A stretch of DNA of 64,000 nucleotides. Source: Gammaproteobacteria bacterium (GTDB lineage: Bacteria; Pseudomonadota; Gammaproteobacteria; Arenicellales; JAJDZL01). Location of the stretch: positions 1 through 64,000 of the forward strand of contig JAJDXD010000110.1 in the NCBI GenBank assembly GCA_022823405.1, read 5' to 3'. The notes under the pieces were generated by a model that saw nothing but the letters and a program-made list of their open reading frames with translations, ran no database searches and was not told where the DNA came from. Position 1 is the stretch's first letter, and each line of letters opens with the position of its first letter. A program made the position numbers and the translations under genes. Positions 1-64,000 of this stretch are shown piece after piece.

Positions 1-1
1 A

Positions 2-1687
2 TGGCAAACTGGCGAGGTTCGAGGAATTGACTTAACGTACGAAGATCTTCGTCGATGGGCAGTACGCAATGGAAATACAAATAAACGCCCACAGCTATGC
101 CATGAACTTGCTCGTCTGGCAAAAATCTATGGAATTCTAACAGGAACATCAGGAAAACATCACAATAAAAAAGTCGAACGCGAACTACGCCACCTGAGAA
201 CTATCGGGATTGATGTCCACCGACCACTAACTCTTCGTCTACTTGACGATGCGTCAAGTCAACGGTTCAAGGATACGTTTGATGAGAAAGGACTAATTGA
301 GATACTCAGAGGGATTAGTTCATGGATTACCCGATTGTGGTTAGCAGATAAACCGACAGCCGGAATGAATACCGCTATTGCAGAAATCGCACATGAGAGA
401 GGGCCAGGTGAGCGTGACGATCTTGCGAATTACTGGTTGAGCCATATTCACAAACGACGTAACACTCGCGTAGGTGTTCCAAATGACGACGAAGTTCGAA
501 ATGGAATTCAAACTCGAAAAGCCTATGGAGGTAGTGCCACGAAGTCGTCATTTGCAGTACTTTACGCATTGGCAGAACAAGATCATCGAGAGGAAACTCC
601 CTCACCTGATCAATTGACGATCGAACATGTTATGCCACAAAAACTGACAAATGAATGGAGCCTCGCATTAGGAGACTATGCCGATGAAATTCACAAACGC
701 TACGTCAATTGCCTTTCTAATCTGACTCTAAGTGGCGCTCAGACTAATTCTGAAATGGGTGTAAAACTATTTAACCAGAAAAAAGCTGTATTAAAAAGGA
801 GCGCTATAGGCATCACGCAACAGCTTGCAGGATTTGATGATTGGAGCGAGAGTGCACTTGATCAGCGTTTTGAATATTTGGTTCATCGAGCATTGGAGCG
901 CTGGCCGTGGCAGGAACAGGAAACTGCTGAAGATATAAAACAACACTCTGCTAGTGGACTGCGGTGGAGATTTGAATCTGAGCCGTGGCAAACCGAAGAT
1001 GTGGCAAGTCAGATGGTCTTGAATGTTGCTGCAGCACTCTTAAGCCACGATTCCTCAAATGCTGAAAAACTCACTGGGGAAGAGATTATTCCAAATATTC
1101 ACTTAGCTAGTGTCTATCCACCCGGCTCTAAAGCCGGATCGCTAACTATGCGCGCAATACCAGGACATGAACAATATGTGATGTATCCATATATGCGAGA
1201 CTATCCCACTAGCGCTAAGCGCTGTCGGGAATTAGGCAGACGATGTGGGGTCAGTATTGACGTGGAAGTTTCAGAGACAAATGAATACCAATCATTCTGG
1301 AAGCTGCTTAAGGAACAGACCGGTGGGCTTCCTGGACAGAAAGATACCTGGCGAGGCCCATCTCAATGGACAACGTCCTTTAACTCGTATGGTGATTGTA
1401 TTGGAATTTACATAGGAAACCCCGAGTTGATTTGGCTATATGTCCGTGCAGGAGAAAGTCAACGATCGCCAGAAAGATCAGAACGAATGAAGCACTATTC
1501 TTGGCTGATCCAAAATCAGATGGCAGATCAATTTCTTGGAGACGATATCGAGAAAAACAGTGATAAAGGGTGGACAATCACGGTGCAAAATAATTGGATA
1601 GGCGATGACGAAGATTCATGGCCAGAGGTAACCGACTGGATCAAACAACAGCAGGAAAGGCTACAAATCATTATTACTCTCAATTGA
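2..1687 (+). CDS. GmrSD-type (DUF262/DUF1524) restriction protein, C-terminal part
   Basis: The reading frame is open from base 2 with no start in view, so the gene is cut by the window edge; about 561 codons are visible. An HNH-like signature I-E-H-x-M-P-Q lies near bases 618-640 and is followed by an N-L-T-L...N-S segment near 708-750, the pair typical of DUF1524 nuclease domains. The DUF262 NTPase domain expected at the amino end would lie before the window. The last 200 or so residues form a further W-rich domain that resembles DUF4268-like tails, a weaker call. In the family, such proteins are modification-dependent (type IV) nucleases acting on phage DNA. VapC converges on it from the right, 25 bases away. 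The internal TTG at 335 is not a credible start because the frame continues upstream with protein-like sequence. Confidence 0.75.
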   Translation, partial: WQTGEVRGIDLTYEDLRRWAVRNGNTNKRPQLCHELARLAKIYGILTGTSGKHHNKKVERELRHLRTIGIDVHRPLTLRLLDDASSQRFKDTFDEKGLIEILRGISSWITRLWLADKPTAGMNTAIAEIAHERGPGERDDLANYWLSHIHKRRNTRVGVPNDDEVRNGIQTRKAYGGSATKSSFAVLYALAEQDHREETPSPDQLTIEHVMPQKLTNEWSLALGDYADEIHKRYVNCLSNLTLSGAQTNSEMGVKLFNQKKAVLKRSAIGITQQLAGFDDWSESALDQRFEYLVHRALERWPWQEQETAEDIKQHSASGLRWRFESEPWQTEDVASQMVLNVAAALLSHDSSNAEKLTGEEIIPNIHLASVYPPGSKAGSLTMRAIPGHEQYVMYPYMRDYPTSAKRCRELGRRCGVSIDVEVSETNEYQSFWKLLKEQTGGLPGQKDTWRGPSQWTTSFNSYGDCIGIYIGNPELIWLYVRAGESQRSPERSERMKHYSWLIQNQMADQFLGDDIEKNSDKGWTITVQNNWIGDDEDSWPEVTDWIKQQQERLQIIITLN

Positions 1688-1712
1688 GAAACCAATTGTG
1701 TTGTTTTGTACG

Positions 1713-2129
1713 CTAACCCTCAGATTTCAGTGTACCGTGGGCAGGTACTATTTGAAGTTCAGTGTGCCGCGAGAGTGAGTCGAAGTCTCTGTCTCTATGC
1801 AGTACTGGAACTTCGGCGCGGATGGCTACTGCAGCAATGAGGCAATCAATTAATCTGCGCACCTGATCTCCACTCGCACGGCAACGCCGATACAGCATCG
1901 CCGCATCATCATAGTGAACAGGTTCAGTGGGAAGGACGATTGCTATTGCAGTCAATCGACGTAATGCCGCGAAGTGTCGTTCACTTTGCGCTCCCGCGAG
2001 CAATTCCATCCGAATCGGGTCGCAAATTGCAATGTCACCGCTACTAATCGCTACGTCGACTTTTTCGCAAACAGTTGAGCATGTGTTGCGAAGAAACTCG
2101 ACCCACGCTGATGTATCAATCAAAATCAA
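1713..2129 (-). CDS. vapC: VapC-type PIN-domain ribonuclease toxin
   Basis: A 138-residue PIN-domain protein of normal VapC length. The four acidic positions of the family are visible: D5 in the opening I-D-T-S-A-W motif, E near residue 43 (R-M-E-L-L), D near 95 (L-I-D-C-L-I-A) and D near 115 (R-D-x-D-F). VapC toxins cleave specific RNAs, often tRNA, until bound by VapB. The likely start is a TTG at 2129 that overlaps the stop of the upstream vapB as TTGA, so the pair is probably translationally coupled. Which RNA is cut cannot be told from sequence. Confidence 0.88.
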   Translation of the reverse strand: MILIDTSAWVEFLRNTCSTVCEKVDVAISSGDIAICDPIRMELLAGAQSERHFAALRRLTAIAIVLPTEPVHYDDAAMLYRRCRASGDQVRRLIDCLIAAVAIRAEVPVLHRDRDFDSLSRHTELQIVPAHGTLKSEG

Positions 2130-2329
2130 AATTTACGATTGCTACGCATTTCATCAAGTTCGCCAACCCATCCCGAGCCGCGCATGCCGCGGGCTTCCTC
2201 AACACTTAAGGGTTCACTCGCAAGTGCGCGGAGCGCAAAGTTTACTGCGTCGCGTTTGGTGGAAAGACGAAATTTATGCATCACAGCGGCACAGGCCTTG
2301 TCGTCGATATCTATGTTTGTGCGTGCCAT
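2126..2329 (-). CDS. vapB: VapB-type antitoxin
   Basis: A protein of about 67 residues opening M-A-R-T-N-I-D-I-D-D, the usual start of short VapB antitoxins. A ribbon-helix-helix-like amino end is followed by S-T-K-R-D-A-V-N-F-A-L-R and a W-containing tail that would occupy the VapC active site. The frame is open further upstream to 2386, but the family start is the ATG at 2329. It precedes and overlaps vapC by four bases, the usual antitoxin-first order. It probably represses its own operon together with VapC, although no clear operator was identified. Confidence 0.85.
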   Translation of the reverse strand: MARTNIDIDDKACAAVMHKFRLSTKRDAVNFALRALASEPLSVEEARGMRGSGWVGELDEMRSNRKF

Positions 2330-2425
2330 GCACATATCATACACCATCTGAGACAAGATGAAGAAGCGCTCGGTTCGCGACGTCACTGATAAGTCTATTG
2401 ATTTTTCCGGTAACTGCAGTGAAGT

Positions 2426-3172
2426 TTATCGACCACCGGTGACATCTAGAATCGTACCGGTGCAATAGGACGATCTGTCCGATAGCAGCCACAAAATTGC
2501 TTCTGCAATTTCCTCTGGAAGACCGACTCTCTGCATCGCAATGGTGTGTTTCAATCTTTCAAATCTCTCACTGCCACCGACGCTTTGATGCATTTCAGTC
2601 TTAATGAAACCAGCACGAACTGCATTGACGCGAATGTCTTGGGTTGCAACTTCTTTCGCCAGTCCAATTGTAAAGGTGTCGATCGCTGCCTTTGATGCAG
2701 CATAGTCGACATAGTCATTTGCCGCACCGAGTCGCGCAGCACCTGAAGTAAGGTTGATTATTGAACCGCCTTGGCCGTTATGGTCAGTCGACATTCGACG
2801 AATTGCTTCTCGCGCACAAATAAATGACCCGACCACATTCACATCAAAAATCCTTTTGATTCGTTGGGCGTCTATGTTCATCACAGGGGATAGAGGAGCG
2901 AGAACGCCGGCATTGTTGATGAGCGCGTCAATCGTGCCAAAGTGCTCATCAAGTTGACTGAACATTTGCACGACCTGCTTTTCATCGGATACGTCAGCCT
3001 GCAATGTAACCGCATCGCCGCCGGCCGATCGAATTTGGTCAACCACCTCCTCAGCCCGGCGTTTATGTGCAACATAATTCACCGCTACCCTGTAGCCGTT
3101 TTGAGCAGCCAATTTTGCCGTGGCCGCGCCTATACCTCTGCTACCGCCAGTAATGAGTATTACCTTAGCCAT
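2426..3172 (-). CDS. SDR-family NAD(P)-dependent oxidoreductase
   Basis: A classical short-chain dehydrogenase/reductase of about 248 residues. It shows the cofactor motif T-G-G-S-R-G-I-G near the start, N-N-A-G around residue 90, a catalytic Ser in the N-L-T-S-G segment, Y-x-x-x-K as Y-A-A-S-K and the C-terminal D-V-T-G-G. It resembles 3-oxoacyl-ACP reductase/glucose-dehydrogenase type SDRs; the substrate cannot be set from sequence. The start is placed at the ATG at 3172, because the preceding 22 codons of open frame fall before the first beta strand expected at residue 3-8. The gene is divergent from arsC. Confidence 0.85.
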   Translation of the reverse strand: MAKVILITGGSRGIGAATAKLAAQNGYRVAVNYVAHKRRAEEVVDQIRSAGGDAVTLQADVSDEKQVVQMFSQLDEHFGTIDALINNAGVLAPLSPVMNIDAQRIKRIFDVNVVGSFICAREAIRRMSTDHNGQGGSIINLTSGAARLGAANDYVDYAASKAAIDTFTIGLAKEVATQDIRVNAVRAGFIKTEMHQSVGGSERFERLKHTIAMQRVGLPEEIAEAILWLLSDRSSYCTGTILDVTGGR

Positions 3173-3317
3173 TTTAAGCCTGTTGTCATGTGCTGTTCTT
3201 AGAGTCGGCGATAATTCAAGATGCGAAAATTTTGCCACAATTCAGAAGCTATGCGCAAGTCAATATAATATTCATTTCTTCATGCTAGGTTGATCACACC
3301 AGCTAACGGGAGCGGCT

Positions 3318-3821
3318 TTGACTGCGAAAATACAATTCAATGTGCTATTTCTATGCACTGGTAATTCAGCACGCAGCATACTATGCGAGGCTATGCTCAA
3401 TCACTTGGGGGACAAGCGGTTTAAGGCATTTAGTGCGGGCAGTCAGCCTAAAGGTGAAGTTCACCCGATGACACTGGAAATACTGACAAAATTTGGAATT
3501 TCCACCGATGAATGTGAATCCAAAAGCTGGGATCAATTCGCAGAAGACTCAGTTCCTGCCATGGACATCGTGGTGACAGTTTGTGCGAATGCCGCTGCCG
3601 AAGTTTGTCCGGTTTGGCCTTCGTCTCCAGTTTCTGCACACTGGGGTATGGACGACCCAGCTGCAGTGGAAGGGCCTTCAGACGCGCAGGAACAGGCATT
3701 CGAGCAGACGCTTCGCATCGCCCGCTCCGCAGTTTCGGACCTGGTGAATACTGTATTGAATGATCCAAGCCCGGAAACACTGGCTCAGCGGATCAATGCG
3801 ATTTCACTGGCACCAAATTGA
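3318..3821 (+). CDS. arsC: Arsenate reductase, LMW-phosphatase (ArsC) family
   Basis: A 167-residue protein with the phosphatase loop C13-T-G-N-S-A-R19 and an H-W-x-x-D-D-P-A segment near residue 110 carrying the general acid. Two further cysteines in V-C-A-N...V-C-P (about residues 88-98) fit the cysteine relay of thiol-linked arsenate reductases rather than plain protein tyrosine phosphatases. It would reduce arsenate to arsenite in the cytoplasm. The apparent start is TTG at 3318, with GGGAG a few bases upstream as ribosome binding site. No arsenite pump or ArsR lies next to it, so it stands alone here. Confidence 0.85.
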   Translation: MTAKIQFNVLFLCTGNSARSILCEAMLNHLGDKRFKAFSAGSQPKGEVHPMTLEILTKFGISTDECESKSWDQFAEDSVPAMDIVVTVCANAAAEVCPVWPSSPVSAHWGMDDPAAVEGPSDAQEQAFEQTLRIARSAVSDLVNTVLNDPSPETLAQRINAISLAPN

Positions 3822-3886
3822 ACTTTTCCCGCTGGTTGCAGCTGGTTGAAAGAAAGTTCTAACCGTCATCAATCCCGAGGTCCGAA

Positions 3887-5428
3887 TCAGTTCGGTATTT
3901 TGTCGTCGAATAGCGGGAATCGGGAATTCGCCGCCATGTCTATCCAGGTTTTGTGCGATCTGACGTAAGCCTGTGACGCATCCTGGTGAGGCTGATAGTC
4001 CCAGGATAACTTTGGATTTTTTGCCATGGATTCGTGAATCAGTATCCTTGCCTTCTGATTTACCATGATTTTGTTTCTTATCTGATCAAGATCCCAGCAG
4101 GCAAGAACTTCATTCCGAAATGAATCGGATATCTCCTGATGCGATGGGCTTTGTGCCAGATTACTCAGTTCGTTCGGATCGATTTTCAAGTCGAACAACT
4201 GGGGAGGATCAATGCTGCAGTAAACGTACTTATATTGGTCCCTGCGAATCATCACCATCGGGTGAGAGGCGCATTCGGCTGAATACTCACTGATCGCAAA
4301 ACTCTCCTCGTCTGCTCCGTCGCGCGTCAGCAGCTTGTGTAAACTGCGACCGTCAATTGATTCATCCAGATCTACAGTACGGTCAGTGCCACCTGTTGCC
4401 AGTTCCAGCAAAGTTGGCAGTAAGTCCAATATCGAACACGCGTTGGGAATCGATGCCTGCTGAATGTCAGGTCCTGCCACTATCAACGGCACCCGGACCG
4501 ACTGTTCAAAGAAACACATTTTGTACCACAAGCCCCGCTCACCGAGCATATCGCCGTGATCAGCTGTCACGATGACGATTGTATTGTCCAGCATTCGCGT
4601 TTGTTCGAGTGTGTCGATAAACTGTCCCACCCAATCATCAACATAGGACGTATTGGCATAATAAGCCCGGCGGGCATTGAGAACTGATAATTCAGATGGT
4701 GGCGACACATCTGCCTGCATACCGACCAGTAGACGCTTGCTATGTGGATCCTGCGGAATTGAATCGATGTCATACTGAGGCATGTCAATGCTGTCTTGCG
4801 AATAAAGATCCCACCATTTTCGTCCGGCAACATAGGGGTCGTGTGGATGGGTAAACGAGGTGACCAGCATGAACGGTTGTGACTCAGGATTACGCGCATA
4901 TTCCCAAATTTTTCGGATGCCTTGAAATGCTGCCTCGTCGTCAAACTCAAGTTGAAATGTCATGTCGGCAACGCCAGCCTCGTGAACGCTGTCCATATTG
5001 TGATACCAGGTGTCATCTCGCAGATCGGCGGCCTCCCAGTTTGGTGTCCACGCATAATCGGCCGGGTAGATGTCAGTTGTCAGCCGTTCTGTAAATCCGT
5101 GTAGCTGGTCGGGTCCGACAAAGTGCATTTTTCCGGACAGGGAGGTGTGATAACCCATGCGCCCCAGGTAATGGCAGATGGTTGGAACGGATGAAGCAAA
5201 CTCAGCAGCATTGTCATACGCTCTGATTTTCCAGGATTGCTGCCCGGATAGCAGCGAAAATCGTGCAGGTGCACACTGCGGATAAGGGGTGTAAGCTGCA
5301 TCGAATCGACAGCCGCTTTCCGCTAAGCGGTCCATGTTGGGGGTTTTTACGACCTGATGACCATAGGTACTCGTGTAGTGCGGTGCCAATTGATCGGCCA
5401 TTAGAATCAGTATGTTTGGAGCCTTCAT
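3887..5428 (-). CDS. betC: Choline-sulfatase
   Basis: A 513-residue type I sulfatase. The amino end (M-K-A-P-N-I-L-I-L-M-A-D-Q) carries the metal-binding Asp, the formylglycine motif C-A-P-A-R is at about residues 52-56, and T-A-D-H-G-D-M-L-G follows near residue 290. The tail contains the W-D-Y-Q-P-H-x-D-A-S-Q-x-Y-x-R segment specific to choline sulfatases (choline-sulfatase C-terminal domain). It would hydrolyse choline-O-sulfate to choline and sulfate in the cytoplasm. The start is taken at ATG 5428; nine more codons are open upstream but lack family similarity. It diverges from aprBA, so choline-O-sulfate use and sulfur redox enzymes share one intergenic region. No betA, betB or transporter gene lies alongside. 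Confidence 0.9.
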   Translation of the reverse strand: MKAPNILILMADQLAPHYTSTYGHQVVKTPNMDRLAESGCRFDAAYTPYPQCAPARFSLLSGQQSWKIRAYDNAAEFASSVPTICHYLGRMGYHTSLSGKMHFVGPDQLHGFTERLTTDIYPADYAWTPNWEAADLRDDTWYHNMDSVHEAGVADMTFQLEFDDEAAFQGIRKIWEYARNPESQPFMLVTSFTHPHDPYVAGRKWWDLYSQDSIDMPQYDIDSIPQDPHSKRLLVGMQADVSPPSELSVLNARRAYYANTSYVDDWVGQFIDTLEQTRMLDNTIVIVTADHGDMLGERGLWYKMCFFEQSVRVPLIVAGPDIQQASIPNACSILDLLPTLLELATGGTDRTVDLDESIDGRSLHKLLTRDGADEESFAISEYSAECASHPMVMIRRDQYKYVYCSIDPPQLFDLKIDPNELSNLAQSPSHQEISDSFRNEVLACWDLDQIRNKIMVNQKARILIHESMAKNPKLSWDYQPHQDASQAYVRSHKTWIDMAANSRFPLFDDKIPN

Positions 5429-5680
5429 GCCGTATTGCCTCGATCCGAATAACAAATGTGAAAAGCCTTGGATATAAACGCTGTTTATACAGAATTCAAA
5501 GTGTACGCAGACCCAAAAATAGCGTCGCTCCAGCTAAGAAATATCAGTACAGCTACAGCGACTGAAAATCAGGATAGTTTGAAATGGATAACCTAGATTT
5601 ATCTTGTTCCTTGGAATTAATATTTTAAAAAAACGACAATAAATGAAACAGTATGCCATCAAAACTTGTCGCTCAATAAG

Positions 5681-5709
5681 TTGCACACACCGGCTATTTG
5701 TTGTATGCT
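5681..5709 (+). promoter_or_regulatory. Predicted sigma-70 promoter for aprBA
   Basis: TTGCAC at 5681-5686 and TATGCT at 5704-5709 are separated by 17 bases, a good match to a housekeeping promoter pointing at aprB. It would give a leader of about 150 bases before the aprB start. Confidence 0.5.
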
Positions 5710-5777
5710 AATGACCAAAGCCTTGGTGTGGCATTACTGAATTCAGTTTGCACCAAGATTTTTATTCAGTGAATGGT

Positions 5778-5821
5778 CAAAAGGCCGATTCGCTTCCCAA
5801 AATAACGGAGTTGGCCTTTTG
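5778..5821 (+). promoter_or_regulatory. Stem-loop in the aprB leader
   Basis: CAAAAGGCC (5778-5786) and GGCCTTTTG (5813-5821) form a perfect 9-bp inverted repeat with a 26-base loop. It lies in the predicted untranslated leader of aprBA and its right arm ends in a short T tract. It could act as an attenuator or stabilise the messenger. No riboswitch family was recognised. Confidence 0.4.
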
Positions 5822-5867
5822 CGTCGTTTTCCAATTGATTCTGCAACAGAGTAAGGAGATAGAGCTT

Positions 5868-6332
5868 ATTCCCACTTATGTACTCACAGACAAATGTGAT
5901 GGCTGTATAGGGCAGGAGAAAACAGCCTGCATGTACATTTGCCCGCACGATTTGATGTTGTTGGACAACGATGGTTCAGTTACAGGGCATGCAATGAAGG
6001 CATTTAACCAGGAACCTGAACAGTGCTGGGAGTGTTATGCATGCGTAAAGATCTGTCCGCAGCAGGCCATTGAAATTCGACACTATGCGGATGTGGTACC
6101 GCTGGGTGCATCGGTACAGCCTCTGCGCGGGTCTGAGTCGATTATGTGGTCCATTAAATTCCGAAATGGCAACCGTAAGCGTTTCGAGTTCCCCATTCGA
6201 ACGACACCAGAAGGTTCGGCAGAACCCTATGCCAACAAACCTTCAGCAGATTTTAACGATATTGATAATCATTCAGTGCTGTTCACCAAGGGAACGCACT
6301 CGTGTGATATGAGTCAGTTCATTCAAAACTAA
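5868..6332 (+). CDS. aprB: Adenylylsulfate reductase beta subunit
   Basis: A 154-residue iron-sulfur subunit of the dissimilatory APS reductase. Two [4Fe-4S] cysteine clusters are visible: C-D-G-C...C-M-Y-I-C-P at the amino end and C-W-E-C-Y-A-C-V-K-I-C-P near residue 50. The enzyme interconverts APS with sulfite and AMP. Family members start P-T-Y-V-x-T-D-K-C-D-G-C after Met. Here that sequence follows an ATT codon at 5868, with AAGGAG at 5853-5858 nine bases before it. No ATG, GTG or TTG sits at that spot, and the open frame further upstream (to 5748) does not look like AprB. So an ATT start is the best reading. aprA follows after 18 bases as an operon. Confidence 0.9.
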   Translation: MPTYVLTDKCDGCIGQEKTACMYICPHDLMLLDNDGSVTGHAMKAFNQEPEQCWECYACVKICPQQAIEIRHYADVVPLGASVQPLRGSESIMWSIKFRNGNRKRFEFPIRTTPEGSAEPYANKPSADFNDIDNHSVLFTKGTHSCDMSQFIQN

Positions 6333-6350
6333 GTCAGTTAGGAATTACCC

Positions 6351-8309
6351 ATGACCGAATTTGAGTTCGGTAATCCGCAAATCGTTGAGGAAGAAGTTGA
6401 TATCCTCATAATCGGCGGTGGAATGTCCGCCTGCGGCTGCGCATTTGAGATCATGCAATGGGCGAAGAACAAGGACCTGAATATTAAGCTTGTTGACAAG
6501 GCCGCAATGCACCGCTCAGGAGCTGTCGCGCAAGGGCTTTCCGCGATCAATACCTATATGGGTGAAAACGATCCGTCTGACTACGTTCGATATGTACGTG
6601 GTGACCTGATGGGAATCATCCGGGAAGATCTCGTCTACGATGTCGGTCGTCACGTTGACGATTCAGTACACAATTTTGAACAGTGGGGGTTGCCCATCTG
6701 GAAACAGTCAGGTGATGAAGACAGGCTGTTGTCTGAAGGCGGCAAACCGGTACGTTCTGGTCGCTGGCAGATCATGATCAATGGCGAATCTTACAAGTGG
6801 ATTGTTGCAGAAGCTGCCAGAAAAGCACTGGGAGTCGACAATATTAATGAGCATGTATTTATCGTGCAACTGATTACCGATGCCAAAGATCCCGGTCGGG
6901 TTGCGGGTGCGGCAGGATTCAGCGTTCGCGAGAATAAAGTATTCATCTACAGTTTCAAGAGCTGTTTACTCGCCGCTGGTGGTGCAGTCAACGTTTTTCG
7001 TCCCCGTTCAGTGGGTGAGGGCACTGGCCGCGCTTGGTACCCGGTCTGGAATGCAGGATCGACCTACGCAATAGCAGCAGAGTGTGGCGCACATCTGACA
7101 TTGATGGAAAATCGGTTTGTGCCGGCACGATTCAAAGACGGCTATGGTCCGGTAGGCGCATGGTTCCTGTTGTTCAAGGCTCAGGCGATGAATGCGTTCG
7201 GTGAGGATTATCAGGCGAATAATTACTCCATTCTTGCCGATCACGGCTACGATGAATACGCCAGCGGTCCGAAGATGGGTACGTGTTTGCGCAATCATCT
7301 GATGATGAAAGAAATTCGCGAAGGCCGCGGTCCAATATTCATTGATACTCCAACTGCAATGGCAAAGCTGGCAGAGACTATGACACCCCAGGAAATCAAG
7401 CATCTTGAAGCAGAAGCCTGGGAAGATTTTCTGGATATGACGATTGGTCAGTGTGGTGTCTGGGCTGGTGAAAACATTGAGCCGGATAAAGAGATGTCTG
7501 AATTGATGCCGACAGAACCTTATCTTCTCGGCTCCCACGCTGGCTGTGCGGGAATCTGGTGCTCAGGGCCGGAAGATTTGCCTGGCACGCCCGATCACTA
7601 TCACTGGGAATACAACCGCATGACTACCGTCAAGGGCCTGTTTACTGCGGGTGACGGCGTTGGTGCATCAGGCCATAAATTTTCTTCAGGCTCGCATGCA
7701 GAAGGTCGAATCGCCGCCAAGTCAATGGTCAAGTTTGCGCTGGACAACAAGGACTGGAAACCAGAACTGAGTCGGACTGTTGGTGATATTGTTGAGGAGA
7801 TTTACCGGCCAGTCAGGACTTACCTTGAGTATAAAGACTACACGACTGCGATTGATGTCAATCCGCATTACATTACTCCCAAGATGTTTCAGTTCCGGCT
7901 GCAGAAAATCATGGATGAATATGTAGCGGGTGTGTCAACGTGGTACCAGACGAATGCCAAAATGCTTGACATCGCGGAAAAGAAACTGGAAATGCTGCGT
8001 GAGGATTCGTTGCAAATGCGCGCGAAAGATCTCCACGAACTGTTGAGAGCATGGGAAAATTACCATCGCTTAATCACCGCATATGCGCACATGAAGCATA
8101 TTCAGTTTCGTGAGGAGACGCGTTATCCCGGTTATTACTATCGAATGGACTTTCAGAACATTGATGACGAAAACTGGAAGTGTTTCGTCAATTCGAAATT
8201 TGACCGGGAGACGGGTGAGTGGACGGTCTGGAAGGAACCCTACGTTCAGATGATCAAATATGCGGATGATGAGCCGATAGGCATTTCAAACCCCGCGGCG
8301 CATGTCTGA
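6351..8309 (+). CDS. aprA: Adenylylsulfate reductase alpha subunit
   Basis: A 652-residue FAD subunit of APS reductase, full family length. The FAD-binding G-G-G-M-S-A-C-G near residue 22 is followed by the family-typical R-S-G-A-V-A-Q-G-L-S-A-I-N segment, the active-site region around N-R-F-V-P-A-R-F-K-D-G-Y-G-P-V-G near residue 255, and G-S-H-A-G-C-A-G near 390. With AprB it interconverts APS and sulfite in the cytoplasm, either in sulfur oxidation (sulfite to APS) or sulfite detoxification. Direction cannot be read from the sequence. No dsr, sat, aprM or qmo gene is in the window, so the electron partner and the rest of the pathway are unseen. Confidence 0.95.
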   Translation: MTEFEFGNPQIVEEEVDILIIGGGMSACGCAFEIMQWAKNKDLNIKLVDKAAMHRSGAVAQGLSAINTYMGENDPSDYVRYVRGDLMGIIREDLVYDVGRHVDDSVHNFEQWGLPIWKQSGDEDRLLSEGGKPVRSGRWQIMINGESYKWIVAEAARKALGVDNINEHVFIVQLITDAKDPGRVAGAAGFSVRENKVFIYSFKSCLLAAGGAVNVFRPRSVGEGTGRAWYPVWNAGSTYAIAAECGAHLTLMENRFVPARFKDGYGPVGAWFLLFKAQAMNAFGEDYQANNYSILADHGYDEYASGPKMGTCLRNHLMMKEIREGRGPIFIDTPTAMAKLAETMTPQEIKHLEAEAWEDFLDMTIGQCGVWAGENIEPDKEMSELMPTEPYLLGSHAGCAGIWCSGPEDLPGTPDHYHWEYNRMTTVKGLFTAGDGVGASGHKFSSGSHAEGRIAAKSMVKFALDNKDWKPELSRTVGDIVEEIYRPVRTYLEYKDYTTAIDVNPHYITPKMFQFRLQKIMDEYVAGVSTWYQTNAKMLDIAEKKLEMLREDSLQMRAKDLHELLRAWENYHRLITAYAHMKHIQFREETRYPGYYYRMDFQNIDDENWKCFVNSKFDRETGEWTVWKEPYVQMIKYADDEPIGISNPAAHV

Positions 8310-8381
8310 GCTAGAGTGGTAAAAAAGGAAATACAACCCATTGTATGGACGAGTTTCGAAAATTAGATTGGCAGGGAACAG

Positions 8382-8744
8382 TTGGAATCGGGTAGCGCAG
8401 TGATTCTTCTTATTGTAGGTGTGATCCTTGGTGTCATCGCTGGTTTGGCTTATTGCAGCTACCGAAACCGCAAGAATAACAGTGATGCCAAACTAGCCGC
8501 ACTGCAGAAAGAGTATGACGATTACCGCGCCAGCGTTCGAAGTCACTTCATCGATACGGTTTCCGCCATCACCAAGATTGACGAACAGCAAAAGGAGCTG
8601 TATCGATCAGTCGCTCACGGTGTGAATGAATTGTGCCGTCCGGAAGAAGGGAAAGAAGATTATTTTCTTGAGCAGACGATCCAGACTCTGGGTGAGCTGG
8701 AACCACCAAAACAAGACAAAAAAGACTCACTAAATTTCAGCTGA
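8382..8744 (+). CDS. YhcB/DUF1043-family inner-membrane protein
   Basis: A 120-residue protein with one amino-terminal membrane helix (about residues 5-25), a short basic stretch, then a predicted coiled coil containing the R-x-x-F...T-V...L-Y-x-S-V-A-H-G pattern of the YhcB (DUF1043) family. In gammaproteobacteria this family is linked to cell-envelope growth and division. The start is TTG at 8382 after a CAGGGA ribosome binding site. It faces the DUF1820 gene across about 45 bases. Assignment rests on layout and pattern, so it is moderately sure. Confidence 0.65.
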   Translation: MESGSAVILLIVGVILGVIAGLAYCSYRNRKNNSDAKLAALQKEYDDYRASVRSHFIDTVSAITKIDEQQKELYRSVAHGVNELCRPEEGKEDYFLEQTIQTLGELEPPKQDKKDSLNFS

Positions 8745-8790
8745 ATCAATACTCGATTCAATCGCTTCACCACTGAAGCCGAGCCTTTGA

Positions 8791-9135
8791 TCAGTCGCTT
8801 GAAACCCCTTCAGGCGGCTTGTAATGGATCGGGAAGGGCGTTACAACGCCTTTTTCATCGGTCAGGTGAACTTTTGCAGCGCCTTCTTTTTCAACCTCAT
8901 CAATCCGAATTACGGAATGAATGGGAATGAACGTCCGACTGACCCCTCCAAACTGACTTTTGAGTTGCTCTTCTCCGGGATTGACAACCAGCTTTGATTG
9001 TTCACCGAAGACAAGGTCTGCAATCTCGATAAATGCATACATATCGCTCTGAGATACCTGTCGGGCATACAGTTCGTACACTTTCGACTGGTTATGAAAT
9101 ACGACACGATACATCTTTTTCTTTTTTGCTGCCAT
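8791..9135 (-). CDS. DUF1820 family protein
   Basis: A 114-residue soluble protein opening M-A-A-K-K-K-K-M-Y-R-V-V-F-H-N-Q and carrying V-Y-E-L-Y-A-R-x-V-S-Q-S-D, L-V-F-G-E and I-P-I-H-S-V-I-R-I-D-E-V, the conserved blocks of DUF1820. The family is common in gammaproteobacteria and has no established function. The basic start and length are normal for it. Confidence 0.85.
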   Translation of the reverse strand: MAAKKKKMYRVVFHNQSKVYELYARQVSQSDMYAFIEIADLVFGEQSKLVVNPGEEQLKSQFGGVSRTFIPIHSVIRIDEVEKEGAAKVHLTDEKGVVTPFPIHYKPPEGVSSD

Positions 9136-10023
9136 AACCTCAAATTCGGACTCAAGTTCAGGTTGGTTTGGTAACGTAAATTATATATGGACACCCTTAG
9201 TCCAAATTCAAGAGAGTTGTGGTCTGCTGTGGACCAGGGGGCAATTGCCAGCGATTGGGTGATACCAAATTAAGGGAATTACCCTTTTGAAAAAGCACAT
9301 ATTTCCGAAAGCAAAATTGCGCAGCGCAAAATATGTGATGCTTCGGAAGGCATTGTCTTCATTATGCGCAAAAGAAAATGAGTCAGTCTGTACGGATTCA
9401 TAGATCAGTTTGAGACGGAAAATGCGGCGATAGTCTGCATTGAACCGCGAGGTGCTGGACTGACAGACGCAAATGCCCCGGATGCGAGTTGGAGTGTGCC
9501 AGCAATGCCAGTTGGCATCAGCGCTGTAGCGTCAATCAACGTGTCAGTCAAACTTCCCGATTCGGGTCTGAACGAATCGTACTGAAATACGTTGCTTAGA
9601 ATCTCGTGCTCGCTGTGCGCTGGAAAAAGCTTCTGTCTCAGTCGTTGGGTGAGTTGTTGTCAGATTGTCATTCATCAGGCGTGTCGAATACTAAATCAGC
9701 ATCTTCGAATGCTGCGTCGTCAGAGAAAGGTGGCTGGCAGTTTCGACCTGACTTTGGAGTGGGGATGTGAATTGGAAGAGAATAGGAATTTTGTTCGTAT
9801 CGATCAGCTTGTCACAAAACAGGCACGCGACCGAAGTGTGAGTCAGATGTATTCAAACGAAACTGCAACCGCGGTGGACAAATGAGCGACGTAATTCACA
9901 GTCCTATGGGAGTTTGACAACTGCCAGCATTTATTGGATTTTTGATGGCTGCAGTCGGTCGATTTTTCATGCGCTCGAAATCGCTAAATTGAGCTCGCTG
10001 CCTGATTGCCAACAGCAAATGAC
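9136..10023. other. Gap without a convincing gene
   Basis: Almost 900 bases lie between the DUF1820 gene and the end of the BrxD-like gene. The best coding-like trace is an open frame at 9382-9585 (+), 67 codons with balanced codon use and a Val/Ser/Ala-rich product, but it has no start codon or ribosome site and was not recognised. It may be a relic of a longer gene. A frame at 9592-9885 looks random. No repeats or RNA genes were seen. Confidence 0.4.
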
Positions 10024-11340
10024 TCAGCTCGCACCGATTCGAAATGAGTGAAGCTCGTCATCTTGAGTTACGGGAATATCGCTCAAATCGTCTCCCCTGT
10101 GTTGACTGATTTCCACGTTGGAAATCAAGTCGCTCCAGACTGCCGAGGGATTCTGCTGCAGAATTGAAAGCATGTGAACAAACTGCGTTACAGTATTGCG
10201 CGGTGTGCGGAAATAGGCATCTCCAACCCGTTCGCCGCAATGGCGCATGAACGCTTTGAGCGCCGCATCCGGAAGACTGGCCTGATCGAACTGCATAACT
10301 CGACGAATATTCATCAACAGTACATACACATCCTCTGGTGAAAGGTTGGAAAGCCGAATTACAGGCCCTGCAAAATCGACGAATCGGTCGTCTGCAAAGG
10401 TATTTTCAGTCAATCTGGACTGCAGTGCTTCGTAGCTGTACATGCCGCGGCGGGTGTCCATCAAAAAATCCGGCGTGCCTCCAAAAATAAATCCCATGTG
10501 ACTGGCAGTGCCCTGAAGCACATCGTTCAAAATACGCAGTATCTGTTCATAATTTGCGTTTCTAGCGCGCGATGATGTCAGTTTGTATATGTTGACCAGT
10601 TCGTCCATCGACACAAGTAGTCCCTGATATCCTGCCTGACAGACGAATTCTGCAAAAACCTTGAGGTGGTCATAGACGCTCAGGTCGTCGATGATCGTCC
10701 GTACGCCAAGCGCGTTTCTGGCTTCAGTTTTTGTAGAATATTCAGCTCTAAGCCAGCGCAAAGCGGATGACTTGAGCTGGTCGTCGCCGGTATCGAAGCT
10801 CTCCAGATACCGCAGGATCACCGTAGCAAAACTGAAACCGCCTGTTAATTCCTCCAAATGGCTTAATTTGTCCTGGATAATCTGCGCGGTATCGCACTGG
10901 TTGCGCTGCTTCGCTTCGCGCTCAGATTGGCTGATGAAACGCTCTACAATGGAAGACATTGCACCGCCATTAGGCTTGGTTCGGGTCGACACGTTGCGCG
11001 CCAGTTCAGCATAAAGCGAGCGGGCTTGTCCCCCAGTCGCATGAATTCGACGGCCAGGCGCCAGGTCTGAAGACATCACGACCAGACCCTTTTCCAGTGC
11101 TATGAGCTGGATCAGATTCAGAAAGAATGTCTTGCCCGATCCATATTCTCCAATAACAAATCGAATGGTGGCTCCACCATCGCGAACTCGATCGATGTTC
11201 TTGACCAACTCCTCGATTTCGCGTGCTCGTCCAACCTGAATATGCCGCAGTCCCAATTTGGGGACGACGCCAGCATACAGCGACTGAATTATTGCATCCC
11301 GTTCGCGCGGACTTATTCGATTATCGGCCATTTTGTTCAA
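10024..11340 (-). CDS. BrxD-like P-loop ATPase (DUF2791/BrxC-BrxD family)
   Basis: A 438-residue ATPase. Walker A is G-E-Y-G-S-G-K-T near residue 66, Walker B is L-L-V-S-M-D-E near 243, and an arginine-finger-like region follows with G-G-T-P-D-F at about 290. The opening (I-x-S-L-Y-A-G-V-V-P-x-L-G-L-R-H-I-Q-V-G-R) and the P-E-D-V-Y-V-L-L segment fit the DUF2791 family that includes BrxD of type 2 BREX. It is the last gene of a three-gene module. The likely start is TTG at 11340, overlapping the TerB-gene stop as TTGA with GGAG five bases upstream; ATG at 11331 is the alternative. It probably drives a DNA-directed defence or repair step; its role here is inferred. Confidence 0.75.
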   Translation of the reverse strand: MNKMADNRISPRERDAIIQSLYAGVVPKLGLRHIQVGRAREIEELVKNIDRVRDGGATIRFVIGEYGSGKTFFLNLIQLIALEKGLVVMSSDLAPGRRIHATGGQARSLYAELARNVSTRTKPNGGAMSSIVERFISQSEREAKQRNQCDTAQIIQDKLSHLEELTGGFSFATVILRYLESFDTGDDQLKSSALRWLRAEYSTKTEARNALGVRTIIDDLSVYDHLKVFAEFVCQAGYQGLLVSMDELVNIYKLTSSRARNANYEQILRILNDVLQGTASHMGFIFGGTPDFLMDTRRGMYSYEALQSRLTENTFADDRFVDFAGPVIRLSNLSPEDVYVLLMNIRRVMQFDQASLPDAALKAFMRHCGERVGDAYFRTPRNTVTQFVHMLSILQQNPSAVWSDLISNVEISQHRGDDLSDIPVTQDDELHSFRIGAS

Positions 11341-13523
11341 AGCATCTCCAGCTGCTCTACCACGTTTTGATTGAGATTATAACCATCGTATTCTTCCAGC
11401 AAAGGTTCATCAAACTTGTCAAATGCCCATTCGTTCAGCATTTCTAAAGCGCCGCCTGGCATCAGTTTAAATTGTCCGGCGAGCTGTTTGAATTCTTCAT
11501 CATTCCAATGGCTGCGCTTAATCAATTCCTGGATCAGCGATGTGTGTCGATTGTCCATGCCCAGGAACAGTTCATCTACGCTGTCATGCTGATCATGTTC
11601 GGGTGTTTGACTGTCGTCTGCGAAGATCTCGCCCAATACTGCTGATACCCGATCGGTACTGTCCAATACAGAATCGATTCGTTCTGAATCAAGACTGAAG
11701 CTGGTCGGTTTTTCACCTGCTGCCGGAATCTCAAAAATCTGCTGTGTTCCGCTATCCGACCTGACTGCAACTGGCTCGTCTCCGATACTGTGTGAATGCA
11801 GGTCACCGTAGACAGCAGAGACGTCAAGATCAAGCAGCTTATAGATCTTCTTTACCGCGTCAACTCTTTGTGGCGGGACATAACCTTCAAAGACCGCGGC
11901 TGACAGTGCAACCGGGGCAAGTTCCTGTTTCGCCGACTGCGGCAGCGTTTTGAGGTTCTGTCGAAGCATTTGCAACGTTGGCTTTACGATGTTCATCCAA
12001 GTGAAATGCGCAATCAAATTATGCTGTTCGGCAAGAGTTAGATTTTTCTCTGAAAACAGACGGTTCAATACAACGTGTTCTGATATAGCTCGACGATTCG
12101 TGCTGAAAATAACAAAACAGGCAATTGCCAAATGGCGAAACGTATTCCAGTACTCTTCGCCGGGCTGTTCAAACGATTGATATTCACCGCCGTATCGAAA
12201 AATAATGACTTGATCCTCAAGCTTGAGGCTGTAGTTCGTTAACCTCGGATCCGGTGTAATTCTGATCCGCAAATCTGCAAATTTGTCAATGATTTTGATG
12301 GTTTTCGCTTTTGTAATCCGTTCGACAGCTTCGCCTTCAGCGATTTCCACAACCTCTGCAAAGCGAATCACACCACCACGCTGAAGACGGTTTTGCACCC
12401 AGGACGAAATTCTCTGCGCTTCCTGGCACGGGAATTGGTCTCTGATGCGGGCGGGCAGCAGCAGATGCGCGGCCAATTGTGCTCGCCGTTCAGGGTGTTT
12501 TCCTAAATATCGTCCGAACTTATTGAGGCTAATCTCTGCTTCTTCAGCAATATCATCAGCAACGGAAAATAGAACTGAATCTGATTCATCCGATAGGGTG
12601 CCAACGTATCCAATGTAGCGAATCAGGTCAACTGTGTATTGAAATGCTTGAGAGCGATAACCAACGAATGCGTCGTCTTCCGGAATAGGCAGCAGCATGC
12701 CTTTGGGATGCCGCTCATCGAACATCGAAATGAAAAGCGCTCTGAACTCTGGAAATACTCGGTGAATGGTGGCATTGAATCTCGAATTGATGACATACCA
12801 ATTGAACAGCCAACGTCCATTCAGAGGTTTTTTGTCGTTCGCCATAATCCCTATCGCAGAGAGTACGGCAGTGTAACTTGGATGCCGATATCTGGATTTT
12901 GTCGGTTGTACATCCTGATCCAATCCTAAAATGAGTTTTCCAATGCTGACAAAAGTCTGCAGGAGGTTGTCGGCATACGAATCGTCGCGGTAAATTTCCC
13001 AAAGCCGTTCGGCTTCCTCAACGATTGATATTTTTTCCGCTCGAGTAGAATGATCGAAGAAAAACCGCCTTTCGAGTCCAGTGAAGTACAGAATAGCAAA
13101 TTTCACGCTGTACCTGGTGCTGTTGCGTTCCACCAGCCAATCCAAATAGGTTGCGCGGGTTTCCGGAAGGCAGCGGGCATAATTTGGCGGATCAGAATAG
13201 AATCCGTTTCCCAGATAATCATCTCCGGGTTCTGAGACAGGAAACTGAGGGACGATGAAGCCGACATCCCGGTAATATTCGAAATCATCATCCGACGGCG
13301 TTCCGAGGTACACCATTCCGCGAATTTTGCGACCCGCAACCTGAACAGTTTTCCCGTTCGGAACCCAGGGATCAAACTCCCTGGTGAATCGAGCCCGGTG
13401 CTTTCTGTTCGTTCTTCGGGGCTTCGAAGATTTCCTCGCCTTTACGACTTTTTGCTTTCTTTTTTTTCTCTTTTTCAATGGTTCAGGACTTTTCGGGGTG
13501 CGGTCAACGAATCGCGGGTTCAC
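11337..13523 (-). CDS. TerB-N/TerB-C domain protein
   Basis: A 728-residue protein beginning with a very basic Lys/Arg tract (about residues 15-45), then a TerB-N-like region (about 55-290, with W-V-P-N-G-K and the Y-L-G-T-P-S-D block), a helical middle, an acidic linker (about 590-660) and a TerB-C-like end carrying the G-x-M-P-G-G-A-L-E-x-L-N-E-W-A pattern. TerB-related proteins have been predicted to sit in stress and phage-defence systems with ATPases and helicases. Here it lies between a superfamily II helicase and a BrxD-like ATPase, fitting that picture. The basic tract suggests nucleic-acid contact (inference). Domain limits are approximate. Confidence 0.7.
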   Translation of the reverse strand: MNPRFVDRTPKSPEPLKKRKKRKQKVVKARKSSKPRRTNRKHRARFTREFDPWVPNGKTVQVAGRKIRGMVYLGTPSDDDFEYYRDVGFIVPQFPVSEPGDDYLGNGFYSDPPNYARCLPETRATYLDWLVERNSTRYSVKFAILYFTGLERRFFFDHSTRAEKISIVEEAERLWEIYRDDSYADNLLQTFVSIGKLILGLDQDVQPTKSRYRHPSYTAVLSAIGIMANDKKPLNGRWLFNWYVINSRFNATIHRVFPEFRALFISMFDERHPKGMLLPIPEDDAFVGYRSQAFQYTVDLIRYIGYVGTLSDESDSVLFSVADDIAEEAEISLNKFGRYLGKHPERRAQLAAHLLLPARIRDQFPCQEAQRISSWVQNRLQRGGVIRFAEVVEIAEGEAVERITKAKTIKIIDKFADLRIRITPDPRLTNYSLKLEDQVIIFRYGGEYQSFEQPGEEYWNTFRHLAIACFVIFSTNRRAISEHVVLNRLFSEKNLTLAEQHNLIAHFTWMNIVKPTLQMLRQNLKTLPQSAKQELAPVALSAAVFEGYVPPQRVDAVKKIYKLLDLDVSAVYGDLHSHSIGDEPVAVRSDSGTQQIFEIPAAGEKPTSFSLDSERIDSVLDSTDRVSAVLGEIFADDSQTPEHDQHDSVDELFLGMDNRHTSLIQELIKRSHWNDEEFKQLAGQFKLMPGGALEMLNEWAFDKFDEPLLEEYDGYNLNQNVVEQLEML

Positions 13524-13685
13524 GCATCCAATTATTGATTAGGGAATTGATGTCAGTGAAATATGTGCAATAGCCTTATTGCGAAATACGGCAAATTATC
13601 AGCCATATAACAGTTCGACAAGCAGTTGTGTGAAGTCGCATGCCGCGCCGGCTCTGACCTGAGCAATTATGTACTCCATTGATGC

Positions 13686-15908
13686 CTAATGATGTAAATT
13701 TTGAATCAATTCAGGTAGTGCGCCCGCATCGAATCTGCTGCTCAACGCATCTTTCAATAGAAGGTCAAGATTCAAATACCGATGAAACTTTTCAGTGACC
13801 AGGTTTAAATCCGAATCCAACAGTGCGTCTTCGTCCAGCCCATGCGGCAAACCCAGTTGGTCCAGGCATTCAAGAAACTTTTGCATGCAGCGGATTCTTG
13901 TTACATCAAGCAGGCCATCATAGACCGTTGCCCGATAACCACAGGTGCGAAGTGCGATGGCGAGCGTGGCAGTTTTTACTGTCCCGGCCCATGTCGCCAG
14001 AAGTACATTCTGGCTGCCAAGTTGAATCTGGCAGCTTGAATCCAAGCCCAATTTACGAAACTCGGTGCGCGCATCATGCAGTAAGCCGCACGCGCAGCTG
14101 TCGAGATATATTGGAAAATTGCTGCCAGCGAATATCTGTTTCATGCGCTGTATTACGACATCGTCAATCAGGCCTGTGCTGCCGCCGAATATAGGCGGTT
14201 TGCCCTTGACGCTGGCCCCAACGTGAATGACTTTAGCGTCGTTGTCGATGGACTTGATGCGCCACCTGCGTCCGGAAAAGACGATTGTCATCCCCTCCGA
14301 CATCATCATAACTACGGGTATTACGCCCAGTTGACGGCCTTGTGCAATGATGCGATATTCCTGAGGGGTCTGAAAAACAGCAAAAAAATTGTAATGATTG
14401 ACGATTCTCTCACCTTTTTTGCCGAGCAGCAGCAGCCCGTCCGATGATTGCTCGATCAGATTCACGTCTTTGCTGCCCATTTGCGACAGCAGCTGTAAAA
14501 ACAGTTTGGTGTCAACGCCCTGGAATGGGCCTTTCCGGCACAATGTTGTGAAGATCTGATTGGCGCTGGCACCACAGTTTTGGGCCACCACAGAGAGAAT
14601 CTGGTGGGTCAGCGTTGAGAGGTGCAACGCGAGTGGCGCAGGCGACTCGCTCCATCCTTCGATCATAAGTTCAACCATTGCTATCGCACGCACAAGTCCC
14701 AAGTGCAGTCGATCAAGTGGATGCGAATTCAAACCCACGGCACCCTCGATTGCATACATACGCAGGACAGCTGCCTGGCCTGGTCGGCGTCCGGACCGGC
14801 CAAGACGCTGATGCAGTGATGCAACTGTATGAGGTGGGCCAATCTGTGCGACGCAGGCAATATCACCTATATCGATGCCGATTTCGAGCGTCGACGTACA
14901 AACGGCAGTAACGAAATTTGAACTTTTCAGGTGCTGTTCGAGGTCCACTCGTGATTTGCGGGACAAATTGGCGTGGTGAGGATAAAACTCATTGGGGATG
15001 CGAACGTTCTCAGACATCTGCCTTAATCGGTCTGCATAGAATTCAACGTTTTGACGCGATTCAGCAAAAACTAAATTGTTGGCACCGCGAATGTGGGCAA
15101 ACAAATGATCAGCCACAGATTTTTTGGCGGCTGATTCGTCATTGTCCAACCCGTGTTTTTCAACATAAGCCCGAATTTGGACCTGCAGTTCACGGCTAGC
15201 CGATGAGCTTTCAAGCAGCTGAACCGAAGAGGGTGCTTCAGGCCGCAAAAACTGTCTGACCAGCGCCATTTCACCTAGCGTTGCCGACAGACCAACGCGT
15301 CGAATCGTCCGGTTTGCTGCGATTTCAAGCCGGGTCAGCAGCGATCGCAAATGGATGCCGCGCTCATTGTTCAATAGTGCATGTAATTCATCGATAACGA
15401 CCGCGCGGGTTGTCGAGAAAAGAGCCGGTATTTCGAGGCCTCGAAGCACAAACAGGGCTTCAAGAGACTCGGGTGTAATTAACAGTACGCCACCAGGGTG
15501 TCTGCGGGCGCGTGCTTTAATGCTTTGTAATACATCCCCATGCCAGGGATACACCGGCAGTTCCAATGTTGCGCAAAGATCTTCAAGGCGCTCGAACTGG
15601 TCATTAATGAGTGCCTTGGTCGGGCCAATATAGACAAGATCAAAGCCATCGCCACCGGGTTTTTCCAGCGCGGTAGAGAGCAGGGGTAGAAAAACCGCTT
15701 CAGTTTTTCCGCTGGCTGTGGCAGCTGAAACAATCAGGTCGCGGCGCCCGTCCAGCAATGCGGGAATCGCCTGTTCCTGAATGTCTCGAAGATGATTCCA
15801 GCCCTTGCTCCAGATCCATCTTTGAATTGGTTTCGCCAAACGATCAAATCCCAACGATTTCCGGGAGACTGAATAAGACGAACCGGCAGTACTGTCAGAG
15901 TGTGCCAT
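13686..15908 (-). CDS. Lhr/BrxHI-like DEAD/DEAH superfamily II helicase
   Basis: A 740-residue helicase. Visible motifs in order: a Q-motif-like I-Q-E-Q-A-I-P-A-L near residue 45, motif I A-T-A-S-G-K-T-E, motif Ia P-T-K-A-L, motif II D-E-L-H, motif III S-A-T, the S-T-L-E-I-G-I-D-I-G block and motif VI H-Q-R-L-G-R-S-G-R. The last third is a specific accessory region. It resembles Lhr-like helicases such as BrxHI of type 2 BREX. It is the first gene of the module with the TerB and BrxD-like genes, 162 bases upstream of the TerB gene. It is predicted to unwind nucleic acid using ATP in defence or repair; target unknown. Confidence 0.85.
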   Translation of the reverse strand: MAHSDSTAGSSYSVSRKSLGFDRLAKPIQRWIWSKGWNHLRDIQEQAIPALLDGRRDLIVSAATASGKTEAVFLPLLSTALEKPGGDGFDLVYIGPTKALINDQFERLEDLCATLELPVYPWHGDVLQSIKARARRHPGGVLLITPESLEALFVLRGLEIPALFSTTRAVVIDELHALLNNERGIHLRSLLTRLEIAANRTIRRVGLSATLGEMALVRQFLRPEAPSSVQLLESSSASRELQVQIRAYVEKHGLDNDESAAKKSVADHLFAHIRGANNLVFAESRQNVEFYADRLRQMSENVRIPNEFYPHHANLSRKSRVDLEQHLKSSNFVTAVCTSTLEIGIDIGDIACVAQIGPPHTVASLHQRLGRSGRRPGQAAVLRMYAIEGAVGLNSHPLDRLHLGLVRAIAMVELMIEGWSESPAPLALHLSTLTHQILSVVAQNCGASANQIFTTLCRKGPFQGVDTKLFLQLLSQMGSKDVNLIEQSSDGLLLLGKKGERIVNHYNFFAVFQTPQEYRIIAQGRQLGVIPVVMMMSEGMTIVFSGRRWRIKSIDNDAKVIHVGASVKGKPPIFGGSTGLIDDVVIQRMKQIFAGSNFPIYLDSCACGLLHDARTEFRKLGLDSSCQIQLGSQNVLLATWAGTVKTATLAIALRTCGYRATVYDGLLDVTRIRCMQKFLECLDQLGLPHGLDEDALLDSDLNLVTEKFHRYLNLDLLLKDALSSRFDAGALPELIQNLHH

Positions 15909-16222
15909 GATGATTATTCAGGAGTGATTGGAAGGTGACTGTGCCAGATGGTATTTACCCGAATTAGTCTGCCCGAGGCTCCGGGAACTTGTCGATAGAC
16001 GGACGACAGGAGCGGCGTTGTTGAACAAAATCGTCTGCTCTATTTCCCAATCGGAATAGATCGCGTGATAGTTACAGAATATCAAGGTATAGGCTGGATT
16101 GACCAACCCCCGCTCGCCATGGTAAGCATTTTGTCGCCTTTCTTGTTGCGCTTGTTGTGCAAAATCATTAAAAATCTGGAATTTGTCAACATAAAAGGAT
16201 GATTCACCAAATGAATGATTGA
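15909..16222. other. Gap upstream of the helicase module
   Basis: About 310 bases contain the presumed promoter of the minus-strand helicase module. A minus-strand open frame of 120 codons (15918-16280) runs through it, but its product shows no family features and its beginning overlaps the better small membrane ORF at 16223-16369, so it is not called as a gene. Confidence 0.4.
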
Positions 16223-16369
16223 TTAAGTGGAATCGAATAAAAATCCATACCAGATTATCATTGCTGGAACGATTAACCACAGTAAACCCTTGATCAGAAA
16301 AAAGAGAAAGACGAAAATACCAATTTTCCCGAAGTGCTTTCTGCCGATGCGGTTGAACAGTGTTTTCAC
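16223..16369 (-). CDS. Small predicted single-helix membrane protein (48 aa)
   Basis: A short frame of 48 codons starting at GTG 16369, with GGAAAGG just upstream. The product begins with a basic stretch (K-T-L-F-N-R-I-G-R-K-H-F-G-K) and continues with hydrophobic residues broken by K-G-L-L-W-L, ending W-Y-G-F. This basic-then-hydrophobic layout is typical of small inner-membrane proteins of gammaproteobacteria. It lies between the helicase module and an alpha/beta hydrolase. No function can be given. Confidence 0.5.
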   Translation of the reverse strand: MKTLFNRIGRKHFGKIGIFVFLFFLIKGLLWLIVPAMIIWYGFLFDST

Positions 16370-16455
16370 ATAACCTTTCCAGGTGAAATCATTAATAAAG
16401 TCCTTTATCGCGAACTTCGCTCAGGTATTTATCAAAATTCTACATCATACAGAAA

Positions 16456-17307
16456 TTATGGACGATTGAGGAACGGAGACAAGTGTCTGACCACACTTTC
16501 AGGATCGTCCATGTGACAGTGATGGCCCCCTTCAATATCAATGATTCTTGCAGTTTGAAGGTATGATTCCTGTCCAGCGAGGTCTGGCCACTGCTTGGCA
16601 ATGCCGTTGTTTGATCGAATCAGCAGGGAATCGCATTCGATTTTATTCAGATAGCCGCGGACATGCTCTTCCGTCAGGTAAACTGGAGATGGCAAGGTGA
16701 GCCGCCGGTCAGTTCGCCAGATATAGCCATCCGGTGTTTCAATCATGTTGCGCGCTGCAATAAGTAATGCTGCGTTACCTGACAAATCTCCAACCCGTTT
16801 TCGTGCAATGGCAGCCTCTTCAATGGTCGTGTAAATTCTGGGAGCCGATGCTGATTTTCTTGAGCCGGTAATATGTCGTCTAAGTTGTTCGGTTAAATTT
16901 TCTGGCGGTGCAGTAAATGGAATGAGACCTTCGACCATGGCAAGACGTTTGATCCTTTCGGGTATAGTGGCTGCGATCATCGCGGCCACGCCAGCTCCTA
17001 ATGAATGGCCCAGTAAAGTGAACTGCTGGAGTCCCAATGCGTCTGCCGCCAGAATGACATCGGCAGCATAGTCCACGAAATGATATGCGTTGGAACCAGT
17101 GCGGTGTTCGGACTTGCCGTGTCCCGGAAAGTCGATAGCGATCAGTCGCATGCCGGATAAGAAGTTCGCTAACGGAGAAAAACTCGCTGCATTATCCAGC
17201 CAGCCGTGTAACGCGATCACCGGCGGGTCCTCACTGTTATCGGAAATCAGCGCACCAAGACCCAGATTTGCTGTCTTGATGAACTCTTCTTTCAGGTTCA
17301 AACTCAT
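16456..17307 (-). CDS. Alpha/beta-fold hydrolase
   Basis: A 283-residue hydrolase. The oxyanion-region H-G-W-L-D-N lies near residue 34, the nucleophile elbow is G-H-S-L-G-A-G near 100, an acidic residue follows in the cap/strand region, and the catalytic His sits in G-G-H-H-C-H-M-D near 265. The G-W-L-D-N signature is shared with MEST-like serine hydrolases of gammaproteobacteria. The substrate is unknown; likely a cytoplasmic esterase or thioesterase-like enzyme. It diverges from gltA. Confidence 0.85.
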   Translation of the reverse strand: MSLNLKEEFIKTANLGLGALISDNSEDPPVIALHGWLDNAASFSPLANFLSGMRLIAIDFPGHGKSEHRTGSNAYHFVDYAADVILAADALGLQQFTLLGHSLGAGVAAMIAATIPERIKRLAMVEGLIPFTAPPENLTEQLRRHITGSRKSASAPRIYTTIEEAAIARKRVGDLSGNAALLIAARNMIETPDGYIWRTDRRLTLPSPVYLTEEHVRGYLNKIECDSLLIRSNNGIAKQWPDLAGQESYLQTARIIDIEGGHHCHMDDPESVVRHLSPFLNRP

Positions 17308-17563
17308 TGAATCTGATAGTTGACGGAATTGAATTGTTGCAGATAAAGGTGCATAGCCATGCTCGCTGAAAATCTCCTGTTGAAAATGACTAATGTGAAT
17401 GATGAGTCAAACAGTGACTCGCTTACAGGAGAAAGGATTTTAATCAATAGTCGATTGGGAAAAGAAGTCGTCCGCTGGAAGCGGGTTCATCCAAAAGTCT
17501 CGTAGTACAATAGTTCGTCCGCGAACGCGCCAAGTTGAATGATTGGCAGATATTGGTGAAACT

Positions 17564-18952
17564 ATGGCTCAAGAACAAAAAAAAGTCGTTACTCTACCCG
17601 CGAGGGCAGTTGACAAAAATTCCGTAACCATGACTGACAATCGCACTGGTCAGTCATACGAATTTCCGATTCTTGACGGCACGGAAGGCCCGAGTCTTAT
17701 CGATATATCGCAAATGTACGCCAAGACGGGTATGTTTACATATGATCCTGGATTTACATCAACGGGTTCCTGTCAGTCAGGCATCACATTTATCGATGGT
17801 GAAAAGGGTATTTTGCTCCATCGAGGTTATCCCATTGAGCAACTGGTTGCTGAAGCGTCATATCTGGACGTCTGTTATCTGCTGTTGCACGGAGAGTTGC
17901 CCGCCCAGATTGAAAAGCGCGAGTTCGAAAAATCAATCACGATGCATACAATGCTGCATGAGCAATTGACATCATTCTATCGCGGCTTCAAACGTTCCGC
18001 TCATCCGATGGCAGTCATGGTTGGTGTGGTCGGCGCTTTATCTGCGTTTTATCATGAAGATACGGATATCCATGATCCACTTCAGAGAATGATTGCCGCC
18101 CACAGACTGATTGCAAAGATGCCAACCATTGGCGCCTTTGCATTCAAATATTCGTTGGGTCAGCCATTTATGTATCCAAAGAACGAATTGAGCTACGCGG
18201 AAAACTTGCTACGAATGATGTTTGCAGTACCAACTGAGGATTATGAAATCAACCCCATATTTGCGCGCGCAGTCGACCGTATTTTGATTCTTCACGCCGA
18301 TCATGAGCAGAATGCTTCAACTTCGACGGTACGTCTGGCAGGTTCTTCTGGTGCAAATCCATTTGCATGCGTTGCTTCAGGTATTGCATCGCTGTGGGGT
18401 CCGGCTCATGGTGGAGCAAACGAAGCAGTACTCAACATGTTGGGTGATATCGGTGATAAACGAAACATTCCGAAATTTATTGCCAGGGCAAAGGATAAGA
18501 ATGACAATTTTCGTTTGATGGGATTCGGGCACCGGGTGTACAAGAACTTTGACCCACGTGCCAAAGTCATGAAAGAAACATGTCACGAAGTGCTGAACGA
18601 ATTGGGAATTAAAGATCCGGTATTGCCTATCGCTCTGGAATTGGAGCGCATTGCTTTAGAAGATGAATATTTCATTGAGAAAAAGCTTTATCCGAATGTT
18701 GATTTTTACTCTGGCATCATATTGCGGGCATTGGGTTTTCCAACACAGATGTTCACAGTGCTGTTTGCCATTGCTCGAACAACGGGTTGGGTTGCGCACT
18801 GGAAGGAAATGTTTACCGGCGATGACAGTCATAGAATCGGCCGCCCGCGTCAGCTCTACATCGGGCCCAAGAAACGGAATTTCAAAAGAGTCGAAAACCG
18901 CAAAAAATCCATGCCGGACTGGCTGAAAATGTGGGGAGGCAGAAACGGTTGA
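17564..18952 (+). CDS. gltA: Citrate synthase (type II)
   Basis: About 462 residues, joining oxaloacetate and acetyl-CoA to citrate. Typical blocks are present: [21 protein letters not shown] with a catalytic His, [17 protein letters not shown] with a second catalytic His, and the Asp in N-V-D-F-Y-S-G. It ends about 30 residues beyond the usual S-I-G-R-P-R-Q-L-Y-x-G terminus, with a basic tail finishing near W-G-G-R. The start is placed at ATG 17564; seven upstream codons from TTG 17543 are also open. It converges with the MATE gene with only 14 bases between stops. Confidence 0.95.
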
Positions 18953-18966
18953 GTCCGTTCAGTCGT

Positions 18967-20319
18967 CTAAGTGGGGGCGATTCCGTGAGCCTGTAAGGAT
19001 TTCACGATCAGGCGCCGAAAACGATAAACCATTATAAAGATTGCGACAGAGCAAGCCACACCCACTGACCACATGAGTCCGGTTGGGCCAGTACCCATGT
19101 GAATCCCGAATAGCCATGCAAATGGAATCATCACCACCCAAAACGCAGTAATCAGTGTGCGCGTAATGAACCACATGTCCTGGTATCCCCTCAGCACACC
19201 AACAGAGACCGCCTGAAGGCCATCTAGAACCAGAATAAATGCCGCGGCGATCACCATCGGAACGGCAATTGTCAAAACCTCCGGGTCCTGGCTGTAAAGC
19301 CGGGACAGGAATTCAGGTGCAGCAAAAAATAACGTTGCAATCAAACTCAGAGAAATCGCACCTAGAATCATAGCTGTCCAACCGGATAGAGCTGCTTTTT
19401 GTGGACTGCCCTGCCCCAGGAAATTAGCCACGCGAACAGTAGCAGCCATCGAATAGCCCAATCCGATCATAAACGCAATTGTAATAAGGTTCATCCCGAT
19501 TGTCCAGGCTGCGGTTTCAAGAACCCCCATATAACCGGCAAACAGTGTCATAACCAGAAATGATGCGGATTCCATACCATGGCCAAGTGCTGTTGGATAG
19601 CCAAGTTGGCGAAGATTCTTTGAAAATTCCCGAAATTGGCGTAGCTTCCCTACAATGCCGTAGCGGATTCTATCAACAGCGTAAAACACATAACCCAATA
19701 GAATCAGAAAGCCAGCCCACCGAACAATACTGGTCGCGAGTGCAGCGCCTTCTGCACCCATTGCGGGTGCACCATGATTGCCAAAAATGAACATCCAGTT
19801 GAGATAAAGGTTCAGCAAATTTGAACCTAATGTGACAACCATTGCAGGTATCGGTCGCTGCAAACCTTCAAGCAGTAAAGAGGTCGTGATGAAGCAAAGG
19901 AGTCCAGCCAGCCCCAGGCCGTGCATGGCCAATACGCGCCCGGCTCCGACTGATAGCTCTTCACTTTGGCCGACCAGACGGAAGAAGTACTCGCCAAACA
20001 GCATGAGAATTCCGAGTAAAATTCCGATAGCAAGTGCGTGCACCAGTCCGACACGCCAGATCGCACCGCAATTTGCAAAATTTCCAGTCCCTTCGTAACT
20101 TGCTGTCAGTATTGCAACAGGCAGTACCGATCCGATTCCGATGAGAATCAGCGAAACATGGAGCCCGTTTGCAAGTCCATAGAATGCAATTTCCTTGGTG
20201 CCTGCATAACCACACATTGCAACATCAACGGTGATGATCAGTATTGCGCCTGCGCGGGCTAGTAGCACGGGTGCTGCAAGGCGAATGATAGGCCAGAGTT
20301 CGTGCTTGGAGATGACCAA
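18967..20319 (-). CDS. MATE-family multidrug/Na+ efflux transporter
   Basis: A 450-residue integral membrane protein with about 12 hydrophobic segments and the internal two-fold layout of MATE proteins: an opening I-I-R-L-A-A-P-V-L-L block and a later repeat G-Y-P-T-A-L-G-H-G-M-E-S, with R-V-A-N-F-L-G-Q-G in the middle loop. It would export cationic compounds against Na+ or H+. No regulator is adjacent. Substrate unknown. Confidence 0.9.
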   Translation of the reverse strand: MVISKHELWPIIRLAAPVLLARAGAILIITVDVAMCGYAGTKEIAFYGLANGLHVSLILIGIGSVLPVAILTASYEGTGNFANCGAIWRVGLVHALAIGILLGILMLFGEYFFRLVGQSEELSVGAGRVLAMHGLGLAGLLCFITTSLLLEGLQRPIPAMVVTLGSNLLNLYLNWMFIFGNHGAPAMGAEGAALATSIVRWAGFLILLGYVFYAVDRIRYGIVGKLRQFREFSKNLRQLGYPTALGHGMESASFLVMTLFAGYMGVLETAAWTIGMNLITIAFMIGLGYSMAATVRVANFLGQGSPQKAALSGWTAMILGAISLSLIATLFFAAPEFLSRLYSQDPEVLTIAVPMVIAAAFILVLDGLQAVSVGVLRGYQDMWFITRTLITAFWVVMIPFAWLFGIHMGTGPTGLMWSVGVACSVAIFIMVYRFRRLIVKSLQAHGIAPT

Positions 20320-20468
20320 AACAGTGGTTCTAATTTTGTAAGGAATGATGTGGTGCGAGAATTACGCAAAAACGCACATTGTACGATTTATTCCAGGTGC
20401 GTGAAACTGACAGAATTGCAAGCCCCACTTGTGGGTAAGGCTTGCTTGTCGGTTTTCCTGAAAATTTG

Positions 20469-20506
20469 GTTTAACGTCAGTGGTGCCACAAAAACTGACG
20501 TTAAAC
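20469..20506. repeat. Perfect 13-bp inverted repeat
   Basis: GTTTAACGTCAGT (20469-20481) and its exact complement (20494-20506) are separated by 12 bases. It sits between the start of the MATE gene and the end of the DUF3179 gene, both on the minus strand. There is no T tract, so it is not a standard terminator. It could be an operator upstream of the MATE gene or an RNA hairpin. Confidence 0.6.
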
Positions 20507-20580
20507 GGTGCTTGAACTCTTTTCGTCTACTAAGCGGATATTGAGATTGCCAAAATATTCGGATCATGAGTTGATGTCAT

Positions 20581-21735
20581 TCAAAGTCTGCTATAGATTT
20601 CAGACTCTGGGTGAAATGCCAGCCACGCAAAAGCAAAGTGTACGCCATTGGTGACATCTACCAATTCCTTACCGTGCAGCGGCCCGGCGACAGCCTGTCC
20701 GAAAAGATTCCATTGCGATCCAGTCTGCACGTCATAAAAGTTCCCGTCGTCACGTTTTTCAAAATCCAGCTGAAGTTCATCTAACTGACGTCTAAAGACA
20801 GTGGCAGAAGGGATGATTCGTGAGTCTGCAATACTGCGTTCATCGAGTGCAGAAGCCGCATCGTCCATGCTGAAAATTACAATTGAAACACCGTTGAACC
20901 TGTCATTAATGACTGGCTCTTCGTCAAAAACGGAGAATGGATAAACCCGATGTTTACCATTGACTGATACATTGACGACTCTTTCCATAGCGGGCAGACG
21001 GGAGTCCGCGGGATCGCTGAGTAAAAAAGGAACGTTGTTGATGTCATCGTAGCCGCGGTATGGGTTGTCTCCATAGTTTCTTCTGAAGCCTGTATCCCTG
21101 GACAGTACCTGACCTTCAGGATAAGCTAGGGCGAACTGTTCAAAGGACGTAATTTGAGATGGCAGTAAATCCAGATCAACCCCTGCATAGTGCCCAACGA
21201 TACCACTACCTGTTATTTGCTGCCACCAGGACTCAGTCTGCCGGTCATACATTACCAGATCACTTTTTCGCAGATTTCCGGTTGTACCGAAGTCAAGTAT
21301 TTCACCATCAAGATTTCGGTCAAATACGATGGATGCATTGCAAAGCGGGCAGAATGTCACGGCGACGAATCGGTCGTTCAACATGTCATTGACAATCTCG
21401 TGCCATATCAGAATCTGTAAGGGATAGGCTTTGGCCTCACCCAAAATATCCAAAACAATGACCGGCTCTCTAAGATTCAGCCATTTCAATGCGGACTCAA
21501 CTGATACAAATACTGGATGATCAATTGACGGAATGCCATCTTTCGGAGGACCGCCTGATCGAATTTCGGAGAGTTCGATTACACTGTTTTCGAAGTCCGT
21601 ATTTGGCCAGTCTTTAAATCTAGGAGAAGTTTGTGCCTCGAGGGTGGGAATCGCGATCCAGAAGATTGCGAATGTTAGGATCAACGACAGAATGTGAGCA
21701 GGGCGCATTAGTTTAAGTTCGTTTTTTTTGTTCAT
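20581..21735 (-). CDS. DUF3179 domain protein, exported
   Basis: A 384-residue protein with an amino-terminal hydrophobic signal segment (about residues 13-35) ending near L-E-A-Q, so it is probably periplasmic. The body matches DUF3179: A-K-A-Y-P-L-Q-I-L-I-W-H-E-I-V-N-D, V-T-F-C-P-L-C-N near residue 130 and F-G-T-T-G-N-L-R-K-S-D-L-V-M-Y-D-R. The C-P-L-C pair and nearby His suggest metal or redox chemistry, but the family has no established activity. It is upstream of the MATE gene and downstream of an MFS gene on the same strand. Confidence 0.85.
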   Translation of the reverse strand: MNKKNELKLMRPAHILSLILTFAIFWIAIPTLEAQTSPRFKDWPNTDFENSVIELSEIRSGGPPKDGIPSIDHPVFVSVESALKWLNLREPVIVLDILGEAKAYPLQILIWHEIVNDMLNDRFVAVTFCPLCNASIVFDRNLDGEILDFGTTGNLRKSDLVMYDRQTESWWQQITGSGIVGHYAGVDLDLLPSQITSFEQFALAYPEGQVLSRDTGFRRNYGDNPYRGYDDINNVPFLLSDPADSRLPAMERVVNVSVNGKHRVYPFSVFDEEPVINDRFNGVSIVIFSMDDAASALDERSIADSRIIPSATVFRRQLDELQLDFEKRDDGNFYDVQTGSQWNLFGQAVAGPLHGKELVDVTNGVHFAFAWLAFHPESEIYSRL

Positions 21736-21836
21736 CTTGGATTTCCAGAAAATAGTTGGCTAGTAAAACAGACTGGTTTTTTGTCTAAATGTTCTGTTAT
21801 CCGCGCATTGTCCCGAAAAAATTATTCTTGCGCAGT

Positions 21837-23051
21837 TCAAACTGGTTCGCGATTCGACATTTTCAGCATCGCCAGTGGGCCAATCATAACAATAACACCG
21901 AGTGTTAGAAATGCCGCACCCCAGGCGGTAGGACTATGGCCGCCGCCAGCCAGGTCCAGTACCACACCAAAAATTATGGGACCAATGAACGCGCCAACAA
22001 AACCAATCAGAGTATGTACAGCCATGGTTGTGCCTCGAACTCTGGCATCTGCTGAAGCAATGACGGCGGATGAAATTGATGCGGAATCAGCGATCGACAG
22101 GATTGCATAAAGACACACCAGACACAGAATCAGAATCATTGACAGTTGGCTGGAGAAACCAAGAGCAATCCCGGTCAGCACAGCTAACAGCATGACCGAA
22201 ATTATGACCTTGATACGATTTATCCGACCCGCAATTTCATTGACAATCACACTGAACGGTTGGGCGATAAACGTGGCACACGCGACAATTAAGGCCGGAT
22301 TCCAGTTGCTGCCAAAAGTCGGTAAATCTCGACCCGACATCGCAAAAACCAGAAAAGTAACCGTCCATGACCGAAAAACAAACAACTCCATGTTGTGCAC
22401 GCTGTAGGCAATGCTGAATCCGATTGCCTTACGATTTTTAAACACTGGTTTAAGGTCTGGTAGCAAAGTAAACTTTTCGTTGGCCCGAAGTGGTGATGAC
22501 TGTGGGAGAAACAAAAGTGCGATGAAGAACGCCAGCAAAGCTCCGATCGAGGAAGCAGCAAAGCTGTGCTGCCAAATCATCATATCCGCCAAAAGACCGG
22601 CAGTCAGAAACGACACAGCAACACCAACACCAAAACACATGGTGTAGACTGCGACGGTTCTACTTTGAAGGTGGTTAGGAACTGCATCGACCAGAGACTT
22701 GAGTCCTGGCATGTAGGTACCGGCTAGTGCGATTCCCTGAACAAAGCGCCAAAAGCTAGCGGTGGCGACACCCGTATTGAGAAACGCAAATCCCAAAGGT
22801 GCAAGCATGGTCAATGCCATCGAATAGAGATAAATTTTTCGGGCATCAATTCGATCTGTCAACGGCACGAGCAGAATAACACCGAGCAGGTAACCTCCAA
22901 AGTAAATCCCGGCTACCCAACCGATTTCAGTGTTAGAGGCTGCCCACTCAATTTGTAAGGTCGGAATCAGTGTAGGATATACCGCGAACGGAACCATACC
23001 TAGGACGTGAGCAACACAGATCAACGCGATCGTAATTTTCAACCACTGCAT
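21837..23051 (-). CDS. MFS transporter
   Basis: About 404 residues with 12 predicted membrane helices. The MFS loop signature appears as G-G-Y-L-L-G-V-I-L-L-V-P-L-T-D-R-I-D-A-R between helices 2 and 3. The start is placed at ATG 23051, where the first helix begins; an upstream open stretch of 38 codons is hydrophilic and unlikely. No substrate can be assigned. It diverges from the 23292 gene. Confidence 0.85.
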   Translation of the reverse strand: MQWLKITIALICVAHVLGMVPFAVYPTLIPTLQIEWAASNTEIGWVAGIYFGGYLLGVILLVPLTDRIDARKIYLYSMALTMLAPLGFAFLNTGVATASFWRFVQGIALAGTYMPGLKSLVDAVPNHLQSRTVAVYTMCFGVGVAVSFLTAGLLADMMIWQHSFAASSIGALLAFFIALLFLPQSSPLRANEKFTLLPDLKPVFKNRKAIGFSIAYSVHNMELFVFRSWTVTFLVFAMSGRDLPTFGSNWNPALIVACATFIAQPFSVIVNEIAGRINRIKVIISVMLLAVLTGIALGFSSQLSMILILCLVCLYAILSIADSASISSAVIASADARVRGTTMAVHTLIGFVGAFIGPIIFGVVLDLAGGGHSPTAWGAAFLTLGVIVMIGPLAMLKMSNREPV

Positions 23052-23291
23052 GGAAAGTGTTTGTCTGGATGGTATTGGTGAATTCGCGAGTCGTTGATCG
23101 ACGTGAAATCTGAAGTCATGGCATGGAATCAAAGTTGTTGGCGTAATTATCCTACGCTTTGTCACCTTTAGAGGACTATGGATTGTTGGTAGGATTCGCT
23201 CTTGCAGAAACGATTGACAAAGCCGATTGTCATAAAATAGAAGAAAGCCAGTCCGCCCGGTTTTTATCTGAATCCAAACGCCTGAACTTTC

Positions 23292-23660
23292 ATGTTAACG
23301 AAATTCCTATTTACGATCGCGGTGATCGTGGTTGTTTTGCTTGTTTACCAGGCTCGATTCAGGCCCGTGTCCCAAGCTGTACAGAAAGCGAAACACAGCA
23401 CTGCTTTTCCGAACAAACCCTCAAAATGGGTGGTCTATACAGTGGCGGGTATCCTCGCGGTGTCCTCCGGAATTGTCTACTTCTTCAAGTGGCAATCTGA
23501 CAACACGATACTCACCATACGCGTCATCAACGCTCAACAGGAAGAACCATTTAGTTACAAGGCACGTCAAAAGGACATCAAGGGCCGAACATTTACTACT
23601 CTTGACGGCAGGGTGGTGACATTAGGTGCGTCAGACAGAATCGAATTAATTGATGACTGA
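23292..23660 (+). CDS. Small membrane protein of unknown function
   Basis: A 122-residue protein with two hydrophobic helices (about residues 3-20 and 45-65) and a soluble tail rich in charged residues that ends D-R-I-E-L-I-D-D. The tail has a short beta-type pattern (G-R-T-F-T-T-L-D-G-R-V-V-T-L-G). The family is not recognised with certainty. It is followed after 33 bases by the rhomboid protease gene and then the YyaL-like gene on the same strand, so the three may form one operon. Confidence 0.65.
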   Translation: MLTKFLFTIAVIVVVLLVYQARFRPVSQAVQKAKHSTAFPNKPSKWVVYTVAGILAVSSGIVYFFKWQSDNTILTIRVINAQQEEPFSYKARQKDIKGRTFTTLDGRVVTLGASDRIELIDD

Positions 23661-23693
23661 GTTTAGATCGAAAAATCGGACTTAGGTAAAGAC

Positions 23694-24272
23694 ATGCAGA
23701 TCACTATTGGCCTGATAGGAATGTCGATTTTTGTCACTCTTTTGAGTGGTTTTGGTGAGTCTGCCGTAATCGTAACCAAGACGCTGATCACCGCCTCATC
23801 ATTCGGGGTATTGGATGAAATTCGATCAGGTGAGCTGTGGCGATTAATCACGCCCGCATTTATTCATTTCGACATCTATCACCTAGTTTTCAATTTGCTG
23901 TGGGTCTGGGTTTGTGGTGGAGCAATCGAAAAGCGCCGCGGATGGTTGGTCTACCTGTTCATTTTTGCAGTCGCTGCATCAGTTTCCAATTTGGCGCAAT
24001 ATTGGTATTCCGGACCGGCATTCGGTGGTATGTCTGGCGTTGTGTACGCATTCGTGGGCTATATTTGGATGCAGATGAAGTTCAATCCCATCGGTTATGC
24101 TGGAGTGATACCAAGAGCCGTCATACCGTTGATGATGATCTGGTTTATAGCCTGTTGGCTCAATCTGATCCCGAATGTCGCCAATATTGCACACACGACA
24201 GGATTGATTCTAGGAGTGATTTGGGGGCGAGTTGATGCCATGATTGCGTTTAATCGCTATCGGGCACTCTGA
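23694..24272 (+). CDS. Rhomboid-family intramembrane serine protease
   Basis: A 192-residue membrane protein with about six helices. The catalytic serine motif G-G-M-S-G lies near residue 112 and the catalytic His is in [11 protein letters not shown] near 165. H-x-x-x-N in the second helix appears as H-L-V-F-N near 62. These are the standard rhomboid (GlpG-like) catalytic features. It would cleave membrane proteins within the bilayer; substrates unknown. It is two bases upstream of the next gene. Confidence 0.88.
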
Positions 24273-24274
24273 CA

Positions 24275-26692
24275 ATGCGTTTTTTCCTTTTACGATCAGG
24301 ATGTTCTGGCCTGGTCCCTCTGCTCGGGTTATTGTGGTCTCTTTCTGCACTAGCCGATTCTCAATTTCTGCCACTACCAGGCGCTCCCGAAATGCCGATG
24401 GAAGTTCGACAGGCTATTGATCAGGTTTGGAAATCCCGAAGTACAGACCACGAAATTCGAACCAAGCACCTTCAGGAGGATGGTACGCCCCATTACGCCA
24501 ATCGTCTGATATTGGAATTGTCCCCCTATTTGAATCAGCACGCTCATAATCCCGTCAACTGGCATGCCTGGGATAAAGAAGCTTTCGAGCTGGCTAGACA
24601 GCTTGACCGCCCGGTGTTAATTTCGATTGGTTACTCTTCGTGCCATTGGTGCCACGTGATGGAAGAGGAAAGCTATGACAATCTAAAGATTGCCACGTTG
24701 CTGAATAAGCACTATATCGCCATCAAAGTGGACCGGGAAATCAATCCCGATATTGATGAACTTTACTTGCTTGCAGTCCAGATTATGGGCGGCAATGGTG
24801 GCTGGCCACTCCATATGTTCGTCACACCAGAGGGCAAACCGTTTCTCGGACTGGTTTATGTGCCACCTGAAGATTTCGAGGTGTTGCTGAATGAAGTGCA
24901 TTTAGTTTGGAAAAATGACAAGGCGGAGCTCGAAAAAATTGCCAATCAGGTAACCGAGGCGGTCCAGTCATTTGGTGCGACATCAAGCCAGGATATTGAG
25001 ATTGGAAAACTGCAAATTGACCATTTTGTTACCGAGCTCTTTTTGGAAGACCAGGCGCTAGATGAGTTTTCGCCGCCAAGCTCAAAATTCCCATTGGAAT
25101 CAGAACTGCTTCTGTTGTTGGATGTCGCAATTCGTGACAACAATGAAACTGCGTTGCAACTGGCAGAAAATCGACTGACTGCGATGGCGATGGGCGGCAT
25201 CCGCGATCATGTTGGAGGCGGGTTTCACCGCTATTCGGTTGACAATGAATGGCTGGTGCCGCATTTTGAAAAAATGCTCTACAACCAGGCACTTCTGGCT
25301 CGAGCTTACCTTAAAGCATTTGCACAGACTGGAAAGAACTTGTACAGAAGGGTTGCAGAGCAGACTTTGGATTATGTGTTGCGCGATATGCGAAGCGAAG
25401 AGGGACTGTTTTGGTCAGCAACCGATGCAGACAGTGAGGGACGTGAAGGAACTTATTTTCTCTGGACAGTGGATGAAATCGTCAAATCGGTTGGCACTGA
25501 TGCTGAATTTGTGCTCAATCACTATGGTGTGACTGAAGTTGGCAACTTTGAAGGAAGAAATATTTTTTTTCTCTCCGAACTTCCAGAAGACCGTGCGTCC
25601 GCGGCTGAAATTAATGTCGAATCTTACCTAGACAAACTATCGGTCGGTGTTGAAAAGCTGCGAACCTCTCGAGAGCTCAGACCCAAACCCTATCTTGATG
25701 ACAAGGTGATCACGGCATGGAATGCCATGATGATTACAACGCTTGCCCAGGCTGGTTCAATTTTGGATGAATCGCGATACCTAAATGCCGCAATCACTGC
25801 TGCAGAACGCCTCTGGATGCACACCTGGGACCCGAATGAAAAACATCTTTTTCGGATTTTACGTGATGACAAACTAAGCGAATCCGGCAAACTTCGAGAC
25901 TATGCGTATTTGTCTCAGTCCTTGCTTACCTTGTATGATGAAACTGGTGACGAGTTGTGGCTTAAGCGGAGTCAGTCTATAGTCGATTCGATGGTTGAGA
26001 AATTCTGGGACCGGCAGAAAGGTGGTTTCTTTTCCGTTTCAGAAAACGATGCGGCGGATTTGATTGCCAGACACAAAGATCGCTTTGATGAATCGCTACC
26101 ATCGGGCAATTCTGTTGCGGCAAGTTCGCTGTCCAAGCTGCATCGCCGTACAGGTCAGCAAATTTACGCCCGACTTGCGGATCAACTATTCCAAACATTC
26201 GCAGCAGAAATTGTGCAGATTCCAACGAGCTATGGCTATGCACTGAAAGCCTTGCAGGATCATCGGGACGGGTTAATTGGCCCTTTGGAATTTGCTGGTT
26301 CTGGCAGTGTTAGAGCGACGGTTCGCGCAGTGGATCGAAGCGACAACCAAATACAGACAATCGTCGAAGTGGCCCTTGCAGATGGCTGGCATGTTCAGTC
26401 CAATCAGCCATTGGCTGATAACTTGATAGCCACACAGGTCTCAAGTGTGTCTGAAGATTGGCAGTTAGAAAATGTGACTTATCCGCCGGCAGATGAAGCT
26501 TATCTATCGTTTCAAACAGACCCGCTATCGGCCTGGAGCGGGACAGTACAGATTCCGGTTGAATTCAAAGCAGTGGGCGAGCCTGACAGTGCTCTGCAGC
26601 TGAATCTTCAACTGCAGGCTTGTAATGACGAGTTATGCCTGTTGCCAGAAAACGTGCGACTGGAGTTGCCACTGGGTTTAGTCAGGGACTAA
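24275..26692 (+). CDS. YyaL/Spermatogenesis-associated-20-like thioredoxin-domain protein with DsbD-alpha-like tail
   Basis: An 805-residue protein. A signal segment (about 1-28) suggests export. The DUF255 thioredoxin-like domain follows with N-P-V-N-W and C-H-W-C-H-V-M around residue 128, then an alpha/alpha toroid region resembling glycoside hydrolase-like YyaL proteins ([18 protein letters not shown]). The last 130 or so residues add a beta-sandwich domain with A-D-G-W-H-V-Q-S-N and a [10 protein letters not shown] motif, like the amino-terminal (alpha) domain of DsbD that receives electrons in the periplasm. Such a fusion hints at a periplasmic thiol-redox role. The stop overlaps the convergent SDR gene by 11 bases. 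Confidence 0.8.
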
Positions 26693-27461
26693 GGGCAACC
26701 AGACCGCCGTCGATCAATATGTTTTGCCCGGTTATATAACCTGCGTGAGTACTGCAAAGAAAGGCGCATAGTGCGCCAAATTCGTCCGGTGAACCGAAGC
26801 GTCTGGCTGGTATGTGCTGTTTGCCCTTTTCCAGCAGGTCTTCAATCGATTCGTCAGCTTCAGTGGCAGCTCGCGTCATGCTGGTACGAAGTCGGTCGGT
26901 GTCAAAGCGGCCTGGCAGAATCGCATTGACAGTGACATTGAAAGGAGCGACCTGCCGCGATGCGCCAGCGAAAAAACCAGTCAGACCTGAGCGCGCACCG
27001 TTGGACAGGTCAAGGTGTTGAATTGGCGCTTTCACAGATGATGACGTTACATTGATGACCCGTCCGAATCGTCTTTCAATCATGCCATCAATAACGCGCT
27101 GGAAGAGATCAATCGGCGTGAGCATGTTGTTGTTGAGGGCAGAACGCCAGTCATCCAGAGTCCATTCCCGAAAATCACCAACCGGCGGACCACCGGCGTT
27201 ATTGACGAGAATATCAAGATCAGGTGTTTCATTCAAGGCCTTGTCGCGACCTGATTCTGTCGTGATGTCGCAGCAAATGATGGCAACATCTCCCTTGGCA
27301 ATGGCTCCTATTTCACGCTGGGTCGCTTCCAGAGTGTTCGGGTCTCGGCCGTTAAGCCAGACGTTTGCGCCTTCTGCGGCTAAAGCACGCGCACAGCCCT
27401 TGCCGATACCTTTACTAGAGGCGCACACCAACGCGTTTTTTCCTTTGAGACCGAGTTCCAT
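26682..27461 (-). CDS. SDR-family oxidoreductase without the usual catalytic Tyr
   Basis: A 259-residue SDR with a cofactor segment [14 protein letters not shown] at about residue 88, a Ser-rich V-T-S-S-S-V-K block and the terminal L-I-D-G-G. The Y-x-x-x-K catalytic motif is replaced by a segment reading L-S-N-G-A-R-S-G, as in a known divergent group annotated as 3-oxoacyl-ACP reductase-like. Activity may therefore differ from normal SDR chemistry. It ends inside the 3-prime end of the YyaL-like gene. Confidence 0.8.
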
Positions 27462-27505
27462 GTTGAAATTCTCCTGTGATGTCAGGGACTGAAGTGATAG
27501 ATTAA

Positions 27506-28378
27506 ATGGCTAGCGCTGCCAACAATCTCCGGGGAGCCACCTGGATCGTCGGGTCTGCCGTAGTTGCAACGGTCATGAGTTCCGGCGTTCATGAACTAGC
27601 CGGGTCGATACACTCCGCGCAGGCGGTATTCATACGCGGTGTCATCGGTTCACTCCTTATTCTTGCATTCTCGTTACCACGCTCAGATTTCAGTATACGC
27701 ACCAAGCGGCTTAAACTGCATATTGTACGAGGGGTGATTGGCGTTGTCGCCATAAACCTAGGGTTTTATTCACTCCAGATCCTGCCTCTAGCGACAGTCA
27801 CAGCGCTCTTTTTTACAACACCACTGTTTGTGACTGCTCTAAGCATCCCAATGCTGAAAGAAAAAGTTGGCGTTCGGCGGATCATGGCATCAATCATCGG
27901 ATTTTTGGGGGCAGTGCTGGTGATTGGCTATCTACCGGAGCCATTAAGCATCAAGTGGTTCGCACCAATTTTTGCATCTGTTGCGTTTTCGCTGACTTTG
28001 GTTACGGGCAAACAATTGTCTTCAACCGAAAACCCTGGCACTATCGTGCTCTATTTCTCAATGATTTTGGCAGTGGGCAGCTTACCGCCTGCCATCATTG
28101 TCTGGCAGACTCCCAACTGGACAGAATGGGGACTTCTCACCATGATTGCGGCGATGTCGGCACTTCGAAACTATATGGACGTACGCGGTTATGCGTTGGG
28201 CGATGCACAATTTGTCTCACCTTTTTTGTACACCCGAATCATTTTCATGGTGATCGTTGGTTACTTTGTATTTGATGAAATCCCGCAGATTTCGGCACTG
28301 ATTGGTGCATCGATCATCATTATGAGCACGCTGTATATTCTTCACCGGGAAGTAAAAATTGGAAGACAACAGTCATAA
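27506..28378 (+). CDS. EamA/DMT-family transporter
   Basis: A 290-residue protein with ten predicted membrane helices in two EamA repeats of about 140 residues each. The first helix pair carries H-S-A-Q-A-V-F-I-R-G and helix 4 carries the P-L-A-T-V-T-A-L-F-F-T-T-P-L-F-V pattern typical of drug/metabolite transporters. Substrate unknown. It diverges from the SDR gene. Confidence 0.85.
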   Translation: MASAANNLRGATWIVGSAVVATVMSSGVHELAGSIHSAQAVFIRGVIGSLLILAFSLPRSDFSIRTKRLKLHIVRGVIGVVAINLGFYSLQILPLATVTALFFTTPLFVTALSIPMLKEKVGVRRIMASIIGFLGAVLVIGYLPEPLSIKWFAPIFASVAFSLTLVTGKQLSSTENPGTIVLYFSMILAVGSLPPAIIVWQTPNWTEWGLLTMIAAMSALRNYMDVRGYALGDAQFVSPFLYTRIIFMVIVGYFVFDEIPQISALIGASIIIMSTLYILHREVKIGRQQS

Positions 28379-29065
28379 GTGATGGCCTGAATCTGTGATA
28401 CACCTGAATGCCAGATTGTCGCCCTGCCAGGGAAGAAGGATTTATGGAAAGTAATTGAACCGATCACCAGAACGCGCTAAACAAAATAGCCGTGATGTAT
28501 TCAAATTTGCCATAGATGAGTAAAAAAATTGTGAGAAGACCTATTCTTCCAATCCACGGACAAATCCAACCGGGTCGAACCTAGCTGCGTCGAAAGCTAT
28601 CTGATCGTCCAAAGAAATTTAGGCTCGGCGCTTTTGTTTCAAATTTTGTACTAATGTTGTCTTACCAGCTCTACGTGGCCCAGTGAGCAAAACCACTGGT
28701 ATATCCGAAAGTGCTTCGTTTGTTTTTCGTTCTACGAAACGCTCATATATTGCGATTGCTGCCTATGACAATTAGAACTGTGATCAATGATATTTAGAAT
28801 ATTAAACAATGACAATTGGTACAAAAATCCGTAAAAAGTGAAGTTATATTCATATTTATTCCAATTAGAACAACATGATAACCATAATCTCTAGATTACA
28901 GTTAAAGTTAAGGAATCAATTCAAGTAAATGATTATGACCTCTTCCGGCTAGCTGTATTTTTCCGATTAAAATTTTTTGTAAGAACGATTACTTTAAATC
29001 AAACAGTTCAGTGTTGTCATCGTCTGAGTTTATCGCTCTGGCAACGAATTCGAGTTGAGGACAAC
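28379..29065. other. Degenerate intergenic region with an ATPase relic
   Basis: No intact gene was seen. It holds the minus-strand AAA_14-type ATPase relic at 28541-28762. The rest (28763-29065) is AT-rich without recognisable coding. Confidence 0.5.
28541..28762 (-). pseudogene. Relic of an AAA_14/DUF4143-type ATPase (N-terminal piece)
   Basis: On the minus strand the frame reads I-Y-E-R-F-V-E-R-K-T-N-E-A-L then V-V-L-L-T-G-P-R-R-A-G-K-T-T-L-V, a clear Walker A with the opening layout of AAA_14/DUF4143 ATPases. This is followed by an in-frame TAA, then still recognisable L-D-D...A-A-R-F-D-P-V-G-F-V-R-G-L, and a TAG at 28541. Only the first 70 or so residues of a protein of about 400 remain. 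Confidence 0.75.
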
Positions 29066-29311
29066 ATGGATGCTGGCGACATCTTTCGGGCAGTTTCAAG
29101 GTGGTTTACGCTTAATCAAATCTGGTTGTTTCAGTTAGACTCCCGTCAATTGGAAATACTTCTGAATTGCCGTAGACAGTTGGAACAGGCTGCTGAAATG
29201 ACTCAATCCGCTACAGCTGGTGAAGAGTCGATTTATGGAACAAAAATCGGGTTTGGTAAGTTAGCTAATACTCAGCTAAGTCTGCAACAGAGGTTTGATT
29301 TGCGGAAATGA
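29066..29311 (+). pseudogene. hutH: Relic of histidine ammonia-lyase (N-terminal piece)
   Basis: An 81-codon frame whose second half reads I-Y-G-T-K-I-G-F-G-K-L-A-N-T-Q-L-S-L-Q-Q-R-F-D-L-R-K then stops. Histidine ammonia-lyases have V-Y-G-x-N-T-G-F-G-K-L-A at this point, so homology is clear. The intact enzyme is about 500 residues with the A-S-G prosthetic group further on, which is absent here. No other hut gene is nearby. Confidence 0.7.
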
Positions 29312-29435
29312 CCTGATCTTGTCACACTGTTGTGGCGTAGGGCCCACCTTATAGACAGCCTATAGTACGGTTGAGTATGCAACTAGAACCATATGCCCTC
29401 GAAGTTTTGTCGGTTCCGCGTATTGACAGAAATCA

Positions 29436-30536
29436 CTAATCGCCCTCATTGGTGATTACCCGAAGCGGGGTTTCAGTTGGCAAATTGACGGTTGTTGTCG
29501 GAAATGCAATTTCAGCACCGTGTGAGTTGACGATATCCATCGTTTTCACCAGCACATCCTGTTTGACAGCTTGGAATTCGGCCCAGGCTGTTGTGCGAGT
29601 GAAACAGTAAATGAATATATCGAGAGAGGACGCAGCGAAGCGATCGAAATTAACCATGATGGAGTTGCTCTGGTCAATGTCAGGATGATTCTCCACCATA
29701 GATTTGATGTCTGAAACAATAGCCTCAAGTAGAGCAGAGTCGTCGTATCGGATTCCCACATATTCATAGATTCTTCGATTTATCTGACGGGTGTGATTGC
29801 GTACAGAGATGGTGGCAAATGCTGCATTTGGAACGTAGAGCGTACGCGTATCGAAACGTTGAATGATCGTTTGACGCCAGCCAATTTCTAAAACAGTCCC
29901 TTCAATTTCTCTTTCTGGTGAAGTAATGGTGTCTCCAACCTGGAAAGGTTTATCCAGAAAAAGCATAATTGCACCGAAGTAATTCGCAACTAGTTCACGG
30001 GCAGCAAATCCTATGGCAATGCCGCCGACCCCACCGAATGCCACGATTCCGGCTATGCTCAAGCCTAGACTTTGCATGGCGACTAACGCACCTAGAACAA
30101 CAGCTGATGCCCGCAGAATTTTGCCGACAAATTCGACCGTCGTTCGATCGTAACTCGAATATTCAGCGACTTTTTTCTAAATATCGTGGCGCTCATAAAA
30201 ACGACCGAGTTTCAGCAGGAACCAGGTCAGCGTTGCGATGACCGCGACAATTCTAAGAGTAGGAACTGAATCAAAAATCGGGGTTTGATATTCAGTTCGA
30301 ACAAGATCAAGAGAAAAAGAGACGCCAGCGATCCATATGAGTAAAGCAGCAGGCTGACGAAGTGCCTCGACAATCGAAGTGCTCCAGATATTTTCAGTTG
30401 TCGAGAGTTTTCGTTCGACCCCGTTGATGATCACATGGCGGATGCGACTGGCAATCAAAGTAATGACCAGCACGATAATGATCTGCGCCCAAATGTGCGT
30501 TACCCAGTTTGAAATGACTGAGAGGGTGTTTTCCAT
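29436..30536 (-). pseudogene. MscS-family mechanosensitive channel interrupted by an in-frame TAG
   Basis: Two open frames in the same phase (30536-30177 and 30077-29436) join across one TAG at 30177-30179. The sequence between them still reads through as channel-like protein (K-K-V-A-E-Y-S-S-Y-D-R-T-T-V-E-F-V). Combined length is 366 codons. The first part has membrane helices; the second has the pore helix G-G-V-G-G-I-A-I-G-F-A-A-R-E-L and the beta domain with P-F-Q-V-G-D-T-I and I-E-G-T-V-L-E-I-G-W-R typical of MscS channels. A point change in a CAG, AAG or GAG codon would explain it. A shortened protein from ATG 30077 would lack the first helices. Confidence 0.8.
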
Positions 30537-30569
30537 GATCAGTTGAAAGATTTGAGTGGAGATTCCAGA

Positions 30570-31358
30570 CTAAACAATCTTGATTAGGCAATCAAGTAAT
30601 GCATCAGGTTTTTCGGACATGATAGTGTGTCCCGTTTTTTCAAGTACAACAGTTGTCGAATTCGTCATTTGTGCAGCCAAGGCTTTGGCCGCTCTTGCAG
30701 GTGTCAGCATGTCATGTTGTCCCAAAATTAGCATTGTAGGACATTTCACCTGGCGGGCCGCTTCCATACCGTTTGTGTAATTGTTGCAAGCCAAAAGATC
30801 ATTGTGCAGGACACCTACCCCGCCTCGTTCAAAAAGACGAATAAGCCCACCAATCATCCACATACCGGGCGTTTCATTGCCGCCAAAATGAGCACCAGGG
30901 CTGTGTCCCCAGGCTGTTAGCATTTCAATAGCCTCATGTACATTATTCTTAGCAGCATCCAACAACTGGTCGGTGACTGGCATTGGAACTGCAGTGCCAA
31001 CCAACACCAGGGCTCTAATTCGATCGCGGTAGCGTCCAGCACAATCCAAAGCTATCAGTGAACCCATGCTGTGACCAACCAGTGCTGTCTCATCAATTCC
31101 TGTCGCATCCAGAAAATCAACCAGCCAGTCAGCATAACCTGAAATTTCGGGTCGGCAATCACCCTCGGAGAGGCCATGTCCCGGCAGATCGATAGCCAGC
31201 ACGTTGTAGCCGCGCCGAGCAAAATGCCGCGCCGGCAAAGTCCAGACAGTGTGATCTAACGAAGCGCCATGCACAAAAACAACGGTCGGACGCTCCGGGT
31301 CAATTTCGCGACCGCCTGTAAATGCATAGGCCGACGAGTTGTTCACCTGAACTTGCAT
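30570..31358 (-). CDS. Alpha/beta-fold hydrolase
   Basis: A 262-residue hydrolase with H-G-A-S-L-D near residue 31, the nucleophile elbow G-H-S-M-G-S near 95, an Asp in G-Q-H-D-M-L near 211 and a catalytic His in T-G-H-T-I-M near 243. The complete triad suggests an active esterase, lactonase or C-C hydrolase. It lies 33 bases upstream of the mscS relic and 37 bases after metY on the same strand. Confidence 0.87.
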   Translation of the reverse strand: MQVQVNNSSAYAFTGGREIDPERPTVVFVHGASLDHTVWTLPARHFARRGYNVLAIDLPGHGLSEGDCRPEISGYADWLVDFLDATGIDETALVGHSMGSLIALDCAGRYRDRIRALVLVGTAVPMPVTDQLLDAAKNNVHEAIEMLTAWGHSPGAHFGGNETPGMWMIGGLIRLFERGGVGVLHNDLLACNNYTNGMEAARQVKCPTMLILGQHDMLTPARAAKALAAQMTNSTTVVLEKTGHTIMSEKPDALLDCLIKIV

Positions 31359-31395
31359 GACCGAATCAAATATCGTGTGATCTGATTGCTGTCAA

Positions 31396-32691
31396 TCAAA
31401 GATTGCGCTGGGAAGCTTTGAGGCCCGCGTTCAAATCAGCGATCAGGTCATCAGGGTCTTCAAGTCCCACTGAAAGGCGCACTAGGCCTTCCGATATGCC
31501 TGCCGCCTCCAGAGCTTGAGCATCCATTCGATGGTGAGTTGTAGAGGCAGGGTGAATGACGAGCGACTTTGCATCGCCAACATTAGCGAGATGGGAAAAC
31601 AGTTTCAGTTTTGAAATCAATTGATGCCCTGCCGGACGGCCGCCTTTAACACCGAATGCAAAGACTGCCCCGGCTCCCTTTGGGAGTTGTCGTTTGGCCA
31701 GTTCATAGTCCGGGTGTTCTGGAAGTTCGGGATAGCTCACCCAGTCAACAGCTGGATGAGAAGTTAAAAATTCAACAATTTTTCGGGTATTTGAAACATG
31801 CTTTTCCATCCTGAGCGGCAGGGTTTCAAGGCCCTGCAATACGTAAAAGGCGGTGGTAGCACTCATGCAAGCGCCGAAGTCTCTCGCACCTTCCTTGCGC
31901 GCTCTTGTGATATAGGCAGCAGGCCCAAATTCTTCAGCAAAATTGAGTCCATGAAACCCGTCATAGGGTTCAGTCAATGTGGGGAATTTCCCAGACTTGA
32001 TCCAATCAAATTTACCGCCGTCAACCAGCAGTCCTCCGATTACCACGCCATGGCCACTCAAAAACTTTGTAGCAGAATGGAACACAATATCAGCACCTAA
32101 ATCAAATGGCTTACAAAGATATGGTGTGGTAAATGTGGAGTCAATCAAGAGCGGAATCCCATGCTCATGTGCAACTTCGGAAACCCTTTCAACATCTAGA
32201 ATTTCACAGCCGGGATTGCCAACAACTTCCCCAAATATCAGGTGTGTATTTGGTCGAATGGCATTGCGTATCGCATCGACATCTCGCGGGTGAACAAATG
32301 TTGTTTCGATGCCAAAGCGCGGCATGGTGTAACTCAACAGATTGTGTGAGCCTCCGTAAATTGATTGAGAGGACACGACATGAGAGCCAGAAGAAAGAAT
32401 GGTTGCCAACGCAAGGTGAAATGCAGCCTGACCGCTCGCTGTTGCAATCGCGCCCACACCGCCTTCTAAAGCGCAGATACGTTCCTCCAAAACCGCGTTG
32501 GTGGGATTGGAAATGCGTGAGTAAACGTGTCCGGTACGTTCGATATTGAACACCGAGGCTGCGTGGTCGGCATCCTGAAAAACATAGGAAGCAGTCTGAT
32601 AGATGGGTGTGGCACGTGCCCGGGTTGTAGAATCTGGATGCTGTCCGGCATGAAGGGACAGCGTATCGAACTTCATGAACTTATTTGTCAT
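31396..32691 (-). CDS. metY: O-acetylhomoserine aminocarboxypropyltransferase (MetY-type)
   Basis: A 431-residue PLP enzyme of the Cys/Met metabolism family. It opens F-D-T-L-S-L-H-A-G-Q, has Y-S-R-I-S-N-P-T near residue 56, and the PLP lysine in S-A-T-K-F-L-S-G-H-G near residue 210. Length over 420 and the G-G insertion region favour MetY (O-acetylhomoserine sulfhydrylase) over MetZ or MetB. It would form homocysteine (or methionine, with methanethiol) from O-acetylhomoserine. A GTGGCA-N4-TGCCAC repeat lies upstream. Confidence 0.85.
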   Translation of the reverse strand: MTNKFMKFDTLSLHAGQHPDSTTRARATPIYQTASYVFQDADHAASVFNIERTGHVYSRISNPTNAVLEERICALEGGVGAIATASGQAAFHLALATILSSGSHVVSSQSIYGGSHNLLSYTMPRFGIETTFVHPRDVDAIRNAIRPNTHLIFGEVVGNPGCEILDVERVSEVAHEHGIPLLIDSTFTTPYLCKPFDLGADIVFHSATKFLSGHGVVIGGLLVDGGKFDWIKSGKFPTLTEPYDGFHGLNFAEEFGPAAYITRARKEGARDFGACMSATTAFYVLQGLETLPLRMEKHVSNTRKIVEFLTSHPAVDWVSYPELPEHPDYELAKRQLPKGAGAVFAFGVKGGRPAGHQLISKLKLFSHLANVGDAKSLVIHPASTTHHRMDAQALEAAGISEGLVRLSVGLEDPDDLIADLNAGLKASQRNL

Positions 32692-32731
32692 GGTTTACCG
32701 GAATTCAGTCAAATTGAGATTACATTCAAAT

Positions 32732-32747
32732 GTGGCAGAATTGCCAC
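32732..32747. promoter_or_regulatory. Possible operator upstream of metY
   Basis: GTGGCA and TGCCAC form an inverted repeat around GAAT, 41 bases before the metY start on the minus strand. It does not match the MetJ box. A regulator cannot be named. Confidence 0.3.
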
Positions 32748-32842
32748 TGTATCGGGGGTATTCATTCGAATTGTGAATTTTAGCGTATGGCGCGTGTCGG
32801 GGTGTGGTTTGTCGCCATGACTCATCACTGACTCGCCTAGCG

Positions 32843-32873
32843 TTACTAATTTCTCAGTCTGACTTACTATAAT
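32843..32873 (+). promoter_or_regulatory. Possible sigma-70 promoter for the MFS gene
   Basis: A perfect TATAAT at 32868-32873 is preceded by TTACTA at 32843-32848 with a rather long 19-base spacer. It lies in the divergent gap (32692-33013) between metY and the MFS gene, about 140 bases before the latter. Confidence 0.35.
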
Positions 32874-33013
32874 TCGTCTCACCGTAGCGCAATTAACCGC
32901 ACCTTTTGTCTCTCGCCGTCAGGCTTCGTAATTGTTCGTTGATGACGGGTTGGTATTATTCCCGGCTTACATGTCAGCGAAAAAGTTGCCTCCATTCAAC
33001 CAGACACGAGTTT

Positions 33014-34237
33014 ATGGATACCAATAAACCCCAATTCAACTGGGTTCATCCACTTGTCATTGTGACTTGTGGCTGTCTGATCATTCTTGTCGGGTTTGGC
33101 ATTCGTTCCACGATGGGCGTGTTTCTTGTTCCGATTACCGAGCAGTATGATTGGGGACGGAGTGTGTTCGCATTCGCAGCTGCAGTTCAGAACATCGTTT
33201 GGGGTTTTTCCCAACCATTATTTGGAGCGATTGCAGATCGGTACGGATCAGGACGTGTGATACTGGTTGGCGGTGTATGTTATGTGGCTGGCCTGGGGCT
33301 GATGATATTCGCTTCGACTCCACTCGGATTCTATCTCTCTAATGGCGCATTGATCGGCTTTGGCCTTTCAGGCACTACCTTTGCGATTGTTCTCGCAGTG
33401 GTTTCCCGCTCTGTTCAAGAACGACATCGATCATTGGCACTGGGGATAGTCTCTGCAGCTGGTTCAATCGGTCAGTTTTTGCTGGTACCCATTAGCAACA
33501 TGATGATTTTGAACTATGGCTGGCAGCATACATTGTTTCTATTGGCCTGTCTTGTCTTGGCAGTGCTTTCCCTAGTATTTTTTCTTTCAGGAAAACCAGA
33601 AGTTTCGGGGCCAGATCAAACACTGCGAGAAGCACTGACTCAGGCATCTAGACATTCTGGATATGTTTATCTGACAGCGGGATTTTTTGTCTGCGGATTT
33701 CAGGTCACATTTATCGGTATTCACCTTCCGGCTTACCTGACAGATATTGGTTTATCCGCCAATATCGGAGCGTGGGCGTTATCGCTTGTCGGTCTTTTCA
33801 ATCTGTTTGGCACGCTGATTGCGGGGTACCTGGGAGGAAAGACAACCAAGAAAAACATTTTGAGTTTCATATATTTTGGACGTGCCATTGTTATTTCCAT
33901 TTTCGTGTTGCTGCCGCCATCACCGGTTGGTGCGTTAATTTTTGCTTCAGCGATGGGTATACTCTGGCTCGCAACTGTTCCACTGACATCGGGTATCGTC
34001 GGTCAGGTATTTGGACCACGCTACATGGGAACCTTGTTCGGTATTGTTTTTCTTAGTCACCAAGTTGGAAGTTTCCTTGGTGTTTGGCTTGGTGGCGCGC
34101 TGTTTGATGCCACTAAATCCTATGATTTGGTCTGGTGGATTTGTGTTGCACTGGGTGTCATCGCAGCAATTCTTCACTGGCCAATAGACGAACGGCCCAT
34201 ATGGAAAGTACAAAAGCCAATTTCGCAGTCGGTTTGA
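33014..34237 (+). CDS. MFS transporter (monocarboxylate/oxalate-type)
   Basis: About 407 residues with 12 predicted helices. The loop 2-3 motif appears as G-A-I-A-D-R-Y-G-S-G-R and the amino end has the G-I-R-S-T-M-G-V-F-L-V-P pattern of monocarboxylate or oxalate:formate antiporter-like MFS proteins. The start is taken at ATG 33014 just before the first helix; an open frame from 32906 upstream is unlikely. It is followed after 34 bases by a hydroxyacyl-CoA dehydrogenase, so it may import the matching acid (inference). Confidence 0.85.
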   Translation: MDTNKPQFNWVHPLVIVTCGCLIILVGFGIRSTMGVFLVPITEQYDWGRSVFAFAAAVQNIVWGFSQPLFGAIADRYGSGRVILVGGVCYVAGLGLMIFASTPLGFYLSNGALIGFGLSGTTFAIVLAVVSRSVQERHRSLALGIVSAAGSIGQFLLVPISNMMILNYGWQHTLFLLACLVLAVLSLVFFLSGKPEVSGPDQTLREALTQASRHSGYVYLTAGFFVCGFQVTFIGIHLPAYLTDIGLSANIGAWALSLVGLFNLFGTLIAGYLGGKTTKKNILSFIYFGRAIVISIFVLLPPSPVGALIFASAMGILWLATVPLTSGIVGQVFGPRYMGTLFGIVFLSHQVGSFLGVWLGGALFDATKSYDLVWWICVALGVIAAILHWPIDERPIWKVQKPISQSV

Positions 34238-34271
34238 CAATTAATCAACATTCATTCAATTGAGGTAAAGC

Positions 34272-35582
34272 GTGAGCATTCGAGAAATTAACTCAGTTAC
34301 TGTTTTAGGCGCTGGTACGATGGGAAGCGGCATTGCCGCGGCTTGTGCATCTGCCGGTTGTAAGACCAACCTTCTGGACATCTCTCAGGAATTGGCCGAT
34401 CGAGGCAAGGGGAATATGCTGGTGGGCCGTGCACCTATGTTAGAAGATCCAGGTGCAGCAGATCTCATCACAACTGGCAACTTTGATGAATCCCTCAAAC
34501 TCGCTGCCGAGTCTGACTGGATCTGCGAAGCAATTGTTGAAGACCTTGAAGCGAAGCGCAACATGTTTACCCGTATTGAGTCGATCAGAAAAGACAACTC
34601 AATCGTTACAACGAATACCTCAGGCATTCCACTTCATTCAATCTGTGAAGGCATGCCGGAGCGTTTCCGAAAAGATGTTGCGGTAACGCATTTCTTTAAC
34701 CCAGTCAAAGTCATGCGGCTGCTTGAAGTTGTACCGAGTGAGGATACAGAGTCCGATGTGATTGATTCTTTGGTGGAATTCGCTAGAAATCAGTTGGGCA
34801 AAGGAGTGGTGTATGCCAAGGACACCGTCAACTTCATTGGTAATCGGATCGGATGTTTTTGGATGCTGGCTGGTTTTCATAAAGGTTGTGAAGCCCGTCA
34901 GAATGGAGTTTCAGTTGAGCGGATTGATGCACTTATGTCAACTGCACTCGGTATTCCATCAACTGGCCTGTATGGACTGATCGATCTGGTTGGTTTGGAT
35001 GTCATGCACCTGGTTGCCGCCAACCTTGACAACAATCTTCCTGCAGATGATACCGGGCGGAAATACCTCGCTTTCCCGCCGGAAGAGCGAGCGATGTTCG
35101 ACTCAGGGCAGTTGGGCCGAAAAACTGGCGGTGGGTTCTATCGAATGCTGAAAAACGAAGATGGCAGTCGATTGAAACAGATGTATGACCCAGCAAGCGG
35201 GGGCTGGAGTGATGCTGACGGAACATCGGTTGATCAGGACGCTGCGGTACTGATGTTCAATTCTGATGCTGAAGGCAATTTTGTGTGGCACCTGGTATCT
35301 GAGACGCTTTGCTATGCTGCTGACCTAGTGCCTGAAATTTCAAACGATATTGTCAATGTTGACCGAGCAATGCGCTGGGGCTTCAACTGGAAAATGGGTC
35401 CATTTGAATTGCTTGATTACTTTGGTCCGGACAAAGTGGTTGAACGACTGCAGAGTGAGGGTCGTAGAGTGCCCAATATGCTTAATATTTTGCACTCAAG
35501 CGGTCAGTCTACCTTTTATTCTGGGTCAGGCAGCCAATTTCTGACAGTGGATGGCACACATCAGGATGTCCCCGAAGAGTGA
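34272..35582 (+). CDS. 3-hydroxyacyl-CoA dehydrogenase
   Basis: A 436-residue protein. The NAD-binding motif G-A-G-T-M-G-S-G is near residue 13, the catalytic H-F-F-N-P-V near 140 and N-R-I-G near 190. Two 3HCDH carboxy-terminal domains follow (about 195-290 and 345-435; the second holds R-A-M-R-W-G-F-N-W-K-M-G-P-F-E). It lacks the crotonase domain of full FadB. It would oxidise 3-hydroxyacyl-CoA to 3-ketoacyl-CoA. The start is GTG 34272 with GAGG six bases upstream. Confidence 0.9.
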   Translation: MSIREINSVTVLGAGTMGSGIAAACASAGCKTNLLDISQELADRGKGNMLVGRAPMLEDPGAADLITTGNFDESLKLAAESDWICEAIVEDLEAKRNMFTRIESIRKDNSIVTTNTSGIPLHSICEGMPERFRKDVAVTHFFNPVKVMRLLEVVPSEDTESDVIDSLVEFARNQLGKGVVYAKDTVNFIGNRIGCFWMLAGFHKGCEARQNGVSVERIDALMSTALGIPSTGLYGLIDLVGLDVMHLVAANLDNNLPADDTGRKYLAFPPEERAMFDSGQLGRKTGGGFYRMLKNEDGSRLKQMYDPASGGWSDADGTSVDQDAAVLMFNSDAEGNFVWHLVSETLCYAADLVPEISNDIVNVDRAMRWGFNWKMGPFELLDYFGPDKVVERLQSEGRRVPNMLNILHSSGQSTFYSGSGSQFLTVDGTHQDVPEE

Positions 35583-35814
35583 AAAACTCGAGTTATTCAG
35601 AAATTTTGGCGGTTTTTAAAGGGGAATTATATAGCAGAGTGGCGAAACTTCGTATAGATGAAATTGTTTCAACCACTTAATCGCTCGCATCAACATATTT
35701 AGGTCGTCTCTTAGAGTTCCTATTCCTGTATTGCAGCTGTCGCAGATATATCCGCGTATTTGGTCTGTTGTGTGGCGCAACGATTGACCGAACAGTGCGC
35801 TATTGAAACATTTC

Positions 35815-36837
35815 TTATGCTGCGGATTTAAACTTATCAAAACGTTGTGCTAGTCGATCTCGGGAAGGATAATTTTCTCTGCGTCTGGGAAGGATTATTT
35901 TGTTACCGTTGAGTTGCTTCAGAGATTCAAGCATAGGGTCATCGTTTTGTTGGAGTAATTGTTCCGACACATGCATGCAGTAATCTGCATCAATTCCAAT
36001 CAGGTTTTGATCGAAGGCGGCGTGGTGGGTTTTCGAGAGGAGCAGACCGTTCGAAACAATGGGCTGACCTAACATTTCGTCTGTGTCAGGAACAATGTGC
36101 GCAGCATCCAGAAGTTGTGGAACAGCCAATCTTGTAATGGCACATTGACTGCTGTAGGCTTTGATTAGAACGTGTCGAAAAGAAGCTTGGTGAAGTCTTT
36201 GTTTATGTATGCGCATCGCATAGCGACGTTCGCCCGCTTCAGGAAATACAATGACAGGGTGCTGGTTGGGAACAGCGAATTCCAGTCTGACCTTAAGTGT
36301 TCGTGGGTCCCAGTCAGTAATAAAGGTTGGAAAAATTGGAATGTAGAGACTCTGATTAAATCCTAGAAAATAGATGATTGGAATCTTGTTTCTATATACC
36401 TCTCGAAGATGAAGATTCTGTCGTGCGTTTGGGTCGGTACCCATGAAAGAATAGTCAACAGAGTTCCTCCCTGCGTAAAACTGTGCACACGCTTGCGTTT
36501 GATCATCGTAATGAGCGCGCCTCCGAGGGTAAACGGTTCTAATAGAAAGCAGATGACGCATCTGCCTTGGTTTATGAATTCCTTGACCAGGGTTGACAAG
36601 GGCTATCCGCTCTCCTTTGTATGAGAAACCTGCCAGAATCAACTGAGATGTCAGACATCCATGAGTCTCAAACAAAGTTTGCACATGATTGAAGGCTTCT
36701 CTACGCATGAGTTCATCTTCGACGCTAGAATCGTTGTTGAAGGCGATTTCTCGTTGAATCATGCTTGAATAAAGATTGTGAATGTGGTCAAAGTAAGAAT
36801 CTGATTGTAGCAATACATTGGCTAAAACGCCACACAA
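35815..36837 (-). CDS. HNH endonuclease
   Basis: A 340-residue protein. The carboxy-terminal third (about residues 225-300) is an HNH nuclease: C-A-I-T near residue 235, D-A-A-H-I-V-P-D with the catalytic His, then S-N-G-L-L-L-S-K-T-H-H-A-A-F-D. The amino part is an unrecognised recognition-type region with an E-V-Y-R-N-K-I-P segment. The layout resembles HNH restriction endonucleases found without a methylase. It diverges from the toxin-antitoxin pair, sharing its promoter region. Confidence 0.8.
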   Translation of the reverse strand: MCGVLANVLLQSDSYFDHIHNLYSSMIQREIAFNNDSSVEDELMRREAFNHVQTLFETHGCLTSQLILAGFSYKGERIALVNPGQGIHKPRQMRHLLSIRTVYPRRRAHYDDQTQACAQFYAGRNSVDYSFMGTDPNARQNLHLREVYRNKIPIIYFLGFNQSLYIPIFPTFITDWDPRTLKVRLEFAVPNQHPVIVFPEAGERRYAMRIHKQRLHQASFRHVLIKAYSSQCAITRLAVPQLLDAAHIVPDTDEMLGQPIVSNGLLLSKTHHAAFDQNLIGIDADYCMHVSEQLLQQNDDPMLESLKQLNGNKIILPRRRENYPSRDRLAQRFDKFKSAA

Positions 36838-36859
36838 TTCATAATCACCACATATTAGA

Positions 36860-36889
36860 TTGAATTTTGATTCATGTTATCATATGATA
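36860..36889 (+). promoter_or_regulatory. Promoter with overlapping palindrome for the toxin-antitoxin pair
   Basis: TTGAAT (36860-36865), a 17-base spacer and TATGAT (36883-36888) make a strong sigma-70 promoter. The minus-10 box lies inside the perfect 12-bp palindrome TATCATATGATA (36878-36889), a fitting place for autorepression by the HTH antitoxin. Confidence 0.6.
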
Positions 36890-36905
36890 TGAAAACGGAT
36901 TGCAA

Positions 36906-37265
36906 ATGAGGGAGCGCAGGTATGCTAATCCTTTCGTGCGATTCATTGTTTTGGATTTGTTGAAACAAGGTCAGGTTTTCACGGAGTTTACATCAGAACG
37001 TCCTACAAAATGGCATCCTGACAATGTTGAGAATCCTGAAACCGGAGCGGTGTTTTCGCCTACAGAATGCTGGGAATTTATCAAAGATCTTGTTAGAAGG
37101 GGACATCCGATTGAAGAGATTGTTCTGGACCATCCAGAAGGTGCAACTGGCTACGTGATGATCGTGCCAGGGGATTCGGTCGAACGCGATATTTACATCA
37201 AACTTGAAATTGCCAATGGAAAGACGGGTTTGATTGGTCGCAGTTTTCACTATTCAACGAATTGA
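36906..37265 (+). CDS. Putative toxin partner of an MqsA-like antitoxin
   Basis: A protein of about 119 residues, basic at the start (R-E-R-R-Y-A-N-P-F), ending in a segment with I-Y-I-K-L-E-I-A-N-G-K and I-G-R-S-F-H-Y-S, a strand pattern seen in DUF4258/MqsR-like RNase toxins. No closer family was recognised. It precedes the antitoxin by 14 bases, and the toxin-first order matches mqsRA. The start could be ATG 36906 or TTG 36900; with the predicted promoter the leader would be very short and no ribosome site is visible. Confidence 0.6.
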   Translation: MRERRYANPFVRFIVLDLLKQGQVFTEFTSERPTKWHPDNVENPETGAVFSPTECWEFIKDLVRRGHPIEEIVLDHPEGATGYVMIVPGDSVERDIYIKLEIANGKTGLIGRSFHYSTN

Positions 37266-37279
37266 TTGGAATCTAACTT

Positions 37280-38122
37280 ATGAAGAATACCGGCAAGAAA
37301 CCAAAGAATTGGACTATTGCCCGAAATAAACAGTGTGCGTTGTGCGGTTCTGACAAAGTTCAAACCAGACATGAAACTAAATTTTTCAACTATGGAACTT
37401 TGGAAAAGCAAACAGAATTGCACGCCGAGGTACCTGTTTACAAATGCACAGAGTGTAACTTCATGTATACGGACCATGAAGGTGACCGGTTATGTCACGA
37501 TGCTATTTGCAATTATTTACAGGTGCTCACACCAAACGAAGTACGCACATTGAGAAGAAATGCAGGCTTGACTATAAAAGAATTCTCAAAAACCACTGGA
37601 ATTGGTCAGGCTTCAATCAGCAGATGGGAAAACGGTACATTGATACAAAACAAAGCAATGGACTTCTATCTTCGCTTGCTCAGAGTATTAAATAATTTAC
37701 AAGCTATTCGTAGTCGAATTGACAACACGAACAAACCTGTAGTCAATATCACAGACAAAATTCCGCATTTCGAACCGGTCCCCAGTGCACGATTACACTA
37801 CCAATCATTTGATTTGTTGCAAACTGAACAAAAAACATTTGCGCAAAAAAAAATAAAGACTGTTGGAGGTCATAAAATCATGACACCCAAAGAAGTTCGT
37901 CAAATTCGACTGAATCTGAATCAAACGATCCGTGAATATTCCAAAATTACAGGTATTGGGGCAGCTTCGCTATGCAGATGGGAGCAGGGAAGTCACATTC
38001 AAAACAGAGCCATGGATAACTATCTATTCTTACTGAGTTTACCTAACAATTTCAAGTTTCTAGCGAATGCATACAAAAAAACTTCTCTGACGAATCAGAA
38101 AAATGAGCGATTGTCAGAATGA
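37280..38122 (+). CDS. MqsA-like antitoxin with two helix-turn-helix domains
   Basis: A 280-residue protein. The amino end has two zinc-type pairs, C-A-L-C near residue 20 and C-T-E-C near 53, as in MqsA. Then comes an HTH: L-T-P-N-E-V-R-T-L-R-R...G-I-G-Q-A-S-I-S-R-W-E-N-G. After a linker of about 60 residues there is a second, similar HTH: M-T-P-K-E-V-R-Q-I-R...G-I-G-A-A-S-L-C-R-W-E-Q-G. Normal MqsA has one HTH and about 130 residues, so this is an enlarged form. It would neutralise the upstream toxin and bind the promoter palindrome. Confidence 0.75.
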   Translation: MKNTGKKPKNWTIARNKQCALCGSDKVQTRHETKFFNYGTLEKQTELHAEVPVYKCTECNFMYTDHEGDRLCHDAICNYLQVLTPNEVRTLRRNAGLTIKEFSKTTGIGQASISRWENGTLIQNKAMDFYLRLLRVLNNLQAIRSRIDNTNKPVVNITDKIPHFEPVPSARLHYQSFDLLQTEQKTFAQKKIKTVGGHKIMTPKEVRQIRLNLNQTIREYSKITGIGAASLCRWEQGSHIQNRAMDNYLFLLSLPNNFKFLANAYKKTSLTNQKNERLSE

Positions 38123-38220
38123 ATTGATGAGCTAATCCAGGAAACTTTGGCACGACGCACTTAAACACCCCATCAATATCCGAGAACCTAATCCAAATAT
38201 TTCAGCAATTTTGGTGCATA

Positions 38221-38460
38221 GGTGTCCCCGCCTTCGGTGAAGATCTTTTGCAGACCCAACACGGACATACAGTGTATACGCAGCACAGTACGGTTTGTCA
38301 TGGTATGAATTTGGAAGGTCAACCGAACTGGAGTGTCATGAAACCTGACGGCAAACTACCTGCTCCTTCATATGATGCATCCAGTCACACGTGACATCAT
38401 TCCGACGAAGTGCGATTCATCCTTACAATAGGGTAAGGAAAGCGACTGCGGATCATTCGA
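38221..38460 (+). pseudogene. Relic of a c-type cytochrome
   Basis: The frame reads V-Y-T-Q-H-S-T-V-C-H-G-M-N-L-E-G-Q-P-N-W, then M-K-P-D-G-K-L-P-A-P, then a TGA where H-T-W-H-H-S-D is expected, and continues as H-H-S-D. This is the haem region of a class I cytochrome c in which the first Cys of C-x-x-C-H has become Ser and the Trp codon a stop. There is no start codon. It occupies most of the 38123-38566 gap. Confidence 0.75.
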
Positions 38461-38566
38461 ACTGATGAAAACAGGTTAATCTGGTGCCCCCAGTTTTTGG
38501 TGACACAGCATCAGTAGGATATGGATGCGATCAGCGATTGAATTGAAGCAAGGCTGAAGTACGCTG

Positions 38567-39205
38567 TTATACCCAGTAGCTCAATCCAGTCATTACTTTC
38601 GACATGACGCGCATAGCACCCTTGACAGGCTTTGGCAGTGGAATAGCACCTGCCTGCTCTGCGGTCTTTGCATGCGCTAGTTCATCTTCTCGCATTTGAG
38701 AGAGGATGCTTCGGCTGTTGCTGTCTGGAACGGGCAGTCGATCCAAATGTCGGTCCAGATGTTCGACGACCTGATATTCGGTTTCTGCCAGAAAAGCCGC
38801 ACTGACCCTATCACCCAAAAGGCCTGCAAATGCACCGATCGCATAAGAACCCGTGTAAAACAAAGGATTCAGTCGGCTGGTTTTACCATTCATTTGCTCG
38901 ATTCGATCCGCACACCAGGAAAGGTGATCATTTTCCTCTTTGGCAGCCTGTTGAAACGTGATGCGCAATTCAGCGGATCGTGCAGTTAATGACTGCCCCT
39001 GGTATAGTGCCTGGGCACAGACTTCGCCAGTGTGATTGACCCGCATCAGTCTAACAGACTCCATTTGTTCGGTGGGATTCAAATATTCTGTTCTCATGTC
39101 AGCCGCGGGAGAGGGGCGAGATGCCTGTGGTTTTGTGCCAAGCGTTTGCAGCATGCCGTCAGCATGTCCGATTAAGCGATCGGTCAGTGTATATCTTCGC
39201 TGCAT
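38567..39205 (-). CDS. coq7: Demethoxyubiquinone hydroxylase Coq7
   Basis: A 212-residue di-iron monooxygenase of ubiquinone biosynthesis, hydroxylating 2-polyprenyl-3-methyl-6-methoxy-1,4-benzoquinone. Iron ligands lie in H-T-G-E-V-C-A-Q-A-L-Y (about residue 57), E-E-N-D-H-L (about 90), E-T-E-Y-Q-V-V-E-H-L (about 142) and R-E-D-E-L-A-H (about 173). Length and motif order are normal for the gammaproteobacterial enzyme. It diverges from glcD. Confidence 0.95.
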   Translation of the reverse strand: MQRRYTLTDRLIGHADGMLQTLGTKPQASRPSPAADMRTEYLNPTEQMESVRLMRVNHTGEVCAQALYQGQSLTARSAELRITFQQAAKEENDHLSWCADRIEQMNGKTSRLNPLFYTGSYAIGAFAGLLGDRVSAAFLAETEYQVVEHLDRHLDRLPVPDSNSRSILSQMREDELAHAKTAEQAGAIPLPKPVKGAMRVMSKVMTGLSYWV

Positions 39206-39296
39206 GGCTCCAGTTCATCCGTTGGTGGCTCAGATTGGAATGATACCTCAAGGATATAATAATTTTGCCCATGCCACCCATGCATTTGGATAAAAA

Positions 39297-40775
39297 ATGG
39301 TTGCTGCAACAGAAATAATCGACTCTTCAGAGCAACTCGCTGCCGAACTGGTCTCTATTGTCGGTGCAGATGCAGTTCTGACTGAAACCGAAACGCTCAG
39401 ACCATTTGAGTGTGATGGTTTGACTGCCTACCGTGAACTTCCGCTTATGGTTGTGCTGCCATCCAGCATATCACAGGTTCAGAATGTGATGAAAGCCTGC
39501 TCGTATCGAAAGGTGCCGGTCGTAACCCGTGGTGCTGGCACTGGGTTATCGGGCGGCGCACTACCTTTACCAAATGGAGTTCTGCTCAGCCTGACGCGAA
39601 TGAACAACATCCTCGAAGTTGACGTCGCTGCTAGAACTGCAAGGGTTCAGCCCGGCGTTACGAACCTCTCGATTTCCGATGCGGTACGCCACTTGGGATT
39701 CTATTATGCGCCCGATCCCTCATCTCAGATCGCCTGTTCAATTGGTGGTAATGTTGCTGAAAATTCCGGTGGTGTTCACTGCCTGAAATACGGCTTGACT
39801 GTCCACAACATTTTGCAGTTGAAAGTGGTGACTGTTGATGGGCAATTGATGACTGTCGGCAGCGAAGGCTTGGATTCACCCGGTTTTGACTTGCTCGCAC
39901 TGATGACAGGGTCCGAAGGCATGCTCGGTGTAGTCGTTGAAGTTCTGGTCAAACTGTTACCCATCCCTCCGGTAGCCCAGGTTGTAATGGCCGCGTTTGA
40001 CAGGGTGGAGAATGCAGGAGATGCGGTTGCGGCCGTCATTGGTGCTGGAATTTTGCCGGCTGGACTTGAAATGATGGACAACTATGCGATCTCCGCAGTC
40101 GAAGATTTTGTACATGCAGGCTATCCGGTTGATGCTGCAGCTATTCTGCTTTGTGAGTTGGACGGGACGGCAGAAGAAGTGGCAGATCAAATTGGTGAAG
40201 TCGAAGAAATTTTTCGTACACAAGGTGCGATGGGTACTTGGGTAGCCGAGGATGCAGAGACTCGCGATCGATTCTGGTCCGGTCGCAAGGCCGCATTTCC
40301 GGCTGTTGGTCGAATTTCTCCTGACTATTACTGCATAGACGGAACCATACCGCGGCGCGAACTCGGTCGGGTGCTGGTTAGAACAGCTGAACTTTCAAAG
40401 GAATTTGGACTGCGCGTGGCAAATGTATTTCACGCAGGGGACGGAAATCTTCACCCGTTAATTCTGTATGATGCAAACAACGAGGGTGAACTTGAAAAAA
40501 CTGAAGAGCTAGGCAATCAAATTCTCGAACTTTGCGTTGAAGTCGGTGGCACTGTTACGGGTGAACACGGCGTTGGCGTTGAGAAGCTGCGACCGATGTG
40601 TCTGCAGTTTGAAGATGCGGTGCTTGAGCAATTTCATCAGGTCAAGGCGGCGTTAGACCCCGATACGCTTCTAAATCCTGGTAAAGCAGTACCCACATTG
40701 GCACGTTGTGCGGAATTTGGCGCTATGCATGTTCACAAGGGCAATCTACCGCATAGTAATCTTGAGAGATTTTGA
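39297..40775 (+). CDS. glcD: Glycolate oxidase subunit GlcD
   Basis: A 492-residue FAD subunit. The PCMH-type FAD-binding motif R-G-A-G-T-G-L-S-G-G lies near residue 80, with N-V-A-E-N-S-G-G near 145 and a carboxy-terminal H-A-G-D-G-N-L-H-P and G-T-V-T-G-E-H-G-V-G, all typical of GlcD. With GlcE and GlcF it oxidises glycolate to glyoxylate at the membrane, passing electrons to quinone. It overlaps glcE by 14 bases. Confidence 0.95.
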   Translation: MVAATEIIDSSEQLAAELVSIVGADAVLTETETLRPFECDGLTAYRELPLMVVLPSSISQVQNVMKACSYRKVPVVTRGAGTGLSGGALPLPNGVLLSLTRMNNILEVDVAARTARVQPGVTNLSISDAVRHLGFYYAPDPSSQIACSIGGNVAENSGGVHCLKYGLTVHNILQLKVVTVDGQLMTVGSEGLDSPGFDLLALMTGSEGMLGVVVEVLVKLLPIPPVAQVVMAAFDRVENAGDAVAAVIGAGILPAGLEMMDNYAISAVEDFVHAGYPVDAAAILLCELDGTAEEVADQIGEVEEIFRTQGAMGTWVAEDAETRDRFWSGRKAAFPAVGRISPDYYCIDGTIPRRELGRVLVRTAELSKEFGLRVANVFHAGDGNLHPLILYDANNEGELEKTEELGNQILELCVEVGGTVTGEHGVGVEKLRPMCLQFEDAVLEQFHQVKAALDPDTLLNPGKAVPTLARCAEFGAMHVHKGNLPHSNLERF

Positions 40776-41844
40776 CGTGGCAGGAACCGATGTTTCTGGC
40801 GAGCTGGTAAAAGCGGTTAAAGCAGCTTACCAAAACTCAGAGAAACTGCGGATTCGAGGTGGTGGAACGAAGTCTTTCTATGGCAATCCCGTCATTGGAA
40901 CAACGCTTGATGTCAGTGAACACACCGGGATTACCTCATATGAACCGTCAGAGTTGGTCATCACAGCAAGAGCGGGGACACGGTTATCCGAGATCGAAAA
41001 AGTTGTGGCTGAGGAGCGGCAAATTCTTGCGTTTGAGCCACCATGGTTTGGAGAAGATGCAACACTGGGCGGAACAATCGCTTGTGGATTTTCCGGTCCT
41101 AGGAGACCATTTGCGGGTTCTGCCCGAGACTTTGTTTTGGGCATCAACTGCATTAACGGCAAGGGAGAATACTTGTCTTTTGGCGGACAGGTGATCAAGA
41201 ACGTTGCCGGCTACGATGTATCTCGCCTGATGGTCGGTGCGCTTGGCGCTCTAGGTGTCATTTGTGAAGCCTCACTGAAAGTCTTGCCTCAGCCGGAGGT
41301 AGAGACGACACGGGTGCTTGAACTCGATAAACGTGCGGCTCATGTCGAAATGGTGCGCCTGATGGGATTGCCGTTGCCAATTTCAGGTCTAAGTCACTGC
41401 ACAGGCTTACTCAGGGTCCGACTTTCAGGTACCGAAAACGGAGTTCGCGCAGCTACCTCTGAATTGGGTGGTGAAACGGACCAGGATGGCACAGAATACT
41501 GGCAACAGTTGAAGGAGCATCAGCTCAATTTCTTTAACCGCAATCAATCGCTCTGGAGAGTGTCGGTTAGTGCGACCGCCCCTTCATTGGAGCTGGGTGG
41601 TGAGTGTTTGTTGGATTGGGGTGGTGCACTGCGCTGGATTTACAACGACAGCAGCCCAGAATCGATGTTTGACGCTGCAAGAAGAGTTGGTGGTCACGCC
41701 ACAATGTTCAGACCGGATTCAGATTGGCCAGCCGGTCGTTTCGCGCCGATCAAAGAACCCGCAATGGGCATTCACACAAGATTGAAATCAGCCTTTGATC
41801 CGAAAGAAATTTTGAACCCCGGAATTCTGTATGCGAACTGCTGA
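40762..41844 (+). CDS. glcE: Glycolate oxidase subunit GlcE
   Basis: About 360 residues, the smaller FAD-binding subunit. R-I-R-G-G-G-T-K-S-F-Y-G appears near residue 30, with T-L-G-G-T-I-A-C-G-F-S-G-P near 100 and G-G-Q-V-I-K-N-V-A-G-Y-D near 145. The best start is TTG 40762 inside the glcD stop region (family start M-R-x-F-D). The open frame back to 40708 lies wholly within glcD. No clear ribosome site, so translation is probably coupled to glcD. Confidence 0.92.
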   Translation: MRDFDVAGTDVSGELVKAVKAAYQNSEKLRIRGGGTKSFYGNPVIGTTLDVSEHTGITSYEPSELVITARAGTRLSEIEKVVAEERQILAFEPPWFGEDATLGGTIACGFSGPRRPFAGSARDFVLGINCINGKGEYLSFGGQVIKNVAGYDVSRLMVGALGALGVICEASLKVLPQPEVETTRVLELDKRAAHVEMVRLMGLPLPISGLSHCTGLLRVRLSGTENGVRAATSELGGETDQDGTEYWQQLKEHQLNFFNRNQSLWRVSVSATAPSLELGGECLLDWGGALRWIYNDSSPESMFDAARRVGGHATMFRPDSDWPAGRFAPIKEPAMGIHTRLKSAFDPKEILNPGILYANC

Positions 41845-41868
41845 TCCCAAACGGTTTCGAATGAATCT

Positions 41869-43071
41869 ATGCAAACGCACCTGACAGATGCCATTTTGAA
41901 TTCCCCACAGGGGCAGGATGCAGAAGCCATACTTCGAAAGTGTGTGCACTGTGGATTCTGTACGGCAACCTGTCCGACTTATCTGCTATTGGGTAATGAG
42001 CTTGACAGCCCGCGCGGGCGAATTTATCTGATTAAGCAGGTTCTGGAGGGAGAGCAGGTCACTGCGCGAACGCAGCTTCATCTGGACCGTTGTCTGACCT
42101 GTCGGGCATGTGAAACAACCTGTCCCTCAGGTGTAGAGTATGGGAAACTGTTGGATATCGGACGCGAGTTCGTTGATCAAGAGGTCAGTCGAAAATTTGT
42201 TAACCGAATGATGAGAGCGATACTTCAACTGATCGTACCTAATACCCCTCTGCTGAAGGTGATGATGAATTTCGCGTGGATAAGCCGCTCCGTTCTTCCG
42301 GCAACTCTGCGAATAAAAATTCCCTCCAAAGAACCGGTCGGACGATGGCCTGCAACAACTCACTTACGCAGAATGATCATTCACCAGGGCTGTGTACAGC
42401 GAGTGACTAAACCGGGTATTAACGCAGCGGCAGCACGTTATCTGGACGCGAACTCGATCAGTGCCATTCGAACAAACGATGCCTGCTGCGGTGCCTTGGG
42501 ACTCCATTTGGGGAATCGAGAGTTTTTTGAGCGATATGCCAGAAAAAATATTGATGCCTGGTGGCCACAAATTGAATCTGGCGCTGAAGCGATTGTTTCA
42601 ACTGCGAGTGGTTGTGGTGTAACGATCAAAGATTACGGTGATCTACTGAAACGCGATCCAGATTATGCTGAAAAGGCGAGGCGCGTATCCGAATTGACGG
42701 TGGACCTTTCGGAGGTTGCGGTTGAAGCGGTTGTACCTTCCGAAAGGAAACGGTTTGGAAAAGTCGCATTCCAGTCTCCTTGTACGCTGCAGCATGGACA
42801 GAAGAATGTCAATACAGTTGAAAAAATTCTGAATCAACATGGGGTGGATACAACGCACGTTGCAAACAGTCATCTTTGCTGCGGATCGGCTGGTGTCTAC
42901 TCCTTGATGCAGCGGGAAATCTCACAACAACTGTTGAACAACAAACTCACTGCGCTAAAAAATGGGCAGCCAGAGTGCATAGTAACCGCCAATATTGGCT
43001 GCTTGATGCATTTGGAATCCAAGTCAGAAATACCTGTAAAGCACTGGGTGCAGGTCGTTGCACCGGACTAA
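41869..43071 (+). CDS. glcF: Glycolate oxidase iron-sulfur subunit GlcF
   Basis: A 400-residue protein with two [4Fe-4S] ferredoxin motifs (C-V-H-C-G-F-C...C-P near residue 25; C-L-T-C-R-A-C-E-T-T-C-P near 76) and two CCG domains (D-A-C-C-G-A-L-G; S-H-L-C-C-G-S-A-G). This is the standard GlcF layout. It follows glcE by 24 bases and completes the glcDEF operon. No glcC-type regulator is adjacent. Confidence 0.95.
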   Translation: MQTHLTDAILNSPQGQDAEAILRKCVHCGFCTATCPTYLLLGNELDSPRGRIYLIKQVLEGEQVTARTQLHLDRCLTCRACETTCPSGVEYGKLLDIGREFVDQEVSRKFVNRMMRAILQLIVPNTPLLKVMMNFAWISRSVLPATLRIKIPSKEPVGRWPATTHLRRMIIHQGCVQRVTKPGINAAAARYLDANSISAIRTNDACCGALGLHLGNREFFERYARKNIDAWWPQIESGAEAIVSTASGCGVTIKDYGDLLKRDPDYAEKARRVSELTVDLSEVAVEAVVPSERKRFGKVAFQSPCTLQHGQKNVNTVEKILNQHGVDTTHVANSHLCCGSAGVYSLMQREISQQLLNNKLTALKNGQPECIVTANIGCLMHLESKSEIPVKHWVQVVAPD

Positions 43072-43119
43072 TGAACAACGGAACACTAAAGTTCTCAATA
43101 CCTTTCGGATGAGGTGGTC

Positions 43120-43893
43120 ATGAAATTCAACCACATCAAATGGACAGACACGTTTTTGAATAATTTTGAATCTGGCCGCAAGTTTTACTCAGAAATTTTC
43201 GATTGGCAATACGTCGATCAGCACGACAATGGACAGTTGGTCTATTCACTCGCTTGCTTGAACACAACCGACAAAGATTTGAACTGGGCACCGGTTGCGG
43301 GAGTAGGCCTCTGTAATTTTCCAAAACCTGAAGGTGTCTCCTGGAATTGGGGTGTGTACATTCTAGTACCGAATGTTGAAGAAGCGATTGATAAAGTGAC
43401 CGCTGCCGGAGGAAGCATTTGCAGGGAGCCGATGGATGTCATGACTGCTGGTCGTATGGGTGTTTGTACAGACTCAAACGGTGCAGTGATTCATTTGTGG
43501 CAGCCTCTGGAGCATAGCGGATCGGAAGTTGGGAACGTTCCTGGTGCTGTCTGCTGGGTTGAATTGGCAAGCAGAAATGTGAACAAGGCGATTGATTTTT
43601 ATGGCGATGCGTTTGGATGGGAAGCGGAGGATTCCAAGCAAATAAAGTCGTATTGGCATTTCAAGGATGGTGAATGCTTGGTGGGCGGTTTGCACGATAG
43701 AGTCGAAGAGACAGGCGGTCAGCAAGTCTGGGTGCCTTATTTTCATGTCGAACAGCTAGACAAAAAGTTGGATACATGTAAACGGTTGAGCGGCGGAGTC
43801 GTACATGGTCCAATTCAGGAACCAGGTATTGGTACCTTTGCCATTTTGTCAGATTTGGAAGCTAACTTGTTCGGTGTAGCCTCTTTCGAGTAA
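43120..43893 (+). CDS. VOC-family (glyoxalase-like) two-domain protein
   Basis: About 257 residues forming two VOC modules (about 1-125 and 135-257). Each opens with the metal-site pattern W-x-x-x...A/F-Y/F-G-x-x-F-D/G-W, the second as A-I-D-F-Y-G-D-A-F-G-W. It resembles hydroxylase-like/glyoxalase-family proteins seen in actinobacteria and proteobacteria. The substrate is unknown. The start is placed at ATG 43120, with GAGG at 43109-43112 upstream; GTG 43114 is too close to that site. Confidence 0.8.
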   Translation: MKFNHIKWTDTFLNNFESGRKFYSEIFDWQYVDQHDNGQLVYSLACLNTTDKDLNWAPVAGVGLCNFPKPEGVSWNWGVYILVPNVEEAIDKVTAAGGSICREPMDVMTAGRMGVCTDSNGAVIHLWQPLEHSGSEVGNVPGAVCWVELASRNVNKAIDFYGDAFGWEAEDSKQIKSYWHFKDGECLVGGLHDRVEETGGQQVWVPYFHVEQLDKKLDTCKRLSGGVVHGPIQEPGIGTFAILSDLEANLFGVASFE

Positions 43894-43967
43894 ATCTGAA
43901 TCTTTGCTATGTTCATTGATCAGCGAATCGCAACTGGTTCACTTCCAGGACATCCAGGACAATCAGC

Positions 43968-44837
43968 ATGAAGTTTATGACGTACAACATTCAGTTCGGA
44001 CGCGGGTTGGATGGAGTTTACGACCTGGATCGCATTGCGCATGCTGTGGAAAGCGCTGACGTTATCGCCCTTCAGGAGGTGGAGCGATTTTTTCCTCGAT
44101 CAGGCAATGTTGATCAGGTCAGGGAACTTGCCAGGCGGCTCAAATATCACCACTGGGTCTATGGTGCTGGTGTTGATATTTCTGCGGACGATATACTTCC
44201 CGATGGAGAAGTGATCAATCGGCGTCAGCAGTTTGGCAACATGCTGCTTGCGCGAAGTCCAATCATCACCTCCAGAAATCATCTACTACCCAAATTCGCC
44301 TCAGTTGGTCCACTCAGTATCCAGAGAAGTGCACTGGAGGGGGTTATCGAATGCAACGGTCATCGGATCAGAGTTTATTCGGTTCACCTTACTCACATTA
44401 GTTCCGAAGTGAGATTGCAACAGATTGAGAGACTGCTAGATGTTGATCAACGTGCGGTGAGAGAGGGTGGACCCATTGCCGGTAAATCTGCAAATACCGA
44501 CTTTGCCGGGCAGGCTGATGTATCTACGCTGCCTCGCGAATCAATTTTGATGGGCGACTTTAACTTTACACCAGATTCCGAAGAGTACGCCCGAGTTGTC
44601 GGAATCAAATCTGATTATGGTGGACGCGTGATTAATCCGGAAGGCTTTGTCGATGCCTGGAAGGTGGCGGGTAATTCCGAAATGTCTGGAACGACAGCGG
44701 AGCGACGAGGGAAAGATGTGCGGATGGACTATTGTTTTGTTCGCTACTCGCTGAGCGATCGAATCAAGTCCGTAAAAATTCATTCGAAAGAAGTGGGGTC
44801 CGATCACAAACCGGTTTCAATGATTATTGAATTTTAG
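43968..44837 (+). CDS. Endonuclease/exonuclease/phosphatase-family hydrolase
   Basis: A 289-residue protein. The start Y-N-I-Q-F-G-R-G and L-Q-E-V-E near residue 38 carry the metal-binding Asn and Glu, L-M-G-D-F-N near 198 the catalytic Asp and Asn, and S-D-H-K-P-V near 278 the catalytic His. This is the complete EEP (DNase I/sphingomyelinase-like) active site. It lacks a signal peptide. The substrate could be a phosphodiester lipid or a nucleic acid. Confidence 0.87.
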   Translation: MKFMTYNIQFGRGLDGVYDLDRIAHAVESADVIALQEVERFFPRSGNVDQVRELARRLKYHHWVYGAGVDISADDILPDGEVINRRQQFGNMLLARSPIITSRNHLLPKFASVGPLSIQRSALEGVIECNGHRIRVYSVHLTHISSEVRLQQIERLLDVDQRAVREGGPIAGKSANTDFAGQADVSTLPRESILMGDFNFTPDSEEYARVVGIKSDYGGRVINPEGFVDAWKVAGNSEMSGTTAERRGKDVRMDYCFVRYSLSDRIKSVKIHSKEVGSDHKPVSMIIEF

Positions 44838-45131
44838 TTGACCGCGCTGCTTTTTTTGGATTGCAAACAAAATACAAGTGCTTTTACGCCGTCACTTTAG
44901 AATAAATGAAGCAAACTATATCGATCAATGAAACGATCAGTAAATTTTGGTTCTCGATACCCTGCAAGTATCAAATCTAGTAGGAACTCAAAGATTGAAA
45001 TTATGGTAATGCTTTGAATTTGAATAAGTTACGAGTAATCCAATAGGAGTATAATTTGAATTACTCTACATAGTTACTTTTCAGAGTGAAATCAGCCACC
45101 TACAAATTGATCATGGACCAATTGTAACACT

Positions 45132-47141
45132 ATGGCGACCCGACGTTTGAATTTGCCTGAAGAGCTGGTTTTAATGCTTTTAAACGAGCAGACCGGTTAT
45201 TTTTATCAAGTACCCGGCTGGTCCCTAAATTGCGCTGTCATTGGAGCCGCACTCGCAGACCTTTCCCTACAGTCGCGAATTGATACAGACATTGAATCAC
45301 TTTTTGTATTGGACCCGACAGAAACTGGTGATCCAGTTTTAGATCTTTGTCTGAAGGCAATCTCGAAGGACAAGACTCCTCACAATGCCCGCTACTGGAT
45401 CGAACGACTCGCTGTCCACGCGGAGGACATAATTGATTCCACGCTTGACCGTCTGGTTAAATTGGAAATTCTGAAGCATCATGAAGGCGAGTTCTGGACG
45501 CTGGCTCCCACGATGTGGCATGGATACTCTCAAGAACATACAGCTAGTCAGTTAATCAAGTCGCGAATTAGCGATGGTATTTTTTCTGACACAATTCCCC
45601 TCCCGAGAGACATCATCATTGTCGGCCTTGTTAATTCGTGTGGTTTGTTTCACTTCATCTTTGAAATTGATGAAAAAGCAGAAAAACGAATTGAGCAAAT
45701 CTGTCAGATGGAACTGATCGGCCGCTCAATTGCTGCTGCTGTTAAAGAATCTATTGCTGTTCCGTTACTGCAGCGTCCCAGTTTCAAGAAAAAAATACCA
45801 TCCGTTCCACTGCTTAAGATTCTATCGAATCGACACGTTTGGAACGGTAATATACCTGCAATGCTTGCAGATTTCGCCAAAGAGTATGGTTCGGTTTTTC
45901 GGATTAACATACCTTTAACTCAGCCAATGACTTTCCTTGCCGGTATCGATATCAACCGCTGGGTTCATCGTAATGGGCGCCAGTACCTGACATCGAAGAA
46001 GTTTTATCAAGGTGTGGAAAATGAATACGGCGGTATCGGGGTGCTAGTCAGTCTAGACGGATCCGATCACTTCACTTTGCGTAGAGCTTTGCAGCGAGCC
46101 TATTCGGTCAGGAAACTTGAGAGTGAGATGAATTCTGTTTTCGATATGATTCGTAACCACATGAAGAGTCATTGGAAAGTGGGTTCACACGTGCAAGTGT
46201 ATGAAACTTCACGGAAATTATCTAATGCTCAAATCATGCCACTTCTTACGAGTACGGAAACGAACGATATCTTTGAGGATGTAATGAAGTGGAAGAACGC
46301 GGTTCAAATGATCCACATCGTTTTCAATCCACCCAAGTTTGTGACAAGATTGTTGTTCAATACTTCGCGAATGAAACGCGGTCGCAAAGCTGTTGATGAT
46401 GCTGTCAAAAGAGTTCAGCAGAACCATACGCCTGAACAACGGGTTGGTCAACCTTGGGAACTTGCTGATGAAACACTTTCTTTGTATGCCAGCGACCCGC
46501 AATTCTTCCCCGAGGCGAATTTGAGGTTCATGCTCTCGTCGCCGATGCTTGCAAGCCAGTACTTTTCCGATCTCATGGGTTGCGCCATCTACGCCATGGT
46601 AACACAACCCGACTTGTATGCAAAAATTCGCAGCGAAGCCGATGCCATTTTTTCCAATGGCGATCCAGACCCAGAGACCTTAGATTTATCGGATTTCGAC
46701 GTTACTCACCGCTTTGTGCTTGAGTGTCAGCGAATTTACCCTGTCGTCTATTTAATTCCTCGAAACGTGTCAAATTCGTGGTTGATCGATGACATCGAGT
46801 TACCCGTTGGAGAGCATGTTTTCATTGTTATGGGGGCCACACATTTTATGGAAGAGGCGTTCCCAGAACCATTCAAATTTGACATTGACCGTTATCTTCC
46901 GCCCACCAACGCGCATCGCAGTACTTCATTTGCTCCAGTTGGACTGGGCACCCATATGTGCCTCGGAATACGCTGGGTGGTGAAGCATATGGCTGTCAAT
47001 CTGTTGATGATCGCACATCACTTCAGGCTGGAATTGTCAGATCCGAATTTCAAGTTTAAATTCAACGCCTATTCCTCCCTGTCAGTCAGTAAAAAACTGA
47101 AAATTCATATTGCAGAACGATGGAAGGATTTTCCTGCCTGA
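45132..47141 (+). CDS. GPP34 (GOLPH3-like) domain fused to a cytochrome P450
   Basis: A 669-residue protein. Residues 5-210 match GPP34: L-N-L-P-E-E-L-V-L-M-L-L near the start, D-P-T-E-T-G-D-P-V-L-D near 75, Y-W-I-E-R-L, and the L-D-R-L-V-K-L-E-I-L segment. In eukaryotes this fold binds phosphoinositide at the Golgi. Residues 245-669 are a P450, with E-x-x-R as E-C-Q-R, and the haem loop F-A-P-V-G-L-G-T-H-M-C-L-G with the ligand Cys610. The I-helix lacks the usual A-G-x-x-T and reads A-S-Q-Y-F-S-D. There is no signal peptide. By location it may be a lipid- or sterol-modifying enzyme held at a membrane, which is inference. Confidence 0.85.
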   Translation: MATRRLNLPEELVLMLLNEQTGYFYQVPGWSLNCAVIGAALADLSLQSRIDTDIESLFVLDPTETGDPVLDLCLKAISKDKTPHNARYWIERLAVHAEDIIDSTLDRLVKLEILKHHEGEFWTLAPTMWHGYSQEHTASQLIKSRISDGIFSDTIPLPRDIIIVGLVNSCGLFHFIFEIDEKAEKRIEQICQMELIGRSIAAAVKESIAVPLLQRPSFKKKIPSVPLLKILSNRHVWNGNIPAMLADFAKEYGSVFRINIPLTQPMTFLAGIDINRWVHRNGRQYLTSKKFYQGVENEYGGIGVLVSLDGSDHFTLRRALQRAYSVRKLESEMNSVFDMIRNHMKSHWKVGSHVQVYETSRKLSNAQIMPLLTSTETNDIFEDVMKWKNAVQMIHIVFNPPKFVTRLLFNTSRMKRGRKAVDDAVKRVQQNHTPEQRVGQPWELADETLSLYASDPQFFPEANLRFMLSSPMLASQYFSDLMGCAIYAMVTQPDLYAKIRSEADAIFSNGDPDPETLDLSDFDVTHRFVLECQRIYPVVYLIPRNVSNSWLIDDIELPVGEHVFIVMGATHFMEEAFPEPFKFDIDRYLPPTNAHRSTSFAPVGLGTHMCLGIRWVVKHMAVNLLMIAHHFRLELSDPNFKFKFNAYSSLSVSKKLKIHIAERWKDFPA

Positions 47142-47341
47142 GTGAAGAGGTTGTCATTCGGTCGGGGCCAAGTCTCAATTTGACAATAAAGAGAGCTTTG
47201 ACTCTCGAAACCTCACAGTTGCTCTTGAAATGAATCAGGGTGTAGTAATCAGCACTTTTAAAGTGTGCACCTCATCTCCAAATCGAATGTGTAATTTCGA
47301 TGTGAGCGCGGCGAAATTCTGCAAATTGCGCTTAAGCTTTG

Positions 47342-49672
47342 CTAGCGTGCGTGATGAGAAGATCCTTTCTTAAAATCACTCAGTTTACCCCTGGTTTTGT
47401 CCAAGGTCATTAGCAACGGCGGAAACAGCAATAAATCCGCCACCAGCGCAATTACAACAGTTAGTCCCACCAACACACCGAGTGTCTGATTAGCAGACAG
47501 TGCCGACGTTCCAAACACCATGAATCCCAAGGCAAAAATTGCTGTTGTTATCAATAGCGGACGGCCCACTATTCGAAATACCGGCCGGATAGCATCCTCA
47601 GGCGACTTCCCGCTAGCCCGCGCTCTCAGGTATTTTGTCATAAGATGTATCGTATCGTCCACGATGATACCAAAAGCAATTGCTGTAACAACCGAAGCCG
47701 ATATATCAACCTGTCCGACGACGTATCCCCATACACCCATAGCCATGATGGCTGGAACGAAATTGGGTATCAGGCTAATCAGACCAAACCGGAAACTTCT
47801 AAAGACAAATATCAGTAGCAACGAAACTATGGACATCGCAATGATAGTTCCGATCAGCATTCTTTCTATGTTTCGCATAATCGAATATGCACCGACTATC
47901 GTAACTCCGGTTGCTCCGGTTGCCATACCTGGAGTATTTTGATGCAGCCAGGATTTCGCACGTTCGTCGAGTTCAATCTTCTCACCAATCGACAAACCTT
48001 TAATTACAGCTGTTAAGCGAGTTTTGGAACGTTCGACATCAATGACATTGTTTAGATCGCGTCCAACTGGCAAAGAGAATTCGTAAAGCAGCAAGTATTG
48101 CGCGGCAAGTTCAGAATCCTCCGGCAGCTTATAAAAATTGGGGTCGTCACCATGCAGGTTTTCATTCAGCCGCTTAAGAACGTCAGTAAATGACACAACG
48201 TAAGAAACTTCCGGCTGCATTCGAAGCCACTGTGCGAAAGCGTCGACATTGCGCAGAAATTCAACATCAGTAACACCGCTATCGCGACCTGAATTAAGCG
48301 AGTACTCGAATGGCTCCAATGCTGAGAAATTTTCCACTATGAAATCGGTGGACCGTCGAAACTCGTAACTTTCATCTAGAATTTCCAAATGATTTTCGTT
48401 GAGCTCGATGCGCGTAATTCCGACAACGAGTACGGCTGTTAAGATTAAAAAAGTCCACAACAATCGGGTACTATTGGAAACAACAAATTTTGCCAGATGA
48501 TCAAAAAAGTATAGTTTTCCTGCTGGTGCAACCCGAGTTCTCATGGGCATAATCGACAACAATGCAGGCAAAAGTGTGACCGAATATACGAATGCGCACA
48601 TCGCTCCGAATGCGACGATGTTGCCCATGACTCGAAACGGGGGCATTTCCGAGAAATTCAAGCTGAGAAAACCGATAGCGGTGGTTAGTGAAGTCAGAAA
48701 TACAGGCCACGCGTTGAGTTGCAAGGAATGAATTGCGGCAGACCTGCGTGACATCCCTGAGCGCATACCATCTGCCATCACCTCAATTACATGAACCGAA
48801 TGAGCGATGGCAATCGCCATTAATACAAACAACGCTGCACCACTCTCTCCAAACAAAGGCATACCCGTCCAACCAGTAAACCCAAGCGCAGAAAGCAACA
48901 CGGTCATCAACATGGCAACGATCGCAATCATTCCCCAAATTGATCGAAGTACTATTAACGCGACCAGCAGCATCGTGCCAAACGCAATTGGTGCTAGAAC
49001 GGCTATATCGTTATTGATCGCGTCACGGACGGCGCGATTAAGAAAGAGATCACCATAGAGGTGATATTCAATTTCCGGATTGCTGGTGCGAGCTTCAACA
49101 GCAAGGCCATTTAGAAAGTCGACAACTTCAATTTTTGCTGCTTCTCGATCACTATCGGGAAGTGCAAGACTAACAACAAATCCACCGAGACGACCGTCTC
49201 GTGAAATAAAACGACCTGCGATGTCCGTCGTATCGAGTGCGATCCTCTGAATTCGCTCCAACTCTTCGTCACTCAGCGAAATTGCATCTTCGAATAGCGG
49301 TTCAACGATTAGTTCGTCTTCGAGTCCTTCGCTATGTGAGTAGTTTGCTAAAGAATCGACGCGAACTACATATGGAGTCAGCCAAAGATGTTCGGTCAGC
49401 TGTTCGACTGCGGCAAGTGCCTCACGGGTAAAAATGGTTTCAGTCGAAGGTGCGATCACTACAAGTGCGCTATCTGAAAGCGCGAACAGATCCTCCATTT
49501 CTTCGAGCTTAACCAAATGCGGATCATCTTTGTTGAAGTGATTTCGAAAATCAACGTCGACAGTAACAATTCGCGTAACTCCCGCAGCGAACACCGTCAC
49601 AATCAGCAACGAAAGAAAAATTGTTAACCAGCGGTATCTGACTACCAAGTTGAAAAATTCATAAACATTCAT
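47342..49672 (-). CDS. RND/MMPL-family (HAE3, HpnN-like) lipid exporter
   Basis: A 776-residue inner-membrane protein with two repeats, each one helix, a large periplasmic loop and five more helices. The second repeat holds the proton-relay type motif G-I-I-V-D-D-T-I-H-L near residue 670. The matching place in the first repeat reads A-I-A-H-S-V-H-V and lacks the Asp. It belongs with the MMPL/hydrophobe-exporter RND group that includes hopanoid (HpnN) and bacterial sterol (BstA) carriers. With a LolA-like carrier at 52876 and sterol genes beyond, sterol export is a reasonable guess. It is convergent with the P450 fusion gene. Confidence 0.85.
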   Translation of the reverse strand: MNVYEFFNLVVRYRWLTIFLSLLIVTVFAAGVTRIVTVDVDFRNHFNKDDPHLVKLEEMEDLFALSDSALVVIAPSTETIFTREALAAVEQLTEHLWLTPYVVRVDSLANYSHSEGLEDELIVEPLFEDAISLSDEELERIQRIALDTTDIAGRFISRDGRLGGFVVSLALPDSDREAAKIEVVDFLNGLAVEARTSNPEIEYHLYGDLFLNRAVRDAINNDIAVLAPIAFGTMLLVALIVLRSIWGMIAIVAMLMTVLLSALGFTGWTGMPLFGESGAALFVLMAIAIAHSVHVIEVMADGMRSGMSRRSAAIHSLQLNAWPVFLTSLTTAIGFLSLNFSEMPPFRVMGNIVAFGAMCAFVYSVTLLPALLSIMPMRTRVAPAGKLYFFDHLAKFVVSNSTRLLWTFLILTAVLVVGITRIELNENHLEILDESYEFRRSTDFIVENFSALEPFEYSLNSGRDSGVTDVEFLRNVDAFAQWLRMQPEVSYVVSFTDVLKRLNENLHGDDPNFYKLPEDSELAAQYLLLYEFSLPVGRDLNNVIDVERSKTRLTAVIKGLSIGEKIELDERAKSWLHQNTPGMATGATGVTIVGAYSIMRNIERMLIGTIIAMSIVSLLLIFVFRSFRFGLISLIPNFVPAIMAMGVWGYVVGQVDISASVVTAIAFGIIVDDTIHLMTKYLRARASGKSPEDAIRPVFRIVGRPLLITTAIFALGFMVFGTSALSANQTLGVLVGLTVVIALVADLLLFPPLLMTLDKTRGKLSDFKKGSSHHAR

Positions 49673-49858
49673 TTCAAATATTCACTCGAAAAATGATTGA
49701 CACCTACACTTGGTAGCGTGGATAACCTATTGGGAAGAATATTCTATCTGCAGGTTGCAGGTAAGATCCGACGAAATCATAAGCATCAGAAACATTGTAC
49801 TGATCAATTCGCACCAAAGAGAATTGCCAGATGCCCAACTTTGTCAATAAAAAGAAAC

Positions 49859-49934
49859 TGGTGGGCCGTCAGGGATTCGAACCCCGGACCAATTGATTAA
49901 GAGTCAACTGCTCTGCCAACTGAGCTAACGGCCC
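49859..49934 (-). tRNA. tRNA-Lys (anticodon CUU)
   Basis: On the minus strand a complete cloverleaf starts GGGCCGT, with D-arm GCTC...GAGC, an anticodon loop CTCTTAA giving anticodon CTT, T-loop TTCGAAT, acceptor ACGGCCC, discriminator A and an encoded CCA. It has 76 bases including CCA. Confidence 0.95.
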
Positions 49935-50068
49935 CACCAACAATCAATCAATGCAGGTTAAAGAGAGAGAACAAAATTTTTTATCCGAACCTGTCAATTA
50001 CAAAGAAAGGTGTTTAATCTACAACGTTCCAATGAAAAGCGTCTTGGCAGAGCAACTGACATATTGGT

Positions 50069-50320
50069 ATGGCGAAATTTATCGCTAGCTGCGCCACCAA
50101 AGGTGGAGTTGGAACAACATTTTTTGCTAACCTGTCTGCAATTTTAGCAAATTAGATCCGCGGCCCACGTGTTGACGACCGGCACCGATCCCTAACTGTG
50201 GTTATCCAGCTTTCTCCAACTCACACCCGTTGCCACCAGCAACCCGACGGGTTTGATCGGTCTTTTCACATTCGATAATATGCCTACTCCCCCTCAACGA
50301 CTATTCCAAACATGGACATC
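50069..50320 (+). pseudogene. Relic of a ParA-family ATPase
   Basis: From ATG 50069 the frame reads M-A-K-F-I-A-S-C-A-T-K-G-G-V-G-T-T-F-F-A-N-L-S-A-I-L-A-N and stops at 50155. The K-G-G-V-G-x-T segment is the deviant Walker A of ParA with its second Lys lost. Downstream, broken frames still show V-D-D-R, G-L-I-G-L-F and T-I-P-N-M-D-I-I-I, matching the order of a ParA protein. It is clearly inactive. It lies 135 bases beyond tRNA-Lys. Confidence 0.7.
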
Positions 50321-50321
50321 A

Positions 50322-50678
50322 TCATTTGCCCCCTGCATTCTTTTCGTCATCAGTTTCACCGCTATCAGAAACTGCCGAAATAGTCTTAGACTTCTTTGGG
50401 TCGACGAAACACCAAATTAGTGAAACTAGCCAGCAGATCGCTGCACCGGCCGCGACTAACAGGAACATTCGGATGTTAATTTCAACGAGAGTATTTGATT
50501 CTTTCAGAGCCATCCAACCGGCAATGGTATGCCAAAGTGCGATCCCACCGACGAAGTTAATTGAAAGAATTGCAATTCTATGAGAGTGTTTTTTCATTAG
50601 CGCAATAAAGATTGGAACATAAAAAATCAACACCACAAATGTATAGAGTGCAATTTGTGAAATGTCCTCAATTCTCAT
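50322..50678 (-). CDS. Small membrane protein, possibly superinfection-immunity type
   Basis: A 118-residue protein with three predicted helices: about 9-28, 37-56 (I-L-S-I-N-F-V-G-G-I-A-L-W) and 71-91. The pattern K-x-H-S-H-R-I-A-I-L-x-I-N-x-x-x-G recalls the superinfection-immunity (T4 Imm-like) family with its R-x-x-x-I-x-x-L-N-x-x-x-G-W-T core. The tail is acidic. The family call is tentative. Confidence 0.5.
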   Translation of the reverse strand: MRIEDISQIALYTFVVLIFYVPIFIALMKKHSHRIAILSINFVGGIALWHTIAGWMALKESNTLVEINIRMFLLVAAGAAICWLVSLIWCFVDPKKSKTISAVSDSGETDDEKNAGGK

Positions 50679-50708
50679 AGAATTCCCACCAATTTATGTT
50701 GCTTCGAA

Positions 50709-50996
50709 ATGACTCATGCCGCCTCTGGTAAAGCATTTTACTTTGACCAAACTGACGAAACACACAGGACCTACAACCCCCGCGCTGAGTATTACAGGGG
50801 AGAATTGACATCACGAACAGTGTTTGTTTCAGTGAACCAATTCGCGTACGAACGATTTAAAGAAATCGAATCCAGTCGTCGGGCGGAATACGAATACTTG
50901 TAGATTCTATAGGAGGAATTTTCTGACTTTGTCACGACAATTCAACTTGTGGCCGCCATCGCAGCGGCGAACGTAGTATTGGAAAGTGTGCCATAG
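50709..50996 (+). pseudogene. Decayed open frame of unknown family
   Basis: A 64-codon frame from ATG 50709 stops at 50903. The same phase then continues past a second TAG (50910-50912) with coding-like sequence (E-E-F-S-D-F-V-T-T-I-Q-L-V-A-A-I-A-A-A-N-V-V) to 50996. Two stop codons in one otherwise protein-like frame suggest a broken gene of about 95 codons. No family was recognised. Confidence 0.4.
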
Positions 50997-51264
50997 GATA
51001 AAATCCATTATTTGAGTGAAAGCCAGTTTGCCAGCATATGTGTCGTGTTATCCTTCACATCAGAACTCCATACAGATGCCAGGGGTTTCGATGAAATTTG
51101 CTGGGCGCTGTCAAGCCTGTGACACCAAAATATTGCAATTATTTTCGTAATAACAATATATTAGAAAGCTTGTTGATGACAAAGTTGAGGCAGTAGTGCT
51201 CCCGCTAATTGTCTTCTAGAATTCTTGATCAATTTAATTCGAAGTATCGACTCAGGGAGGAGAT
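50997..51264. promoter_or_regulatory. Upstream region of the first sterol methyltransferase
   Basis: No gene was seen. The segment 51213-51264 is similar to 54082-54137 before the second methyltransferase: both start CTTCTAGAA and share TTG-TCAAT and ACTCAG near the end. A strong purine-rich AGGGAGGAG lies just before the GTG start. Confidence 0.5.
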
Positions 51265-52329
51265 GTGGCTACTGATCAAAATAAACCATCGTCACGATCG
51301 CCAAAAAAAGCGATGAATTCTTCCAGTTTGTTCGGAGACCTGTCCAAGGACGAAATTAGTTCCGTGGCCAATGAATACCAACAAATTTATGAGTCTGGCG
51401 AGGAACATCGAAAAGAGACATATCAGAGATATGTCAATCATTATTACGACCTGGTAACTGGATTATTCGAGTTCGTCTGGGGCAGATCTTTTCATTTTGC
51501 ACCTCGACGATTGGGTGAGAGTCTTAAGTCGTCGAAATTCCGATATCAGCACTTTATTGCAGACCAAATGTCCCTGAAACCGGGAATGCATATACTCGAT
51601 GTAGGGTGTGGAATCGGAGCTCCAATGGCTGAATTGGCCCGCTATTCCGGGGCTAGTTTTGTGGGACTTAACAATAACGCGTACCAAATTAAACGTGCAA
51701 GACAAATCACGCAAGCTGAGGATATTGGGTCGTTGTGCGATTTTGTTCACGGCGATTACATGCAGATACCCGAAGACAACGATTGCTTTGATGGCGCGAT
51801 CGCCATCGAGTCCATGCAGCATGCACCAGACAAAACAGCAGCGTTCCGGGAAGTTTTTCGTGTATTGCGTCCAGGGGCTTGTTTTGCGGGTCACGATTGG
51901 TGTGTAACCGACTTTTTTGACTCGCAGAATGCTGAACACACGCGGATTATTGAAGACATTGAGATTGGGACCGCACTACCCAAAATTTCCACCGCAGCAG
52001 AAATTTGTGAAGCATTTTGCGAGGCTGGATTCGAAGTTCTCGATACGTGTGACCTTGCTCACATATCTGGCTCCGATATACCATGGTATAACATCTTTCA
52101 AGGTCGTCACTTCACACTTAGAAATATTCTAATCACACCTACCGGTCGTGCAGTCACCAAATTGGTGTTAAGGATAGGTGAGAAAGTACGGGGAGTTCCG
52201 AAAGGGACTCACAAAGTCACCACATTTCTGGGCAGGGCGGGGAATGCATTCATCGAAGCCGGTGAGACTGGAATATTTACACCACTATATTTTTTCCTGG
52301 TACGTAAACCCCATAATCCAGACAGTTAA
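51265..52329 (+). CDS. Sterol C-24 methyltransferase-like protein 1 (ERG6/SMT family)
   Basis: A 354-residue SAM-dependent methyltransferase of the SMT family. The sterol-site region I reads F-E-F-V-W-G-R-S-F-H-F (about residue 70). SAM motif I is L-D-V-G-C-G-I-G-A-P (from about residue 111), then L-N-N-N-A-Y-Q-I, G-D-Y-M, A-I-E-S-M-Q-H-A-P and I-P-W-Y, all in the order of yeast ERG6. The SMT_C carboxy domain (F-T-P-L-Y-F-F-L-V-R-K-P) is present. It would add a methyl to C-24 of a sterol side chain. The start is GTG 51265, aligned with the TTG start of the second copy. It is the less canonical of the two copies (I-G-A-P instead of V-G-G-P). Confidence 0.85.
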   Translation: MATDQNKPSSRSPKKAMNSSSLFGDLSKDEISSVANEYQQIYESGEEHRKETYQRYVNHYYDLVTGLFEFVWGRSFHFAPRRLGESLKSSKFRYQHFIADQMSLKPGMHILDVGCGIGAPMAELARYSGASFVGLNNNAYQIKRARQITQAEDIGSLCDFVHGDYMQIPEDNDCFDGAIAIESMQHAPDKTAAFREVFRVLRPGACFAGHDWCVTDFFDSQNAEHTRIIEDIEIGTALPKISTAAEICEAFCEAGFEVLDTCDLAHISGSDIPWYNIFQGRHFTLRNILITPTGRAVTKLVLRIGEKVRGVPKGTHKVTTFLGRAGNAFIEAGETGIFTPLYFFLVRKPHNPDS

Positions 52330-52875
52330 ATCGGAATTATTATTGCATTCCCCAGCTTGAATTACTCGCCAAACTCAAATAGGCTTCCATTTGTGGTAAT
52401 TTCTAAACATAATCAATAAGATAAACTACCACAAAGACAGAAAACCCATGTCCACACATAAATTTCATCCAAGCTTGAATTTGCCCCTTTTTCTGACGTG
52501 TCAGGTCCCCGTCCGTTTGGAACCATCGAAGGTGATACAATTAAATCTATGCCAAAGACTTGTGAGTTCGTACCGATATTCAGTCACCGTCGGAAGGTTT
52601 TGGCGCAGTATTTCTGATGGTCGACACCATTAGTTGTGACTTTTGACAGGATAATATCACCAAAAGTACCAATGATGAAAAATGGCGTTGATGACGTAAA
52701 CGATTGAACGTTGTTTCAAGGCCGAGGATGAAAACTGAAGTTCAACGTCAAGATAATCGTGCACCCGTCACTCCAGTTGACACGCGAACTATGTTCCAGA
52801 GTCGGGTCGCGGTCAGTAACTTCCTTATATCCCAGGCATTTACCACTCTTCTGTTGTAGTGATTAGGAGGTAAAA
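52330..52875. other. Gap before the LolA-like gene
   Basis: About 545 bases without a sure gene. A 43-codon frame at 52728-52859 (ATG, stop TAG) ends 16 bases before the LolA-like start, but its start has only a weak, too-close GAGG, so it is not called. A strong AGGAGG (52865-52870) serves the next gene. A coding-like trace near 52500-52617 was not recognised. Confidence 0.4.
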
Positions 52876-53694
52876 ATGCAAAGTCTTTCTCATCGTAATT
52901 ACAACCTCGGATCACTTAGCATCTATTTTGCTGTATTTGCATTGGTTATGACGCCATTCACCGTGAGTGCACAGAATGCTGAGGAAATAGGGTTTCAAAT
53001 TGCAATGGAAGCCCGCCAAAAGCAGTATGGATTTGTTAATTACACGGCAAGTCTTACCATGATTTTGCGAAACAAACAGGGTAAGGAATCTTCGCGCAAA
53101 GTGCGGTTGAAAGTGCTGGAAGTTGAAGAGGATGGCGACCGTTCCCTGTTTGTGTTTGATGAGCCGCGTGACGTCAAAGGAACAGCCTTTCTAGTTCATG
53201 CCCATAAGTTCGAGCCTGATGATCAATGGCTTTATCTGCCCGCGCTCAAACGAGTAAAACGGATCAGTTCGTCAAAACAGTCAGGTTCCTTTATGGGTAG
53301 TGAGTTTGCTTACGAGGATCTTGGCGCGGTTGAAATTGAGAAATATACGCATAAATTCTTGCGCGACGAACCCTGCGGCGATTTGCAGTGTGCAGTATTG
53401 GAGCGTGTCCCAATTAGCGCCGATTCAGGTTATTCGCGTCATCTGGTTTGGTACGACCGGGAAGAGCTTCGTGTCCAGCAGGTTCATTTCTTTGACCGTA
53501 GAAACGCACACCTAAAAACGATGACCCTTGAGAACTACGAAAAGTATCTCAATAATTTCTGGCAAGCTAGCAAGATCATGATGGTGAACCATCTTACCGG
53601 TAAGAGCACAGACATGCTTTGGTCGGATCTGGAGTTTAAGACTGACCTTGATGAAAGCAACTTTACGCAAACAGCGATAAAGCGTATCCGTTAG
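52876..53694 (+). CDS. LolA-like outer-membrane lipoprotein-sorting/lipid carrier protein
   Basis: A 272-residue protein with a signal peptide (hydrophobic core about 15-32, A-Q near 35), so periplasmic. The body matches the LolA-superfamily outer membrane lipoprotein-sorting proteins: D-E-P-R-D-V-K-G-T-A-F-L, W-L-Y-L-P-A-L-K-R-V-K-R-I and F-M-G-S-E-F-A-Y-E-D-L. Proteins of this group are often encoded with MMPL-type RND exporters. Here it lies between two sterol methyltransferases, so a sterol or sterol-lipid carrier role is inferred. AGGAGG is five bases before ATG. Confidence 0.85.
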   Translation: MQSLSHRNYNLGSLSIYFAVFALVMTPFTVSAQNAEEIGFQIAMEARQKQYGFVNYTASLTMILRNKQGKESSRKVRLKVLEVEEDGDRSLFVFDEPRDVKGTAFLVHAHKFEPDDQWLYLPALKRVKRISSSKQSGSFMGSEFAYEDLGAVEIEKYTHKFLRDEPCGDLQCAVLERVPISADSGYSRHLVWYDREELRVQQVHFFDRRNAHLKTMTLENYEKYLNNFWQASKIMMVNHLTGKSTDMLWSDLEFKTDLDESNFTQTAIKRIR

Positions 53695-54137
53695 AGGTGA
53701 GTAGAATTGAACTGAGCCGCCACTGAAAAATAGAATTTTGTTCGAGTATAGATTTGATTTAATTTAAGAAGTTGATGGTGCAATAAATTGGTGAGTTGTG
53801 AATGAGAACCGTAAAATACCACAGTTTAATTTTCTGCAGTTAGTCAAATATTTAAGGATATCCGTTATTCACCAACCTCGAATCTGCTCAAATTGAGTCA
53901 CGCTTTGGTTCAGTTGTTGCACGATTCCAATGCACAATGGCACTTACCTTTTTCTGTCTGACAGCGCATAATTCGAATGCCCTGAAGATTCAAGTATTGG
54001 ATTTATGATTTTTGCAGTGAATGATCAATTTACAAATCAATGTATAGGTTCCACCCAACTGTAAATCAATCCGTTGATAGCCTTCTAGAAGTTTTGCTCA
54101 ATGACTTTCGTTATTTCAACTCAGTAGGATTATTCGC
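53695..54137. other. Gap before the second sterol methyltransferase
   Basis: About 440 bases, AT-rich, with no recognisable coding. Its last 56 bases are the copy of the block found before the first methyltransferase, starting CTTCTAGAA at 54082. Confidence 0.4.
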
Positions 54138-55199
54138 TTGGCTGAAGAAAATAAAGATTTACCGTCGGTGTTTGACAAACAACTGAATTCTTCTGGGCTG
54201 CTCGGTGCCCTGTCCGATGATGAAGTCGATTCTGTGGTCAATGAATATGAAAAGATCTATGAGTCTGGCGAAGAACATCGAAAAGAAACCTACCAGAAAT
54301 TTGTCAACCACTACTACAACTTGGCAACTGACTTCTACGAGTTTGGCTGGGGCAATTCATTTCACTTTGCACCTCGACGACGAGGTGAGAGTTTTAAGGC
54401 GTCATTACTGAGGCATCAGCATTTTATTGCGGACCAAATGTCCCTGAAACCTGGAATGCATATTCTCGATGTGGGATGCGGAGTAGGGGGACCAATGGCT
54501 GAATTGGCTCGCTATTCAGGGGCTAAATTTGTAGGGCTTAACAACAACGCGTACCAAATAAAGCGCGCCAAAGAAGTTACACAGGCTGAGGACATCAAGT
54601 CGCTGTGCCGCTTCATTCATGGCGATTACATGAAGATACCTGAAGACAATGATTGCTTTGATGGTGCTTTCGCCATCGAGTCCATGCCCCATGCGCCAGA
54701 CAAGACAGCGGCGTTTGGAGAAATACTGCGTGTTCTTCGCCCAGGAGCGAGTTTTGCCGGGTACGATTGGTGCGTAACTGAATTGTTTGATTCGCAAAAT
54801 GCAGAACACAGGCGAATTATCAGAGACATTGAGATTGGAAATGCGCTGCCCAGAATATCCACCACGAAAGGGGTATACGAAGCATTGTGCGAGGCTGGAT
54901 TCGAGGTCCTTGATGCGTGCGACTTAGCTAGCGCATCGAACTCTGATATACCTTGGTATCGCCCCTTGCAAGGACGTGACATCACATTCCGGAGTATTCC
55001 CCGTACACCTGCGGGACGTGCGATTACCAACCTGGTGTTGAGAATCGGCGAGAGAGTACGACTGTTTCCTAAAGGCGCTCGTATGGTCAGCACCATTTTG
55101 AACAGAGCGGCTGATGCAATTGTCAAAGGTGGTGAAACCGGTACATTTACGACAATGTACTACTTTTTGGCACGTAAACCCCATCATTCAAACAGTTAA
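54138..55199 (+). CDS. Sterol C-24 methyltransferase-like protein 2 (ERG6/SMT family)
   Basis: A 353-residue paralogue of the 51265 protein, clearly similar over its whole length. Region I is Y-E-F-G-W-G-N-S-F-H-F, motif I L-D-V-G-C-G-V-G-G-P (from about residue 110), then L-N-N-N-A-Y-Q-I-K-R-A-K, A-I-E-S-M-P-H-A-P and I-P-W-Y-R-P-L. This is closer to eukaryotic ERG6 than copy 1. It starts at TTG 54138 with AGGA nine bases upstream. Two copies next to a sterol operon suggest sequential methylation giving C1 then C2 side-chain groups, or two substrates. It converges with the cyclase gene. Confidence 0.87.
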   Translation: MAEENKDLPSVFDKQLNSSGLLGALSDDEVDSVVNEYEKIYESGEEHRKETYQKFVNHYYNLATDFYEFGWGNSFHFAPRRRGESFKASLLRHQHFIADQMSLKPGMHILDVGCGVGGPMAELARYSGAKFVGLNNNAYQIKRAKEVTQAEDIKSLCRFIHGDYMKIPEDNDCFDGAFAIESMPHAPDKTAAFGEILRVLRPGASFAGYDWCVTELFDSQNAEHRRIIRDIEIGNALPRISTTKGVYEALCEAGFEVLDACDLASASNSDIPWYRPLQGRDITFRSIPRTPAGRAITNLVLRIGERVRLFPKGARMVSTILNRAADAIVKGGETGTFTTMYYFLARKPHHSNS

Positions 55200-55213
55200 G
55201 TCAGCTTTTTACA

Positions 55214-55234
55214 ATCGCCGTACCTAACGGCGAT
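55214..55234. repeat. Stem-loop between convergent genes
   Basis: ATCGCCGT and ACGGCGAT form a perfect 8-bp hairpin with a 5-base loop, 15 bases after the second methyltransferase. There is no T tract after it on either strand, so it may only partly act as a terminator. Confidence 0.4.
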
Positions 55235-55393
55235 GCTGTCAGTATCTGTCGAAATTAGTTAGTGAGATTGAAAGGAAAGCGCTGGGTCCGTTGAGCAATG
55301 CGAGTCACGCTGCACCTGAAACAATCCCGTCTGATGCGTTGTACCGGATAGATTAACCTCAATTTCGAAATTAATGTTCCGGTAAGTTTGAGG

Positions 55394-58300
55394 TCAGTCA
55401 GCTACTGTGCAGCAATCAGTGCCAACTTTCACCGACTGACGCATCTTACGTCGTTGCTGGTAGAGGCACAATGCATGCAAAGGAAAGTATTGTCGATACA
55501 GGACATAGTCCAACAGAGCAGTGCGAAAAAACACACCAACCATATTTTGCTTTGGCCATGTTCCATCCACATTTTGCGTGTTGAGCAAATAGCCAATTCC
55601 ATTTGAAATCGCGTGCCAGTTGGAGTCACCTGCCTCAAGCAGTGCGATGAGAGCCCACGCGGTCTGGATAACTTGACTCTCCACAAGCCCGACGTATTGG
55701 CCAGTGAAGCAGCCTCGGTGACTTTCTCCCCAACCGCCATCATTGCGTTGGCGCTCTAACAGCCAATGGCAGGCCAGTCGCAGTGCCGGGTCGCCAGGAT
55801 TCGCTCCCGCCGCAAGCAAACCCCGAATCCCAAACAAGGTGCCGTAAATGTACTGAACGCCCCACACGCCGCGCCATGATCCGTCATTCGCTTGCGTTCG
55901 GCGAAGCCAGGCTTCGCCTCTAGAAATGGCGTTCGTTACGGTCTGGTCTGCAAGTTGTGGAAAATGACTCTTGAATTCACTAAGTGCGCTAAGGCACGAT
56001 GCGGTGCATTCGACAAAGGAGTGCTCGGTCATTGATTCGCCAAACATCTCAGCTGGATTAAGCCACTCCAGACCAAGCATAGAACGTTTTGATTCATAAC
56101 TGCCAAAACCACCATTTCGATTTTGACTCCGTAACATGAACTGTACAGCTTCACTCAACGTGCTGGTGTCAGCATTTTTGCCATGGACAGCTAGAATTCC
56201 AAGTGCAGCCTCTGCAGTACAGTCGGACACCGGCCAGCCATGCCATCCTCCCGCAAAACACCAACCACCTTTAGGGTCGGCACGATTCGCCTCTTGATAT
56301 CCCTGAAAACTGTTGACAATTTGCTCTTGGCTCAAAAATTCAGAGCCATGTGTGAGTGCGTTCTGAACCTTGTCTAATTCAGCTACCTTCGCCAACGCCT
56401 GCAACGCAAACCCGGTATCCCACGAAGCACTCCTTGCACCGGTAACTCGCGTACCTTGTTCCTCGTCCTCCCAAATCCAACCATCCAACTGCGATAGCGC
56501 CTGCAACATGTCAGAGTCATTCCGATCATGCAACCACAAGGCAAGAATATTGAGCAAACCGCTGACAGGAGATATGCTTGTGTGGTTAGTGGTTTGCAAC
56601 TCCCACTTGATTCGTTTGAGCAGTCTGTCGACAGTTTGAGTCCTTTGGCGCTTTAGATGAACTTTTTCATACGCTCTTGTCAGGCAATACCCGGCTCGAA
56701 GCCACAGACTCGGCCGGCAAAATAAATCAGCTTCTCGCAAACTGTTTCGGGCTTCGGAAAAATTCACCTTGTCAAAACCTTGGGGAAAAAGTTCTTCTCG
56801 TAAAGAGGTGATCGTGGATGTAATCGGTGCTTGGTATCGTTGTGAGTAAACTGTTGCCATAGCCATGTAAATTAGCCTGGTGTGGCAATACCACTTAGAG
56901 GGATGTAATACAAACCAACGCGGCAGTCGCCACAATTCTGGCAGTACAGCATGGACTCCGTCCCAGTCGTAGAGATTAAGCAGCGCTAGCCAAAACTTGC
57001 CCCAACTTGGAATATTGACAACCCCTTCTGCCTGCAGGAACTGCCTCGCTGGTTCGATCAAAGGATCATCTTGACTGACTCCAAGCAGTCTCGATGTGAC
57101 ATACACAAGGGTGGTAACGAAAAGATGAGGTGAGGAATGCTCGTGCATACCCCATACCCCTTGTTCAAGACGAGTCTTCTCGAAACTAAGCAGGATAAGT
57201 TGTCGTCGTTGTGGCTCCAGCGGCTGATCGAGAATGTAGTGTAGCAGAGCGTATTGGGCGGTGAGCATGGGACACCAAACCATTTCTCCTTCCCAGCTGC
57301 CATTGTCATTCTGGAGACTCAACAAACGCTCTGTAGCCCTCTCCAAGGCAGGACCAACATCGGGAGAATGAATCTTTTTGGGAATTGACCTGGAATCATC
57401 GGATCTCGTTGGAATGGAAATTAGGAATGCGCGGGCTAATGAATCACGGGCAAGAAAGTCTTTTTCGCCACCTCTATTTCGGTCTCTACGTTGGGCGATA
57501 ATGCCGCGCACCAGCCATACCAACCGTCCAGTGGTAGCATTCATGACTTTGAATGCACGGTTCCAGGGTAGTCTTTCAAAGTTACGCGGGAGTTGTCTAA
57601 GGAGCGTAATGGCGACTATCGTGGAAACAGTGAAAGAAAGATGAACAACCGACGTGTTTTCACAAGCAAGTAGACTTACAGTTCCTTTGCGCGCTAAAGG
57701 ATGTTTTCGCCAATTACTATAAATCGCTCTCCTTAGTTCCGCTGATTCGCGTCGATAGTCAGCAAAAACCTCGTATAAACCCATCGCCAGTAACTCAGGG
57801 CCGCGAGTTGCCAAGTGACGTTTGGAGGAAAATGCTCGAAAGTTCTCGTGCATCGCCAAATCGAAAGCATCACCAAAACCGAGAGTCATGCCGACCGCAG
57901 TCATAGGATGGTAATTTCCGACTGCGTCGCCTACAAGAACAAGGTTTGAATTCCCATGAGTCGTTCGCGCTCTAATTTCATTGGTTGCAGCATGAAATTT
58001 TCCGTTCTGGAGTGCTTCGATAAATCCAGATCTGAGTTGTTCAGGTAGCTGATCGGCATAAGCTTCCGACAACAGCCCAATACGGTCACGCGGAATCCAG
58101 TGATTCAACGGCACATCGACGATTATCTTGACGCGATCACGCCCCAATTGGTACATGAGAATCGGACCTGGCCCACCCAGCAGAACATGGCCATAACCCT
58201 TCAGTTGCAAGTCTTCCCCTTCAACGATCACCCCCACCATACGCGAGCAGATTACCCGACCAGTCTGCAATCCCAGTGACTTGCGAACAGTTGATGCGCG

Positions 58301-58774
58301 ACCGTCGGCACCGACAATTCGGTTGGCGTTGACAGTAGTATTGGTTCCGTTGAGATCTATGGATATCTGACCAGATGTGGCTTCAAGAACCTTAACTGGA
58401 ACAATAAAGTCGATATTAGACTCATTTTGTACACTTTGATGAAGAAGCGAGACGAGTGCTGAATGTTCACATGCCAAACCGCGGGACCCGTTCGCATAAG
58501 GAAGTACAATCGGTTCCGAGCCGTCTTCCGGAAACACAGCAAACCCGTTGCCGGGGACGCTTTCGATTTGCGATTCAATCTCAACCCCGACCTCGTTTAG
58601 AATTCGAAGAGCCGGCGGATGCAACCACTCACCGGCCAGTCGTTTGGAGGCCTTCGGATTCGCTTCGAACAGAGCAACTTGAGCGCCCTTTTTTGCGTAG
58701 GCGAGGGCACATACGCTCCCGACAGGACCAGCGCCGACGATGGCGACGTCATAGAATCCTAGACTATTGCTCAA
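55394..58774 (-). CDS. Squalene monooxygenase fused to oxidosqualene cyclase
   Basis: One uninterrupted polypeptide of about 1126 residues. Part 1 (about 8-400) is a squalene epoxidase: FAD motif V-A-I-V-G-A-G-P-V-G near 10, G-A-D-G-R near 155, and L-V-G-D-A...H-P-M-T-A-V-G-M near 280. Part 2 (about 475-1110) is an oxidosqualene cyclase: H-P-S-K-W-Y-C-H-x-R, the catalytic V-S-D-C-T-A-E with Asp851, and repeated QW motifs (Q-N-R-N-G-G-F, D-G-S-W-R-G-V-W-G-V-Q). The D-C-T-A-E motif separates it from squalene-hopene cyclases (D-x-D-D). It would turn squalene into oxidosqualene and then a protosterol such as lanosterol. The start is TTG 58774, overlapping the CYP51 stop as TTGA; the open frame to 58843 lies within CYP51. 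Confidence 0.92.
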   Translation of the reverse strand: MSNSLGFYDVAIVGAGPVGSVCALAYAKKGAQVALFEANPKASKRLAGEWLHPPALRILNEVGVEIESQIESVPGNGFAVFPEDGSEPIVLPYANGSRGLACEHSALVSLLHQSVQNESNIDFIVPVKVLEATSGQISIDLNGTNTTVNANRIVGADGRASTVRKSLGLQTGRVICSRMVGVIVEGEDLQLKGYGHVLLGGPGPILMYQLGRDRVKIIVDVPLNHWIPRDRIGLLSEAYADQLPEQLRSGFIEALQNGKFHAATNEIRARTTHGNSNLVLVGDAVGNYHPMTAVGMTLGFGDAFDLAMHENFRAFSSKRHLATRGPELLAMGLYEVFADYRRESAELRRAIYSNWRKHPLARKGTVSLLACENTSVVHLSFTVSTIVAITLLRQLPRNFERLPWNRAFKVMNATTGRLVWLVRGIIAQRRDRNRGGEKDFLARDSLARAFLISIPTRSDDSRSIPKKIHSPDVGPALERATERLLSLQNDNGSWEGEMVWCPMLTAQYALLHYILDQPLEPQRRQLILLSFEKTRLEQGVWGMHEHSSPHLFVTTLVYVTSRLLGVSQDDPLIEPARQFLQAEGVVNIPSWGKFWLALLNLYDWDGVHAVLPELWRLPRWFVLHPSKWYCHTRLIYMAMATVYSQRYQAPITSTITSLREELFPQGFDKVNFSEARNSLREADLFCRPSLWLRAGYCLTRAYEKVHLKRQRTQTVDRLLKRIKWELQTTNHTSISPVSGLLNILALWLHDRNDSDMLQALSQLDGWIWEDEEQGTRVTGARSASWDTGFALQALAKVAELDKVQNALTHGSEFLSQEQIVNSFQGYQEANRADPKGGWCFAGGWHGWPVSDCTAEAALGILAVHGKNADTSTLSEAVQFMLRSQNRNGGFGSYESKRSMLGLEWLNPAEMFGESMTEHSFVECTASCLSALSEFKSHFPQLADQTVTNAISRGEAWLRRTQANDGSWRGVWGVQYIYGTLFGIRGLLAAGANPGDPALRLACHWLLERQRNDGGWGESHRGCFTGQYVGLVESQVIQTAWALIALLEAGDSNWHAISNGIGYLLNTQNVDGTWPKQNMVGVFFRTALLDYVLYRQYFPLHALCLYQQRRKMRQSVKVGTDCCTVAD

Positions 58775-60159
58775 TGGAAAATGCCAGATTTTGAGCGATG
58801 TTGGTAACGAACCCGACAAGGTTCCTTGGGACCTGTCACCCAACTGCCATAATTCGGGGCAGGAATGTCTCGATCGGTAAAAAAATCAAAGCGATCAAGC
58901 AGTACAGTCCAGATCGTTTTAAGTTGCAGGTAGGCAAAATGCTTCCCCATACACATGTGTTTACCGCCGCCAAAACCTATCAAAGTGTAGCGGTGTTGTT
59001 TGTCTTCGCGGTTCGGTGATGCAAATCTTTCCGGATAGAACCGGTCTGGATTGGCGAATAGGTGAGGCAAGCGGTGAGCAGCTGCCGGTGATACCATGGC
59101 GAGGGTGCCGGCGGGTACGGAATGATCACCGAATTGCACAGGTTTGAGTACTTTTCGAATCAACAAAATCAATGGCGGATGTAGTCGCTCGTTTTCGCGT
59201 ATGGTGTACTCCATCAACGATTGTTGCTTTAAGGTGTCAATGTTTGAAGCGTTTTCATTTGCATAAACTTCCTGCATCTCGTTCCGCAATTTGTCAATGT
59301 ACGACGGCGAATTCAAAAGTTCCAAACAGGTCCAGGTTGCAAGAACTGCGCTAGTGTGCTGACCCGCGAACAATACGGTCAGTAGAATTCCAGTAATCTC
59401 TTCGTCGGTAACCGCACGGCTATCTTTGTAACGACTTTCCATAACTTTCTGCATGAAATCATCCGACCTAGCACCCGTACGCCGTCGCTCCATGACAATT
59501 CGTTCAAACATTTCGGAAATGGATTTCCGTGCCCGGTCGCGACTTCGATGCGCCGGTGTCGGTAAATGAGGAAAGAAAAAGCCTAGGGTGTTGATTCCAT
59601 TCTGCAAATCGTGATAGCTTTCCGCAAACCCAGCGTTCAACTGATTACGGACCTCAGGACCTATGAGGCAGTGACTGGCAATATTGATCGTAAGCTGATT
59701 CATCGCCTGTGGTAAATCCAATTCTCCTTGTTGGCCCATGGCATCAGCAAAATTCATTGTCTCCTCAAACATAATGTCAGAAAACTTGCGTAACGCGGAT
59801 TCGCGCAGTTCCGGGTAGAGAAATCCCAACTGCTCAGACATCAGTTCGGGGGAAACGTCGTAGGCTACACCACGACCAAAAATTGGTACTGTGAATTGAT
59901 AGACATCTTTAGCACTCATGTGATCTCGGGGCGCCCTGAAATAACAATCATGCGCTTCGGGACCGGCAAACAAGACGAATTTACGCGTACCGAGACGAAA
60001 TTGAAACAACTCTCCCTGCTCATGCCACCCACGGATCAACATCGAAACCGGATCCTTTAAAAACTCCGTCAGATGACCAATCAAGGGCAATCCACCGGTC
60101 AGCATCGGAATATTCTTAGCCGGTGGCGGTGTGTGATGTGTTGAGGAAAGGGTCGTCAT
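58771..60159 (-). CDS. cyp51: Sterol 14-alpha-demethylase, CYP51 family
   Basis: A 462-residue P450. CYP51 features are Y-x-F-x-V-P-I-F-G-x-G-V-A-Y-D in the B-C region, the I-helix L-F-A-G-Q-H-T-S-A, E-x-x-R as E-N-E-R-L-H-P-P, and the haem loop G-F-G-G-G-K-H-M-C-M-G with Cys403. It would remove the C-14 methyl of lanosterol-type sterols. There is no membrane anchor and no ferredoxin fused at the end, unlike the Methylococcus enzyme, so its electron donor lies elsewhere. ATG 60159 has AAGGAAG upstream. It is the fourth gene of the sterol operon. Confidence 0.92.
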   Translation of the reverse strand: MTTLSSTHHTPPPAKNIPMLTGGLPLIGHLTEFLKDPVSMLIRGWHEQGELFQFRLGTRKFVLFAGPEAHDCYFRAPRDHMSAKDVYQFTVPIFGRGVAYDVSPELMSEQLGFLYPELRESALRKFSDIMFEETMNFADAMGQQGELDLPQAMNQLTINIASHCLIGPEVRNQLNAGFAESYHDLQNGINTLGFFFPHLPTPAHRSRDRARKSISEMFERIVMERRRTGARSDDFMQKVMESRYKDSRAVTDEEITGILLTVLFAGQHTSAVLATWTCLELLNSPSYIDKLRNEMQEVYANENASNIDTLKQQSLMEYTIRENERLHPPLILLIRKVLKPVQFGDHSVPAGTLAMVSPAAAHRLPHLFANPDRFYPERFASPNREDKQHRYTLIGFGGGKHMCMGKHFAYLQLKTIWTVLLDRFDFFTDRDIPAPNYGSWVTGPKEPCRVRYQHRSKSGIFH

Positions 60160-60186
60160 GGATACTTCCTTGATTTGTTACTGCCG

Positions 60187-61287
60187 CTAGTAGACAAACG
60201 GTAACATTGAATAACGGACTCGCTGTTTGTAGCGCGTCCACAGATCGCCATACTTGGCACAACAGCGTTGCTCATCACGTAGTGAGCGGTGACACAGCAG
60301 TACAGTCAACCATACAGGCAAGAGGTAGGGTACCCAAGACTCAAATCCTGTGGTCAGGGCAAATGAAAAGTAGACACAAATTTCACCCGTATAGTTAAGG
60401 TGGCGTCCAACACCCCAAAAACCGGAGATCAGCAACCGACCTTCCAAGGTACGGGCGGGTTGACCCCAAATCCTAATATCAGCTTTACGTTTGAAGCGGT
60501 GCTTTTGTTGATTGGCGCCGCGAAATAGCCAGAAACCGAATCCAAATAACAACACAATTGCTACTGCGGCAATAGGATGCAGCACATCAGACGGGTGCAC
60601 CAGCCACCAACCCACCAAACAGTAAAAAAATGGCACCAAGACATAATCTCCCCAAATCAGCATCCATCCAAAGCGCTCACTGATCATGTCCCATGTGTGA
60701 ACCATTCCCTGTTCAAACTGGAAATAGTTGAATACATACAAAAAAGTGAAGATTTGATATAGCATCATTGCCAGCGTCAGTTCACCGTAAGTTTCGTATT
60801 GCATGACGGCGAATGAGGCATTAAAGAGTGCGAGACCAATGAGAGAGGGGCGATAGCTAAATAGCTTAATGTCCACTCCGAGCCAGGTCGGATTGGACAG
60901 CGCACCGAAAAAATATCCACGCCAAAAGCCAGTAGTGGTTTCCTGATTACGGGTAGCCCGGAAATAAAGCCATGTAGCAAGTAAAAATGCGAATACGTTT
61001 GCAGCCACGAACAAAGCGGCAAATTGCGAATACAGCACCGAAAGCGAAAACCAACCCATTGACTGGACAATAGCTGTCACAAATACCGTAATCAGAAACA
61101 GCGCAAGACCATTGAGTTTATATTCGCGCGTATTGCCCTCCATATCCGGACCTTTGATTCGGCGTCCAGGTACCACTACAGAACCCAAAAACAGCGCCCC
61201 AACGAATACCAAAACCATGCCCGCCGCTTCAAGCAGGTTCAGGCTCGTCAGCATTGTCAACATCGATATAAAGTTCGGTTCAGGCAT
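60187..61287 (-). CDS. C-14 sterol reductase (ERG24/ERG4 family)
   Basis: About 366 residues, a multi-helix membrane protein. The carboxy-terminal signature is complete: L-L-I-S-G-F-W-G-V-G-R-H-L-N-Y-T-G-E, then H-R-S-L-R-D-E-Q-R-C-x-x-K-Y-G-x-x-W-x-x-Y. This is the NADPH-binding end of delta-14/delta-24(28)-type sterol reductases. Next to CYP51 it most likely reduces the C-14 double bond left by demethylation. ATG 61287 overlaps the sdmA stop by eight bases; an earlier in-frame start at 61314 is possible. Confidence 0.88.
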   Translation of the reverse strand: MPEPNFISMLTMLTSLNLLEAAGMVLVFVGALFLGSVVVPGRRIKGPDMEGNTREYKLNGLALFLITVFVTAIVQSMGWFSLSVLYSQFAALFVAANVFAFLLATWLYFRATRNQETTTGFWRGYFFGALSNPTWLGVDIKLFSYRPSLIGLALFNASFAVMQYETYGELTLAMMLYQIFTFLYVFNYFQFEQGMVHTWDMISERFGWMLIWGDYVLVPFFYCLVGWWLVHPSDVLHPIAAVAIVLLFGFGFWLFRGANQQKHRFKRKADIRIWGQPARTLEGRLLISGFWGVGRHLNYTGEICVYFSFALTTGFESWVPYLLPVWLTVLLCHRSLRDEQRCCAKYGDLWTRYKQRVRYSMLPFVY

Positions 61288-62383
61288 TATCGAAACTGTT
61301 TTCCATGGATTCACGGGCCAAGTATTCTTCCCACTTGCGAACAGTCAAATTTTGAAACTCGCGTACAACCGGATTGAATTCAATGGGAGGTGCGTCCCAG
61401 TGTGCCTCGTAACCCAGTTGTTCTGCCTCGACGGCAACTTTGTCCTGAGTTAACAAGGGAGCAATCATCATGCGGTTTGAGATTTTCATGGCTGCGCTCA
61501 TTGCAAAACGGGGAATTCTTATGGGCAGTAAGGGTATTTTTAAAGATTTGAAATAAAACAGAAAAAATACTCGTGTGGTCCGTTCGTCAATTGGTAAAAC
61601 AAATAACCAGTGTTTTATCCACTCATCGGTATTCGACCACTGGTAGGGGTATTGGAAGCAAAGCGTCATGCTGTTGGTATCAAATTTGTCGTGCTCCACA
61701 AAAAATCCCGAAATCCGCCCGCGTCCGACCTTCGTGTCATAAGCAAGATGAACGTTATCCCCAACCGTCTCATATTGGGTGAGGACGGCATCCTGAAACG
61801 GACGATACTTGCGGTGAAGATAGGCGTGCGTGAAATCGCTGACGTTATCGATAATCATCGAGTGATGGGCTGACCAAGTGAAGCTGAGGGGTACACAGGC
61901 CCAGCGTTTTGGCCCTTCAAGTTCGGGAATATCCGGAATCTCTCGTTGTTCAGAGCGTTCAGCCTTGCCGGGAAACAGCCAGACTAGACCATAGCGAACC
62001 TTGACAGGATAACTCTTGATTGAAGGCTTCAGACCTTTGTTTCCGCCCGACTTCGTCTGTGGGATATCGGCCCGTCGACCGGTCTGGTCATATTCCCAGC
62101 CGTGATATGCGCAGACAAGCCGACAGCCTTGAACATTCCCTAGTGAGAGTTTGAGCTGGCGATGTGCGCATCGGTTTTCGAGTGCGTAAAATGATCCATC
62201 TTCTGCACGATACAGCGCAATAGACTGTTTCCAAAAAATAACTTCGACTACGGTTCCAGGTTTGATTCGACGCACTTCTTCGACTGCGTACCAATAGTCG
62301 GGGTCCATGCCGGTTGCCCGAACTTTCTGACGCAAATTTCCAGCTTGCTCAAAACTTGGTGGTGAATTATGCAGCGAACTCAA
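61280..62383 (-). CDS. sdmA: Rieske-type sterol C-4 demethylase oxygenase SdmA
   Basis: A 367-residue Rieske non-haem iron oxygenase. The [2Fe-2S] motif is C72-A-H74 ... C91-A-Y-H94 and the mononuclear iron site has D183, H186 and H190 (S-D-F-T-H-A-Y-L-H). In Methylococcus, SdmA with SdmB removes a C-4 methyl from sterols by a route distinct from the eukaryotic one. The context (sdmB upstream, sterol genes downstream) supports this call. The start is TTG 62383, overlapping the sdmB stop as TTGA, with AAGGAGG six bases upstream. No reductase partner is in the operon. Confidence 0.85.
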   Translation of the reverse strand: MSSLHNSPPSFEQAGNLRQKVRATGMDPDYWYAVEEVRRIKPGTVVEVIFWKQSIALYRAEDGSFYALENRCAHRQLKLSLGNVQGCRLVCAYHGWEYDQTGRRADIPQTKSGGNKGLKPSIKSYPVKVRYGLVWLFPGKAERSEQREIPDIPELEGPKRWACVPLSFTWSAHHSMIIDNVSDFTHAYLHRKYRPFQDAVLTQYETVGDNVHLAYDTKVGRGRISGFFVEHDKFDTNSMTLCFQYPYQWSNTDEWIKHWLFVLPIDERTTRVFFLFYFKSLKIPLLPIRIPRFAMSAAMKISNRMMIAPLLTQDKVAVEAEQLGYEAHWDAPPIEFNPVVREFQNLTVRKWEEYLARESMENSFDNA

Positions 62384-63516
62384 GTTGAGCCTCCTTGTGG
62401 CGTTGCCTGTAGATTCTTGTTAGTCATGGTACTCGCCGTTGCGAATTCGGATTTCTCTGTGGGAAATTTTGCATCCGGATTTATTATTGCGTTCGGACGG
62501 TTGTAGTGAAACGCATAGGCGTCATTAATCGCCTCTCGAATACTGGTTGGCTGATAACCTAGTTCCTGCCTGGCTTTTTTGAGGCTGGCATGACGACGCA
62601 GCCTTAACAGGCGGATGGCACCAGGGGTAAAGCGCTGATTGAAATCCGGATGAAATCGACTTAAATAAAAACTTGCCACTTCTGAGAAAGCCAGCATTAT
62701 GGGGGATGGTATCTGTCGAACCGGACGCGCAATTCCGCTAACCTCCTCGAATAAATCCAGAATATCTGAGATGGTTTTGAACTCGCTGCTAAAAATGTAT
62801 TTCTCGCCCGAACGTCCATGCTCCATACACAACAGATGTCCTTGTACGATGTCGCGTGCAGCGACAAACTCGAATCCACCATCTATGTAAGCAAGTAGTT
62901 TTCCATTGGTGTAGTCGCACAAGGTTTTTCCGAGTCGCGATGGAAAAAAATCAGCGCCACCGATTACAGCACAACACGTTGCGACAATGACTTCCTGACC
63001 TTTTGCAGCTGCGCGCCAACACTCGTGCTCGACTTGCGACTTGCTGCGCTCATATGGCATCGTGCGTACCATGGGATAGAATGGCATCGTCTCATCACTC
63101 GGTAAGGAGGGGTTGTCGAGATCATAACCAACTGCACTGAATGAGCCTGTAACCACCACTCGACCTGCTTCGGTCTCACGCGCCGCTCGCAAAACGTTAC
63201 GGGTACCGAGAACATTAGTCTCGAATATTTCCCGACGATGGTCACGATTACCATCGATGGTAGAAATTTTCGCTGCAACATGATAGACACCTTGGCAACC
63301 TTCCATTGCGTCCCGGGTAGCTTTTAAATCCCGAATGTCACCATAGCGGCACTCAACATCCAGATTTTTCAGTCCTTCATTGTTGTCCTCGTGCCTTAGC
63401 AACACACGAATTGGAATGCCATCATTAAGTAACCTTCGCACGAGATTTGATCCTACATGCCCGGCTGCACCGGTTACAAAAACGGGTGCATTGCGTGAAT
63501 TATCAATCGAGTTCAA
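62380..63516 (-). CDS. sdmB: NAD(P)-dependent sterol 4-carboxylate decarboxylase-like SdmB
   Basis: A 378-residue extended SDR of the 3-beta-hydroxysteroid dehydrogenase/epimerase type. The cofactor motif T-G-A-A-G-H-V-G is at 15-22, catalytic Y155-E-R-S-K159, and the S-F-S-A-V-G strand precedes it. In bacterial C-4 demethylation SdmB oxidises C-3 with loss of the C-4 carboxyl. It is the first gene of the operon sdmB-sdmA-C14 reductase-cyp51-cyclase. Start TTG 63516 is the only reasonable one after an in-frame TGA. The last 30 or so residues are low-complexity. A perfect 8-bp palindrome lies upstream. Confidence 0.82.
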   Translation of the reverse strand: MNSIDNSRNAPVFVTGAAGHVGSNLVRRLLNDGIPIRVLLRHEDNNEGLKNLDVECRYGDIRDLKATRDAMEGCQGVYHVAAKISTIDGNRDHRREIFETNVLGTRNVLRAARETEAGRVVVTGSFSAVGYDLDNPSLPSDETMPFYPMVRTMPYERSKSQVEHECWRAAAKGQEVIVATCCAVIGGADFFPSRLGKTLCDYTNGKLLAYIDGGFEFVAARDIVQGHLLCMEHGRSGEKYIFSSEFKTISDILDLFEEVSGIARPVRQIPSPIMLAFSEVASFYLSRFHPDFNQRFTPGAIRLLRLRRHASLKKARQELGYQPTSIREAINDAYAFHYNRPNAIINPDAKFPTEKSEFATASTMTNKNLQATPQGGST

Positions 63517-63542
63517 AACCGAATCCGTAAATCAGGTTGACG

Positions 63543-63560
63543 ATTCACCGTTCGGTGAAT
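63543..63560. promoter_or_regulatory. Palindromic candidate operator of the sterol operon
   Basis: ATTCACCG, two bases and CGGTGAAT form a perfect 18-base inverted repeat lying 27-44 bases before the sdmB start. It has the size and symmetry of a dimeric repressor site, such as TetR-type. No adjacent regulator gene is in the window. Confidence 0.5.
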
Positions 63561-64000
63561 AGGGAGCACTGGTCGGTATATTGCCAATCAATTTTGAATC
63601 TTTTTTTGGGAATAGATTAAATTTGTTGCAACTCGTGAAAAATTGATAGGGCCGACAGCAATAGTCGGTCGACATTCTGATCTGACTTGGCATTCGTCCA
63701 AATGTCATAAGCGTTACAGCTATAGATCATCAATGTGGGTTGACGGTTAGCTGACCACTCCATCGTACTCCTTACAATATCAAAACTTACTAGATTTGCA
63801 ACATGGTTGCAATCGTAGTTGTTCCCTCCTAGAACATTTGTGGTTAATATAACGCCACACTTCAATAATCATTATAGATCAAGCGGTTGACTGTGATTCA
63901 CTGCGCATTTCCTACAATGAAGAAAAGCGACAAAGCCGCATCAGTAATTTATCGTAATCTGGCAACAGTCAATCCAACAAAGTAAAAATTAAGGGGAATA
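63561..64000. other. Upstream region of the sterol operon
   Basis: About 440 bases with the presumed promoter of the sterol operon on the minus strand. No clear minus-35/minus-10 pair was found. A minus-strand frame of 82 codons (63617-63865) has an unrecognised product and is not called. Confidence 0.35.

Follow-up and report, generated by a model that had tools for sequence, protein, structure and literature searches.

A GPP34 domain of the GOLPH3/Vps74 type and a cytochrome P450 are joined in one protein of 669 aa, which is encoded at 45132..47141 (+ strand) of the window, the whole stretch of 64,000 nucleotides analysed here. The fusion occurs almost only in bacteria with sterol-making genes, and this link is strong by association. 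Its P450 half keeps the haem site and has a shortened I-helix. Our best reading, held with about even confidence, is that the protein is a membrane-held haem enzyme that acts on sterols and whose oxygen chemistry is non-classical.

The open reading frame has an ATG start and no internal stop. Its GPP34 domain (aa 8-206, 45153..45749, + strand) matched PF05719 with 107.1-110.4 bits against a cut-off of 29.1 (hmmscan, Pfam; E 1.7e-30, profile 1-200/201), and its P450 domain (aa 231-653, 45822..47090, + strand) matched PF00067 with 119.9-121.2 bits against a cut-off of 22.8 (hmmscan, Pfam; E 1.6e-34, profile 13-455/462). We combined 21 bacterial GPP34 domains into a profile, which in the PDB reached GOLPH3 at E 1.1e-17 and Vps74 at E 1.3e-15 (range to 2.7e-15), and no other protein in that search was better than E 0.08. 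The single GPP34 sequence of the fusion matched solved GOLPH3/Vps74 marginally (E 0.024). Since both Pfam domains are near full-length and far above their cut-offs, and the profile reaches to GOLPH3 and Vps74, the sequence-only reading was right to call a GOLPH3-like domain joined to a full P450. The AlphaFold mean pLDDT was 43.0 for the whole fusion and 43.6 for the GPP34 domain, each from a 5-sequence alignment only; these low values are a gap and are no evidence against a GOLPH3 fold. Besides hydrophobic stretches inside the GPP34 or P450 cores, there was no strong transmembrane segment in the fusion.

Independent genomes keep the GPP34-P450 layout at about 44-52% identity. An assembly artefact or chimera is rejected because of this conservation, which also rejects a chance ORF at 45132-47141. 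The dN/dS values were 0.08-0.26 for both halves in four of six pairs compared (G044/G096, G022/G073, G022/G027 and G755/G762). G000 and G004 are near-identical, and the value of 1.56 for their GPP34 half comes from hardly any changes; for CAR1/Spongia9 the comparison of the P450 half was saturated.

The main fusion family was found in 21 genomes of Gamma- and Alphaproteobacteria (11 + G287 + 7 + G474 + G475). Full-length fusions were present in 11 genomes of a set of 145 relatives, the window's own genome counted, and a class-wide sample of 369 genomes added G287. Among 385 genomes around the alphaproteobacterial G476 there were seven fusions, six intact and one frameshifted (G833). In a sample of 398 genomes from across the phylum, most of them very complete, the matches listed, in order of score, contained only the window's own fusion. 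Four loci came from the named genome collection; they belong to one gammaproteobacterial MAG and three alphaproteobacterial MAGs, one of the latter being Spongia_Bin9. These profile searches for GPP34-P450 covered Proteobacteria samples. On plasmid records, 268 of 72,556 matched the fusion query, none over >80% of it, and the 15 listed matched the P450 half; no GPP34 relative was confirmed in the viral contigs scanned. A second type of fusion, about 28-30% identical to the main type, was detected in G096 and G003; the G003 copy has an in-frame stop. Damaged copies are of both types: that of G003 (L050/L015), and the frameshifted main-type copy of G833 (L098), which is accompanied by a further partial copy. 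In the open-licence PubMed Central literature we found no description of a GPP34-P450 protein, as the earlier reading had supposed, and no paper on bacterial GOLPH3 homologues; the papers listed for GPP34 together with bacteria dealt mostly with insecticidal proteins.

Maximum-likelihood trees of the P450 half and the GPP34 half were built separately. In both trees the 20 intact main-type copies formed one clade, with support of 100/100 (P450) and 100/99 (GPP34), and in both G287 branched first, then G840. The second-type fusions were outside the main clade, both of them in the P450 tree and the G096 copy in the GPP34 tree, which held this copy only. By these trees the main family stems from one fusion event. 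The alphaproteobacterial and gammaproteobacterial copies interleave in the P450 tree, as where G022/G027/G073 group with CAR1/CAR3/Spongia9 (100/100). This pattern suggests transfer between the two lineages and not simple descent.

The sterol link of the fusion is stronger than the earlier reading, which saw only the window, could show. Sterol C14-reductase (ERG24, PF01222) was found full-length in 18 of 21 fusion genomes and in two of 134 fusion-free relatives, where full-length PF01222 matches >200 bits were counted and shorter or weaker matches in 21 further genomes of the relative set were left uncounted. Within the set of 145 relatives it was present in 10/11 fusion genomes against 2/134 others (Fisher p 9e-13, relatedness ignored). 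The remaining positive fusion genomes were G287, G474, G475, G476 and four of six further alphaproteobacteria. For the 31 alphaproteobacteria tested from the 385-genome sample, ERG24 was in 5/7 with the fusion and 1/24 without it (p 7e-4), the latter 24 being chosen by GPP34 or P450 matches and not randomly. Among the relatives, seven of the 11 genomes with the fusion have a sterol methyltransferase; presence of the fusion thus does not track side-chain alkylation. G085, G136 and G541 make sterols and have no fusion, and therefore the fusion is no essential step of the pathway; we rejected that role for it.

The association has exceptions on the other side as well. G044, G755 and G762 have the fusion and neither ERG24 nor a convincing oxidosqualene cyclase; either genes are missing from these draft assemblies, or the enzyme is independent of de novo synthesis. 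These three genomes, together with the interleaved tree and the transfer it suggests, would agree with a substrate that is another lipid, the fusion travelling with sterol genes in a shared lipid gene pool. We consider this quite improbable: it is opposed by the ERG24 counts, and sterol genes adjoin the fusion in several lineages.

The window itself contains a sterol cluster downstream of the fusion. The convergent neighbour of the fusion is an MMPL (RND, HAE3-type) transporter (47342..49672, - strand, PF03176, with weak BstA/HpnN-like matches). It is followed by sterol methyltransferase 1 (51265..52329, + strand, PF08498 Sterol_MT_C), a LolA-like lipoprotein-sorting protein (52876..53694, + strand, PF17131) and sterol methyltransferase 2 (54138..55199, + strand, PF08498). 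The two methyltransferases are about 70% identical, and the LolA-like gene lies between them. On the - strand there are a squalene epoxidase-oxidosqualene cyclase fusion in one ORF (55394..58843; PF08491, SQHop_cyclase N/C, TIGR01787, and TIGR03463 below cut-off), a CYP51 or sterol 14-demethylase (58771..60159, PDB CYP51 E 5e-102), a sterol C14-reductase of ERG24 type (60187..61314, PF01222 247.8 bits), a Rieske oxygenase like the C4 demethylase SdmA (61280..62383, NF052579 402.7 bits, below the cut-off of 600) and an SdmB-like SDR (62380..63516, NF052578 282.6 bits, below the cut-off of 600). Elsewhere in the window we observed an MqsA-like antitoxin/HTH protein (37280-38122) and an HNH protein weakly similar to phosphorothioate-DNA restriction enzymes (35815-36837).

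Neighbourhoods were counted at 20 loci with enough flank; L035, a 3.3 kb contig, was omitted. An MMPL gene was near the fusion in 16/20 loci, a LolA-like gene in 10/20 and a sterol methyltransferase in 8/20. The loci of G040, G073, G027 and G287 had no MMPL gene in the stretch read. In L095, from an alphaproteobacterium, a Pfam-confirmed KshA-type Rieske oxygenase adjoins the fusion, and other fusion loci gave, by tblastn only, a Rieske match with 20-25% identity to SdmA. A flavin amine-oxidase-like protein was near the fusion in L094 and L093. The fusion neighbourhood looks like a tailoring-and-export module, beside or apart from the core sterol operon.

By its Pfam score, haem Cys and ExxR motif, the P450 half belongs to the P450 superfamily. 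The haem-Cys loop FAPVGLGTHMCLGIR (aa 600-614, 46929..46973, + strand) keeps Cys610; at the usual Phe position it has Val in the window copy and Tyr in most orthologues. Cys610, the ExxR residues Glu531 and Arg534, and the Gly and His of the haem loop were invariant in 20/20 fusion copies, in alignments that omit the frameshifted G833. The I-helix acid-alcohol pair of a classical O2-activating P450 is missing. In the segment SPMLASQYFSDLMGCAI (aa 470-486, 46539..46589, + strand) the I-helix is one residue short, and the acid-alcohol pair is replaced by Tyr and a hydrophobic residue. Where other P450s have AGxDT or AGxHT, the fusion family has (A/Q/T)(S/G/A)-x-Y-(L/V/M/F)-(G/S)-(D/S). The O2-activating motif (A/G)Gx(D/E/H)T was absent in 20/20 fusion copies, and Tyr477 was invariant.

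The segment was 17 residues in all 20 fusion copies and 18 in 34/34 other P450 rows; these rows represent 32 distinct genes, as L022/L065 and L028/L067 were fetched twice, and they include the two second-type fusion P450s, of which that of G003 was read only downstream of its in-frame stop. A one-residue offset in the same helix was also seen against solved CYP51s in the five HMMER alignments listed; three of these five are with forms of a single protein. The fragment of the frameshifted copy in G833 still reads MTAMYMGD. The nearest unfused relatives (G351, G446, G626, G480 and G765) have the normal length, which places the deletion most likely on the branch leading to the fused clade.

The I-helix groove of P450s serves proton delivery to bound O2. 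As this groove is lost, the fusion P450 probably does not perform classical reductase-driven hydroxylation. The sequence-only reading had proposed a sterol-oxidising P450; its sterol part agrees with the association described above, whereas a plain O2-activating sterol oxidase is doubtful because the acid-alcohol pair is lost in all 20 copies. A P450 that lacks the pair may still be a monooxygenase. The fusion could be a classical O2- and ferredoxin-dependent sterol monooxygenase, such as a side-chain hydroxylase or a C22-desaturase, in which other residues deliver the protons. The co-occurrence with sterol genes, CYP51s as the nearest solved relatives and the intact Cys, ExxR and haem loop are consistent with such an enzyme. 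We regard it as possible but rather doubtful, since the pair and one I-helix residue are gone throughout the family, the length is kept in every other row including close unfused relatives and second-type fusions, and inspection by eye of the listed ORFs adjoining the fusion showed no obvious ferredoxin.

The loss of the I-helix chemistry motif, and the MMPL gene nearby at most loci, would also suit a P450 fold without catalysis that acts as a sterol carrier or sensor docked on the membrane and feeds the MMPL / LolA-like exporter. It is unlikely, because all 20 copies keep the haem Cys, the ExxR motif and the Gly and His of the haem loop, for which a mere carrier has no need.

We prefer a haem enzyme whose oxygen chemistry is not classical. 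In this proposal the N-terminal GPP34 domain would hold a soluble haem enzyme at the inner face of the cytoplasmic membrane, and the P450 half would act on sterols synthesised in, or taken up into, this membrane. The P450 half keeps the haem thiolate and the fold but no longer has the proton-delivering groove of the I-helix, and its chemistry would more likely be peroxide use, rearrangement of an already oxidised sterol, or a reaction with substrate-supplied protons. The products may then pass to the neighbouring MMPL / LolA-like export pair.

How the GPP34 half would find its membrane can be considered from human GOLPH3, in which we take W81, R90, R171 and R174 to be the PI4P contacts. In an alignment to full-length human GOLPH3, the residue was kept in 0/21 bacterial GPP34 rows at the W81, R90 and R171 columns; at the R174 column R was found in 5/21 bacterial rows and in 0/8 fusion-family rows sampled. 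Placement at a particular membrane, as the earlier reading had suggested, is not supported as PI4P-type targeting because these four positions, the presumed PI4P contacts, are not kept in the fusion family. The hairpin of GOLPH3 is presumably membrane-inserting, and the matching hairpin is partly hydrophobic in bacterial domains (FWTL, FYTL), so docking on the membrane without PI4P is possible. The earlier interpretation as a whole is partly supported: it holds for the layout, for the lack of a description in the literature searched and for the sterol link; its plain oxidase role is doubtful, and targeting of the PI4P type is not supported.

Besides P450, the GPP34 domain has MFS transporters and a haem-like membrane domain as fusion partners, which makes it a reusable module. 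GPP34-MFS fusions were observed at L052:8462-10327, L056:6607-8514 and L072:6132-8030, in two other genomes. On the window contig, some 0.8 kb beyond the end of the window, L039:773-2122 encodes GPP34 with a multi-pass membrane segment that has several His and is haem-like. A multihaem cytochrome c gene follows this fusion, Pfam-confirmed for the window contig only. Similar GPP34-multi-pass layouts were seen in L053, L055, L057 and L073 (genomes G001, G032, G040 and G287). In the GPP34 tree, the domains of the MFS-fused kind and those of the multi-pass-fused kind each formed one clade.

In a bolder reading, one fusion event would have linked a bacterial GOLPH3-type membrane module with a P450 from which the proton-delivery turn of the I-helix was deleted. 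The product would be a membrane-docked haem enzyme of a new class, acting on sterols as a peroxygenase or isomerase and coupled to an MMPL exporter of sterols. Its hosts would be sterol-making bacteria, at least some of them associated with sponges, in which GPP34 would serve as a general plug-in membrane adaptor. We put this combined picture forward tentatively, with clearly less than even confidence.

The function of bacterial GPP34 is undescribed in the literature searched, and the fusion ties one such domain to a named pathway in a single chain that is open to expression and testing. Because it lies among sterol genes and lacks the oxygen-activating turn, this P450 family gives a tangible starting point in the search for new sterol chemistry. 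It also bears on the debate, as treated in parts of PMC10070321 and PMC9531527, whether bacteria supply side-chain-modified sterols in sponges.

Compared with known systems, bacterial GPP34 is homologous across the whole domain to GOLPH3 (3kn1, 9qpq) and Vps74 (2zih, 2zii, 4tu3), but the fusion is bacterial and its GPP34 is joined to an enzyme. The eukaryotic proteins also have an insertion of about 10 residues before R171, which is absent from bacterial GPP34.

By profile, the nearest solved relatives of the fusion P450 are CYP51 sterol 14-demethylases (E 2.9e-38), then other P450s including several sterol ones. The true CYP51 of the window lies 11.6 kb from the fusion and is about 20% identical to its P450, which lacks the AGxHT I-helix motif. 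In single-sequence matches to the best solved CYP51 the fusion reached E 1.3e-10 against 5e-102 for this CYP51, and a simple CYP51 duplicate is rejected for too low similarity. The CYP152 peroxygenases (CypC, OleT) also lack the acid-alcohol pair, according to a part of PMC10988616, and share this with the fusion. Membership in CYP152 is rejected, as the NCBIfam model NF053744 gave 21.9 bits (E 5e-5), far under its cut-off of 600. CYP5619 of oomycetes (PMC5919972) likewise has a P450 and another domain in one chain, but its partner is a peroxidase/dioxygenase and not GPP34.

In the steroid clusters of sponge symbionts described in PMC9531527 and PMC10070321, the order is ERG24-CYP51-LSS; an SDR ('DFR') and one more gene stand at the 5' end, and SMT is encoded by the other strand. 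The main text of neither paper names a GPP34 protein under that wording ('Golgi' has 0 matches), and a passage of PMC10070321 mentions fused SMO/OSC homologues. As described there, the gene order and the SMT strand of these clusters match the cluster in the window.

Follow-up and report, generated by a model that had tools for sequence, protein, structure and literature searches.

Unequal divergence of two ERG6-type sterol C-24 methyltransferase genes beside a sterol operon in a gammaproteobacterial genome

Steranes alkylated at C-24 are read as fossils of eukaryotes, and the 24-isopropyl forms as those of sponges. A bacterial locus with two neighboring sterol methyltransferase (SMT) genes raises the question of whether side-chain alkylation belongs to the bacterium's own sterol pathway, and whether the two copies do the same work. 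The locus studied here lies in a window of 64,000 nucleotides, the whole stretch of DNA that was analyzed, and its host is a gammaproteobacterium whose lineage has sponge symbionts among its relatives. The genes concerned are collected in Table 1.

Table 1. Genes of the SMT locus and its surroundings, with positions in the window.
Feature	Position	Strand	Details
GPP34-cytochrome P450 fusion	45132..47141	+	PF05719 and PF00067
MMPL/RND (HAE3/HpnN-like) transporter, candidate sterol exporter	47342..49672	-	PF03176, E 1e-32
SMT1, diverged sterol C-24 methyltransferase copy	51265..52329	+	GTG start, 354 aa; region I GLFEFVWGRSFHF
LolA-like periplasmic lipid-carrier-type protein, between SMT1 and SMT2	52876..53694	+	PF17131, E 1.1e-59
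SMT2, conserved sterol C-24 methyltransferase	54138..55199	+	TTG start, 353 aa; canonical region I DFYEFGWGNSFHF
Fused squalene epoxidase/oxidosqualene cyclase	55394..58843	-	PF08491, PF13249, PF13243; 1149 aa
CYP51-type sterol 14-demethylase	58771..60159	-	PF00067, E 6e-62; FGRGVAYD, AGQHTS and heme-Cys motifs
ERG24/TM7SF2-type sterol C-14 reductase	60187..61314	-	PF01222, E 2.5e-73; sole family member in genome
SdmA-like Rieske oxygenase (C-4 demethylation)	61280..62383	-	NCBIfam SdmA, 402.7 bits, under 600-bit cut-off
SdmB-like NAD(P)-dependent dehydrogenase (C-4 demethylation)	62380..63516	-	NCBIfam SdmB, 282.6 bits, under 600-bit cut-off

The earlier note had described two ERG6-like proteins, each with the sterol region I and the SMT carboxy domain, and this was borne out. 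Both genes are full-length open reading frames, and both products passed the curated cut-offs for PF08241 and PF08498 in the domain search (PF08498, Sterol_MT_C, cut-off 21.7 bits: 63.8 bits, E 1.6e-17 for SMT1; 67.3 bits, E 1.3e-18 for SMT2). The W-G-x-S-F-H-F motif of region I is present in each, at residue 72 in SMT1 and residue 71 in SMT2. The two proteins align over 351 residues free of gaps with 71% identity, and they are the only PF08498 matches in the whole genome; the 14 control genomes gave none. The predicted structure of SMT1 (pLDDT 77) has a class I methyltransferase fold, with C-methyltransferases among the PDB matches. The pair also flanks a predicted lipid carrier beside a sterol operon, as had been proposed, with the PF17131 gene between the copies and the operon domains found. 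Homologues of this LolA-like gene lie close to sterol genes in relatives G001, G002 and G040. The word "tandem" applies with one reservation: a distance of 1.8 kb, including intergenic gaps of 546 bp and 443 bp, separates the copies, so they do not form a tight operon. Promoter and terminator scans gave results near chance.

The SMT genes are convergent to an operon of the order sdmB-sdmA-ERG24-CYP51-fused squalene epoxidase/oxidosqualene cyclase. The fused protein scored 718.6 bits against TIGR03463, under the 851-bit cut-off, and contains the motifs V872-S-D874CTAE, GxGxxG, VGADGR and GDA; the valine two residues ahead of the catalytic Asp of DCTAE identifies it as a predicted lanosterol-type cyclase. 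One squalene synthase is encoded elsewhere in the genome. The geranylgeranyl-reductase family had no member above cut-off in the genome, so an enzyme of the Bsr type, a C-24 reductase that would eliminate the delta-24 bond, is not clearly present. The ERG2 search returned zero matches in the controls. The MMPL transporter scored 115 bits against the HpnN model, below its cut-off, and its counterparts in G001 and G002 also lie close to sterol genes. Orthologues of the GPP34-P450 fusion were found in 10/11 fused-cyclase genomes, all with the heme Cys kept, and this co-occurrence marks the fusion as putatively sterol-linked; a search of the available literature found no description of such a fusion from bacteria.

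In a survey of 109 genomes from the order, SMTs occurred only in fused-cyclase genomes (7/11 with the fused cyclase vs. 0/98 without; Fisher p 1e-8). Samples of ~400 genomes from the class and phylum yielded no SMT beyond the order. The fused epoxidase/cyclase was full-length in 10 relatives, with stop codons read through in three of them. The SMTs of the order fall into two old lineages, A and B, which are found together in three relatives. In the present species and one sister species, by contrast, there is a lineage-specific A duplicate and B was not detected; a search with SMT1 and SMT2 masked found no leftover B-type SMT near the pair. In relative G002, a B-type SMT is located in the region of C176:45192. 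SMT2 is 52–62% identical to the A-type SMTs of related genomes. Taken with domains, motifs and synteny, the co-occurrence of SMTs with the fused cyclase lends good support to the view that SMT1 and SMT2 are both sterol methyltransferases of the ERG6 type, encoded by a bacterium that has a predicted sterol pathway of its own.

The two copies have diverged unequally. In a tree of the relatives' SMTs, with Erg6 as the single eukaryotic row, SMT1 and SMT2 were sisters (ultrafast bootstrap 100) with branches of 0.29 and 0.13, respectively. The region I numbering of the Erg6 sequence used agrees with the literature (PMC5711494). At columns conserved among A-type SMTs, SMT1 carried 29 private changes and SMT2 six. 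Tajima tests gave SMT1:SMT2 changes of 44:21 with G040A as outgroup (p 0.006) and 30:10 with Erg6 (p 0.002), whereas the rate difference was not significant with B-type outgroups. In Erg6 numbering, SMT1 shows D79G, F80L, Y81F and G84V in region I, as well as G132A; D79, F80, Y81 and G132 are common to all A-type relatives and Erg6. Region I of SMT2 is canonical save the conservative Y83F and N87, and its aromatic motif (Y81-F91) is present, whereas SMT1 retains this motif only in part (WGxSFHF kept). Region I directs the methylation-deprotonation reaction (PMC5711494). Enrichment of SMT1 changes in this region was suggestive only (p 0.066).

Selection has nonetheless kept SMT1 intact, as far as substitution patterns indicate. 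The dN/dS between SMT1 and SMT2 was ~0.17–0.25, and that of SMT1 between the two species was 0.0012/0.0127, a ratio with very few substitutions behind it. These values point to continuing purifying selection on SMT1. A decaying copy is not favored, because SMT1 has an unbroken frame and a low dN/dS, though few changes underlie the latter.

Our overall reading, to which we give a probability of roughly 70%, is that side-chain alkylation belongs to a pathway by which the bacterium makes sterols de novo and in which SMT2 is the conserved enzyme and SMT1 a specialized one. In this pathway, the fused enzyme would epoxidize squalene and cyclize it to a lanosterol-type sterol, CYP51 and ERG24 would act in demethylation at C-14, and SdmA/SdmB in demethylation at C-4. 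Judging from family membership and context, the SMTs would use SAM to methylate the delta-24 side chain at C-24. SMT2, as the conserved enzyme of the A type, would perform the first methylation, and SMT1 would stem from a lineage-specific duplication in a lineage with no detectable B-type SMT. SMT1 would have specialized through changes in the sterol-contacting region I and the C-terminal domain, with selection keeping the gene intact, most likely toward another substrate or product such as a second, C-24(28), methylation. Our proposal that SMT1 is a neofunctionalized duplicate replacing the relatives' B-type SMT, with a distinct alkylation (a second C-24 methylation, another position or another product), is tentative. 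If true, two-step side-chain alkylation would have evolved independently here via duplication of a bacterial gene, in parallel with the split of SMT1 and SMT2 in plants. The two copies might make methyl and then ethyl sterols, as the earlier note suggested, and the uneven region I divergence of SMT1 would fit this.

The presence of two copies need not mean two steps, however, because one, two or three methylations can be carried out by a single bacterial SMT (PMC10070321). SMT1 and SMT2 may thus share the same reaction(s), the second copy being redundant, kept for dosage or expressed under other conditions, which would accord with their 71% identity and with the long upstream region that each has of its own. 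We regard this as rather unlikely, as redundancy alone does not predict 29 vs. six private changes together with retained purifying selection. Slightly less probable again, and compatible with our main reading, is that the product of the cluster is a steroid secondary metabolite, for example a sarasinoside-like norlanostane saponin, and not a membrane sterol, with the SMTs as tailoring enzymes. The homologous msb cluster has been proposed for sarasinosides (PMC7074536), a UGT-like glycosyltransferase is encoded on the same contig and the cluster has an associated P450-GPP34 fusion. On the other hand, the msb-sarasinoside link is itself only a proposal, no sugar-nucleotide/glycosyltransferase gene set was evident among the ORFs read in the window and elsewhere on the contig, and a membrane sterol fits the C-4 demethylation genes and the RND/LolA genes.

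A further possibility is that sterol activity has been lost in SMT1, because D79, F80, Y81 and G132, otherwise common to all A-type relatives and Erg6, are altered; the protein might then act on another isoprenoid substrate or serve as an inactive or modulating partner, e.g., in a mixed oligomer with SMT2. Some of the bacterial SMTs assayed in a 2023 study showed no activity with desmosterol and 24-methylenecholesterol (PMC10070321), which counts against our main reading. We nevertheless hold such a loss to be doubtful, since SMT1 keeps W-G-x-S-F-H-F, HAP, the SAM motif core and a C-terminal sterol domain, and appears to be under purifying selection. A eukaryotic contaminant or mis-binned contig, conceivable for classic eukaryotic genes in a MAG, is rejected as having a negligible chance, since the 83 kb contig carries bacterial genes without introns (glcDEF, coq7, citrate synthase), the gene order is repeated identically in another MAG of the genus and related clusters occur in three genera of the order.

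A lanosterol-type pathway with a duplicated, diverging SMT in this lineage strengthens the case for a bacterial input to the sterane record. As a naturally occurring pair of sisters, SMT1 and SMT2 could also help to identify the residues that set the number of methylations, a question left by the 2023 study (PMC10070321).

The novelty that the earlier note saw in bacterial SMTs was overstated. The SMTs are real and in a bacterium, but functional bacterial SMTs, including a two-SMT cluster, have been published (PMC10070321), and this kind of locus is already known from the msb cluster and the Ircinia clusters (PMC7074536, PMC9531527). Compared with published descriptions by gene order and domains, the locus has the msb/CSG-type order sdmB-sdmA-ERG24-CYP51-(SE)OSC, with the SMT convergent at the cyclase end. 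The msb cluster, from a gammaproteobacterial symbiont of Melophlus sarasinorum (MT026193.1), comprises msbA/B (SdmB/SdmA-like), msbC (ERG24), msbD (CYP51), msbF (sterol methyltransferase) and msbE, in which squalene epoxidase and lanosterol cyclase are fused and which has the key valine also found here, and its squalene synthase likewise lies on another scaffold (PMC7074536). One SMT is reported in msb, whereas here a LolA-like gene lies between two tandem A-type SMTs, and MMPL and GPP34-P450 genes are found nearby. The clusters of steroid genes (CSGs) of Ircinia symbionts have a DFR-like and a hypothetical gene followed by ERG24, CYP51 and LSS, with SMT1/ERG6 at the 3' end on the opposite strand; CSGs are reported from 11 classes including Gammaproteobacteria, with HGT inferred, and the text consulted describes no tandem SMT duplication with unequal divergence (PMC9531527). 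The Bst sterol transport system (BstA RND with BstB and BstC) was not recovered, as the MMPL protein scored 27 bits against BstA (cut-off 1400) and the carrier-type gene here is LolA-like rather than BstB. Among the bacterial SMTs active in vitro are two from one cluster of a Sandaracinus sp. MAG, which shares the context of SMT, OSC and sdmAB (PMC10070321) but belongs to a different phylum, as a myxobacterium. The study behind these data assayed 24 bacterial SMTs and distinguished two bacterial clades. Saccharomyces cerevisiae Erg6 (24-SMT) shares the methyltransferase and Sterol_MT_C domains and region I Y81-F91, with 39% identity to SMT2; it differs from SMT1 at Y81, F80, D79 and G132, and the bacterial gene stands beside a sterol operon. 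Plant-type SMT1/SMT2 (24-SMT and 28-SMT) differ in their preference for delta-24(25) vs. delta-24(28), of which the accelerated, region-I-altered sequence of SMT1 would be at most an indirect sign here. New here are the restriction of SMTs to fused-cyclase genomes within the 109 genomes of the order, the A and B lineages with the A duplicate, and the unequal divergence of the two copies.

The MAG holding the window (3.15 Mb in 166 contigs, with the window on contig C94) encoded only two Sterol_MT_C proteins, the ERG6-like sterol C-24 methyltransferases SMT1 and SMT2, while none of 14 control genomes encoded any. The earlier note had placed two SMTs on either side of a lipid-carrier-type gene, and this arrangement was confirmed. 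SMT1 and SMT2 share 71% identity over an ungapped alignment and are very likely members of the sterol C-24 methyltransferase family serving a bacterial sterol pathway. Eukaryotic contamination is very unlikely because the gene order is the same in the sister species, G004, and the neighboring genes are bacterial. The SMT1 structure model (pLDDT 77, pTM 0.77, from an 11-sequence alignment) predicted a class I SAM methyltransferase fold with an additional C-terminal helical part, and its PDB fold matches were small-molecule methyltransferases, including geranyl-diphosphate C-methyltransferases. The modeled fold is compatible with sterol methylation, though no proof of it. SMT1 of G004 (stretch L008) carried three residues (FTD) inserted in frame in its C-terminal part.

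Features of the window and of L012, the stretch of contig C94 beyond it
Feature	Position	Description
GPP34-P450 gene	45132-47141	GPP34 (Golgi phosphoprotein 3) domain fused to cytochrome P450
MMPL/RND transporter gene	47342-49672	HpnN-like, not BstA
tRNA-Lys (ctt)	49859-49934	close to SMT1
SMT1 ORF	51265-52329	SAM methyltransferase and Sterol_MT_C domains, well over curated cut-offs
LolA-like gene	52876-53694	between SMT1 and SMT2
SMT2 ORF	54138-55199	SAM methyltransferase and Sterol_MT_C domains, well over curated cut-offs
Second GPP34-domain gene	L012:772-2121	just beyond the sterol operon; hydrophobic stretches abundant in C-terminal part; adjoins gene for CxxCH-rich (multiheme-like) protein
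UGT/EryCIII-like glycosyltransferase gene	L012:15416-16741 (contig C94 ~79.4-80.7 kb)	possible glycosylation of sterol or other substrate

The sterol operon converges on the SMT pair from the opposite side and encodes SdmB-like and SdmA-like proteins, an ERG24-type reductase, CYP51, and a 1149-residue protein in which squalene epoxidase is fused to oxidosqualene cyclase. The Sdm and cyclase names rest on family and context, since their scores fell below NCBIfam's most specific cut-offs. The FAD motifs of the fusion were intact, DCTAE was present, and a valine stood two residues ahead of the catalytic aspartate; the cyclase is predicted to be lanosterol-type by the valine criterion of PMC7074536. 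Squalene synthase was encoded on a different contig. The genome encoded a single ERG4/ERG24 protein, and therefore no second sterol reductase from that family. It had no geranylgeranyl-reductase family member over the cut-off and thus no clear Bsr-type C-24 reductase, an enzyme known from Myxococcota (PMC12004948); consequently, the delta-24 bond may be left in place for SMT action. One of four FA_hydroxylase proteins could be a putative C-5 desaturase. 

Related genomes of the order contained two SMT lineages, A and B, with 35-42% identity between them. Type A, to which SMT1 and SMT2 both belong, adjoined the cyclase in the window, G002, G004, G040, and G079, lay ~13 kb away on the cyclase's own contig in G001, and was on a separate contig in G078. 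Type B was present in G001, G002, and G040, in the latter two on the side where GPP34-P450 and LolA lie. Genome search found no type B in the window species or G004, with some doubt given incomplete MAGs, and no type B remnant was found on the window's contig. A tRNA-Lys (ctt) gene, found close to SMT1 and adjoining the B-type SMT in G002, is a possible landmark of insertion or rearrangement. The two diverged copies described in the earlier note were sister branches with full support in the SMT phylogeny, and the duplication is therefore particular to this lineage.

Divergence of the two copies was unequal, with branch lengths of 0.29 for SMT1 vs. 0.13 for SMT2. Relative-rate tests were significant with A-type outgroups and yeast Erg6 (p 0.002 to 0.019) and not significant with B-type outgroups. 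Private changes at columns conserved in four or all of five A-type SMTs numbered 29 in SMT1 and six in SMT2. Region I held four of the 29 (D79G, F80L, Y81F, and G84V, Erg6 numbering), and we take Y81F to be one of the yeast Erg6 mutants yielding 24-ethyl sterols. Enrichment in region I was mild (p 0.066); G132A lies within the region of the SAM motif, and Y223H belongs to region IV. Between SMT1 and SMT2, dN was 0.184-0.205 and dS 0.81-1.09, and few changes separated SMT1 of the window species from that of G004 (dN 0.0012, dS 0.0127). Selection on the pair is, as read from these sequences, purifying. In eukaryotic SMTs, affinity labeling and mutagenesis indicate that region I controls product outcome (PMC5711494), and yeast Erg6 active-site mutants make 24-ethyl sterols, as cited within PMC10070321. 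A division of labor between SMT1 and SMT2 is a candidate reading, and the assignment of individual methylation steps to either can only be inferred.

Sterol_MT_C proteins occurred in 7/109 genomes of the order and the full-length fused cyclase in 11/109. All seven SMT genomes fell within those 11 (Fisher p 1e-8, uncorrected for relatedness in the order); no SMT was detected in the other four, all of one genus. Within the window's genus, G001, G002, and G004 carried two SMTs each, and the single-contig genomes G003 and G005 lacked both an SMT and a full-length cyclase. No more SMTs were found in sampled genomes of the class and phylum.

Orthologues of the GPP34-P450 fusion (at least 46% identity) were present in 11 of the 109 genomes, of which ten also had the fused cyclase (Fisher 3e-12); the heme cysteine was kept in every orthologue. 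The fusion, for which no literature description was found, is a putative sterol-linked P450. The MMPL/RND transporter and LolA-like carrier were close to sterol genes in G001 and G002 too, with LolA near GPP34-P450 in G040; the two are candidates for a sterol export pair that differs from BstABC. Window positions 44000-62000 were ~98-99.5% identical to G004, and the immediate flanks 91-97%. This mosaic divergence along the contig suggests that the sterol region recently recombined between species.

Loci of this kind have been published before. In a gammaproteobacterial symbiont of Melophlus, the msb cluster has the same gene set: msbA-E, with a fused epoxidase/lanosterol cyclase among them, and msbF as the sterol methyltransferase (PMC7074536). 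Clusters of steroid genes (CSGs) occurred in 115/537 Ircinia MAGs from 11 classes, with SMT1/ERG6 or FDFT1 at the 3' end on the opposite strand (PMC9531527). We infer a sponge-symbiont origin for the window lineage. Bacterial SMTs with in vitro activity include two from one Sandaracinus cluster, and three bacterial SMTs, each alone, add every carbon of the 24-isopropyl chain (PMC10070321). A pair of SMTs in one bacterium is thus not new per se; the new point here is a tandem duplication specific to this lineage, in which change has been lopsided.
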